Part shown: positions 1 to 37,366 of the stretch, piece by piece
Layout of the letters: each line of letters begins with the position of its first letter
Position numbering within the stretch: the stretch's first letter is position 1
NCBI GenBank assembly: GCA_030017685.1
Contig: JASEHH010000027.1
Span: 1 to 37,366, forward strand
Length of the DNA: 37,366 nucleotides
Direction: 5' to 3'
From: Thermodesulfobacteriota bacterium
GTDB lineage: Bacteria; Desulfobacterota; BSN033; UBA1163
Notes under the pieces: model-generated
What the model saw: the letters and a program-made list of their open reading frames with translations, nothing else
The model's database searches: none
Told to the model about the DNA's origin: nothing
Translations under genes and position numbers: made by a program

Positions 1-183
1 CATTGGAAAAAACATCCTCTCTCACCTCTGCATTAAGTTAGCGCTTATGCCCCTTGGGGGAGAGGGAAAGGGTGAGGGGGTAAATTGTTTTGGGTTAACC
101 CCTTCGGGAACTTCGCACGACATTCGGATTTCGGATTTTTATAATGTCTTTGATTACAACTGGGGCAAAGCTGGAGGCAAGTC
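1..183. other. non-coding leader upstream of rsmE with repeat-like tracts
   Basis: No credible gene is seen. Positions 51-80 hold a purine-rich tract of GGGGGAGAGGG type and positions 121-140 hold a CATTCGGATTTCGGATT tract. The second resembles the TTCGGATTTCG repeats at 20727-20866. Both look like interspersed intergenic repeats; no clear promoter could be picked. Confidence 0.4.
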
Positions 184-921
184 ATGCCAAGGTTCTACGT
201 TCCCAACCCTCATATTGAAAACAATTTGTTAAAGATCGAAGGGGCGGAAGCGAGGCATATTCGGAGGGTGCTTCGCCTTAAGGCAGGAGACGAAATCATC
301 GTCTTCGATGGTTCAGGAAAGGAGTATGGGGGAATGATCGTCAAGGAGGAGCCCACCTCTTTGGTGATTAAAGTCAGAGACCTCTTTTCCTCCAAAGAAG
401 AATCCCCCTTTGAGATTACTTTAGCGCAGAGCCTCCTCAAGGGTGAGAAGATGGACTTTCTGATACAGAAAGCCACGGAGTTGGGGGTCAAGTGGATCAT
501 CCCCTTTTTTTCCTCCCGGTCCGTTCCCCTTCTGGACAGGTCGAAGAAGCTAGAAAGATATCGTCGTTGGGAGAAAATCGTGATCGAAGCCTCCAAGCAG
601 TGCGGAAGAGGATTCATTCCAAAGATCGACCACATTCGTGATTACTCCGAAATGCTTTCACAGGCACCCCTTGAATCGTTACGGCTCATCCTCTGGGAGG
701 AAGAAGGAGAAAGGTTAAAAGAGGTTTTCAAAGAATCTAAAGATAAAAAAAGGATCTTTTTCATCGTTGGGCCTGAAGGGGGATTGAGTCAGGAAGAGGT
801 TGAGAAGTCAAAAGGGATGGGATTTATTCCCGTTTACATGGGTCAGAGAATATTGAGAGCAGAGACAGCAAGCCTCTGCCTGCTCAGCATTCTTCAGTAT
901 GAATGGGGAGATATTGGATAA
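184..921 (+). CDS. rsmE: 16S rRNA (uracil1498-N3)-methyltransferase RsmE
   Basis: This 245-aa protein matches the RsmE family of SPOUT (alpha/beta-knot) methyltransferases, which methylate N3 of U1498 in 16S rRNA in the small subunit using S-adenosylmethionine. The N-terminal PUA-like part carries the family pattern EGAEARHIRRVLRLKAGDEI (residues 19-38). The C-terminal knot shows IVGPEGGLSQEE and the closing GQRILRAETASL motif that forms the SAM pocket. The length is normal for the family. The ATG start follows GGAGGCAAGTC, a good ribosome binding site. It stands alone, ahead of a hairpin terminator that begins three bases after its stop codon, and faces minus-strand genes. Confidence 0.95.
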   Translation: MPRFYVPNPHIENNLLKIEGAEARHIRRVLRLKAGDEIIVFDGSGKEYGGMIVKEEPTSLVIKVRDLFSSKEESPFEITLAQSLLKGEKMDFLIQKATELGVKWIIPFFSSRSVPLLDRSKKLERYRRWEKIVIEASKQCGRGFIPKIDHIRDYSEMLSQAPLESLRLILWEEEGERLKEVFKESKDKKRIFFIVGPEGGLSQEEVEKSKGMGFIPVYMGQRILRAETASLCLLSILQYEWGDIG

Positions 922-923
922 AA

Positions 924-957
924 AAAGGGGCAATTCCAATAAAGGAATTGCCCCTTT
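924..957 (-). terminator. rho-independent terminator, probably bidirectional
   Basis: A perfect 11-bp stem (927-937 with 944-954) closes a 6-nt loop. On the minus strand it is followed by a run of seven T, so it best terminates the small gene at 1026-1163. On the plus strand it has only TTT, and it starts just after the rsmE stop, so it may also end rsmE transcripts. Confidence 0.85.
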
Positions 958-1025
958 CAGAAAGGAGGGGTATGAAGGGCCTGCCCACCTTCTGCCCACA
1001 ACAGGCAGGGGCAGACAGGGAGGTG

Positions 1026-1163
1026 TTAAGCAGCTTTTTTCTCAGAATTATCGACAAATTCCTTATATGTTTTACATTCGGTCAGAAGTTTACACTTCCT
1101 CCGGCAAACTTCAATGTGAATTTTAGGACTACCTTTTCTCTTGTCACAGATCAGATAACTCAT
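1026..1163 (-). CDS. small Cys-rich protein (45 aa), function unknown
   Basis: A complete 45-aa frame starts with ATG at 1163 and ends with TAA at 1026. It has four cysteines: C6, then C20, C24 and C30 in the pattern VCRRKCKLLTEC. Such spacing suggests a metal site (Zn or FeS), although this is inference. An AAGGGAG ribosome binding site lies about 10 nt upstream, a TTGACA-N18-TAAAAT promoter candidate lies at 1222-1251, and a strong minus-strand terminator lies about 70 nt downstream. That gives a complete transcription unit for a very small gene. The basic, charged composition and Lys/Ala tail suggest a soluble cytoplasmic protein. I do not recognise a named family, and no function is proposed. 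Confidence 0.65.
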   Translation of the reverse strand: MSYLICDKRKGSPKIHIEVCRRKCKLLTECKTYKEFVDNSEKKAA

Positions 1164-1221
1164 ATCTTAAAATCTCCCTTCCGGTTAAAGTAGGTTGAAT
1201 TCTACATATTGGATAGTCGAT

Positions 1222-1251
1222 ATTTTAGAACACAAAATATAGAAATGTCAA
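1222..1251 (-). promoter_or_regulatory. sigma70-type promoter for the 45-aa gene
   Basis: On the minus strand, TTGACA (1251-1246) and TAAAAT (1227-1222) are separated by 18 nt, about 60 nt before the start codon at 1163. The rest of 1164-1420 is AT-rich and holds no other gene that I can see. Confidence 0.6.
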
Positions 1252-1420
1252 GAAAAAAAATCATAATTTTACAAATTTAATCTTCTATGTTTTCAATAAG
1301 TTATAAAATCAAAGAAAGGTAAAACCATAAGTTTTTAAATCATCTCAAAGAAATTATAGATTATTTCTTGTATGTAGGCAAAAAATGGGTTGGAGGGCTC
1401 TTTTCTGAGGAACCATTTTC

Positions 1421-1864
1421 TTAAGGGTTGGGAGGGGGTGAATGTGGTTTTTCTTCAATGGCAATACCCAGTCTTTCAACACCTGAATTGTTTGCAACAT
1501 CGAGGACTTGGACGACCCGGTCAAAGACAACGCTCTTGTCCGCCCTCACGATGACAGGTCTTGCCTTATTGAAGGCCATAAGGGCCTCCAGTTCTTTTTT
1601 CAGTTCCCTGAGGTTGGTGGGTTTACTCATTAGAAAGACTTCATTTCGACTGTTGATGTTGACGATGACGGGTTCCTTCTGGTCAGGAGGCGCTTTGATA
1701 TCGGCCTGGGGAAGTTTGACGATGATTCTGGATTCCCTCATCGGGTTGAAGGTGTAGATCAAACTGAAAGCCGTGAAGAAGAAGATGAAGATGTTGAGGA
1801 TAATGTCGGTGAAGGCAAGGGATTCTAAAGAGACCCTGAACTCTCGACGGGCTTTAATTTTCAT
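1421..1864 (-). CDS. exbD: ExbD/TolR-family biopolymer transport protein
   Basis: A 147-aa ExbD/TolR-type protein, part of the proton-driven motor that energises TonB-dependent receptors or the Tol system. One N-terminal transmembrane helix (about residues 20-42) is preceded by basic residues (MKIKARREFR) and contains an Asp (FTDIILNIFIFFF), the expected proton-channel residue. The periplasmic domain follows, with the typical VIVRADKSVVFDRVVQVLD segment near the C-terminus. Its ATG overlaps the exbB stop by 4 nt (ATGA), so the pair is translationally coupled. No tonB is seen in the window. The nearby BtuB-like receptor suggests a role in cobamide uptake, but a Tol-type role cannot be excluded. 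Confidence 0.88.
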   Translation of the reverse strand: MKIKARREFRVSLESLAFTDIILNIFIFFFTAFSLIYTFNPMRESRIIVKLPQADIKAPPDQKEPVIVNINSRNEVFLMSKPTNLRELKKELEALMAFNKARPVIVRADKSVVFDRVVQVLDVANNSGVERLGIAIEEKPHSPPPNP

Positions 1865-2487
1865 CGAACACCTCCCTCCCGGGTTTGGAAAAGAAGATCG
1901 AGGAGCTCATTTCCATAATAGGTCATTTCCTGGGCATGGCTCTTGACCTTTCCCATGATGAGATGATAGAGGATGAAACCAGGGATGGCGACCGAGAGAC
2001 CGGCGGCAGTGGTGATCATTGCCTGGTAGATCCCGGCAGCTAAGGCATTGACCGTGATATTGGTGCCCATCTGTTCCCAGGTCATAAAAGCCTGGATGAG
2101 TCCCACAATGGTTCCAAGAAATCCCATCATCGGCTCTACACCGATGATAATGATGAGGGCGCCTAAATATCGCTCCAGATACTGGATCTGTTCGTCGCCC
2201 TCCCGCTCCATCATCGCCTCGACCTCATCACGGTGGAGGTGGCGATTGAGGATTCCCAGCTTGAAGACATCGCCGATCGGATGTCTCACCCTGGCACACC
2301 GTTCCAGGGCTTTCTGGGCCTGACCTTTTTCGAGGTCATGGAAGATCTCCCGGGCAAAACGCGGGATGTTGAGACGGATTTTCCAGAGGGTCCAGAATCT
2401 TTCGAGGATAATCGCAAGGGCAATGACCGACCCGAGAATGATGGGGATCATGATGGGTCCGCCTTTTAGGATGAGCGAGACGAACAT
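1861..2487 (-). CDS. exbB: MotA/TolQ/ExbB proton channel family protein
   Basis: This 208-aa protein has the ExbB/TolQ layout: an N-terminal helix (about residues 8-28, PIMIPIILGSVIALAIILE), a cytoplasmic region, and two C-terminal helices with LGALIIIIGVEPMMGFLGTI and NALAAGIYQAMITTAAGLSV, the conserved channel segments. It forms the motor with ExbD. The ATG at 2487 follows GGGGAGGTAAAAAG. A longer frame to 2688 exists, but it runs through the tRNA-Phe gene and is rejected. The gene begins only 42 nt after the tRNA terminator and no separate promoter is visible, so expression may depend on read-through. Confidence 0.9.
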   Translation of the reverse strand: MFVSLILKGGPIMIPIILGSVIALAIILERFWTLWKIRLNIPRFAREIFHDLEKGQAQKALERCARVRHPIGDVFKLGILNRHLHRDEVEAMMEREGDEQIQYLERYLGALIIIIGVEPMMGFLGTIVGLIQAFMTWEQMGTNITVNALAAGIYQAMITTAAGLSVAIPGFILYHLIMGKVKSHAQEMTYYGNELLDLLFQTREGGVR

Positions 2488-2505
2488 ATGCTTTTTACCT
2501 CCCCG

Positions 2506-2524
2506 CCTGCCTGCGGTAGGCAGG
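2506..2524. repeat. short palindrome of CCTGCC...GGCAGG type
   Basis: A 6-bp stem (CCTGCC/GGCAGG) with a 7-nt loop sits directly upstream of the exbB ribosome binding site. Similar CCTGCC/GGCAGG pieces occur at 980-1010. It could be a dispersed palindromic repeat or could mask the exbB leader. Confidence 0.45.
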
Positions 2525-2528
2525 AATG

Positions 2529-2554
2529 AAAAAATAGGGCAATCGAAATTGCCC
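2529..2554 (-). terminator. rho-independent terminator after tRNA-Phe
   Basis: On the minus strand GGGCAAT-TTCG-ATTGCCC forms a 7-bp stem with a stable tetraloop, followed by TATTTTTT. It lies 16 nt after the tRNA 3' end and before exbB. Confidence 0.85.
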
Positions 2555-2570
2555 TGAGTTGATAGCAAAG

Positions 2571-2643
<73 letters not shown>

Positions 2644-2659
2644 ATCCAAATTTAACCCA

Positions 2660-2688
2660 TTTATATTACAACCTCTCCCATGTGTCAA
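2660..2688 (-). promoter_or_regulatory. promoter for tRNA-Phe
   Basis: TTGACA (2688-2683) and TATAAA (2665-2660) are spaced by 17 nt on the minus strand, placing transcription start about 10 nt before the mature tRNA. The -35 box lies just after the cobT stop codon. Confidence 0.8.
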
Positions 2689-2691
2689 GAG

Positions 2692-3756
2692 TCAGTTTTC
2701 ATCAATTTTTTCAGACACGCCGGCTTCTGCGAAGGTGGCCATTTCGTTGAGAACCTTAAGACTGGCCTCTACTAAAAATATTCCCAGGGCGGCCCCTGTT
2801 CCCTCTCCCAATCGGAGGTCGAGATTAAGCAGGGGTTTCAGACCGAGATATTCCAATATGATTTTATGCCCCTGTTCCACAGATTGATGGGCGGCAATGA
2901 GGTAGGGTTTAACCTGCGATGCGAGAGAAGTTGCGATTAAGGCAGCGGCCCCGGAGATAAAACCATCAATCACCACAGGAATTCTGTATCTGGCTCCTGC
3001 CAATATCACCCCTGCGATTCCTCCGATTTCAAATCCCCCCACTTTGGATAAAACATCAATCGGGTCCTTCGGGTCAGGCCGATTGATATCTAGAGCTTTC
3101 TTAATGGTCTCTACTTTTCGCTTCAATCCCTCATTGTCAAGGCCTGTTCCTCTTCCCGTGGCTAAGGCAACATCAGCGCCTGTTATAACGGCTGTGATGG
3201 CGCTGGAAGGAGTCGTATTTCCAATCCCCATGTCGCCCGTTCCTAATATATCCATCCCTTTTGACAACTCTTCCTCGACCAGTTCAATACCGGCTTCAAT
3301 AGAGCGAAGGGCCTCCTCTCGACTCATGGCAGGTCCTTTCGTCATATTTCGTGTGCCCATAGCCACCTTCTTATCCTTCAGATCGGGATGTCGTTCAAGA
3401 ACAGATCCGACTCCGAGGTCCGACACCACCACTCTTGCTCCCACATGTCGTGCTAAAACATTGATTCCAGCGCCCCCTCGAAGGAAATTGTAAACCATTT
3501 GAGGGGTCACTTCAGAAGGATAGGCGCTTACACCTTCTTCAGTGACTCCGTGATCTCCAGCCAGAGTAAAAATAACTTTATGAGCGATTTGGGGTCTTGA
3601 ATTTCCTTTTATTCCGGCAATCTGAATGGATAGGGATTCAAGCTGTCCCAGAGAACCTTGGGGTTTGGTCAGATTGTCCTGCCTTGCCCGGGCTTCTGCC
3701 ATTGCCTTCTCGTTGAGAGGTTTTATATTGGCGATCACCTCGTTCATCTTAACCAT
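2692..3756 (-). CDS. cobT: nicotinate-nucleotide-dimethylbenzimidazole phosphoribosyltransferase CobT
   Basis: A 354-aa CobT. It transfers phosphoribose from nicotinate mononucleotide to the lower-ligand base, giving alpha-ribazole phosphate for the cobamide nucleotide loop. Visible family motifs are RQDNLTKPQGSLGQLE near the N-terminus, TLAGDHGVTEEGVSAYP, GDMGIGNTTPSSAI and the C-terminal LRLGEGTGAALG, whose Glu is the catalytic-base region. The ATG at 3756 is chosen because AGGAGG precedes it. The longer frame to 3843 would overlap the upstream gene and has no good ribosome site. It is the last cobamide gene of the minus-strand operon and starts 22 nt after the Dph6-like gene. Confidence 0.95.
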   Translation of the reverse strand: MVKMNEVIANIKPLNEKAMAEARARQDNLTKPQGSLGQLESLSIQIAGIKGNSRPQIAHKVIFTLAGDHGVTEEGVSAYPSEVTPQMVYNFLRGGAGINVLARHVGARVVVSDLGVGSVLERHPDLKDKKVAMGTRNMTKGPAMSREEALRSIEAGIELVEEELSKGMDILGTGDMGIGNTTPSSAITAVITGADVALATGRGTGLDNEGLKRKVETIKKALDINRPDPKDPIDVLSKVGGFEIGGIAGVILAGARYRIPVVIDGFISGAAALIATSLASQVKPYLIAAHQSVEQGHKIILEYLGLKPLLNLDLRLGEGTGAALGIFLVEASLKVLNEMATFAEAGVSEKIDEN

Positions 3757-3778
3757 GATCTCCTCCTGAAAAACGATA

Positions 3779-4444
3779 TTATCTGTAGCTTTTAATATCC
3801 AGAAACCAATGTTTCCAGAAACCTTCCCTGAGAACCGGTTCACTTTTCAATATCTCAATCCCTCTTTGAAACAAGGGGCCGTCCACCACAAGAGTATGAA
3901 ATTCACCATTCTCTCCGCAGGGACAGATCTCTCTTTTTTGAAGTTCTAGAAGCATATCTTTATCGAGATATCTACCAATAAAATCTCTGCTGAAGAGATC
4001 AGCCTTGCCACTCACCACAATCGCCTTGAAACCCAGTTCTATAAATTCCTCCACAACCCTTAAAGGAGAAATATTCCAGAGGGGTTCCACAGGCACAATC
4101 TCCAGATCGTTACATACCCGTTCCACCCAATTCCGGTGTTCTTCCAGGTAGACATCCCCGAAGACCATTCCCTCAATCCCTTTGGCTTTCATCTCGGAAA
4201 CCGCTGCCTTAAATTCCGTTTCATACTTCACCATGTCGGCACCCACTTCTTTCTGCATCAGTGGAATGCCGATTAATTTGGCTTGCAGATTCAGCAAAGG
4301 AGTCTCAGTGCCGTGGAAACAGCACCGTTTATATTCCTCGGAGATGAAATTGAGCAGGAATCGGACCTGATGTCCACCTTGAATGGCTTTATAACAGGCC
4401 AGACAGCTATCTTTCCCACCGCTCCAGGAACTCACCAAAATCAT
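3779..4444 (-). CDS. Dph6-family ATP pyrophosphatase (PP-loop), role unknown
   Basis: A 221-aa protein of the diphthine-ammonia ligase (Dph6/MJ0570) branch of adenine nucleotide alpha hydrolases. The PP-loop SGGKDS is at residues 8-13, and the branch hallmark ENGEFHTLVVDGP is near the C-terminus, with CPCG just before it. Bacteria lack diphthamide, so this is not a true diphthine ligase. Family chemistry is ATP-driven amide or thio transfer onto a carboxyl or carbonyl group. Its position between cobS and cobT suggests a role with corrinoid side chains or lower-ligand precursors, which is inference only. A 10-bp hairpin lies just upstream (4463-4495). Start ATG at 4444 follows GAGGA. Confidence 0.82.
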   Translation of the reverse strand: MILVSSWSGGKDSCLACYKAIQGGHQVRFLLNFISEEYKRCCFHGTETPLLNLQAKLIGIPLMQKEVGADMVKYETEFKAAVSEMKAKGIEGMVFGDVYLEEHRNWVERVCNDLEIVPVEPLWNISPLRVVEEFIELGFKAIVVSGKADLFSRDFIGRYLDKDMLLELQKREICPCGENGEFHTLVVDGPLFQRGIEILKSEPVLREGFWKHWFLDIKSYR

Positions 4445-4462
4445 TTTCCGCAGTCCTCTTCA

Positions 4463-4495
4463 GTTAAAGGTTTTGATCTTGATCGAACCTTTAAC
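4463..4495 (-). other. intercistronic hairpin between cobS and the Dph6-like gene
   Basis: A perfect 10-bp stem, GTTAAAGGTT/AACCTTTAAC, encloses a 13-nt loop that itself contains two GATC copies. No T run follows, so it is more likely an RNA stability or processing element than a terminator. Confidence 0.5.
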
Positions 4496-4498
4496 GGC

Positions 4499-5230
4499 CT
4501 ATTTTATGATCAGAAGGAGGAGGGTTAGAAGTTCTGAGATTTCATTTGCCGCACCAAGGATATCTCCTGTAATGCCGCCCAATTTTTTTACAAAAAAGTA
4601 ACGATAAAAGAGGCTGAGAAGGCCAAGGCTCAAAAAGATCAAAAATCCCTCCACACCCGCGAGCCATAAAGCGATCCCCAATGCAGAGACGGAGGATAAC
4701 ACGATCTCACGAACTCCAAGGTTATCGCTAAAGGGTTTCCCCAGCCCCTCCGATCTCGCATAGGGTGACCTAAAACAGACCAAGACCATGGAATACCTTC
4801 CCATCACAACCATAACGATGAGTGAGGCATAGATGGAGGCATTTGGGATTTGATCCAGTGCAAGATATTTGGCGCCAATGAAAAGGATGAGGCTCATGAC
4901 TCCAAAAGCACCGATCCGGCTGTCCCTCATCACTTCGAGGATCTTCTCTCTTGATCCTCCAGAAGCCAGACCGTCCATCGTATCTGCAAACCCATCCAGA
5001 TGGAGCCCTCTCGTTAAAAAAGCAAGAAATCCAATGGTAAACCAGAGGGCGAGAGGTTTTGGAAAGAGAAAGGAAAGGAGATAATGCCCGAGAGCCAGAA
5101 GCAGGCCGATCAGGAATCCTACCAGAGGAAAGAAGGCCATTGAGCGAGCCAATCTTTTCTCATCCGGGATTAAAAATTTCCCCACGGGCAGAATGGTCAG
5201 AAACGAAAGGGCTTGAAGAAAGTCTTTCAC
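4499..5230 (-). CDS. cobS: adenosylcobinamide-GDP ribazoletransferase CobS
   Basis: A 243-aa integral membrane cobamide synthase that joins adenosylcobinamide-GDP to alpha-ribazole (phosphate), the last assembly step of the nucleotide loop, at the inner membrane. Recognised by FLTILPVG at the N-terminus, the signature TRGLHLDGFADTMDGLASGG (about residues 73-92) with its metal-binding Asp residues, several hydrophobic helices, and a GGITGDILGAANEISEL segment near the C-terminus. Length is normal. Its start overlaps the cobU stop by 4 nt, implying translational coupling. Confidence 0.94.
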   Translation of the reverse strand: MKDFLQALSFLTILPVGKFLIPDEKRLARSMAFFPLVGFLIGLLLALGHYLLSFLFPKPLALWFTIGFLAFLTRGLHLDGFADTMDGLASGGSREKILEVMRDSRIGAFGVMSLILFIGAKYLALDQIPNASIYASLIVMVVMGRYSMVLVCFRSPYARSEGLGKPFSDNLGVREIVLSSVSALGIALWLAGVEGFLIFLSLGLLSLFYRYFFVKKLGGITGDILGAANEISELLTLLLLIIK

Positions 5231-5760
5231 TCTTTTCCCTTTAAAAAGATTGGGATTCCAGAAACCATGAAGATGACCGTATCAGCTCCTTCGGTAATCT
5301 TTTGATTAACCATTCCTGCGAGATCTCTAAAACGGCGGCCCAATGGTTCAGACGGCACAATTCCCATTCCCACCTCATTGGAGACGAAGATGAAGGAGGA
5401 CGGGCTTCTTTTGACAGTCTCGAGCAATCGTTCAACTTCATCCATGATTTTTTGCTCATCATCCCATTTCATCAGGAGATTGGAGATCCAGAGGGTGATG
5501 CAGTCCAGCAGGGTCACTTCAATTTCATCCCCGAATTGCCTAATTTTTTCAACAACACCTATTGGTTCCTCAACCGTTCGCCACTCAGGACCTCTCGTCT
5601 TTTTATGAAGTTCTATGCGCTTTACCATCTCCTCATCAAGGGGTTCACAGGTAGCCAGGTAAATTTTACTAAAAAAATGACGATTGGCATAATCAAGGGC
5701 AAAACGGCTTTTACCGCTCCGGCATCCCCCTGTGATGAGGGTCACTTTCTTTTGGCCCAT
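5227..5760 (-). CDS. cobU: adenosylcobinamide kinase / adenosylcobinamide-phosphate guanylyltransferase CobU
   Basis: A 177-aa CobU/CobP. It phosphorylates adenosylcobinamide and then attaches GMP from GTP to give adenosylcobinamide-GDP. The P-loop GGCRSGKSRFALDYA is at residues 12-26. The conserved FVSNEVGMGIVPSEPLGRRF block (about residues 126-145) carries the second nucleotide-binding region, and the guanylylation-site region is around RIELHKKTRG. It overlaps cbiR by 19 nt and cobS by 4 nt. If CbiR yields cobinamide phosphate, only the guanylyltransferase activity is needed for remodelling; the kinase serves imported cobinamide. Confidence 0.95.
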   Translation of the reverse strand: MGQKKVTLITGGCRSGKSRFALDYANRHFFSKIYLATCEPLDEEMVKRIELHKKTRGPEWRTVEEPIGVVEKIRQFGDEIEVTLLDCITLWISNLLMKWDDEQKIMDEVERLLETVKRSPSSFIFVSNEVGMGIVPSEPLGRRFRDLAGMVNQKITEGADTVIFMVSGIPIFLKGKE

Positions 5761-6554
5761 CTTTCCTCCAGGGTCTTTAAGGAATTTTTCAAATCATTTA
5801 ATGAAAAAACCTCGATGGAGAGGACTCCCGTATAATTTTGAAGATGCGAGAGAATGAGGTCAACTGTTTTCCCATCCAGATTGTCAATGCCAAGATGGTC
5901 ATTTCCGTTTTGAAAGCCGTGAAAGTGGACGATGGAAGATTGGGGAAGATATTTTTCCATATAGCCTTGCAAATCCTGTCCATATAGTAGGATATGGCCA
6001 AGATCAAGGCAGACGGAGAATCCAAAATCCCTCACGATGTCTTCGATCCATTCGAAGGGATATCCGAGAGTCTCAATGGAGATCTGTTTTTGGGGGATTC
6101 CCCATCCCTCCATTTTTTCGAGGCTCCGGATGAGCCGCTTCCGCCAGGAGGAGACGTCCTCCTCATCTCGACCATTTAGGTCTCTCAGAGAGAGATGGAG
6201 GGTGTAGGTTGAGGGATTGAGCGGAAGTGTCCGTTCGATCACCATTTTTAAGACAGAGATTCCTCTTGCCCTCACCTCTTCACTTCTGTCTCCGAGGAAG
6301 ATGTCAATGGGGAGATGGACATTGAAATTTAATTCCTGATGCGAGGAGAGGTCCTTCAGGGCTCCGATCTCTTCCTCCTCTGGAAGATTGTTCTGGCCCT
6401 CGCTCTCAAAAAAAACCAGTTCGATCTCATCAAAAAAAGGAGCCAAATTCACCACATTGGGCATGAGATGGTCCGGATAGATATAGGAGGTCGTGGCCAA
6501 TTTAAATGGCCACAACCCCTTATAAGATTTGATTAATGATGGAGATGGCTTCAA
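5742..6554 (-). CDS. cbiR: CbiR-type cobamide-remodelling phosphodiesterase (TIM barrel)
   Basis: A 270-aa protein of the AP-endonuclease-2/xylose-isomerase-like TIM-barrel superfamily. Its N-terminal FKLATTSYIYPDHLMPNV, followed by HLPIDIFLGD, LHLSLRD, SIETLGYPFEWIED, LDLGHILLYG and IVHFHGF, resembles CbiR, described from Akkermansia muciniphila as an enzyme that hydrolyses cobamides to release the lower ligand and leave a cobinamide phosphate form. Its place between a B12-riboswitch-controlled receptor gene and cobU-cobS supports this. The start is a TTG 10 nt after the btuB stop; an ATG start at residue 31 would delete the first strand. A generic sugar-phosphate isomerase is the alternative reading. 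Confidence 0.8.
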   Translation of the reverse strand: MKPSPSLIKSYKGLWPFKLATTSYIYPDHLMPNVVNLAPFFDEIELVFFESEGQNNLPEEEEIGALKDLSSHQELNFNVHLPIDIFLGDRSEEVRARGISVLKMVIERTLPLNPSTYTLHLSLRDLNGRDEEDVSSWRKRLIRSLEKMEGWGIPQKQISIETLGYPFEWIEDIVRDFGFSVCLDLGHILLYGQDLQGYMEKYLPQSSIVHFHGFQNGNDHLGIDNLDGKTVDLILSHLQNYTGVLSIEVFSLNDLKNSLKTLEERWAKRK

Positions 6555-6564
6555 GTAGGCCCTA

Positions 6565-8496
6565 TTAAAAATTAATTTTTATCCCTCCGAAGAAGGAAAT
6601 TCCGGGAGTTCCGTACCCGCTTACTTCTTCATAATCTTTATCAAAAAGGTTATCAACACGACCAAAGATCTGGAAATTCTTGGTCAGGTCATAAGAAGCT
6701 GCCAAATTAGCTAAGGTATATCCATCGAGTTTTATTCTTCTGGAGAAGGTGGGTGGGTCCAGATCATCTCTTTTTCCCACGTAGATCACACCCAAGTTTA
6801 TACTCCCTTTTTTGAGAAAAGAGTAGTTCAGATCGAGGCCGAATTTATTTTTCGGTCTCCTGAGAAGATCCCGATCCGTCCTTTTGTCCTCTGTGTCGGT
6901 ATGGGTGTAGTTGAGTCGGAGGGTTAACTCCTCAATGGGTTTTACCGTAACAAAAAGCTCAGCGCCTTCGGTTTTGGCCTTGGCAATATTGATATATCCC
7001 TTTGTGAAATCAAACTGGATGAGGTCTTCAATATCGTTTTTGAAGTAAGTTGCACCAAGAACCAATCTGTTTTTGAAGAAGTTCTGTTCAATTCCAAAAT
7101 CCCATCCTTTGCTCTTCTCAGGTTTGAGATTCTTGTTGCCAATTGGACCCCACAAGGTGGCAGGGGCAAATAATTGATAGAGAGAGGGAGCCTTAAAGCC
7201 GGTGCCAAAGGTTCCTTTGAGTTTGGTATCCGTCTTTCTAACCAGATAAGCAGGAGCAATCCGGTAAGTGGTCTCTGTGCCGAAGCGGCTATGGTCATCA
7301 ATGCGGATCCCAACAGTTCCAAAGAATTGGTCCCACAGGTTAAACTGGTCCTGGAGGTAATAGCCTTTCATATTTGCCTTCTTCTCCGGAAAGAGGCTCT
7401 GGTCAGGCCCCCATATGCTTTCCGAATAATATTTCGACTTTCCTTCTTCCCTCTCATATTCAAAACCAAAGATGAGCTTATTGGTTTTGTGAAGTTCGAA
7501 CTGATGCTGCCAGTCCAATTTTAATAATTGACCCTTGTAGTTTCCCCGTTCGAAGTCGAAGGGGTGCTGAGGATCTTTTTTGTTTTTATAATTTCTCTCA
7601 TGGTCATTCACAGCGAGGCCCAATCGTTGATGCCAGAACTTATCGAAAAGAGATAGTTCTGCCTGGGTCTTTAAAAAGAACTGTTTTGAATGCTGAACAT
7701 AGTTCGGGTCGTCCGCAATCCCGACTCCAAATACCCACGTATCAAGTTCAGATTTTGCGTTAATCGAACGGAGCATAAAATCAACGTTTAGATTCTCAAG
7801 AGGAGTGAAACCCAGCCTTGCCGAGAGAGAGGTGCTTTCATAACCATCCCTCTCATAATTCCCATTCTTCTTACTTGCAGCAGAAATTCCATCCGTATCG
7901 AAGCGAGATACTCCAAGTGAGTAATTAACCCATTTATTTCCTCCACTGACTCCTGCTGTCTCTCTGAAAGTTGTATACGATCCCCCTTCAGCAGATAAAA
8001 AGAACTTTGGCTTCCCTTCACCTTTTTTGGTAATGATGTGGATCACACCACCGATGGCATCAGAGCCATACAAGGTGCTTTGTGGACCACGAAGGACTTC
8101 GATGCGCTCAATATTGTCGACGGTTAAATGGGCAAAATCATAAGAGCGTCCCGGGGAGATAGGGTCATTCACTTCTACCCCATCAATCATTACCAATGTA
8201 TGTTCAGAATTGGCGCCTCTGATGAAGATGGATGCACTCATTCCCGCCCCCCCGGTTCGCACCACATCCAGGCCTGGGATGCCTCGGAGGACTTCTAAGA
8301 CCGAAGCCTTCTGTTTTTTTATGATTTCTTCAGATGGAATGCTCGTGATTGAACTGGCAATCTCTTCAATCGGGGTTTCAAAGCGGGTGGCAGTGACGAC
8401 GACTTTTTCAAGGGTCACCTCCTTCTCCTGTGCCATAAGAGAAAAGGGAATTAAGATGAAAAGAAAAGAAGTGATGAAAAGAATGAAACGTTTCAT
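6565..8496 (-). CDS. btuB: TonB-dependent vitamin B12 (cobamide) outer-membrane receptor, BtuB-like
   Basis: A 643-aa outer-membrane receptor. A signal peptide (residues 1-22, ending SLMA-Q) precedes a TonB box region (EVTLEKVVVTATR) and the plug domain, with VLRGIPGLDVVRTGG, FIRGANSEHTLVMIDGVEV and IERIEVLRGPQSTLYGSDAI. The rest is a beta-barrel ending in a terminal Phe (GGIKINF), the outer-membrane insertion signal. Length is close to BtuB. A cobalamin riboswitch with a terminator in the leader shows B12-controlled expression and supports a cobamide substrate. It heads the cbiR-cobU-cobS-Dph6-like-cobT gene run. Confidence 0.93.
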   Translation of the reverse strand: MKRFILFITSFLFILIPFSLMAQEKEVTLEKVVVTATRFETPIEEIASSITSIPSEEIIKKQKASVLEVLRGIPGLDVVRTGGAGMSASIFIRGANSEHTLVMIDGVEVNDPISPGRSYDFAHLTVDNIERIEVLRGPQSTLYGSDAIGGVIHIITKKGEGKPKFFLSAEGGSYTTFRETAGVSGGNKWVNYSLGVSRFDTDGISAASKKNGNYERDGYESTSLSARLGFTPLENLNVDFMLRSINAKSELDTWVFGVGIADDPNYVQHSKQFFLKTQAELSLFDKFWHQRLGLAVNDHERNYKNKKDPQHPFDFERGNYKGQLLKLDWQHQFELHKTNKLIFGFEYEREEGKSKYYSESIWGPDQSLFPEKKANMKGYYLQDQFNLWDQFFGTVGIRIDDHSRFGTETTYRIAPAYLVRKTDTKLKGTFGTGFKAPSLYQLFAPATLWGPIGNKNLKPEKSKGWDFGIEQNFFKNRLVLGATYFKNDIEDLIQFDFTKGYINIAKAKTEGAELFVTVKPIEELTLRLNYTHTDTEDKRTDRDLLRRPKNKFGLDLNYSFLKKGSINLGVIYVGKRDDLDPPTFSRRIKLDGYTLANLAASYDLTKNFQIFGRVDNLFDKDYEEVSGYGTPGISFFGGIKINF

Positions 8497-8543
8497 AGAA
8501 ACCTCCCCGGCCCGCTAAGGGGGCCTAAAATAGATTTTTGACC

Positions 8544-8594
8544 GTGAACCTGACATGGTTCACAGAGAGACCCTGAACCACGTGGGATTCAGGG
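8544..8594 (-). other. two small hairpins in the btuB leader
   Basis: GTGAACC/GGTTCAC (8544-8550 with 8557-8563) and CCCTGAA/TTCAGGG (8571-8577 with 8588-8594) lie between the riboswitch terminator and the btuB start. They may protect or gate the btuB ribosome site; no T run follows. Confidence 0.45.
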
Positions 8595-8609
8595 CCAAGG
8601 GAAGGGTTC

Positions 8610-8645
8610 AAAAAAAACCCCAGCCTTCGCATCGGAAGACCGGGG
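8610..8645 (-). terminator. terminator of the cobalamin riboswitch expression platform
   Basis: On the minus strand an 11-bp stem (CCCCGGTCTTC with GAAGGCTGGGG) with loop CGATGC is followed by a run of eight T. It lies about 55 nt after the aptamer and about 115 nt before btuB, as expected for transcriptional attenuation by adenosylcobalamin. Confidence 0.85.
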
Positions 8646-8700
8646 ATTTTACCCGCATGCACCCTTCACAGTCTTATCCTCGAAGACCTTCGAGCGAAGA

Positions 8701-8888
8701 ATACCCAGGCAGGTTTTCTGACTCTCCCGACCTTAACTCGCCTTCCCATCCCGCCTTTGGCGGGACAGTGGCTTTTTTTGTTAAGGCACTTACCCCTAAA
8801 ATATGGGGTCGGGACTACAGCGGCGGGTCCGTCCCCGACTTTCTCCGACTAAACGGAGGTCACGGGGTTCCCTTCACCTGGATATCAC
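8701..8888 (-). ncRNA. cobalamin riboswitch (B12 element)
   Basis: The minus strand carries the class features in order: P1 5' arm ATATCCAGGT, AAGGGAA, a CCGCCGCTGTA segment, the conserved GCCACTG box, GGGAAGGC, AGTCAG, and the closing ACCTGCCTGG that re-forms P1. A promoter lies just upstream and a terminator downstream. Ligand binding should favour termination and turn off btuB and the salvage genes when cobalamin is plentiful. Confidence 0.93.
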
Positions 8889-8905
8889 CATTTTAAACAA
8901 ACTCC

Positions 8906-8934
8906 ATTTAACAGATCATAAAAAGGGTTGTCAA
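8906..8934 (-). promoter_or_regulatory. promoter of the B12-riboswitch operon
   Basis: TTGACA (8934-8929) and TTAAAT (8911-8906) are spaced by 17 nt on the minus strand, about 10 nt before the aptamer begins. Confidence 0.65.
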
Positions 8935-8950
8935 GTTTTTTCTCAGGAGG

Positions 8951-9109
8951 TCTCTGAAAAACCCTTCAAATCCTTAGCAGAGACCTCTGATTACACAGAT
9001 TTCAAAAAAAGATTAAACAGATTTTCTCGATTTTCAAAACATTTATAATCTGTGTAATCGTTTCATAATCTATGGAATCAGAGATTTCTGGACTTTTTCA
9101 GAAATCTCT
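8951..9109. repeat. nested inverted repeat, about 160 bp, between the B12 and CO loci
   Basis: The arms pair in order: TCTGAAAAA (8953-8961) with TTTTTCAGA (9094-9102), CTCTGATT (8985-8992) with AATCAGAG (9076-9083), and GATTACACAGATT (8989-9001) with AATCTGTGTAATC (9047-9059). No gene lies in 8935-9179. It looks like a small non-autonomous or REP-like element; no transposase is present. Confidence 0.6.
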
Positions 9110-9179
9110 CTCGGGATAGCTCTGTGTCAAGTTGTCGGCTGGAAACTGATCGAAATCGAAAAGGGAGATGAAGGCAATC

Positions 9180-10436
9180 TCAGATCGTCTCCTTCAAAAT
9201 GTGGCCGTAATGAAGTTGTCTCCTGATGATAAACGACTTGATCCCCTTGACAGCCCTGCCTTCGCGAATCAGATAACGGTATAACCCGGCACGGGAGATG
9301 TCACCGACAAAGAGGGCTCCAACGAGCTTTGCGCCATCAGGGGTAAAGACCAGTTTGCGATAGGCTTTCGGGGCAGAAGCGACATAGGTTTCATAATCGG
9401 TACCGGACGTGTGAACGATCCCCATGGACACAAATGGCACATCAGCCACTTGGGTGGCGTTCAGTATACCCAGGGTGCCGGTGTATTCAGTGGGTTGGCC
9501 GGCCATATTGCGTCCGGCACAATGGCCCATCTCCACAGCATTCGTCCAGAGCCCGGTTACGATTCTTTCTCCTGTCGTGGAATCGAAGGTGACGGCAACG
9601 TCACCGGCTGCGAAGACATTGAGGGTATTGCAGGCAGTGAAACGGTCGGCCACTACGCCTTGGTCTACCTTAATATCGCTCTGACCAAGGAAGTCGACGT
9701 TGGGACGCACCCCCTTGCCGATACAAACCATCTGGCAAACGACCTCCCGGCCGTCATCCAGAAGCACCCCGTTGACCCCATTGGCATCGGATAGGATTCG
9801 GCTGGCGCTGCATCCGGTTATCATCCTTAGCCCGGCCCTGATTAAGGCGTCACGGATCAATGTGGCATCGTTTGGTTCCATCAACTGTGAAAGGACCTCC
9901 GGTGACTGGATGATCAACGTCACCTCCAGACCTCGTTCAAGCAAGGCAAAGGCCGTCTTTAGGTTCAGCAGACCACCTCCTAACATGACGGCATGTTTTG
10001 TCCTCTCAGCCCGGAGGGCCATGGCCCGTGCATCGGATAGGGTTCGCAATGCAAAGACACCTTCAGCCTCTATTCCGGCAATGGGAGGGATATGAGGTCG
10101 ACTGCCAGTGGCAATGAGGAGTTTATCGTAGGGTAATTCCTCACCGCTCTTGATAGAAATCGTTTGATCAGTTGTATGGACTGCCTCCACCGTGGAATTA
10201 AGTCGGACATTAATATTGGCGCTCTGGTAGGGACCTTGGCCTATAAGCATCATCTCCGAGAACTTCTTTTTGCCGGTTATCATAAAGGGGATCATGGGAC
10301 GGAAATAGGGCATATCCTGTTCTTTCGATAGGGCTGTGATAGAACCCTTTGAGTCCAGTTTTCGAATCGTCTCTGCAGCGGCCATCCCCGCTGCGCTTGC
10401 CCCAATGATGACATACCTGGTCTGTTTTGCTACCAC
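9180..10436 (-). CDS. FAD-dependent NAD(P) oxidoreductase associated with CO dehydrogenase
   Basis: A 418-aa pyridine-nucleotide-disulfide-oxidoreductase-like flavoprotein. It has an N-terminal FAD fold (YVIIGASAAGMAAAETI, residues 8-24), a second Rossmann fold for NAD(P)H (AVMLGGGLLNLKTAFALLERG, about 149-169), the ATGSRP linker, and a late FAD motif VFAAGDVAV. It belongs with the nitrite-reductase/rubredoxin-reductase-like group found beside cooS and cooF in acetogens and Geobacter, where it is thought to pass CO-derived electrons from CooF to NAD(P). The start is a GTG one base after the cooF stop, with GGAG just upstream. It is the last gene of the CO operon. Confidence 0.88.
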   Translation of the reverse strand: MVAKQTRYVIIGASAAGMAAAETIRKLDSKGSITALSKEQDMPYFRPMIPFMITGKKKFSEMMLIGQGPYQSANINVRLNSTVEAVHTTDQTISIKSGEELPYDKLLIATGSRPHIPPIAGIEAEGVFALRTLSDARAMALRAERTKHAVMLGGGLLNLKTAFALLERGLEVTLIIQSPEVLSQLMEPNDATLIRDALIRAGLRMITGCSASRILSDANGVNGVLLDDGREVVCQMVCIGKGVRPNVDFLGQSDIKVDQGVVADRFTACNTLNVFAAGDVAVTFDSTTGERIVTGLWTNAVEMGHCAGRNMAGQPTEYTGTLGILNATQVADVPFVSMGIVHTSGTDYETYVASAPKAYRKLVFTPDGAKLVGALFVGDISRAGLYRYLIREGRAVKGIKSFIIRRQLHYGHILKETI

Positions 10437-10437
10437 A

Positions 10438-10944
10438 TTATCTCCGCTCTTCAGAGATCATTTTTCTGGCCGCATCTTGGCGCACATCACCGGAGAACGC
10501 CTCGACGGTCCGATAAACAAGCGCCTGGGTGGGACAGGCATCCACGCAGGCGGGAGTTTTCAGGTCTGGACACCGGTCACAACGATACGCCTTGTGGGTC
10601 TCCAGATGTCGTCCAATGACCCCATAGGGACAAACCATTACACATGTCCAACACCCTATACACTTATCGCTGTTGGTAATGACCACTCCTTCTTCAGTAC
10701 GACTGATAGCGCCACTGATGCAGGCGTGCATACATGGAGCATCCTCACAATGGCGACATAAAACTGGAACCTTATGATCCGTAGGCACCCATTCCACATA
10801 GACACGGTTTTTAGGAGTGGGGTGCTCTGAGATGGACTCAAAGAGGTTTTTACTTTTGGAGTGTTCCACTGTGCACGCAATGTTGCATGTATGACATCCT
10901 ACGCAGCGATCCAATCTGACAAATATCTCTTTTGGTTGAGACAT
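10438..10944 (-). CDS. cooF: CooF-like polyferredoxin, CO dehydrogenase electron-transfer subunit
   Basis: A 168-aa iron-sulfur protein with four [4Fe-4S]-type cysteine groups: CVGCHTCNIAC (from residue 14), CRHCEDAPCMHAC, CIGCWTCVMVCP and CDRCPDLKTPACVDACP. This is the CooF/HycB/DmsB-like arrangement. It should take electrons from CooS and hand them to the flavoprotein encoded next. The ATG at 10944 follows AGGAG at a good distance. It lies 241 nt downstream of cooS, a gap that contains a long imperfect inverted repeat, so its level may be set separately from cooS. Confidence 0.92.
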   Translation of the reverse strand: MSQPKEIFVRLDRCVGCHTCNIACTVEHSKSKNLFESISEHPTPKNRVYVEWVPTDHKVPVLCRHCEDAPCMHACISGAISRTEEGVVITNSDKCIGCWTCVMVCPYGVIGRHLETHKAYRCDRCPDLKTPACVDACPTQALVYRTVEAFSGDVRQDAARKMISEERR

Positions 10945-10996
10945 AATAGGCTCCTATGTGAATTTAGTTAGAAAATAAGGAGTTCGTTCAACGGAA

Positions 10997-11098
10997 ACGG
11001 CAACGAGGCCCGTATCGTTAATAAAAGGCTACGTTTATCGTCTTTTAATTCTTTTTTACGTAACCGTTACCGAATGACGAAACGGGCTTCGTAACCGT
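10997..11098. repeat. long imperfect inverted repeat between cooS and cooF
   Basis: Arms at 10997-11018 and 11077-11098 match at 18 of 22 positions as inverse complements, with a 58-nt interior. The arms are rich in ACGG/CCGT units. It could form a large hairpin in the cooS-cooF mRNA; no T run marks it as a terminator. Nothing else is seen in 10945-11185. Confidence 0.6.
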
Positions 11099-11185
11099 AA
11101 CCTTACCCACAGACTATTTTCATGGTTTGTGATTGCCCTACCGTCCATGGGTCATTATCTAAGTAAGTGGGAAACCTCACAAGAC

Positions 11186-13102
11186 CTATCCCAGTCCTAA
11201 ACCAGCCCGACGAGCGTCAATGGCTTGGAGGAGCTTATCTGCTGAAGATTCAGGGTCGAGATCCACAATAAAATAACCTCCTGTTAAGTCTTTCACCTTT
11301 TCTGTGAGCACCTGTGTTACCAAGGAGCTGCCCAGAACAGGAAGCATGACCCCCACGTGGGTTGGCAATCCTGCGGCAACCGCATAGGCCCCGATGGAGA
11401 CAGCCTTTTCGGATACGGCCTCAGCCGCTGAAGCAACCACGGGAAGCCTGTCGGTGTCAACTCCCAAATAATTGGCGACAGCAACAGATAAAGCCACTGC
11501 CCGTGAGTTATCTACACATGAACCCATATGTAATACAGGCGGCAGAGGGCCGCCCAGGTTATTTGCTTGACCGATGGCTGTCAAGACAGCTTTCAGCCCA
11601 TCGCCACATAATTCGTCCACATTGGCAGGATTCATAAAACCATGGCGCATAAGGGCTCCAGCTCCACAACCTGTGGCAACTACCAGGACATTCTCCTTCA
11701 GCAATTTTCGCGCCATGACTGTAAAATTCCTATCCTGAGGTACCTTAACATTATTACACCCGGCAAAGAGACATACACCTCTGATGTTACCAGCCTTTAT
11801 ATTGTCGATGAGAGGCTTGAGAGGATCTTTAGCGTCCAACCTGGATAAGGCTGCGACAATGGCTTCTACCGAAAATCCGGACACGACCGGAGTTTTAATG
11901 TTCGGAATGTCTACGGGTCTTTTTGCCCTTTTAGAAAAGTTCTTAATAGCAATACGGATCGTTTCCTTGGCTTTCTCCGATGCAGCCTCTTCTGAAAAGT
12001 CCACATGAGTGGCACCGGAAATCTTGCATATATCCATAGTTGTGATGATGGTTGTGCCCATACATTCAGCCACTGTAACCAGAGAAGGCATAATACATTG
12101 GTAATCAACCACCATGGCATCCAGGGCCCCGGTCATAATAGCCATCTCCTGGCTTACGGAGTGGGTGCAGGCTGGAATGCCATGACGCATCATTACCTCA
12201 TTGCCCGTACAGCATATTCCCACCAGGTTAATCCCTGAGGCGCCGGCTGCTTTAGCCTCTTTTTCCATCTCTTTGGCAACGGATACCATCACATCGGACA
12301 AAACCGGATTGTGACCATGGACGGCTATGTTAACCGCATCAGCCTTGATCACTCCCAGGTTTGTCTCTGTGACAATCGGCTTAGGGGTTCCAAAAAGAAT
12401 GTCAGCCAAATCTGTCCCCATGTAGCATCCCGCCAGATCGGCAACACTGCAGCGCAATCCGGCCAGCAACAGGTTGACTGCATCAGCGTCCACACCGTAG
12501 AGAGTGCGGTGCATAATCTCGGAAACCTCATAATCAATGCCTTTGGGAACCAGCCCCAGGTCTGTCAGGACTTTGACACGACCCGGAGTCACTACAGTTG
12601 CTGCCCATAAGACAGGGGTATCTTTTTCATGAAAATCCGCAAGAGCGGCTTTAGCCACATCCAATGCAATCTCATTTTCTTTCCGACCTTTGACTGGGAT
12701 ATTTAAACGGGCAGCCACTGCTTTGAGCTTCTCCCCATCCTTGACCATATAATCCCGGGTCTTGCCTTCTGCCATCTTCAGCATGGTATGAGCCAGATGT
12801 CTGGCATGTCCGGAATGGGCTGCGGTCCCAGCCGCAATAGCCCTATCTAGGCCTCGGGCCACCATAACATCCGAACTGGCACCACAAGTCCCGGTCTTGG
12901 GCTCATCCCCGAACGGATTGATTCGACAGGGTCCTTGCAGACAGTGGCGGCAGCAGAGGCCTGTCTCGCCGAATCCGCATTGGGGTGTCATGGTCTCATA
13001 ACGGTCCCAGACGGTTGTGATCCCCATTTTCTCCGCCTTGGCAATCATCTGTAGAACCGCTGGGTCGGTGCTTCTGTTTAGGATATCCTTACCGTCCGAC
13101 AT
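11186..13102 (-). CDS. cooS: anaerobic Ni-dependent carbon monoxide dehydrogenase CooS
   Basis: A 638-aa monofunctional Ni-CODH that interconverts CO and CO2 in the cytoplasm. The N-terminal cysteines for the D and B clusters are in CGFGETGLCCRHCLQGPC (residues 42-59). C-cluster ligands and surrounding motifs are visible: NIAVHGHNPVLSD (His ligand), GICCTGNEVMMRHG, VDYQCIMPS, LFAGCNN, ATGCGAGALMRHG and MGSCVDNSR. Length is normal. The start ATG follows AAAGGAGGAAAGGTT. Upstream lie a likely RcoM operator and rcoM; downstream lie cooF and the flavoprotein. No maturation gene (cooC, cooT, cooJ) or acetyl-CoA synthase gene is in the window, so the role is probably CO oxidation or redox balancing rather than a complete Wood-Ljungdahl cluster. 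Confidence 0.97.
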   Translation of the reverse strand: MSDGKDILNRSTDPAVLQMIAKAEKMGITTVWDRYETMTPQCGFGETGLCCRHCLQGPCRINPFGDEPKTGTCGASSDVMVARGLDRAIAAGTAAHSGHARHLAHTMLKMAEGKTRDYMVKDGEKLKAVAARLNIPVKGRKENEIALDVAKAALADFHEKDTPVLWAATVVTPGRVKVLTDLGLVPKGIDYEVSEIMHRTLYGVDADAVNLLLAGLRCSVADLAGCYMGTDLADILFGTPKPIVTETNLGVIKADAVNIAVHGHNPVLSDVMVSVAKEMEKEAKAAGASGINLVGICCTGNEVMMRHGIPACTHSVSQEMAIMTGALDAMVVDYQCIMPSLVTVAECMGTTIITTMDICKISGATHVDFSEEAASEKAKETIRIAIKNFSKRAKRPVDIPNIKTPVVSGFSVEAIVAALSRLDAKDPLKPLIDNIKAGNIRGVCLFAGCNNVKVPQDRNFTVMARKLLKENVLVVATGCGAGALMRHGFMNPANVDELCGDGLKAVLTAIGQANNLGGPLPPVLHMGSCVDNSRAVALSVAVANYLGVDTDRLPVVASAAEAVSEKAVSIGAYAVAAGLPTHVGVMLPVLGSSLVTQVLTEKVKDLTGGYFIVDLDPESSADKLLQAIDARRAGLGLG

Positions 13103-13180
13103 AACCTTTCCTCCTTTTCAAAGCTTCATGGGAATGGTCGAATGCTCTTCTTTTTGAAAGGAATGATCAAGGAAATTTTG

Positions 13181-13210
13181 ATGAACGGCTAAAATAGGTG
13201 GATAAACGGT
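13181..13210 (-). promoter_or_regulatory. putative LytTR-type operator (direct repeat) upstream of cooS
   Basis: Reading the minus strand, ACCGTTTAT (13210-13202) and GCCGTTCAT (13189-13181) are direct repeats with a 12-bp spacer, a 21-bp period. The first fits the general LytTR half-site pattern [TA][AC][CA]GTTN[AG][TG] at every position; the second fails only at the first base. It starts at the rcoM stop codon and lies about 80 nt before cooS. Confidence 0.6.
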
Positions 13211-13915
13211 TTATTGGATGGCCAGGGCTTTCTTCAGAACCTTGATCCTTCTTCTGGCTACAGGAATGGGAGGTATACTTTCGTTATTGAAGATGAGAAT
13301 GGATTGTCCCTTTTCGATACGTTTTATCTTCTGGACATATTGGAGGTTGGCAATAAAACATTTATGGAACCTGAAGAGGTGCAATCCTGCGTATCGTTTG
13401 AGTATATTATTTAAGGTCAGATGGAGATGATAGGATCTTTTCTCCGTGAATATTTTGCAATAATTTCCATCTGACCGGATAAAATAGATGGAGGATACGT
13501 CAAGGAACAGGAAAGAATCCTTGTAACAGACCGGAAACTTCTTCATCTCAACCATCCCGCTGTTTGGATTCATCTTTGCTTCGGTCTCCTCGGTGACATC
13601 GATGAACGTCATGGAAAATAGAGATTCTGATGAACCTTGACTCATGTCGAGACGGGATAGATTGATCATTAAGGCCTTGTTCAACACATCGATGATCATA
13701 GCGACTGGCATGTCCGGATCGGGTTCAGAAGACTTCTCCATCAGATATTCGATCTTTGAATGACTTTTTCTTGTATGGTAGTGAAACACAGACTTTCCTA
13801 AATCGGTCACGGCAAGCCCTAAGAGACCTCGAGCATATCTATTCATTCCAATCACCCTGAAATCGGGTGATAAGAGCACCAGTCCGATGTTGAAAGAATT
13901 TTGTGATTTCTTCAT
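13211..13915 (-). CDS. rcoM: RcoM-like PAS-LytTR transcriptional regulator (probable CO sensor)
   Basis: A 234-aa protein with an N-terminal PAS domain (about residues 8-110) and a C-terminal LytTR DNA-binding domain (about 128-232, with FLDVSSIYFIRSDGNYCKI, LFRFHKCFIANL and IPVARRRIKVLK). This is the build of RcoM, the haem-based CO regulator known from Burkholderia. From memory of the RcoM-2 sequence, its haem ligand His74 aligns with His47 here (YHTRKS) and Met104 aligns with Met73 (PVAM). The ferric-state ligand Cys94 has no counterpart. Located directly upstream of cooS and 2 nt after the PfkB-family gene. Without haem, a generic LytTR regulator would be the alternative. Confidence 0.83.
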   Translation of the reverse strand: MKKSQNSFNIGLVLLSPDFRVIGMNRYARGLLGLAVTDLGKSVFHYHTRKSHSKIEYLMEKSSEPDPDMPVAMIIDVLNKALMINLSRLDMSQGSSESLFSMTFIDVTEETEAKMNPNSGMVEMKKFPVCYKDSFLFLDVSSIYFIRSDGNYCKIFTEKRSYHLHLTLNNILKRYAGLHLFRFHKCFIANLQYVQKIKRIEKGQSILIFNNESIPPIPVARRRIKVLKKALAIQ

Positions 13916-13917
13916 CT

Positions 13918-14895
13918 TTAATGGACTTTCAGAAAAGGCTGCTGAATAAACTTTGTCGGTGAAGATCCAGATTGATTAAAGAGCCTCTGAATTTCTTCCA
14001 AAGTCGGGATCCCTCTTCTGCCGCCGAGGTCAAGACATTTGAGGGCGGCCACGGCATTGGCAAAGCTTAAGATTTCTTCCACTTTCCAATTCTGAAGGAG
14101 GCCGTAGATGAATCCCGCATGGAAGACATCACCCGCTCCAGTCGTGTCCACTGCCTTTATCTTGAACTCTCTAACATATAAAATTTCTCCGTTAACCAAG
14201 GCCATAGTGCCTTCGTGGCCCAACGTGGAGCAGAGAAATCCGGAAGTCTGCTTCTGAAGTTCTATCAGGGCTCTCTCACGATCCGAAATCCCGGTCATCA
14301 GGGTGGGAAATCGTGATGAGGTGACGACAAAGTCAATCTGTCCGATCAATTTCCCTGTAAGAGGTTCGACCTTATCTATATCGATGACCGTCGGGATTCC
14401 TTCTTTTTTTGCCCATTGTGCAGATCGAATGGCAGCGCGAATATCATGTCCATCCATGTGGAGAATCTTTCCGGAGCAGATATCCTTTTTTTTGAGTTCT
14501 CCTTCACGATACATCAGTCGTTCATCCCGGTCCCAGAGGATGGTCCGCTCTCCAGAGACCCCATCCACAAGGATCATGGAAAACTGGTTATTAGCATGAA
14601 GTTCAATGGTGACCGAAGAAATATCAACCCCTTCCTCTCGAATCGTGTCTAAAGAGAAGGACCCGAGTTCATCTCCCCCCACTTTTCCAATGTATTTCGT
14701 TTTTACTCCCCAGCGCGCCAGGGCCACCATGGCTGTGGCCACCTGGCCTCCTCCCTGTTTGGAGAATTGGAGGAGCTTCATTTTTGAGTTGATGGTGGGG
14801 AATTCAGGAGCCAGACCGATGAAGTCGACAGAGTTAAGCCCCATCCCCACCACATCAAAAGGCTTGTCTTTGCGAAATAAGAGATCGAACCGCAT
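13918..14895 (-). CDS. PfkB-family carbohydrate kinase (ribokinase-like), substrate unknown
   Basis: A 325-aa sugar or nucleoside kinase. PfkB signature 1 is seen at KQGGGQVATAMVALARWG (residues 46-63), and signature 2 at DTTGAGDVFHAGFIYGL (about 270-286), whose Asp is the catalytic base. The N-terminal VVGMGLNSVDFIG is typical. Family members phosphorylate ribose, fructose, adenosine or related substrates; nothing here fixes the substrate. It ends 2 nt before rcoM, so the two are probably co-transcribed. A kinase has no obvious role in CO oxidation, and the pairing may be chance. It diverges from glmU. Confidence 0.87.
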   Translation of the reverse strand: MRFDLLFRKDKPFDVVGMGLNSVDFIGLAPEFPTINSKMKLLQFSKQGGGQVATAMVALARWGVKTKYIGKVGGDELGSFSLDTIREEGVDISSVTIELHANNQFSMILVDGVSGERTILWDRDERLMYREGELKKKDICSGKILHMDGHDIRAAIRSAQWAKKEGIPTVIDIDKVEPLTGKLIGQIDFVVTSSRFPTLMTGISDRERALIELQKQTSGFLCSTLGHEGTMALVNGEILYVREFKIKAVDTTGAGDVFHAGFIYGLLQNWKVEEILSFANAVAALKCLDLGGRRGIPTLEEIQRLFNQSGSSPTKFIQQPFLKVH

Positions 14896-14948
14896 GACTC
14901 TCTTTTACAAACTTTTAGGTGATTTTTCAAGCCTCCAGCGAATAGAAG

Positions 14949-14977
14949 TTGACTAAAGGCATAAGCCATAGTATAAA
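14949..14977 (+). promoter_or_regulatory. glmU: promoter for glmU
   Basis: TTGACT (14949-14954) and TATAAA (14972-14977) are spaced by 17 nt, giving a start near 14985 and a leader of about 22 nt before the TTG start codon of glmU. The ATG at 14981 opens only a 9-codon frame that ends across the glmU start. Confidence 0.75.
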
Positions 14978-15006
14978 TTGATGAATCCCATTTATAGGAC
15001 AGAGGC

Positions 15007-16413
15007 TTGAATTACATTGTCACGGTCATTCTTGCAGCAGGGAAGGGAACCCGGATGAAGTCGGATCTGGCGAAGGTTCTTCACCCCATTCTTGGGCTCC
15101 CCATGCTTCACTACACTGTTGACCTCTCCCTGAATCACATCAAAGCCGAGAAAACAATTGTGGTCGTGGGTCACCAGGCAGATCAGATTGAGGAAAGATT
15201 TGGGGATTCTCGAATCGAATTTGTCCATCAGGATGAACAATTGGGAACAGGTCATGCGGTCTTACAGGCCCTTCCACTTCTCCATGGATTTACAGGGACA
15301 GTGCTTATTCTCTGCGGAGATGTGCCATTGGTGAAGGCGGAGACGCTGAGGTCTTTTATTGATACCTTTTCGAGAAATGATTCCACACTCGCAGTGCTTA
15401 CCGCCGTGGTCAAAGATCCCTACGGATATGGCCGGATCATACGGGGCGAGGAAGGCTGGCTGGAAAGGATTGTGGAGGAGAAGGATGCTTCGGATGAGGA
15501 GAGTCTGATCCGGGAGATCAATACCGGAATCTTCTGCGTGAGATCTGCCTTTTTGATGGAGGGCCTTAAGGAGATCGGAAAGGAGAATGTCCAGGGCGAA
15601 TACTATCTGACCGATCTGGTCGAGGTGGCGAGGAAAAGAGATTTGAGATGTTCCGCCCACATGGTCGCTGATCCGGTGGAGGTGATGGGAATCAATACCC
15701 GTATGGATCTGGCTACTGCCACCGAAGCGCTCAGGCAGGAGAAAATAAAAGAGTTGATGCTTGCGGGTGTGACCATCATCGATCCCAGAACGACCTATTT
15801 GGATCGAACCGTGGAAATAGGGAAAGATACAACCCTCTATCCGAATTGTACTCTCCAGGGGAAAACCCGGGTCGGGGAGCGATGTGTCATTGAACCGAAC
15901 TCAAAGATTTCAGATACCGAAATCGGCGATGGAGTTACAATCCGTTCCCACTCTGTCATCACAGAAAGCAGGATCGAAGATGAGGTTACCATCGGTCCCT
16001 TTGCCCACCTGAGACCCCTGAGCGAAGTGAAGACCAGAGCGAAAATCGGTAACTTCGTAGAAGTGAAGAAGTCAATCATCGGCAAGGGTTCAAAAGCTAA
16101 TCACATGGCCTATATCGGAGACTCCCTTGTAGGAGAAGAGGTCAACATCGGTGCAGGCACCATCACTTGCAACTACGATGGATTTGAGAAACATCAGACG
16201 ATCATCGGTGACCGGGTGTTTGTGGGATCGAATGTGGAGCTGGTAGCTCCCGTCAAAGTGGGAAGCCGATCCTCTATCGGCGCAGGCACCACCGTGACGA
16301 AGGATGTTCCGGAAGGAGCGCTCGCCATCAGCCGTGTGAAGCAGAAAAACATCAGAGGGTGGAGCAAGAAGATGGAGCTTCACCATAAGAAGAACAGAAA
16401 GAAAAAGGGTTAG
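15007..16413 (+). CDS. glmU: bifunctional UDP-GlcNAc pyrophosphorylase / GlcN-1-P N-acetyltransferase GlmU
   Basis: A 468-aa GlmU that makes UDP-GlcNAc for peptidoglycan and lipopolysaccharide. The N-terminal uridylyltransferase domain (about 1-230) has LAAGKGTRMKSDLAKVLHPI, LGTGHAV and LCGDVPLV. The C-terminal left-handed beta-helix acetyltransferase domain has hexapeptide repeats, GNFVEVKKS, NIGAGTITCNYDG and the C-terminal arm. The start is TTG at 15007, supported by the promoter position, an AGGA/AGAGG ribosome site and the conserved YIVTVILAAG beginning. It lies upstream of glmS, its functional partner, separated by 141 nt with a hairpin and AT-rich repeats. Confidence 0.96.
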   Translation: MNYIVTVILAAGKGTRMKSDLAKVLHPILGLPMLHYTVDLSLNHIKAEKTIVVVGHQADQIEERFGDSRIEFVHQDEQLGTGHAVLQALPLLHGFTGTVLILCGDVPLVKAETLRSFIDTFSRNDSTLAVLTAVVKDPYGYGRIIRGEEGWLERIVEEKDASDEESLIREINTGIFCVRSAFLMEGLKEIGKENVQGEYYLTDLVEVARKRDLRCSAHMVADPVEVMGINTRMDLATATEALRQEKIKELMLAGVTIIDPRTTYLDRTVEIGKDTTLYPNCTLQGKTRVGERCVIEPNSKISDTEIGDGVTIRSHSVITESRIEDEVTIGPFAHLRPLSEVKTRAKIGNFVEVKKSIIGKGSKANHMAYIGDSLVGEEVNIGAGTITCNYDGFEKHQTIIGDRVFVGSNVELVAPVKVGSRSSIGAGTTVTKDVPEGALAISRVKQKNIRGWSKKMELHHKKNRKKKG

Positions 16414-16416
16414 TGT

Positions 16417-16545
16417 CATTTTAGCCATTTATGGACATGGCTAAAATGAAATGCAAATTGTAAATTGCAAATTATAAAATTAGCAATTTTTAGAACTCTA
16501 AAAAAATTTGAAGTGATCATTTTACATTTTTCAATTTGCAATGAG
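16417..16545. repeat. hairpin plus AT-rich CAATTTGCAATTT-type repeat between glmU and glmS
   Basis: A perfect 12-bp stem (16417-16428 with 16437-16448) follows the glmU stop, without a T run. From about 16450 the sequence is built of repeated TGCAAATTGTAAATT-like words and their inverse (CAATTTGCAAT at 16533-16543). Similar words fill 18385-18465. This looks like an expanding or dispersed intergenic repeat. Confidence 0.6.
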
Positions 16546-16554
16546 GTTTAAACC

Positions 16555-18384
16555 ATGTGTGGCATTGTTGGGTATATCGGCTCCCGAAAGACCGCTGAAG
16601 TCCTCATGGATGGATTGAAAAGACTGGAGTACCGGGGATATGACTCTGCGGGCATTGCGGTCTTTCATCATGGTAGGATTGAGATCCGGAGAAATGAAGG
16701 AAAGTTAAAGAGGCTCGAAGCCCAGATCCAAGGGGAGGGTTTTGATGGAAAAATTGGGATCGGACATACCCGATGGGCCACCCATGGAAGACCCTCTGAC
16801 GAGAATGCCCATCCCCATAAGGCAGGAAGGGTGGCTGTGGTTCACAATGGGATCATCGAGAACTATCTCCCCTTGAGAGAATTCCTCAAGAAAAGAGGCC
16901 GCATCTTCACCTCCGAGACTGATACGGAAGTGGTCTCTCATCTCATCGATGATTTTATCGAAGAAGGTTCTTCCTTTTCGGATGCCGTGAAAATGGCTCT
17001 GGATAAGATCAGGGGTTCCTATGCCTTGGGGATTCTTTTTGAAGGGGATGAGAAGTGCTTGATCGCGGCCCGGAAGGAGAGTCCTCTGGTGATTGGTCTT
17101 GGAGAAGGAGAATATTTTATCGCTTCCGATATTCCTCCACTCCTTCCCTACACCCGGGATTTTATCTTTATGGAAGATGGAGAAGTGGCCCACCTCTCTC
17201 CGGAGGGAGTCAGGGTCTTCGATGCCGGGGGGAACCAGGTTTCGAAGGAACCGAAGCGGGTCGACTGGAACCCCCTGATGGCTGAAAAGGGAGGCTTTAA
17301 ACATTTCATGCTCAAAGAGATCTTTGAACAGCCCAGGGCAGTGATCGATACGATCCGGGGCCGCCTCTCAGAGGAGAAGGGCGATGTTATCCTCGAAGGA
17401 GTGCGGCTGGACCTCTCAGTTCTTAAAAAGATTCGGCGGATCTGCCTCATTGCTTGCGGCACTTCTTTTCATGCCGCCCTGGTGGGGAAGTTTCTCATTG
17501 AGAGGTTTTGCCGCATTCCTGTGGAAGCGGACATCGGCTCAGAGTTTCGTTACCGGAACCCGATCTTGGGAAAGGACACCCTCGTTGTGGCCATCTCCCA
17601 ATCCGGTGAGACCGCTGATACCCTCGCTGCATTGAGGGAAGGGAAAAGAGAGGGAGCAATGACCCTTGCCATCTGCAATGTGGTGGAATCGTCGCTGGCA
17701 AGGGATTCCGATCATGTCATTTATACTCATGCTGGCCCGGAGATCGGTGTGGCCTCGACCAAAACCTTTGTCACCCAGTTGGTCATCCTCTTTCTTCTTG
17801 CTCTTCGGATGGGAAGAGAACTGGGCGTTCTCTCTCACAAAGACGGGAGGGAATTGATCGAGGAATTGGTCAGAATCCCTCATCTGATGGAGGAAATGCT
17901 CAGATCTTCAAAACAGGTTCTTGAGATTGCCAGAAAGTACCTTACTGCCAGGGATTTCCTCTATCTCGGAAGGGGGATCAACTATCCCATCGCATTGGAG
18001 GGGGCATTGAAGTTGAAGGAGATCTCGTATATCCATGCCGAGGGCTATCCGGCTGGCGAGATGAAACATGGCCCCATTGCTTTGATTGACCGGGAGATGC
18101 CGGTCGTTGTGCTTGCCACCCGCAACGAGGTCTACGATAAAGTGCTCTCCAATATCGAGCAGGTGAAGGCGAGGGAAGGAAGGGTGATTGCCCTTGCCTC
18201 CCGGTCCGATCAGGAAATTGTAAAAAAGGCGGACGATGTGATCTCTATTCCTGAAACACACCCCTCTCTTGCTCCGATTCTGCTCACCCTTCCCCTTCAG
18301 CTCCTGGCTTACTACATGGCTGATTTAAAAGGCACGGATGTGGACCAGCCAAGAAACCTGGCCAAAAGCGTCACCGTCGAATAA
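16555..18384 (+). CDS. glmS: glutamine-fructose-6-phosphate aminotransferase (isomerizing) GlmS
   Basis: A 609-aa GlmS, the first enzyme of hexosamine synthesis, making glucosamine-6-phosphate from fructose-6-phosphate and glutamine. The glutaminase domain begins with the catalytic Cys2 ([17 protein letters not shown]), with GYDSAGIAV and [11 protein letters not shown]. Two SIS isomerase domains follow, with [46 protein letters not shown] and the C-terminal [13 protein letters not shown] containing the Schiff-base-type Lys. Length is exactly typical. A GAGG ribosome site precedes the ATG. No glmS ribozyme is recognisable in the 141-nt leader. Confidence 0.97.
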
Positions 18385-18465
18385 TTTAAAAATCATTGCA
18401 AAATATAAAATGCAAAGTTAGCATTGAAAATTGTTAATTTTGCAATTTGCAATTTACAATTTAAA
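18385..18465. repeat. AT-rich GCAATTTGCAATTTACAATTT repeat before the helicase gene
   Basis: The entire glmS-helicase gap consists of words such as CATTGCAAAATATAAAATGC and TTTGCAATTTGCAATTTAC in both orientations, the same family as at 16450-16545. It leaves no clear ribosome binding site for the next gene. Confidence 0.6.
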
Positions 18466-20724
18466 ATGATTTCTTTAGTTAACGATCTCAATCCTATTCA
18501 GCAGAAGGCGGTTCTCGAAACCGAGGGTCCCCTGCTCGTCTTTGCAGGCGCTGGAAGCGGAAAGACTCGAGTCCTCACCTACCGGATCGCCCACCTCATT
18601 CACGAGAAAGGGGTTTCGCCCCGGAATATTTTAGCCGTCACCTTTACCAACAAGGCCGCCGATGAAATGCGGGAGAGAGTGGAACGTCTCCTAAGAGGAT
18701 CGGCGAAGGGGATATGGATCTCCACCTTTCACTCCGCGTGTGCCCGCATCCTGAGACAGCATATCAACCACCTGGGTTTTGAGAGAAATTTTGTTATCTA
18801 TGATGAAGAGGATCAGGAACGGCACCTGAAAGCCGTCATGAAAGAACTGGACCTTGACTTCAAGATGTTTCACCCCAGGGCCATGCAGTCCTCGATCGAC
18901 CGGCTGAAGAACGAAGGGGTCACGCCGGATCAATATCGTCCCTCCCAGTTCAACATCTTTGAAAAGAGATTGGCGCTCGTCTATCAAAGGTATCAGGAAG
19001 ATCTCCGTCGAAATAATGGAGTCGATTTTGGAGATCTTCTCCTCTTTGTCACACTCCTCTTTAAAAAAATACCCGAGGTGTTGAGATCTTATCAAAACCT
19101 CTGCCAATATGTGATGGTGGATGAATTTCAGGATACGAACCTCATCCAGTATCAACTGATTAAACGATTGGCGGAACGACACCAAAACATCTGTGTCGTC
19201 GGGGATGATGACCAATCGATCTACCGGTGGAGGGGAGCAGAGGTCGGAAATATCTTAAATTTCGAGAGAGACTTTCCCGGGACAAAGGTGATCACCCTGG
19301 AACAGAACTACCGCTCCACTCAACATATCCTCCAGGCGGCCAACCATGTGGTTAAGGAAAACCGTTTGAGAAAAGAGAAGATTCTCTGGACGGAAAATCC
19401 GGAAGGTGAACTTCTCACCCTCTATGTGGCCGAGGATGAGGCGGATGAGGCGCGTTTTGTCGTCCGGAAGATTTCAGGGCATGTCCATCGCTCTTTTCCG
19501 GGAAACCCGGGAAGCGCGGTCAGGCCTTATCGCGATATTGCCGTCTTCTACCGGATCAATGCCCAGTCCCGGGCCATCGAAGAGGAATTGGTCAAACATC
19601 AAATTCCTTATACGATCGTAGGAGGGATGAAGTTTTACGAGCGGAAAGAGATCAAAGACATCCTGGCCTATCTGAAGCTGATTGCCAATCCGTCGGACGG
19701 GATCAGTTTAAAGAGGATCATCAATCATCCCCCGAGAGGGATCGGCGAGAAGACAATGGAAAGAATCACAGTCTTCTCAAGGGAGAGGAGCCTTCCCCTC
19801 TATGAGGGAATGAAAGAGGCGCTGAAAGAGGATTGGCTTTCTCCCGGTATGCAGGAAAAGATTGAAGAGTTTATCCTCCTGATTGAGGAGTTTCGTCAGG
19901 AAGCGAAGACCCTTTCCCCCGGTCAGTTGACTTTGACCCTCCTTGCCAGGACAGGATACCTCGAACGGTTGAAAGAAGAAGGGACGGACGAGGCCCTTTC
20001 GAGGGTTGAGAATATCGATGAACTGGTCAATGTGTTGACTGAACTCGAACGGGGGGAGGAAGAAGTTTCTCTGGAGAGCTTTTTAGATAAGGTCTCTCTG
20101 GTCTCGGATGTGGATCTCTATGAAGACAGAGAGAATCGGGTCTCCCTGATGACCCTGCATTGTGCCAAAGGCCTGGAGTTTCCCATCGTCCTCATTGTCG
20201 GGATGGAAGAGGGCCTCCTCCCTCACTACCGGAGGGGCGAGGAAATGGAGGATCTTGAGGAGGAAAGAAGGCTCTGCTATGTGGGGATCACCCGCGCAAA
20301 GGAAAAACTCTATCTCTCACGGGCGGAAAAACGTTCCACCTTTGGCGTGGGCAGGGCTAATCTTGCCTCCCGATTTCTTGACGAACTTCCCTTTGAGTTG
20401 ATTCAGGTCGAAGAGAGGGAAAGAAGAATGGAAAGACTCTTCTCACAGGAGACCTCCTGGCATGATGATTTCAGCGGGCCCCGAGATGAAATCGATTTCC
20501 CGGCACAGGAGAATGGTTTCTCAAGAAAAGAAGGCGTCGTATTGAGCCCTGACGGATTCTATCCCCTCCGGACAGGGATGAGAGTGAGGCATCCCAGGTT
20601 TGGCGATGGAAGGGTGAAATCGATCGAAGGAATGAATGAGGACCAGAAAGCCACCATCGTGTTTAGGACCGAGGGCCCCAAACGGTTGAAGGTGAGATAT
20701 GCGAATCTGGAAATCCTTGAATGA
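18466..20724 (+). CDS. pcrA: UvrD/PcrA-type ATP-dependent DNA helicase
   Basis: A 752-aa superfamily 1A helicase that unwinds DNA 3'-5' in excision and mismatch repair. All core motifs are visible: Q motif LNPIQQKAVL, I GAGSGKTRVLTYR, Ia VTFTNKAADEM, II DEFQDTN, III GDDDQSIYRWRGA, IV LEQNYRST, V MTLHCAKGLEFPIV and VI EERRLCYVGITRAKEKLYLS. The C-terminus GMRVRHPRFGDGRVKSIEG is the Tudor-like PcrA tail used in RNA polymerase contact. I prefer the ATG at 18466; a TTG-started extension to 18424 is made only of repeat sequence. No good Shine-Dalgarno is present, so translation may be weak. Confidence 0.95.
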   Translation: MISLVNDLNPIQQKAVLETEGPLLVFAGAGSGKTRVLTYRIAHLIHEKGVSPRNILAVTFTNKAADEMRERVERLLRGSAKGIWISTFHSACARILRQHINHLGFERNFVIYDEEDQERHLKAVMKELDLDFKMFHPRAMQSSIDRLKNEGVTPDQYRPSQFNIFEKRLALVYQRYQEDLRRNNGVDFGDLLLFVTLLFKKIPEVLRSYQNLCQYVMVDEFQDTNLIQYQLIKRLAERHQNICVVGDDDQSIYRWRGAEVGNILNFERDFPGTKVITLEQNYRSTQHILQAANHVVKENRLRKEKILWTENPEGELLTLYVAEDEADEARFVVRKISGHVHRSFPGNPGSAVRPYRDIAVFYRINAQSRAIEEELVKHQIPYTIVGGMKFYERKEIKDILAYLKLIANPSDGISLKRIINHPPRGIGEKTMERITVFSRERSLPLYEGMKEALKEDWLSPGMQEKIEEFILLIEEFRQEAKTLSPGQLTLTLLARTGYLERLKEEGTDEALSRVENIDELVNVLTELERGEEEVSLESFLDKVSLVSDVDLYEDRENRVSLMTLHCAKGLEFPIVLIVGMEEGLLPHYRRGEEMEDLEEERRLCYVGITRAKEKLYLSRAEKRSTFGVGRANLASRFLDELPFELIQVEERERRMERLFSQETSWHDDFSGPRDEIDFPAQENGFSRKEGVVLSPDGFYPLRTGMRVRHPRFGDGRVKSIEGMNEDQKATIVFRTEGPKRLKVRYANLEILE

Positions 20725-20726
20725 TA

Positions 20727-20866
20727 AAATCCGAAATTCGAATATCGAAATTCGAAACAAATTCGAAATTCTAATTTTCAAAATTCGAAACTTTTTTGTT
20801 TGGGTCATTTGTATTTTGAACATTGGTGCTTGTTTCGGATTTCGTGCTTCGGATTTCGAATTTATT
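20727..20866. repeat. TTCGAAATTCGAA-type intergenic repeat with inverted copies
   Basis: Repeated CGAAATTCGAA words (20731-20800) face inverse words GTTTCGGATTTCG and TTCGGATTTCGAA (20831-20862). This is a third low-complexity repeat tract in consecutive intergenic gaps. A copy of CATTCGGATTTCGGATT is at 121-137. Confidence 0.6.
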
Positions 20867-20880
20867 AGTTAGGAGGCCCC

Positions 20881-21420
20881 ATGAAGACTTATTTCATTCT
20901 GTCGGCAATCGGGAAGGATCGACCAGGGATCGTGGCAGATGTTTCGGAGGTGATCTTTGGATGCGGGGAGAATATCGAGGATTCGAGCATGAGCCTTCTC
21001 CGGAACCATTTCGCTCTTCTGCTTCTCTTTTCCACTGACAAGGAAGAGGTGAATCAGAAACTTTCATCCGATCTGAAGCGCCTCGAATGGGAGAAGAACC
21101 TCACCGTCTTCTTTACTCCCATTACTTTTGAGGAGGCACATCCCGGAGATAAGGGAGAAAGCGACCACTTTAAAATCAACACATCAGGGATTGACCATGC
21201 AGGGATCGTCTTTAAGGTCTGCCGGCTTTTAGCCGATCGGGGGATCAACATCATTGATATGAAGACCCATCGAGTGCTATCGGCAGAGAGCGGGACGCCT
21301 CTCTTTGAAATGGACATTGATATCGAGGTTCCAAAATCGATCTCCGAACAGGGTTTGAGAGAAGACCTTCACAGGCTGGCCAATGAACTGATGATCGATT
21401 TAGTCCTGAGGAGAATATGA
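20881..21420 (+). CDS. double ACT-domain protein, GcvR-like
   Basis: A 179-aa protein made of two ACT domains: residues 1-85 (YFILSAIGKDRPGIVADVSEVI) and about 95-175 (NTSGIDHAGIVFKVCRLLADRGINIIDMKT). This is the build of GcvR, which in enterobacteria binds the activator GcvA and represses glycine cleavage genes; ACT domains bind amino acids. No GcvA is seen here, so the partner is unknown. TAGGAGGCCCC gives a strong ribosome site. The next locus carries a glycine riboswitch, which makes a glycine-sensing role attractive but unproven. The last 11 codons reappear at 37156-37187. Confidence 0.85.
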   Translation: MKTYFILSAIGKDRPGIVADVSEVIFGCGENIEDSSMSLLRNHFALLLLFSTDKEEVNQKLSSDLKRLEWEKNLTVFFTPITFEEAHPGDKGESDHFKINTSGIDHAGIVFKVCRLLADRGINIIDMKTHRVLSAESGTPLFEMDIDIEVPKSISEQGLREDLHRLANELMIDLVLRRI

Positions 21421-21443
21421 GGACCTATTTCCTTCTTAACACC

Positions 21444-21887
21444 TCACAGAATATAGGGGACCTTCAGATTGAAGGTCTTATAAACAACAAACGTCTCGGT
21501 GGAATAGACATCCTTTATTTTCGAAACTTCTTTTGTCAAGAACTCAAGGAGGCTAAAATCATCGTTTAATAGAACAATCAAAATGAGGTCAAACTGACCT
21601 GTCACTATCCCCACTGAAACTACCCCTTTAAGCTTGCTAAACTCATTCCCCCTCTTCACTAAATTCATGTTTCTCAATTTGATACCTACAAAAGCCACAA
21701 AATGATTTTCTATTTTCTCCGGATCGATCACTCCAACGATATCGAGGATACCATTTTCGATCATTTTTTTAACCCTTGCCTTTACCGTATTGGGGGTGAT
21801 AGATAGTTCCTTCGCGATCTCACCGAATGATTTTCTACCCTGACGGAGCTTCTTGATCATTTTCTTGTTAATTTCGTCAATCTTCAT
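21444..21887 (-). CDS. Lrp/AsnC-family transcriptional regulator
   Basis: A 147-aa Lrp/AsnC regulator. The N-terminal helix-turn-helix is KKLRQGRKSFGEIAKELSITPNTVKARVKKMIENGIL (about residues 10-47, cited by ends KKLRQG and NGIL), followed by a C-terminal RAM domain with the FVAFVGIKLR and VSVGIVTGQFDLILIVL strands. Such proteins sense amino acids and bind as oligomers. The ATG at 21887 follows GGAGTAAC; the longer frame to 22037 is promoter sequence. It is divergent from the glycine-riboswitch operon, sharing a 130-bp AT-rich promoter region, so it may control that operon and itself. Confidence 0.9.
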   Translation of the reverse strand: MKIDEINKKMIKKLRQGRKSFGEIAKELSITPNTVKARVKKMIENGILDIVGVIDPEKIENHFVAFVGIKLRNMNLVKRGNEFSKLKGVVSVGIVTGQFDLILIVLLNDDFSLLEFLTKEVSKIKDVYSTETFVVYKTFNLKVPYIL

Positions 21888-21954
21888 GGAAGTTACTCCT
21901 CCATAGGTTTTTAAGGACATGAACATATTGGAAGAAATTTCTATTTTTGTCAAT

Positions 21955-21983
21955 ATATAATCGATTTTTGATAATAATGTCAA
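21955..21983 (-). promoter_or_regulatory. promoter of the Lrp-family gene with repeated ATATTGACA
   Basis: On the minus strand TTGACA (21983-21978) and TTATAT (21960-21955) are 17 nt apart. A second TTGACA (21953-21948) lies 30 bp downstream, over the start site, which could be an autoregulatory direct repeat. Confidence 0.6.
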
Positions 21984-22020
21984 TATTTTTTGATTTTTTT
22001 TATAAAAATTTAAAAAAAAC

Positions 22021-22049
22021 TTGACAAACTTTTTCAACCGTAGTATTTT
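22021..22049 (+). promoter_or_regulatory. promoter of the glycine-riboswitch transcript
   Basis: TTGACA (22021-22026) and TATTTT (22044-22049) are separated by 17 nt. Transcription would begin near 22056, just before the first aptamer. Confidence 0.8.
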
Positions 22050-22059
22050 AAACCACTAA

Positions 22060-22240
22060 GCTACAGGAGAGACCCCGAAGAGGGGCGCCGAAGGGGCAAG
22101 TCCCGATGAGATCGGGGCGAAACTCTCAGGCAAAAGGACTGTAACTTAAGAGATTCCTGGAAAGACCGAGGTGACAAGCCTCGGGCGCCGAAGGGGGCAA
22201 ATCCCGAGTTTGTCGAGGGATAATCTCTCAGGCTAAAAGA
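22060..22240 (+). ncRNA. tandem glycine riboswitch
   Basis: Two consecutive aptamers are seen. The first (about 22064-22140) has GGAGAG, GGGCGCCGAAGGGGCAA and AAACTCTCAGGCAAAAGGAC. The second (about 22150-22240) has AGAGATTCC, GGGCGCCGAAGGGGGCAA and AATCTCTCAGGCTAAAAGAC. The linker is short, as in cooperative tandem glycine riboswitches. A terminator follows. Known members usually switch genes on when glycine is high; here the target is an aminotransferase gene. Confidence 0.95.
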
Positions 22241-22242
22241 CA

Positions 22243-22287
22243 GGGGGAAGGACAATCGCATTGAATTGTTCCTCCTCCTTTTTGTTT
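22243..22287 (+). terminator. terminator of the glycine riboswitch expression platform
   Basis: The arm 22243-22256 (GGGGGAAGGACAAT) pairs with 22265-22278 (ATTGTTCCTCCTCC) with two single-base bulges, followed by TTTTTGTTTT. It lies immediately after aptamer 2 and 50 nt before the coding start. Confidence 0.85.
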
Positions 22288-22337
22288 TGGAGGGTTCATC
22301 AATGAAAAGCCTTTTCTGATGGTATGAGGGATAGAAC

Positions 22338-23636
22338 ATGGGTTTGTATTCAAAAAAAAGTGAACGCATCGATACGGAAAATGCATTCAAGATCGGGCCT
22401 CAGATAAGGTCCATCGAGGAACAAGGGAAAAAGGTGATTAAGTGTAATCTGGGGGAGCCGGATTTTCCTGTTCCTGAATTTATCAAAGAGGAGGTCAAGA
22501 GGCAGCTTGACCTTGACAATACCCATTATTGCGACCCTCAAGGCATCCCCTCGCTTCGGAAAGCTATTGCAAAACACCTCAGTGAAACCCGGGGGATTCA
22601 AGCAACGGCGGATCGAGTCGTAGTATTTCCCGGGGCGAAGCCTCCCATTGGTTTATGCCAGCAGACCTATTGTGATCCAGGTGATGAGGTCATCTATCCC
22701 AGTCCAGGTTTTCCCATTTATGAATCCTTTATCAATTATGTCGGCGCAAAGCCCATTCCTGTCCATTTAAAAGAGGAGAAAAATTTTACACTTTCAGACG
22801 AGGAAATAGGTTCTGCTATTACCCAGAAAACGAAGATGATTTTTCTCAATTTCCCTTCGAATCCCACAGGGGGTGCGGCCTCTCCAGAACAGCTTCAGAA
22901 CATTGCCTTGGTGATGCGGGAAAAATGTTCTGAAGAGGTTCGAGTTTTTTCTGATGAGGTTTATGAGGATATTCTTTTTGATGGAAACAAACACCACAGT
23001 ATCATTTCCTATGCGGGGATGGAGAAGATCACGGTCTTGGTGAGCGGAGTCTCAAAGAGTTTCTCCTGGACAGGTGGTCGAATCGGTTGGGCCCTTTTTC
23101 CTACGATAGAGGAAGCAGAGATATTCAAGAACCTGAATATCAATTATTTTTCCTGTATCCCTCCATACAACCAGGAAGGTGCCCGGATCGCCCTTGAATC
23201 TCCTCTTCGTCATGATGCCATTTATAATATGGTCGAGGCTTTCCAGGCGAGGAGGGATTTGGTTGTCAGTGGTTTGAATACCATCAAGGGGATTCGGTGC
23301 CAGAAGCCGAAAGGGGCATTCTACGTCTTTCCGAATATCAGTGGGGTCTGTGAGAATTTGGGAGTCATGGATGCTTTTCAGAGTCTTCCTCCTAACGTTC
23401 GGCAGAGGACAAGTCCTTCGACCCTTTTTCAGATGTTTTTACTCTTCGAATATCAGGTGGCGACGATGGATCGTAAATCCTTCGGTCGCATTGGCTCTGA
23501 ACATCTCCACTACCTGAGGGTTTCGATTGCCACAGACACCGAGTCCCTGAAAAAGGGGTTAAATCGGATTGCCACAGCCTCTTTAGACAGGGAGGGGTTC
23601 AGATGCTTTATCGAAAGAGGGGAGCATCTTTTTTGA
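22338..23636 (+). CDS. class I/II PLP-dependent aminotransferase under glycine riboswitch control
   Basis: A 432-aa fold-type I aminotransferase of the aspartate/alanine aminotransferase group. Visible are NLGEPDFPVP, YPSPGFPIYES, NFPSNPTGG (Asn175), FSDEVYEDI (Asp206 and Tyr209) and the Schiff-base Lys240 in SGVSKSFSWTGGRIGW, with LRVSIATDTE near the C-terminus containing the carboxylate-binding Arg. About 30 residues (roughly 350-385) form an insertion relative to a typical member, and there is a short extra tail. The riboswitch suggests that it acts on glycine or glyoxylate. A GAGGG ribosome site precedes the ATG. It is followed by a glyoxylate-reductase-like gene after 114 nt. Confidence 0.88.
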   Translation: MGLYSKKSERIDTENAFKIGPQIRSIEEQGKKVIKCNLGEPDFPVPEFIKEEVKRQLDLDNTHYCDPQGIPSLRKAIAKHLSETRGIQATADRVVVFPGAKPPIGLCQQTYCDPGDEVIYPSPGFPIYESFINYVGAKPIPVHLKEEKNFTLSDEEIGSAITQKTKMIFLNFPSNPTGGAASPEQLQNIALVMREKCSEEVRVFSDEVYEDILFDGNKHHSIISYAGMEKITVLVSGVSKSFSWTGGRIGWALFPTIEEAEIFKNLNINYFSCIPPYNQEGARIALESPLRHDAIYNMVEAFQARRDLVVSGLNTIKGIRCQKPKGAFYVFPNISGVCENLGVMDAFQSLPPNVRQRTSPSTLFQMFLLFEYQVATMDRKSFGRIGSEHLHYLRVSIATDTESLKKGLNRIATASLDREGFRCFIERGEHLF

Positions 23637-23750
23637 TCATCTAATGGGGGCTGCAGATTTCATATCGGTTATGGCAAAACGAGACCATCCTGAAAAATAT
23701 TGCTCCATTTTTACCCGGGCATCTCATTCGCTACAGGAGGATAGATCTAT

Positions 23751-24725
23751 ATGAGAATGAAGGTCCTGATAAGCCAGAAGATCTTTGATGAGGTGGTTTC
23801 ACTGGCCGAGAAGTATTTTGATGTGGACTATCATTCAAGCGACATTCCTCTACAGCCCCATGCCTTGATCCAAAGGCTCAAGAATAAGATGGGCGCGATC
23901 ACCCTTCTCACCGATCGAATCGACGACGCCGTGCTCTCCCAGTGTCCCGAGATTAGAATCGTGAGCAATGTGGCGGTAGGGTATAACAATATTGATGTCA
24001 ATGCCTGTACCCGTCGCAAGGTGATGGTGACCAATACACCGGGGGTTTTGGATGATACGACCGCTGACCTCACATGGGCCCTCTTGCTATCCACGGCGAG
24101 GCGAGTGGTCGAAGCGGATCAGTTTCTCAGGTCAGGCCAATGGAAGGGGTGGAAGCTGATGGAATTCTTAGGACACGATGTGCACCATAAGGGTCTCGGG
24201 ATCTGCGGTCTGGGCCGGATTGGTCAAAGGGTGGCCAAAAGAGGCAAGGGATTTGATATGAAGATATTATACACAGATGTCGTTAGGGCAGCTCCATCCA
24301 TTGAGGAATCATTGGGAGCCCAATTCGTGGACAAAAAGGACTTACTATCTGAATCGGATTTCGTCTCCCTCCATGTGCCTCTCTTCCCTGAGACGACGCA
24401 TTATATTTCAGATGCTGAACTGGCCCTCATGAAACCCACTGCCATCCTGATTAATGCATCTCGAGGTACTGTGGTGGACGAGAAGGCATTAGTGCGAGCC
24501 TTGCAGGAGAAAAAGATTGCTGGAGTTGGACTGGATGTATATGAGAGGGAACCTGAAGTGGAGCCTGAACTCCTACAGATGAAGAATGTTGTCTTGGCGC
24601 CTCATATTGCGAGCGCCTCTCGTGAGACCCGGCTTCGCATGGCCACCATGGCAGCAGAAAATTTAATGGCAGGGCTTACGGGAAAGCGTCCTCCCAATCT
24701 GGTGAATGAGGGCGTGCTCCAGTAG
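23751..24725 (+). CDS. D-2-hydroxyacid dehydrogenase, probable glyoxylate/hydroxypyruvate reductase
   Basis: A 324-aa NAD(P)-dependent D-2-hydroxyacid dehydrogenase. The Rossmann motif GLGICGLGRIGQRVAKR (residues 148-164) and the catalytic set Arg238 (INASRGTVVDE), Glu267 (YEREPEVEP) and His285 (APHIASAS) are all in place. NVAVGYNNIDV with NTPGVLDDTTADLTWALLL is typical of glyoxylate reductases (GyaR/GhrB). Other family members act on phosphoglycerate or lactate, so substrate is not certain, but the upstream aminotransferase and glycine riboswitch favour glyoxylate to glycolate. CAGGAGG sits 10 nt before the ATG. Confidence 0.87.
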   Translation: MRMKVLISQKIFDEVVSLAEKYFDVDYHSSDIPLQPHALIQRLKNKMGAITLLTDRIDDAVLSQCPEIRIVSNVAVGYNNIDVNACTRRKVMVTNTPGVLDDTTADLTWALLLSTARRVVEADQFLRSGQWKGWKLMEFLGHDVHHKGLGICGLGRIGQRVAKRGKGFDMKILYTDVVRAAPSIEESLGAQFVDKKDLLSESDFVSLHVPLFPETTHYISDAELALMKPTAILINASRGTVVDEKALVRALQEKKIAGVGLDVYEREPEVEPELLQMKNVVLAPHIASASRETRLRMATMAAENLMAGLTGKRPPNLVNEGVLQ

Positions 24726-24801
24726 TTGGGGGGTACGAAACTCGTATTGATTTAAGCAGTCGGGTCGAAAATAAAGAGAGAATGATCCCATAGAAAGACC
24801 G

Positions 24802-24830
24802 TTGAAAAATTTTTATGATTATGGTAGAAA
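24802..24830 (+). promoter_or_regulatory. candidate promoter for the liv-type operon
   Basis: TTGAAA (24802-24807) and TAGAAA (24825-24830) are 17 nt apart, about 100 nt before the binding-protein gene. Both boxes are imperfect. Nothing else is recognised in 24726-24931. Confidence 0.4.
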
Positions 24831-24931
24831 CCACTACCTCAGGTATTCTAAGAAAGGAGGTGAAAGAAGTTTTTAAAAATGGGCGATCTTCTTTCGTGAC
24901 CTAAACTTTTAGAAAAGAAGGAGGGAATAAT

Positions 24932-26089
24932 ATGCATATCAAATCGATCTCGTTGATCCTTTTTGTGATTCTATTATTTACAGGGCTCGCCTTTGGCGCT
25001 GACCCTGTTAAGGTCGGCGTCGTCTATCCTCTGACCGGCCCAATTGCGGCTGCTGGAAGTTATCAGAAGGCAGGAGTTGAAATTGCCAGGGACAGGATAA
25101 ACGCTGAAGGAGGGATCTTGGGAAACCCTGTTAGGGTCTTTATTGAGGATGGCGCTAACGATCCTGCCCAATCTGTAAGTGCTGCTGAAAAGTTAGTGAC
25201 GAGGGATAAAGTGGATGTGATGATCGCCGCCTGGGGCAGTTCACCCACTCTTGCGGTGAGTGCGAGCGTCACAAAGAAATATGGAGTTCCCCATGTAGTC
25301 GATACGGCAAGTTCCGGTAAGGTAACAAAATTGGAAGGGAAGAGACCCAATCCGTGGTTATTCAGGATCAGCCCAACAAGCCAGATGGAAGCAGAAGGTT
25401 CTGAAAAACTTTTGCCTAAGTTGGGATTCAAGAAAGTGGCTTTTATGTTGGTAAATAATGACTGGGGGAGAGGCGCTGCCCAGGAATTTGGGACTGTGAT
25501 TCAGAGAACAGGCGGTAGCATCGTGACACAAGAAATCATTAACGCCGATGCTACCGATTTTTTGACCCAGTTGACAAAAATCAAAAGTGCCGGTGCCGAT
25601 TCAATCATTGTGACAACCGATCAGGCACAGATCTCTCTGATTCTGAAGCAGTACAAATCACTGGGAATGACACAGAAGATACTGACCACGGGTGGGGGCA
25701 TTGTGCCCGAGGGTTTGGTTGCCCTTGCCGGTCCAGAGGCTGCCGAGGGGGTCAATATTATTACCTTCTTTGCACCCTGGTTTCCCGAGACGACCAAAAT
25801 TCCTCAGGAGGCAAAATGGTTTGCGGACGAATATTTGAAGAGAGGACATGCACCGAAGGGTTTTGGTGAATCCTTTCGTGGTTATGATGGAATGAAAATT
25901 ATTAAGGCAGCTTTTGAAATGGCCAAGACCACGGATAAAGAGAAAGTTCGAGAGGCCTTTCATAAAGTGGATACTTGGGGTTTATCAGGTCATATCAAAT
26001 TTGACGAATTCGGTCAGAGTTCACCAATGATCTTGATCGTTCAGGTGAAAGGTGGAAAACCCTTCATTCCAGAATTTATGAGACAATGA
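24932..26089 (+). CDS. branched-chain-amino-acid-type ABC transporter substrate-binding protein
   Basis: A 385-aa periplasmic binding protein of the LivJ/LivK (peripla_BP_6) family. A signal peptide (residues 1-22, ending LAFGA) is followed by VKVGVVYPLTGPIAAAGSYQ and INAEGGILGNPV, the standard family opening, and FGESFRGYDGMKII near the end. These proteins bind amino acids, but also amides, urea, aromatic acids and purine-related compounds. With the catabolic genes downstream, a heterocycle or its derivative is a possible ligand. GAAGGAGGG gives a strong ribosome site. A strong hairpin after the gene probably keeps its level above that of the permease genes. Confidence 0.92.
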   Translation: MHIKSISLILFVILLFTGLAFGADPVKVGVVYPLTGPIAAAGSYQKAGVEIARDRINAEGGILGNPVRVFIEDGANDPAQSVSAAEKLVTRDKVDVMIAAWGSSPTLAVSASVTKKYGVPHVVDTASSGKVTKLEGKRPNPWLFRISPTSQMEAEGSEKLLPKLGFKKVAFMLVNNDWGRGAAQEFGTVIQRTGGSIVTQEIINADATDFLTQLTKIKSAGADSIIVTTDQAQISLILKQYKSLGMTQKILTTGGGIVPEGLVALAGPEAAEGVNIITFFAPWFPETTKIPQEAKWFADEYLKRGHAPKGFGESFRGYDGMKIIKAAFEMAKTTDKEKVREAFHKVDTWGLSGHIKFDEFGQSSPMILIVQVKGGKPFIPEFMRQ

Positions 26090-26100
26090 TCCTATCGTTT

Positions 26101-26134
26101 GAGGGCCAGATGGGGGTGATCCCCGCTGGCCCTT
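26101..26134 (+). other. intercistronic hairpin after the binding-protein gene
   Basis: GAGGGCCAG (26101-26109) pairs with CTGGCCCTTC (26125-26134) with an inner GGGG/CCCC helix and TGAT loop. No T run follows. Such hairpins often stabilise binding-protein mRNA in ABC operons. Confidence 0.6.
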
Positions 26135-26161
26135 CCATCAAAAATGAGATAGAAGACCTTT

Positions 26162-27031
26162 ATGATTTTCGTCCAATACGTCATTAATGGTTTAATTATT
26201 GGCGGGGCCTATGCCCTGATCGGGATTGGCCTGACGATGGTCTTTGGCATTATGAGGGTAGTCAATTTTGCCCATGGTGAGATGTACATGCTCGGGGCCT
26301 ACTTCCTTTTCACCTTCTTCACTAAAATGGGTATCAACTTTTACCTCAGTATGTTATTGGCGATCGCAGCGGTGATGGGGATCGGAGGGATTTATGAAAA
26401 GGCGATCCTCAAGCCCTTAAGGAGAAGGTCGATCGAAACGGTGATGCTCTCCATGATCGGGTTCTCCCTATTCATCCAGAATATTGCCATGCTGATCTGG
26501 ACCCCTGTGCCGGAGTCAATCACAAGCCCCTTCCCTCTCACCGCCTATACGCTGGGAGGCCTTTATTTTCTCCCTCAGAGAATCATGGTTATCTTCGCGG
26601 CTCTCTTTCTTGTTCTCCTGACTCACCTGTTATTGAAAAAGACGAAGATAGGAAAGGCAATGCGGGCAACCTTTCAAGACCTCGAAGCCGCCTCTCTGAT
26701 GGGGATTAAGATTGACCGGATTTACTCCTTTACCTTTGTCATAGGGGTGGGATTGGCAGCATCGGCCGGAACACTTCTGGGGCCGATTTTCACCGTGCAC
26801 CCTTACATTGGAAACCTCGCCAATTTAAAAGCCTTCGCCATCGTGATCATCGGCGGACTCGGGAGCTTCACCGGTGCGATTACAGCCGGGTTCCTGCTGG
26901 GTGTCTTTGAAAGTTTGGGCGCAGGCTATGTTTCTTCTGGATATCAGGATGCCATAGGCTTTATCTTGTTGATCATCATTCTGATCTATAGACCCACCGG
27001 CCTTTTTGGAAAGATTGGACAGAGGCGATGA
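26162..27031 (+). CDS. livH: LivH-type ABC transporter permease
   Basis: A 289-aa inner-membrane permease of the LivH family with about eight hydrophobic helices. Family motifs are NGLIIGGAYALIGIGLTMVF and MRVVNFAHGEMYMLGA at the N-terminus, KAMRATFQDLEAASLMGI (the cytoplasmic EAA-like loop that contacts the ATPases), and VIIGGLGSFTGAI. It pairs with LivM to form the membrane channel. Its stop overlaps the livM start (ATGA), typical for this operon. Confidence 0.94.
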   Translation: MIFVQYVINGLIIGGAYALIGIGLTMVFGIMRVVNFAHGEMYMLGAYFLFTFFTKMGINFYLSMLLAIAAVMGIGGIYEKAILKPLRRRSIETVMLSMIGFSLFIQNIAMLIWTPVPESITSPFPLTAYTLGGLYFLPQRIMVIFAALFLVLLTHLLLKKTKIGKAMRATFQDLEAASLMGIKIDRIYSFTFVIGVGLAASAGTLLGPIFTVHPYIGNLANLKAFAIVIIGGLGSFTGAITAGFLLGVFESLGAGYVSSGYQDAIGFILLIIILIYRPTGLFGKIGQRR

Positions 27032-27981
27032 ATAGAGATCGCATCATCACATTGCTTTTTCTTTTAGGATCCCTGATCTATCCGATCCTCATGAGAGATC
27101 CCTACTATATGCATATGGCGATTCTCATCGGGATCTACGCCCTATTGGCGATCAGCCTCAACCTATTGTTGGGATATACAGGCCAACTCTCGCTGGGACA
27201 TGCAGCCTTTTTTGGGGTGGGGGCCTATGTCTCCTCCCTATTCTATCTGAATCTAAAGATTCCCGTGTGGATAGGGATGGTGATGGCGCTGATTGCTTCC
27301 GGAATCTTAGGCTATATTGTAGCCAAACTATCCTTTAAGCTGAGAGGCGCCTATTTTGTGATCATGACCATCGGCATTACCGAGGTGTTAAAACTGGTTG
27401 GATTGAATTGGGTTGACCTGACCAAAGGGCCCATGGGGCTCACCGATATCGGCGCCCCGACGATTCACCTCGGAGGGCTGGGGACGCTCGACTTCGGTGA
27501 TAAGATCCCTTACTATTACTTGATTCTAAGTCTGGTGGTCCTCTGTTTCTATCTTCAGTACAGGCTGGTCTCTTCCTCCTATGGAAGGGCTTTTATCTCC
27601 ATCCGGGAAAACGAAGATTTAGCGGAATCGGTTGGCATTAACTGTTATAAATATCTGGTGATCGTAGTAATGGTGAGCGCTTCCATCGCCGGTGTGGCAG
27701 GCTCTCTCTACGCTCATTATGTGAGTTTCATAGACCCCGGCGTCTTCGCCTTCTTCATCAGCGTGAATGTGGTGATGATGGTGATCGGAGGAGGACAGGG
27801 AACCCTGATGGGCCCCATTATCGGGGCCATCCTCTTCACATTGATTCCGGAGTGGTTGAGGGTATTCGGTGATGCCCGGATGGCGGTCTATGCGGTCATG
27901 GTCATCGTTATCGTAATCTTTATGCCGAGGGGCATCCTGTTTTATGTCACCCAACTCTTAAATCTGAGAAAGAAAACGTAA
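27028..27981 (+). CDS. livM: LivM-type ABC transporter permease
   Basis: A 317-aa permease of the LivM family. Visible are YALLAISLNLLLGYTGQLSLGHAAF, LRGAYFVIMTIGITEVLKLV, the cytoplasmic loop AFISIRENEDLAESVGI and VVMMVIGGGQGTLMGPIIGA. It has about ten membrane segments. The start overlaps livH by 4 nt and its stop TAA shares one base with the livG ATG, so translation is coupled through the set. Confidence 0.94.
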   Translation: MNRDRIITLLFLLGSLIYPILMRDPYYMHMAILIGIYALLAISLNLLLGYTGQLSLGHAAFFGVGAYVSSLFYLNLKIPVWIGMVMALIASGILGYIVAKLSFKLRGAYFVIMTIGITEVLKLVGLNWVDLTKGPMGLTDIGAPTIHLGGLGTLDFGDKIPYYYLILSLVVLCFYLQYRLVSSSYGRAFISIRENEDLAESVGINCYKYLVIVVMVSASIAGVAGSLYAHYVSFIDPGVFAFFISVNVVMMVIGGGQGTLMGPIIGAILFTLIPEWLRVFGDARMAVYAVMVIVIVIFMPRGILFYVTQLLNLRKKT

Positions 27982-28763
27982 TGAAAAAGGAAATCCTGAA
28001 CATTCAACATCTGACCGTGCAATTTGGCGGGTTGACGGCGGTGAACGATGTTGCTTTTTCCATTTTCAGAAACGAGATCGTTAGCCTGATCGGACCCAAT
28101 GGAGCGGGAAAGACAACGATCTTCAATGCGATCACCGGCTTTTTGAAGAGGATCTCAGGCATGATCCAGTTTGAAGGTGAGAAGGTGAGTCATTTGAAAC
28201 CTCATCAGATTGCCGAGCAGGGGATTGTCCGGACATTCCAGATCACTTCTCTTTTTCCGAACTTATCGGTTCTTGATAACATCCGAACCGGCCACCATAT
28301 GGAAGAGAAGGAAACGTTCTTGGATGCTATTTTTAACACGAAGCGGAAAAAGAGGATAGAAGAGGAGACCCTTGCAAAGGCCGACCAGATCCTGAAATTC
28401 ATCGGGTTGGAAGGAAAGAGAGAAGTTATTGCAAACAACCTTCCCTACGGAGAGCAACGCCTCCTTGAGATCGGAATCGCCCTGGCCGCAAGGCCGAAGT
28501 TACTCCTTCTGGACGAACCTTCAGCAGGGCTCAATGATACGGAGACCCAGATGATGAAGGGTTTGATCAAGAGGATGAGAGACCTGGAGATCACCATCCT
28601 CCTGGTGGAGCATGACATGAAACTGGTCATGGGCATATCGGACCGAATCCTTGTGCTCAATTTTGGGAAAAAGATTGCCAGCGGAACACCTGATGAAATC
28701 CGATCCAATCCAGAAGTCATTCGGGCCTATTTAGGGGAGAGAAGAAGAGATGTTAGGAGTTGA
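27981..28763 (+). CDS. livG: LivG-type ABC transporter ATP-binding protein
   Basis: A 260-aa ATPase of the LivG family. Walker A is GPNGAGKTTIFNAITG (about residues 38-53). The family's VRTFQITSLFPNLSVLDNI Q-loop region, NLPYGEQRLLEIGIAL signature motif, LLLLDEPSAGLN Walker B and the H-loop VEHDMKLVM are all present. The signature reads PYGEQR in place of canonical LSGGQ, which is common in LivG proteins. Its end overlaps livF by 14 nt. Confidence 0.95.
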   Translation: MKKEILNIQHLTVQFGGLTAVNDVAFSIFRNEIVSLIGPNGAGKTTIFNAITGFLKRISGMIQFEGEKVSHLKPHQIAEQGIVRTFQITSLFPNLSVLDNIRTGHHMEEKETFLDAIFNTKRKKRIEEETLAKADQILKFIGLEGKREVIANNLPYGEQRLLEIGIALAARPKLLLLDEPSAGLNDTETQMMKGLIKRMRDLEITILLVEHDMKLVMGISDRILVLNFGKKIASGTPDEIRSNPEVIRAYLGERRRDVRS

Positions 28764-29463
28764 GCATATTGAGGCGAGCTACGGACACATCCGTGCTCTA
28801 TCGGATGTCTCCTTAAAGGTGGAAGAGCATGCTACCGTAACCTTGATTGGCTCAAACGGCGCTGGGAAATCGACGCTTCTAAAGGTGGTCTCCGGATTAT
28901 TAAAACCGAATGAAGGAAAGGTCGAATTTTATGGGGAACGAATCGATGGGTTATCTCCGGATAGGATTGTGGCCAGAGGGATTGCCCACTGTCCGGAGGG
29001 GCGGAGGATTTTCCCTGAACTCACGGTGGTAGAAAACTTGGAGATGGGGGCCTACTTGGAGAGATCGAAAAAACTGGTCAAGGAGAGAATTGAGAAGCTT
29101 TTCGATTCTTTTCCTATTCTGAGGGAACGTCACAAACAGTTGGCAGGGACACTGAGCGGAGGTGAACTCCAGCAACTTGCCATTGCTCGTGCTTTAATGT
29201 CGAATCCGAAGATGATGCTATTTGATGAGCCCTCCCTCGGATTGGCCCCTATCCTTGTTGATCAAGTAGAGAAAATCATCCTGAGACTCAAGGAAGAAAA
29301 GATTACCATTCTACTCGTCGAGCAGAATGCCAACATGGCCTTGGAGTTAGCAGATTATGCCTATGTCATGGAAACGGGATCCATCATCCTTGAGGGCCCT
29401 TCCCCTGATCTGAGAAGGGACGAAAGAGTGATCAAAGCCTACCTCGGAGGATTAGAAGGGTAA
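28750..29463 (+). CDS. livF: LivF-type ABC transporter ATP-binding protein
   Basis: A 237-aa ATPase of the LivF family. Walker A GSNGAGKSTLLKVVSG, the LSGGELQQLAIARALMSNPK signature region, Walker B MMLFDEPSLGLAP and VEQNANMAL H-loop region (Gln in place of the usual His pair is normal here) are seen. With LivG it powers import. The next gene, a molybdenum hydroxylase subunit, begins only 8-11 nt later, which suggests that the importer and the enzymes form one operon. Confidence 0.95.
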   Translation: MLGVEHIEASYGHIRALSDVSLKVEEHATVTLIGSNGAGKSTLLKVVSGLLKPNEGKVEFYGERIDGLSPDRIVARGIAHCPEGRRIFPELTVVENLEMGAYLERSKKLVKERIEKLFDSFPILRERHKQLAGTLSGGELQQLAIARALMSNPKMMLFDEPSLGLAPILVDQVEKIILRLKEEKITILLVEQNANMALELADYAYVMETGSIILEGPSPDLRRDERVIKAYLGGLEG

Positions 29464-29473
29464 ACAAAACGTG

Positions 29474-30784
29474 ATGAGAGAAAGAGATCAGACCCGGAAA
29501 AAACCGTTTTCCTGTGTCGGATATTCCGTCCCCAGAATTGATGCCCTTGATAAGGTCCTGGGAAGGGCGGTCTATTCAGAAGACCTCTCCTTTCCGGACA
29601 TGCTCTATGGCAGGGTCCTCCGCGCCGGGATTCCCCATGCCCTCATCGAAGAGATTGATGCCCGCGAAGCCAAGGCCATGGACGGCGTCGTCTGTGTGTT
29701 GACCGCAAAGGATGTCCCGGGGATCAACCGTTACGGGGTCGCTTTTCAAGACCAGTATGCCCTGGCTGAGGGGAAGGTCCGTTATATCGGAGACCCAGTA
29801 GCCCTTGTGGCAGCCGAGACAGAAGAGATTGCGAAAGATGCGATCAAAACCATCCGGGTTAGATATGGTAAGCTTCCCGTGATCACCAATCCGCATGAAG
29901 CCCTCGCGGAAGGGGCGCCGAGAATCCATGACAAGGGCAATCTCCTGCTCCACACCAAAATTCGAAAGGGCGACGTCGAAAAGGGTTTTGGAGAAGCGGA
30001 TGTGGTGGTGGAAGACACCTATAAGACTCATGTGGTGGATCATGCCTATCTCGAGACGGAGTCAGGCATTGGAATGATGGATAAACAAGGAAATCTCGTC
30101 ATCTGGTCGGCCAATCAATGTCCTTTTCGAGATCGGAGACAGGTCGCCGTTGTTCTCGGGATGAGAGAAAATAAGGTTCGGGTCATCCGGGCAACCACGG
30201 GCGGCGCTTTTGGCGGCAAGGATGATGTGACCGTTGAAATCCACATCGGTCTTCTCGCCTGGGCAACCGGAAGGCCGGTTCGCCTTGTTTTAGACCGAGA
30301 AGAATCCTTTCTCTCTCAGACCAAACGACATGCCATTGAGATATGGACCCGATGGGGAGCGAGGCGGGATGGAAAACTTTGCGCCATGGAAGGAAGGGTA
30401 CTGGGGGATACAGGGGCCTATGCCGGTTTAGGAGCCTTTGTCGTTAAGAAATGCGGCATTCATCTCTCCGGGCCCTACTTTATTCCCAATATCAAAGTTG
30501 ATTCTTACAGCCTCTATACCAACAATATCATCGCCAGTGCGATGAGGGGTTTTGGTGTCGCCCAGGCTGCCATTGCCCATGAGTCTCAGATGGATGAGCT
30601 GGCCAAAAGACTGGGGATCAATCCTCTGAATTTTCGGCTGATCAACGCGTTGGATGTTGGACTTTCGACGGCAACAGGTCAGGTTCTGTATGAAGGGGTG
30701 GGCATTAAAGCCACTCTCGAAAAGATCAAGGAAGTCGTTCTGAACCATCCATCCCTTCAAAGCTACTGGAAGGATCTCACATGA
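29474..30784 (+). CDS. molybdenum hydroxylase large subunit, N-terminal half (NdhL-like)
   Basis: This 436-aa protein matches the first part of the molybdopterin-binding subunit of the xanthine dehydrogenase family. It opens with the a/b hammerhead domain (VGYSVPRIDALDKVLGRAVY) and then has the MoCo-binding domain 1 with ATTGGAFGGKDDVTVEIH, LVLDREESFLSQTKRH and SAMRGFGVAQAAIAHESQMD. It stops where domain 2 should begin; the next gene supplies the rest and overlaps it by 4 nt. Sizes of about 48 and 36 kDa recall NdhL and NdhM of Eubacterium barkeri nicotinate dehydrogenase, whose large subunit is likewise split. A GTG at 29471 is an alternative start. Confidence 0.9.
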   Translation: MRERDQTRKKPFSCVGYSVPRIDALDKVLGRAVYSEDLSFPDMLYGRVLRAGIPHALIEEIDAREAKAMDGVVCVLTAKDVPGINRYGVAFQDQYALAEGKVRYIGDPVALVAAETEEIAKDAIKTIRVRYGKLPVITNPHEALAEGAPRIHDKGNLLLHTKIRKGDVEKGFGEADVVVEDTYKTHVVDHAYLETESGIGMMDKQGNLVIWSANQCPFRDRRQVAVVLGMRENKVRVIRATTGGAFGGKDDVTVEIHIGLLAWATGRPVRLVLDREESFLSQTKRHAIEIWTRWGARRDGKLCAMEGRVLGDTGAYAGLGAFVVKKCGIHLSGPYFIPNIKVDSYSLYTNNIIASAMRGFGVAQAAIAHESQMDELAKRLGINPLNFRLINALDVGLSTATGQVLYEGVGIKATLEKIKEVVLNHPSLQSYWKDLT

Positions 30785-31767
30785 AGAAGCGGGGAATCGG
30801 CATAGGTTGCATGTATTATGGAATGGGATACGGGTTTTCTCGGCCGGATGTCTCCGCAGCCGAAGTGGAGATCTGTGAAGACGGCTCTATCATTGTCCGA
30901 TCCGGCGAAGTGGATTATGGCCAGGGGTCGGATACGATCTTCTGCCAGATGGTGGCGGAGGAGCTTGGAATTCGGTACGACACCATTCAACTGATTACTG
31001 CTGATACCTTTGCCACTCCCAATGCAGGGCCTACTTCCGCCAGCCGGCTCACCTATGTGACTGGAAATGCGATGGTGAAAGCCTCTCGAGCCATCAAAAA
31101 GACCCTCCAATCCGTAGCTGAAGAGATTCTTGGCGAGAGGGATCTCCTCTTTCTGGATGAGGAGATCTTTTCAGAGAGTCATCCGGAGAGGCGTATCTCT
31201 TTCAGGCAACTTGCCAAAGAGGGGCATCTTCGGGGGCTTCCCATGGTGGAGACAGCCTGGCATGATATTACCACGAAAGATGTGAATCCCGAGACCGGAC
31301 AGGGGGATGCCTATTCAACCTATGCCTATGCTGCCCAATTGGCAGAGGTAGCAGTGGATACGGAGACGGGTGAAGTGGAAGTCTTGCGTATTGTAGCGGC
31401 CGCCGATGTGGGAAAGGCGATCAATCCATCGAATGTCGAAGGGCAAATCGAGGGCGGTGTGGCCATGGGGCTTGGATATGCATTGACTGAAGAGATCAAG
31501 GAGGAGGGAGGTTATCTCAAAACGAGAAATCTTGGGGAGTACATGATTCCAACGAGTATGGATGTTCCGCCCATCGATCCCCATATTGTGGAAGTTCCTG
31601 TCTCAAGCGGCCCCTATGGTGCGAAAGGGGTGGGAGAGCCGGCATTGATCCCTACAGCTCCTGCCATCTTGAATGCCATTGCCAATGCCATTGGAGTTCG
31701 TGTCACCGAACTTCCTGCCAATCTGGAGAACCTTCACCGTTTGATCAGAGAAAAGGAGAGAGACTGA
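30781..31767 (+). CDS. molybdenum hydroxylase large subunit, C-terminal half (NdhM-like)
   Basis: A 328-aa protein matching the second half of the xanthine-dehydrogenase-type molybdopterin subunit. It begins with KKRGIGIGCMYYGMG, which in fused relatives lies mid-protein, and has VRSGEVDYGQGSDTIFCQMVA (pterin contact), PTSASRLTYVTGNA and SSGPYGAKGVGEPALIP, whose Glu is the catalytic base of the family. The ATG overlaps the previous stop as ATGA, the frame is shifted by one, and together the two proteins equal a normal large subunit. No Cys-ligand or maturation gene (xdhC-like) is present. Confidence 0.9.
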   Translation: MKKRGIGIGCMYYGMGYGFSRPDVSAAEVEICEDGSIIVRSGEVDYGQGSDTIFCQMVAEELGIRYDTIQLITADTFATPNAGPTSASRLTYVTGNAMVKASRAIKKTLQSVAEEILGERDLLFLDEEIFSESHPERRISFRQLAKEGHLRGLPMVETAWHDITTKDVNPETGQGDAYSTYAYAAQLAEVAVDTETGEVEVLRIVAAADVGKAINPSNVEGQIEGGVAMGLGYALTEEIKEEGGYLKTRNLGEYMIPTSMDVPPIDPHIVEVPVSSGPYGAKGVGEPALIPTAPAILNAIANAIGVRVTELPANLENLHRLIREKERD

Positions 31768-31781
31768 TCTGAAGGAATAGC

Positions 31782-32642
31782 ATGCAGCGTTTTCAATTTT
31801 ATAACCCACGTTCCGTCGAAGATGCGCTGAACTTTCTCGCCGAGAAAGGAGAACGTTCCAAGATAATCGCGGGTGGCACGGACTTGATTCCCGGCCTTCG
31901 ACTGGAAGAGATCCGTCCTGATTTTGTTTTGAATATCCCTGAGATCAATCCATTCAGGGGGATTAAAGAGATGGATCATTCTTTCTGGATCGGCCCCACT
32001 ACAACCTTTACAGAGATGGTCGAATCGAACCTCCTTTCACGTTCCTTTCCTGCTCTGGTTCAGTCGGCAGCTTCCGTTGGAGGACCCCAAATAAGAAACC
32101 GTGGAACCATTGGAGGAAATATTGCCAATGCCTCACCCGCTGCTGATGTTTTGCCTGCTCTCCTTGCCCATGGTGGCGAGTTGGAACTCCAATCGAAGAG
32201 AAATGGAAAGAGGATCATTCCACTCGCCGAGGCGATTTTATCGCCTTATAAGACCTGCTTTAGGTCTGATGAAATATTGACAGGAATCATCTTAAAGAAG
32301 TTGGAGCTTGGGACTCGGAGCGCCTTTGAAAAGCTTGGCCGTCGAAAGGCCATGGCAAGGGCAAGGATGAATCTCACCCTTCTTCTCCGTTTGAACCACA
32401 GAGAAGAGGTCTCTGAGTTGAGGATCGTTCCAGGCGCAGTGATGCCTGTGGCGAAACGGATGGATCGTACAGAGAGGATGCTTTTGGGTAAAAAACCTGA
32501 GCCCCTCCTGATCGAAGCCGCTTCAAAGACCTTGGCAGAAGAAATGGTGGAGGTGACAGGGGCTCGATGGTCAACAGAGTATAAGATCCCTGTTCTGAAG
32601 AATATCTTCAAGCGGATGATGAAGCAGTTGCTCATAGTGTAA
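31782..32642 (+). CDS. molybdenum hydroxylase FAD-binding subunit (CoxM/NdhF-like)
   Basis: A 286-aa FAD subunit of the CoxM/XdhB type. FAD-binding motifs are IIAGGTDLIPGLR (residues 28-40) and ASVGGPQIRNRGTIGGNIANASPAAD (about 97-122, with the paired Gly-rich loops). The C-terminal CO-dehydrogenase flavoprotein domain follows, with FEKLGRRKAMARARMN. It takes electrons from the FeS subunit and passes them to NAD(P) or another acceptor. It sits 14 nt after the large-subunit second half and 21 nt before the FeS subunit, as part of one operon. Confidence 0.92.
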   Translation: MQRFQFYNPRSVEDALNFLAEKGERSKIIAGGTDLIPGLRLEEIRPDFVLNIPEINPFRGIKEMDHSFWIGPTTTFTEMVESNLLSRSFPALVQSAASVGGPQIRNRGTIGGNIANASPAADVLPALLAHGGELELQSKRNGKRIIPLAEAILSPYKTCFRSDEILTGIILKKLELGTRSAFEKLGRRKAMARARMNLTLLLRLNHREEVSELRIVPGAVMPVAKRMDRTERMLLGKKPEPLLIEAASKTLAEEMVEVTGARWSTEYKIPVLKNIFKRMMKQLLIV

Positions 32643-32663
32643 GTGGAGGAGAGGTAGGAAGTC

Positions 32664-33140
32664 ATGATGTCAAAAGAACCGGGGAAGACATTATTAAAGA
32701 TGAAGGTAAATGGAAAGGCCGTAGAGGTCATGGTCAACCCCACCTGGACCCTCCTTCGTGTCCTTCGGGAAGAGCTAAGACTCACGGGGACGAAGAAGGG
32801 CTGTGAGCAGGGAGACTGCGGTGTCTGCACGGTGATCATGGATGGGAGGACTGTCAATGCCTGTCTGGTTCTGGCCCTTCAGACAGAGTCAAAAGAGATT
32901 GAGACGATCGAAGGCCTTGGGACAGCCGATCAACTCCATCCTCTTCAGAAGAGCTTTATCAAGCACGGCGCGGTTCAGTGCGGTTTTTGCACTCCGGGAA
33001 TGTTGCTGTCTGCCAAGGCGCTCCTGGAAAAGAATGCGGACCCCACCCTCGAGGAGATCAAAAGGGGAATTTCCGGAAACCTGTGCCGGTGTACGGGATT
33101 CGTAAAAATTATAAAGGCGATTCAGAATGTTCACAGATAG
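32664..33140 (+). CDS. molybdenum hydroxylase [2Fe-2S] subunit (CoxS/NdhS-like)
   Basis: A 158-aa iron-sulfur subunit. The N-terminal plant-type [2Fe-2S] domain has GCEQGDCGVCTVIMDG with a fourth Cys at NACLV. The C-terminal helical [2Fe-2S] domain has QCGFCTPGMLLSAKALLE and GNLCRCTGFVKI. This is the standard small subunit of the xanthine dehydrogenase/aldehyde oxidoreductase family. GGAGAGG precedes the two adjacent ATG codons. With the three genes upstream it completes an L-M-F-S enzyme of four polypeptides. Confidence 0.95.
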   Translation: MMSKEPGKTLLKMKVNGKAVEVMVNPTWTLLRVLREELRLTGTKKGCEQGDCGVCTVIMDGRTVNACLVLALQTESKEIETIEGLGTADQLHPLQKSFIKHGAVQCGFCTPGMLLSAKALLEKNADPTLEEIKRGISGNLCRCTGFVKIIKAIQNVHR

Positions 33141-33152
33141 AAAAGGATCCTT

Positions 33153-34427
33153 ATGAGACCGGAGATAGAGCGGCAGGTCCTCGAACTCATCGAGCAGAGG
33201 CGAAACGAGATCATTTCTTTCTTGAGAGAACTCGTCTCCATTCCGAGCGTTACCGAAGAGGAGCTTCAGATTCAGGAATTTATTGCCCAAAAACTTAAGA
33301 CCATGGGACTCCAGGTAGAGATGTGGGAGCCGGATCATGAGGCATTGAAAAGGCATCCTGCTTATTTGCCTTCGGAACGGGGATACCAAAGCCGGCCTGA
33401 TGTGGTCGGGATCTATAAGGGAACAGGACACGGAAGGTCCCTCCTCTTTAATGGACATGTGGATGTCATTCCACCAGGGCCATTCGAAGCCTGGGAGCAC
33501 CCTCCCTGGGCAGGTGAGATTCAGGGAGACCGGCTTTATGGAAGAGGGGCATCGGACATGAAGAGTGGTCTTGCTGCCATGACAATGGCCCTCGAGAGTT
33601 TGATCCATTTGAAGGTGAGACTGAAAGGAGATGTCCTTCTCGAATATACGATGGATGAGGAAGCGACCGGAAATGGGACACTCGCCTGCGTTGTAAGGGG
33701 ATACAAAGCGGATGCAGGGATTTGTTGTGAGACGAGCAGTCTACACATCCAGCCTGCCTGTATTGGCAGGATCTGGTTTGAAGTCCTTATTCGGGGAAAA
33801 CCAGCCGGCATACAGAGGCGATGGGAGGGGGTCAATGCCATTGAAAAAGGATATGCAGTCGTGCAGGCTGTTTCCGACCTCGAAAAGATCAGGATCAATA
33901 AGTTGAACCATCCCCTCTACCCGGATAAGAGGAGTTCCCTTCCCTGTATGGTCGGCGTCTTTCAATCCGGTTCCTTTCCAAGCGCTTTTCCTGACACCTG
34001 CCTTTTAAAAGGGAGCATTGCCACATTGCCAGGAGAGGATACGAATCAGGTCAAGTCGGATTTTGCCGAACACATCCTGGCGTTTGCAAGAACAGATTCT
34101 TGGCTTAAGGACCATCCTCCGGAAGTAAAATTTGTTGGCTATTGCGGCGATCCCGCCGAGATTTCTTCTGATCATCCCATTGTTTCTGTGATGAGCGAAA
34201 GATTCAGGCAGGTCATGGGAAGAGAGCCCCAGATTACCGGACGGCAGGGCGCTGCCGACACCCGTTACCTCATCCAATATGGCCAAACCCCCACTGTCAT
34301 TTTTGGGCCAGGACTGACCGAACAGATGCATGCCAACAATGAGTGGGTGAATGTGAATGACCTTATTTCAGCCACAAAGATTTTGGCGTTGACGGTGATG
34401 GATTGGTGCGGCTATGAAGCCCCTTGA
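33153..34427 (+). CDS. M20-family metallohydrolase (ArgE/DapE/YgeY-like)
   Basis: A 424-aa di-zinc amidohydrolase-type peptidase. Metal and catalytic residues are present: NGHVDVIPPG (His102, Asp104), GASDMKSG (Asp135), MDEEATGNG (Glu169, Glu170), CCETSS (Glu193) and a C-terminal EQMHANNE His. In the dimerisation (lid) domain, where relatives read like AHAG-xR-EGVNAIEK, this protein reads PAGIQRRWEGVNAIEK, so the lid His is replaced by Gly219. Family members cut N-acyl, carbamoyl or formyl amides. Next to a molybdenum hydroxylase and a PreA-like reductase, it may open or deacylate a catabolic intermediate. It starts 12 nt after the FeS gene, with AAGGA. Confidence 0.87.
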   Translation: MRPEIERQVLELIEQRRNEIISFLRELVSIPSVTEEELQIQEFIAQKLKTMGLQVEMWEPDHEALKRHPAYLPSERGYQSRPDVVGIYKGTGHGRSLLFNGHVDVIPPGPFEAWEHPPWAGEIQGDRLYGRGASDMKSGLAAMTMALESLIHLKVRLKGDVLLEYTMDEEATGNGTLACVVRGYKADAGICCETSSLHIQPACIGRIWFEVLIRGKPAGIQRRWEGVNAIEKGYAVVQAVSDLEKIRINKLNHPLYPDKRSSLPCMVGVFQSGSFPSAFPDTCLLKGSIATLPGEDTNQVKSDFAEHILAFARTDSWLKDHPPEVKFVGYCGDPAEISSDHPIVSVMSERFRQVMGREPQITGRQGAADTRYLIQYGQTPTVIFGPGLTEQMHANNEWVNVNDLISATKILALTVMDWCGYEAP

Positions 34428-34477
34428 ACATTGCGGAAAGCGTTACCCTATAGATCAATAGAGAACAGGAGACCCAA

Positions 34478-35653
34478 ATGAATAGCCTTGAAGTGACCTT
34501 TGCAGGAGTGAAATTGCGTAACCCATTAATCCTTGCCTCAGCCACACCGAGCTGGGATGGAGAGAGAGCAAACTTGGGTTGGAAAGCAGGAGCCGGAGCC
34601 GTGATTCCAAAGAGTTTTGCACCACCGACCAAGTGGGCACAGCATCCTCGCTGCGGTCGAATGAGGCTGGTCAAGCATGGTAAGAACCGAATCGGCATGG
34701 TGAACATCGAACTCTATACGACCATGACGTTGAAGGACTGGCTCGACACTGAACTAGATAAGGCCTGCGAAGGAGACGGCGTCATCATTGCGAGCATCGT
34801 AGCCCATCCTGATCCCAAGGATACGGGTCGAAATGCAAAGCTCATCGAGGAGACAGGCCAAGTGGCCATGTTCGAAATCAATGTCTCCTGTCCCATGCCC
34901 GCAGACAGTTCGAAGGTGGGGTTCCAGATGGGAAACGATCCGGAGATGTGTTACCGGCAGGTGCAAGCATTGAAGAAGGCCGTGCGTCTTCCGGTGGGAA
35001 TCAAGCTGACTCCGACCACACACAACATGGTGCCGATGGCACAGGCCTCTGAGAAGGCCGGCGCCGATTTTGTCACCATCGGAAATTCGATCCGTTCCTT
35101 TGCTGGAGTGGATATTAAGACTGGACTTCCAAAACTGCCTGCCTACGGAGGTTATAGCGGCCCTGCCATTAAACCCGTTACCCAGCGCCATGTCTCCGAA
35201 GTGGCCAAAGCGGTCAACATTCCAATCTCTGCCTGTGGCGGCATCAGTACCTGGGAGGATGTCGTCGAATATATGATGCTGGGGGCCACAACCGTCCAGA
35301 CCTGCACCAGCATTATGTGGCATGGCTATGCTTATTTCCAGATCCTTTTAAAAGGGCTATCCAACTATTTAAAAAGAGAAAAGCTTGATTCTTTTGACGC
35401 CATCCGTGGAAAGGCCCTTCCCCATATCGTCCCGATTGACGAGCTGTCTAAAAGACCCGTGATGGTGGCAAAGGTGAAGCCCCTAAAATGTATCAACCTT
35501 ACAAAGGGGGGATGTGGACTCTGTGGAAAGGTCTGCTTCTATGGAGCCATCCGATTTGCCCCTAAACTTAGGCTCGACAGAGAAAGATGTGATGGGTGTG
35601 GTCTGTGTACTGAAATCTGCCCGACCGAAGCTTTAAAATTGGTTTCGAAGTAA
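34478..35653 (+). CDS. PreA-like flavin/iron-sulfur reductase (dihydropyrimidine-dehydrogenase family)
   Basis: A 391-aa protein with an FMN-binding dihydroorotate-dehydrogenase-like barrel (residues 1-300: LRNPLILASATP, FEINVSCP, VGIKLTPT, ACGGISTWEDVVEYMMLGA) and a C-terminal ferredoxin domain with two [4Fe-4S] sites (GGCGLCGKVC and CDGCGLCTEICP). PreA and mammalian DPD reduce uracil and thymine. Where DPD has GLACGQDPE with the catalytic Cys, this protein has GFQMGNDPE, so the Cys position is Met151. It is therefore unlikely to be a standard pyrimidine reductase; another ring or an enamide may be reduced. ACAGGAG supports the start. Same operon as the M20 gene (50-nt gap). Confidence 0.88.
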   Translation: MNSLEVTFAGVKLRNPLILASATPSWDGERANLGWKAGAGAVIPKSFAPPTKWAQHPRCGRMRLVKHGKNRIGMVNIELYTTMTLKDWLDTELDKACEGDGVIIASIVAHPDPKDTGRNAKLIEETGQVAMFEINVSCPMPADSSKVGFQMGNDPEMCYRQVQALKKAVRLPVGIKLTPTTHNMVPMAQASEKAGADFVTIGNSIRSFAGVDIKTGLPKLPAYGGYSGPAIKPVTQRHVSEVAKAVNIPISACGGISTWEDVVEYMMLGATTVQTCTSIMWHGYAYFQILLKGLSNYLKREKLDSFDAIRGKALPHIVPIDELSKRPVMVAKVKPLKCINLTKGGCGLCGKVCFYGAIRFAPKLRLDRERCDGCGLCTEICPTEALKLVSK

Positions 35654-35682
35654 AATTTGTCATCCGATCAGGGGCCGTGCAA

Positions 35683-37161
35683 ATGATCAATTTGACCATC
35701 ACCGAAGGGCAGTTGAAGAGAACCATTGAACGGGCTCGTGAGAAGAAGATCCTCATTCCTACCCTCCACCAACAGAAATATCCTGAATCCATCCCCGCAA
35801 AAATGAGAGAGCGATTAAAGGAGATCGGCCTCTGGGATATCCATCCCTGCAACCTCTTCCGGATCACCTGGAAGAATGAGCCGGTTGATGTTGGAGGGGG
35901 TTTTGGAGATGTCAATTATGTAGAAATACCCTCAGCGATTTCTGGAGTTGATACAAGGATTATCGCTCTGGTTGGAAAATGGTTTCCAACAGGTTCTCAT
36001 AAGGTGGGAGCAACTTTTGGCTGCCTCGTTCCGAGGCTCGTCACAGGGCAGTTCGATCCGACCTCACAGAAGGCGGTCTGGCCATCAACGGGCAACTTCT
36101 GCCGCGGAGGCGCCTACGATGCTACCCTCTTGGGATGTGAATCCATTGCTATCCTGCCAGAAGGAATGAGCCAGGAGAGGTTCGAATGGCTGACTAAGGT
36201 GGCGGGGGAGGTGATTGCCACTCCCGGATGTGAGAGCAATGTCAAAGAGATATTTGATAAATGCTGGGAGCTGAGAAAGACCCGGGATGACATCTTTATC
36301 TTTAATCAATTTGAAGAGCTGGGAAACCATCTCTGGCATTATGAAATAACGGGGAATGCCATTGAGGAGGTTCTCAAGAGAGTGATGTCTGACAAAGATC
36401 GGTTCGCTGGGTTTATTTCACAGAGCGGCTCTGCTGGGACCTTAGGAGCAGGAGACTATTTAAAGAAGGTTTTTCCTCAGAGCAAAATTGTTGCGGGTGA
36501 AGCGCTCCAATGTCCCACCCTTTTGCTTTGCGGCTATGGAGATCACCGGATCGAGGGCATTGGCGATAAGCATATCCCGTGGATCCACAATGTAAAAAAT
36601 ACGGATATGGTCATTGCCGTGGATGACAACGCCTGTATGAACTTAATCCGGCTTTTCAATGAGCCCGAGGGCTGGAGTTTTCTTCAGAAACAAGGGGTCA
36701 AAGATGATCTCATTTCAAAACTGCCTTTGATGGGAATATCGAGCATTGGAAACTTGCTATGCGCCATTAAATTCTCCAAATACTATGAGCTAACAAAGCG
36801 TGATATGGTGATGACCGTGTGGACGGATTCCATGGACCTTTACCAGACCAGGCTAAAGGAGATGCGCAGGGCCTATGGTCCCTATTCGGAAATGGAAGCC
36901 GCCAGGGCCTATCACCGCTATCTCATGGCAGAATCAATTGGCCATATGCAGGAGCTGAACGATTACGACCGACGCCGGATCCATAATTTGAAATATTTTA
37001 CCTGGATTGAACAGCAGGGCAAAGGACTTCCAGAGCTCAATGCCCAGTGGTACGATCCAGAGTATTGGGAGAGCATCCATCAACAGGCCAGTGAAATCGA
37101 TCGACTCATTGAGGCCTTTAATGATCGGACCGGATTGCTTAAGTGGTTGCATTGTAACTGA
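35683..37161 (+). CDS. PLP-dependent enzyme, TrpB/threonine-synthase-like fold, substrate unknown
   Basis: A 492-aa fold-type II PLP enzyme. The expected Schiff-base Lys107 is in WFPTGSHKVGATFG, followed by the substrate loop STGNFCRGGAYDATLLG and the phosphate-binding Gly-rich loop SQSGSAGTLGAGDYLKK. The protein is longer than cysteine synthase or diaminopropionate ammonia-lyase (about 310-400 aa) and is not clearly either; beta-elimination or ammonia-lyase chemistry is likely. The ATG at 35683 has AGGGG 8 nt upstream; GTG at 35677 is the alternative. The last Asn codon and the stop fall inside a segment copied from the ACT gene tail, so the native C-terminus may be lost. Confidence 0.85.
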   Translation: MINLTITEGQLKRTIERAREKKILIPTLHQQKYPESIPAKMRERLKEIGLWDIHPCNLFRITWKNEPVDVGGGFGDVNYVEIPSAISGVDTRIIALVGKWFPTGSHKVGATFGCLVPRLVTGQFDPTSQKAVWPSTGNFCRGGAYDATLLGCESIAILPEGMSQERFEWLTKVAGEVIATPGCESNVKEIFDKCWELRKTRDDIFIFNQFEELGNHLWHYEITGNAIEEVLKRVMSDKDRFAGFISQSGSAGTLGAGDYLKKVFPQSKIVAGEALQCPTLLLCGYGDHRIEGIGDKHIPWIHNVKNTDMVIAVDDNACMNLIRLFNEPEGWSFLQKQGVKDDLISKLPLMGISSIGNLLCAIKFSKYYELTKRDMVMTVWTDSMDLYQTRLKEMRRAYGPYSEMEAARAYHRYLMAESIGHMQELNDYDRRRIHNLKYFTWIEQQGKGLPELNAQWYDPEYWESIHQQASEIDRLIEAFNDRTGLLKWLHCN

Positions 37162-37187
37162 TGATCGATTTAGTCTTGAGAAGGATA
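37156..37187 (+). pseudogene. remnant of a second ACT-domain (GcvR-like) gene 3' end
   Basis: These 32 bases match 21386-21417, the tail of the ACT gene, at 29 positions, the first 20 without a difference. In the ACT reading frame the three changes are synonymous (CTG/TTG, AGG/AGA, AGA/AGG), and both copies encode LMIDLVLRRI. The original stop is replaced by ATG. No similarity is visible on either side, so this is a fragment left by recombination. Confidence 0.6.
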
Positions 37188-37366
37188 ATGCCTCAATTAT
37201 GGGTTCAAGTAATACAAATGTCCCCTTTATTATACCCCTCTTTGGAAAAGAGGGGCAAGGGAAGATTTTCCCAGGCATAATTTTAAAATCCCCCTTTATC
37301 CCCCTTTGCCTAACCGATCGTGTCCCATAAGTCAGCGGCTGGACACAGGGAGACGGGGTATAATTG
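37188..37366. repeat. intergenic repeat tracts at the window end
   Basis: A 9-bp hairpin CCCCTCTTT/AAAGAGGGG (37235-37255), without a T run, is followed by a CCCCCTTTATCCCCCTTTG tract (37291-37309) and a GGACACAGGGAGACGGGG tract (37340-37357). They resemble dispersed repeats, the last being of the kind seen near REP-associated transposases, but no transposase is visible. No gene is supported. Confidence 0.4.

Follow-up and report, generated by a model that had tools for sequence, protein, structure and literature searches.

Gene content of the operon

The window, that is, the whole 37,366-bp contig, carries at positions 24932-37161 an operon of twelve plus-strand genes, which are separated by intergenic gaps of -14 to +72 bp (in gene order 72, -4, -1, -14, 7, -4, 14, 21, 12, 50 and 23 bp) and are all backed by Pfam matches (Table 1). 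Since the window is the entire contig, the operon may run beyond its end. The initial annotation had counted nine to ten genes; the liv-type importer, the four-chain molybdenum hydroxylase, the M20 hydrolase, the PreA-like FMN/FeS reductase and the fold-type II pyridoxal phosphate (PLP) enzyme that it described were each found in place.

Table 1. Genes of the operon, in gene order
Feature	Position	Strand	Evidence
liv-type periplasmic substrate-binding protein (SBP)	24932..26089	+	Pfam Peripla_BP_6 2e-64
LivH-type permease	26162..27031	+	Pfam BPD_transp_2 1.4e-42
LivM-type permease	27028..27981	+	Pfam BPD_transp_2 8.1e-42
LivG-type ATPase	27981..28763	+	Pfam ABC_tran and BCA_ABC_TP_C
LivF-type ATPase	28750..29463	+	Pfam ABC_tran; LivF from position and length
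Mo hydroxylase large chain 1 (NdhL-like)	29471..30784	+	3hrd_A 1.2e-113 over 11-423; Pfam Ald_Xan_dh_C, MoCoBD_1
Mo hydroxylase large chain 2 (NdhM-like)	30781..31767	+	3hrd_B 1.4e-77 over 1-323; Pfam MoCoBD_2; GVGEP motif conserved
FAD chain of hydroxylase	31782..32642	+	Pfam FAD_binding_5 and CO_deh_flav_C; 3hrd_C 3.6e-29, only the sixth-ranked PDB match
2Fe-2S chain of hydroxylase	32664..33140	+	Pfam Fer2_2 and Fer2
M20 ArgE/DapE-type metallohydrolase	33153..34427	+	passes PRK06837 (narrowly) and TIGR01910, fails YgeY; expected metal-ligand columns conserved
PreA-like FMN reductase, two C-terminal 4Fe-4S motifs, no FAD/NAD(P)H domain	34478..35653	+	Pfam DHO_dh 5.3e-37 and Fer4; pig dihydropyrimidine dehydrogenase 9.4e-41; own clade 100/100
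Fold-type II PLP enzyme (PLP0)	35677..37161	+	Pfam support; fold and cofactor motifs present

The conserved core and its partners

Although five enzymes had been tentatively assigned at the outset to a single substrate, the conserved unit is smaller, as only the PreA-like reductase (PreA), the M20 hydrolase and PLP0 travel together. Within a sample of 395 genomes of the phylum, the M20 gene occurs in four and PreA (at least 73% identity) in the same four, while PLP0 is present in nine, including all four M20 holders; the same M20-PreA-PLP0 core is also carried by L007. In these five core genomes M20 always adjoins PreA, PLP0 stands next to them in four, and the other core PreA proteins share 73-76% identity with that of the window. 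The expected co-occurrence of the whole gene set, checked in this sample and L007, therefore held for the three-gene core but not for the hydroxylase, found beside the core in two of the five genomes (the window and L007), nor for the liv importer, found with it only in the window.

L007 has a BMP-type binding protein behind the core, and the other three genomes have TRAP genes in the vicinity; as three importer types occur, the importer failed as a clue to the substrate. The top PDB matches of the SBP are binding proteins of the branched-chain amino acid type, at 1.6e-26 or weaker, which do not tell its ligand. Further upstream, a tandem glycine riboswitch is located before the two genes that precede the operon; it was dropped as a part of the system, as a scan of 19 other PLP0 or core loci gave no riboswitch at the gathering score.

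In the three remaining core genomes, the hydroxylase is absent from the stretch seen around the core, and a gene of the aldehyde-ferredoxin-oxidoreductase (AOR) family adjoins PreA. Such a gene stands beside PreA in L012, L138, L132 and L139, and the top PDB match of the L138 protein is 1aor, far above benzoyl-CoA reductase. The Mo (or W) enzyme might thus be an aldehyde dehydrogenase, hydroxylase and AOR being alternatives for one aldehyde-to-acid step, with PreA, M20 and PLP0 acting on a cyclic amide or ureide. The small hydroxylase chains would suit this, since the best PDB match of the FAD chain is a CO dehydrogenase flavoprotein and the best NCBIfam model of the 2Fe-2S chain is glyceraldehyde dehydrogenase gamma (barely above XdhC). 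Nevertheless, the large chains are closest to nicotinate dehydrogenase and not to aldehyde oxidoreductases, and the top NCBIfam model of the FAD chain is XdhB. Moreover, the remaining AOR genes share only 37-40% identity with that of L138, against the 73-76% of core PreA, the AOR gene of L012 is divergently transcribed, and adjacency alone cannot show that hydroxylase and AOR perform the same step. An aldehyde-oxidizing Mo enzyme is, on balance, unlikely.

Nicotinate dehydrogenase (NDH) of Eubacterium barkeri (3hrd) is the top PDB match of both large chains, which are nearer to it than to XdhD. Both enzymes have four chains (L, M, F and S) and the same large-chain split point, with 43.6% identity over L+M, and the two window large chains can be aligned over almost their whole length with 3hrd chains A and B. 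A frameshift or assembly artefact is unlikely to lie behind this split, since L007 (76% identical to the window), 3hrd and three Halanaerobiales loci show it too. Within the set compared, the best match of NDH is the window enzyme, and that of the window, after L007, is NDH. In its chain layout the hydroxylase thus agrees with NDH, for which it is no more than a candidate. A nicotinate (pyridine carboxylate) route could then be drawn, in which the hydroxylase would form 6-hydroxynicotinate, PreA would stand in for 6-hydroxynicotinate reductase and M20 for the enamidase, and PLP0 would act on a later amino acid; reduction of a 2-pyridone would be DPD-like chemistry. However, the clade of window and NDH (91/94) dissolved into an unresolved fork when the three Halanaerobiales purine-cluster split hydroxylases, about as close to the window enzyme as NDH (40-43%), were added. 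Furthermore, two columns which we take to lie near the NDH substrate pocket differ in the window (Leu to Asp and Arg to Lys), and the operon lacks an amidohydrolase-type enamidase, no amidohydrolase family appearing among the Pfam matches of its genes. The known nicotinate route has, to our knowledge, no PLP step, and the purine/ureide context of PLP0, described below, would be left unexplained, which makes a nicotinate route rather improbable.

As regards the reductase, its score of 268.6 bits lies below the PreA equivalog cut-off of 335, so that its identification as PreA proper is unsupported, although the enzyme retains the PreA/DPD-family columns for the SCP cysteine and the Asn. Like the ferredoxin-dependent dihydropyrimidine dehydrogenase PydAc/PreA, it combines an FMN domain bearing the SCP cysteine with a 4Fe-4S tail and has no NAD(P)H domain; unlike it, the first 4Fe-4S motif has a five-residue insertion, and the operon is without the dihydropyrimidinase and beta-ureidopropionase of the reductive pyrimidine (Pyd/Pre) pathway. 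A PydA without FAD domain is described as working with ferredoxin (PMC7332683), and the window enzyme, being without a FAD/NAD(P)H domain, is probably ferredoxin-fed. Its inclusion in the UacX-like clade is likewise unsupported, since the window clade (100/100) stands apart from UacX-like Halanaerobiales proteins, which are without the SCP loop in the alignment; the comparison covered these Halanaerobiales proteins and YgfK, the latter forming a very long branch. Finally, the M20 enzyme is not YgeY (131.5 bits against a cut-off of 321; 19.5% identity to E. coli YgeY), and its relatives in L012 and L138 fail both YgeY and PRK06837, passing only TIGR01910 among the ArgE/DapE models.

PLP0 and the reductive urate pathway

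PLP0, of 494 residues, has the fold and cofactor motifs of fold-type II PLP enzymes (OASS/CBS-like) and stays below every NCBIfam cut-off listed. It differs from the O-acetylserine sulfhydrylase/cystathionine beta-synthase family by its low identity (18-29%) and by extra parts at both its N and C termini. Identity with YgeX was ruled out, the alignment with the E. coli protein covering only 46 residues (1e-4), and for the idea that PLP0 is OrtB, no model so named was among the NCBIfam matches. Diaminopropionate ammonia-lyase is absent among the 50 structural matches listed, an absence that does not exclude it.

The family is spread over about ten phyla, and gene neighbourhoods were taken from the best-scoring 80 of at least 590 confirmed relatives, many of these loci being short (median 16.75 kb) and six falling outside cluster 0, probably owing to the crude ORF caller. 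Six purine/ureide genes were scored: YgeY, YgeW/OTC, carbamate kinase, hydantoinase, SsnA/8-oxoguanine deaminase-like and adenine deaminase. PLP0 is accompanied by one or more of them in 51 of the 80 best loci, by two or more in 34 and by none in 29. A wider count, also taking PLP1 (a second, threonine-synthase-like PLP enzyme), Mo hydroxylase and PreA, gives 60; the 20 loci with none of any category scored include four of the eight best-matching (L005, L008, L009 and L010). E. coli-type YgeX occurs in none of the 80. The one control, a small one, comprised nine stretches retrieved for their PreA-like genes, and not one of these contained any of the six. This link of PLP0 is the best clue to the role of the operon.

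PLP1 stands near PLP0 in 46 of the 80 best loci, and in three genomes of the same genus (G002, G003 and G008) PLP0 lies directly behind YgeY-YgeW-PLP1. The window PLP0 groups with these copies (99/94) and not with the other core PLP0 genes, so that one gene is met in two settings. No PLP1 orthologue is present in the window genome (best match 34%), and PLP0, so often beside PLP1, may therefore not be the lyase. Moreover, the purine clusters of all three Halanaerobiales genomes unite split L/M hydroxylase, PreA-type reductase, SsnA-like genes and PLP0.

The reductive uric acid pathway of E. coli and C. difficile, whose enzymes were worked out only in 2025, comprises XdhD, YgfK/UacX, SsnA, HyuA, YgeW/UacY, YgeY and YgeX (PMC12507026). 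The window operon resembles it in having a Mo hydroxylase-family enzyme, a PF01180 reductase without FAD domain (as is told of UacX), an M20 and a fold-type II PLP enzyme, and PLP0 is common to purine clusters of Halanaerobiales and Chloroflexota. It departs from it in that no SsnA or YgeW was found and no YgeY or YgeX orthologue, PreA forms a separate clade, M20 is of ArgE/DapE type and the large chains resemble nicotinate dehydrogenase more than XdhD. The statement in the initial annotation that the enzyme set matches neither known pathway thus stands as to gene content, which differs from both the urate cluster and the nicotinate route, and needs qualifying as to hydantoinase. In fact, a hydantoinase (HyuA) above cut-off is encoded outside the operon, on contig C297 of the host genome, with OTC-family and carbamate kinase-like (amino acid kinase) genes behind it. 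With these, and with PLP0 so common in purine clusters, the operon might complete a urate/purine catabolism. However, in the host genome SsnA reaches only 36.2 bits against a cut-off of 455.5, YgeW has no match at 1e-30, the YgeY of the relatives is matched at 32% at best, at the start of a contig, and PLP1 has no orthologue, absences which, the genome being 92% complete, are not proof. Such a completion is improbable.

A proposed pathway

We propose, with a probability of about one half, that the operon serves the uptake and anaerobic degradation of a small one-ring nitrogen heterocycle by the logic of reductive urate degradation. Its reactions, their order and the substrate are inferred; the gene content, the M20-PreA-PLP0 conservation, the intact motifs and the link of PLP0 with purine/ureide genes are observed. 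The hydroxylase would add (or remove) a ring oxygen next to a ring nitrogen, the probably ferredoxin-fed PreA would reduce a ring C=C conjugated to a carbonyl, M20 would hydrolyse a C-N amide or ureido bond, and PLP0 would eliminate the beta-nitrogen group of an alpha-amino acid (2,3-diaminopropionate or a ureido form), giving pyruvate and ammonia. Ring opening is without a clear operon enzyme, and could be performed by M20 or the C297 hydantoinase.

A broader and doubtful extension is that PLP0 is an undescribed, tightly conserved family that, by itself or jointly with PLP1, takes the role of YgeX in anaerobes that make an alpha,beta-diamino acid from N-heterocycles, the window operon being the one-ring version. 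In that case imidazole-4-carboxylate, for instance, would be converted by the hydroxylase into 2-imidazolone-4-carboxylate and by PreA into 2-oxoimidazolidine-4-carboxylate, which would be opened and decarbamoylated to 2,3-diaminopropionate and then cleaved by PLP0 to pyruvate and ammonia; such a scheme would also suit pyrazine-2-carboxylate or 5-aminouracil. No description of this operon or of PLP0 was found among the listed titles and abstract openings of the open-access literature. If the one-ring proposal holds, Mo hydroxylase, ferredoxin-fed ring reduction, hydrolysis and PLP cleavage would form a module that anaerobes can reuse for other ring compounds, and the PLP0 family would gain a testable function in the place of YgeX.

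Several points count against the one-ring proposal. PLP0 may not be the lyase, and its nearest structures are cysteine-synthase-like, enzymes which also carry out beta-replacement. The nearest solved relative of the hydroxylase acts on nicotinate, and the known nicotinate route yields, as far as we know, no diamino acid. The AOR gene beside PreA in three of the five core genomes could mean that the Mo step is an aldehyde oxidation or lies outside the core. Furthermore, the window PreA is outside the UacX-like clade, and more than a third of the best PLP0 loci (29/80) are without the six purine/ureide genes. That the genes are coincidental neighbours from separate pathways, as the varying hydroxylase and importer might suggest, is highly improbable for the core, given the constant M20-PreA adjacency with PLP0 next to them in four genomes, the coinciding holder sets in 395 genomes and a naive chance, kinship ignored, of about 4e-7 that the three other M20 holders would all have PreA.

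The operon and its conserved core

The window forms the whole of contig C199 (37,366 bp) in a genome of 3.96 Mb, 326 contigs and 92% completeness, and it carries a real operon, made up of twelve consecutive plus-strand genes whose spacing ranges from -14 to +72 bp. The initial annotation, which proposed an undescribed anaerobic N-heterocycle catabolic operon here, had its coordinates and gene assignments right, and counted too few genes (nine to ten). Since the contig ends only 205 bp past PLP0, the fold-type II PLP enzyme gene that comes last, further operon genes could exist.

Coordinates of the operon and of other features in the window and in related loci
Feature	Location	Coordinates	Strand	Remarks
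Operon	window	24932-37161	+	liv-type importer (five genes), Mo hydroxylase (four chains), M20 hydrolase, PreA-like reductase, PLP0
Tandem glycine riboswitch	window	22054-22245	+	Rfam RF00504; 69.7 and 37.9 bits
Aminotransferase	window	22338-23636		
2-hydroxyacid dehydrogenase	window	23751-24725		
Cobalamin riboswitch	window	8691-8896	-	upstream of TonB-dependent receptor
TonB-dependent receptor	window	6565-8496		
DBI_PRT-family (CobT-type) gene	window	2692-3843		
tRNA-Phe	window	2570-2643	-	overlaps start of MotA/ExbB-family ORF
MotA/ExbB-family ORF, as called	window	1861-2688		
Aminotransferase and PLP0	L005	2968-5458		
PLP0 in two pieces	L107 (G019:C172)	8282-9675		
Second PreA-like cluster	L131 (G000:C47, window genome)	1444-11138		

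In a phylum sample of 395 genomes (threshold E 1e-100), the M20 hydrolase was found in 4 genomes, PLP0 in 9 and the PreA-like reductase in 5 (four at 73% or more, one at 51%). The four M20 genomes are the same four that hold the high-identity PreA, and all of them carry PLP0; as two belong to one family, they are not four independent cases. Outside this sample, locus L007 keeps the hydroxylase-to-PLP0 order of the window at 55-81% identity. The genomes carrying all three core genes are those of the window, L007, L012/G218, L138/G240 and L132/G051, locus and genome being equated through identical coordinates. PreA and M20 genes are adjacent in all five, and PLP0 lies beside them in four and on a different contig in G051, whose M20 match carries an in-frame TAA. 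The operon's core is, in fact, a conserved unit. The importer type varies: the window has a liv system, L007 encodes a binding protein of the BMP type where its contig ends, and TRAP genes are present in the remaining three.

Only two of these five genomes have the hydroxylase alongside the core. In the other three, and in locus L139, whose contig terminates within PreA, an aldehyde-ferredoxin-oxidoreductase (AOR) family gene adjoins PreA, divergently in L012. The family was called by Pfam for L012, L132 and L139. For L138, whose gene is only 37-40% identical to the other AOR genes, the call comes from hits in PDB and NCBIfam. In L139, a small gene (100 residues) is located between the AOR-family gene and PreA.

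Elsewhere in the window, the glycine riboswitch stands upstream of the aminotransferase and 2-hydroxyacid dehydrogenase genes, a pair separated from the operon by 206 bp, and no terminator-like match was found on the plus strand of that gap. In locus L005, an aminotransferase 46% identical to that of the window is found directly upstream of PLP0. The true start of the MotA/ExbB-family ORF is probably further in than called, given its overlap with tRNA-Phe.

Molybdenum hydroxylase and PreA-like reductase

Against the PDB, the large chains of the hydroxylase were closest to chains A (E 1.2e-113) and B (1.4e-77) of the nicotinate dehydrogenase of E. barkeri, which is split at the same point and has a tyrosine close to the N-terminus of its second large chain in common with the window enzyme; the GVGEP motif is also kept. 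Both large chains together are 43.6% identical to that enzyme. Within the compared set, the window enzyme is by score its best match, and nicotinate dehydrogenase is in turn the window's best match after L007, a single-chain Halanaerobiales enzyme being 44.5% identical yet scoring lower. The enzymes of the window and L007 and nicotinate dehydrogenase formed one clade (91/94) in a 23-row tree. This clade dissolves into an unresolved fork once the tree also includes three split Halanaerobiales enzymes that are encoded in purine clusters and have 40-43% identity to that of the window. For the FAD chain, a CO dehydrogenase flavoprotein was the best PDB match, and nicotinate dehydrogenase ranked sixth. 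Judged from these comparisons, the hydroxylase has the architecture of nicotinate dehydrogenase, and is NDH-like by layout rather than an established member. It differs at two positions, Asp and Lys in the window and L007, Leu and Arg in nicotinate dehydrogenase, which in xanthine dehydrogenase are pocket-lining.

An aldehyde as substrate of the Mo step, with the AOR-family neighbours in its favour and the large chains' closeness to nicotinate dehydrogenase against it, is unlikely. Nicotinate as substrate of the operon, with the shared split point in its favour and the two pocket positions against it, is slightly less likely again. In the Halanaerobiales purine clusters (L164, L165, L166), a second, split L/M Mo hydroxylase adjoins the UacX-like reductase.

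The PreA-like protein matched pig dihydropyrimidine dehydrogenase (species as given in PMC7332683) at 9.4e-41, and scored 268.6 bits with the PreA model, under the cut-off of 335. It has an FMN domain and two 4Fe-4S motifs, lacks an FAD/NAD(P)H domain, and retains the SCP cysteine and asparagine columns. According to PMC7332683, a natural PydA without an FAD domain has ferredoxin as its partner. In a tree that represents UacX by the UacX-like proteins of Halanaerobiales, the window protein and four close relatives form a separate clade (100/100); those Halanaerobiales proteins fall outside it and, as aligned, have no SCP loop.

PLP0 and its gene neighbours

Scanning 84,980 species genomes confirmed at least 590 relatives of PLP0, and the best 80 of these were used. 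Six purine/ureide gene types were counted in these best 80 loci: YgeW/OTC (25 loci), carbamate kinase (25), hydantoinase (24), SsnA/8-oxoguanine deaminase-like (15), YgeY (12) and adenine deaminase (8). One or more of the six occurred in 51 loci, and two or more in 34. In addition, PLP1, a threonine-synthase-like PLP enzyme, was present in 46 of the best 80 and a Mo hydroxylase in 17, and E. coli-type YgeX in none (tblastn, 100 bits or more). None of the six types was found in nine control stretches fetched for other reasons, and 20 of the best 80 loci were without any counted category, including L005, L008, L009, L010 and L039, whose titles name Desulfobacteraceae, Desulfuromonadales or Deltaproteobacteria. 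In all three Halanaerobiales genomes examined, a single cluster, read from overlapping stretches, unites PLP0, PLP1, YgeY and YgeW with a UacX-like reductase, a hydroxylase with split L/M chains, an adenine deaminase-like gene and a pair of SsnA/8-oxoguanine deaminase-type amidohydrolases. The PLP0 of genome G019 appears as two fragments that do not share a reading frame, which looks like a broken gene or an assembly error.

Within the window's genus, genomes G002, G003 and G008 show the gene order TRAP-YgeY-YgeW-PLP1-PLP0, the YgeY and YgeW of G002 being 48% and 67% identical to their E. coli counterparts. The window PLP0 clusters with those of these three genomes (99/94), apart from the other core PLP0 genes, and the window genome, at its 92% completeness, holds no orthologue of PLP1 (best match 34%) or YgeY (best match 32%) and no match to YgeW. 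Since the clade is shared and these partners are absent, the same PLP0 gene seems to serve two settings, in the window without its usual company.

A putative one-ring relative of the reductive urate pathway

In PMC12507026, the reductive urate pathway converts urate to yanthine by XdhD; ring reduction is assigned to YgfK or, in C. difficile, to the PydA homologue UacX, and SsnA, HyuA, YgeW or UacY, YgeY and YgeX then lead to pyruvate. A commentary agrees on this pathway and does not commit itself on when ureido cleavage takes place in the sequence of steps (PMC12990295). As PF00291 neighbours are labelled YgeX in PMC12507026, PLP0 may have been counted there among YgeX without distinction.

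The most economical reading, to which we give a probability of about one half, is that the operon would be a one-ring relative of this pathway. The ring would be hydroxylated and then reduced with ferredoxin as driving partner; after a hydrolytic step, a PLP enzyme would cleave the alpha,beta-diamino or ureido acid. By the same logic, imidazole-4-carboxylate could, on paper, yield 2,3-diaminopropionate. Ring opening is the weak point of the mechanism, because the operon has no cyclic amidase; contig C297 of the window genome carries a hydantoinase above the cut-off, alongside genes of the OTC and amino acid kinase families. Searches of a set of open-access papers turned up nothing describing the operon or PLP0, and the operon is best filed as akin to a known pathway type.

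L131 and L134 (G008:C13) encode another PreA-like reductase (32-34%), a single-chain Mo hydroxylase that belongs to it and a TRAP-like transporter, accompanied in L131 by a carbon-nitrogen hydrolase; these loci are a candidate for another ring-degradation cluster in the window's genus.
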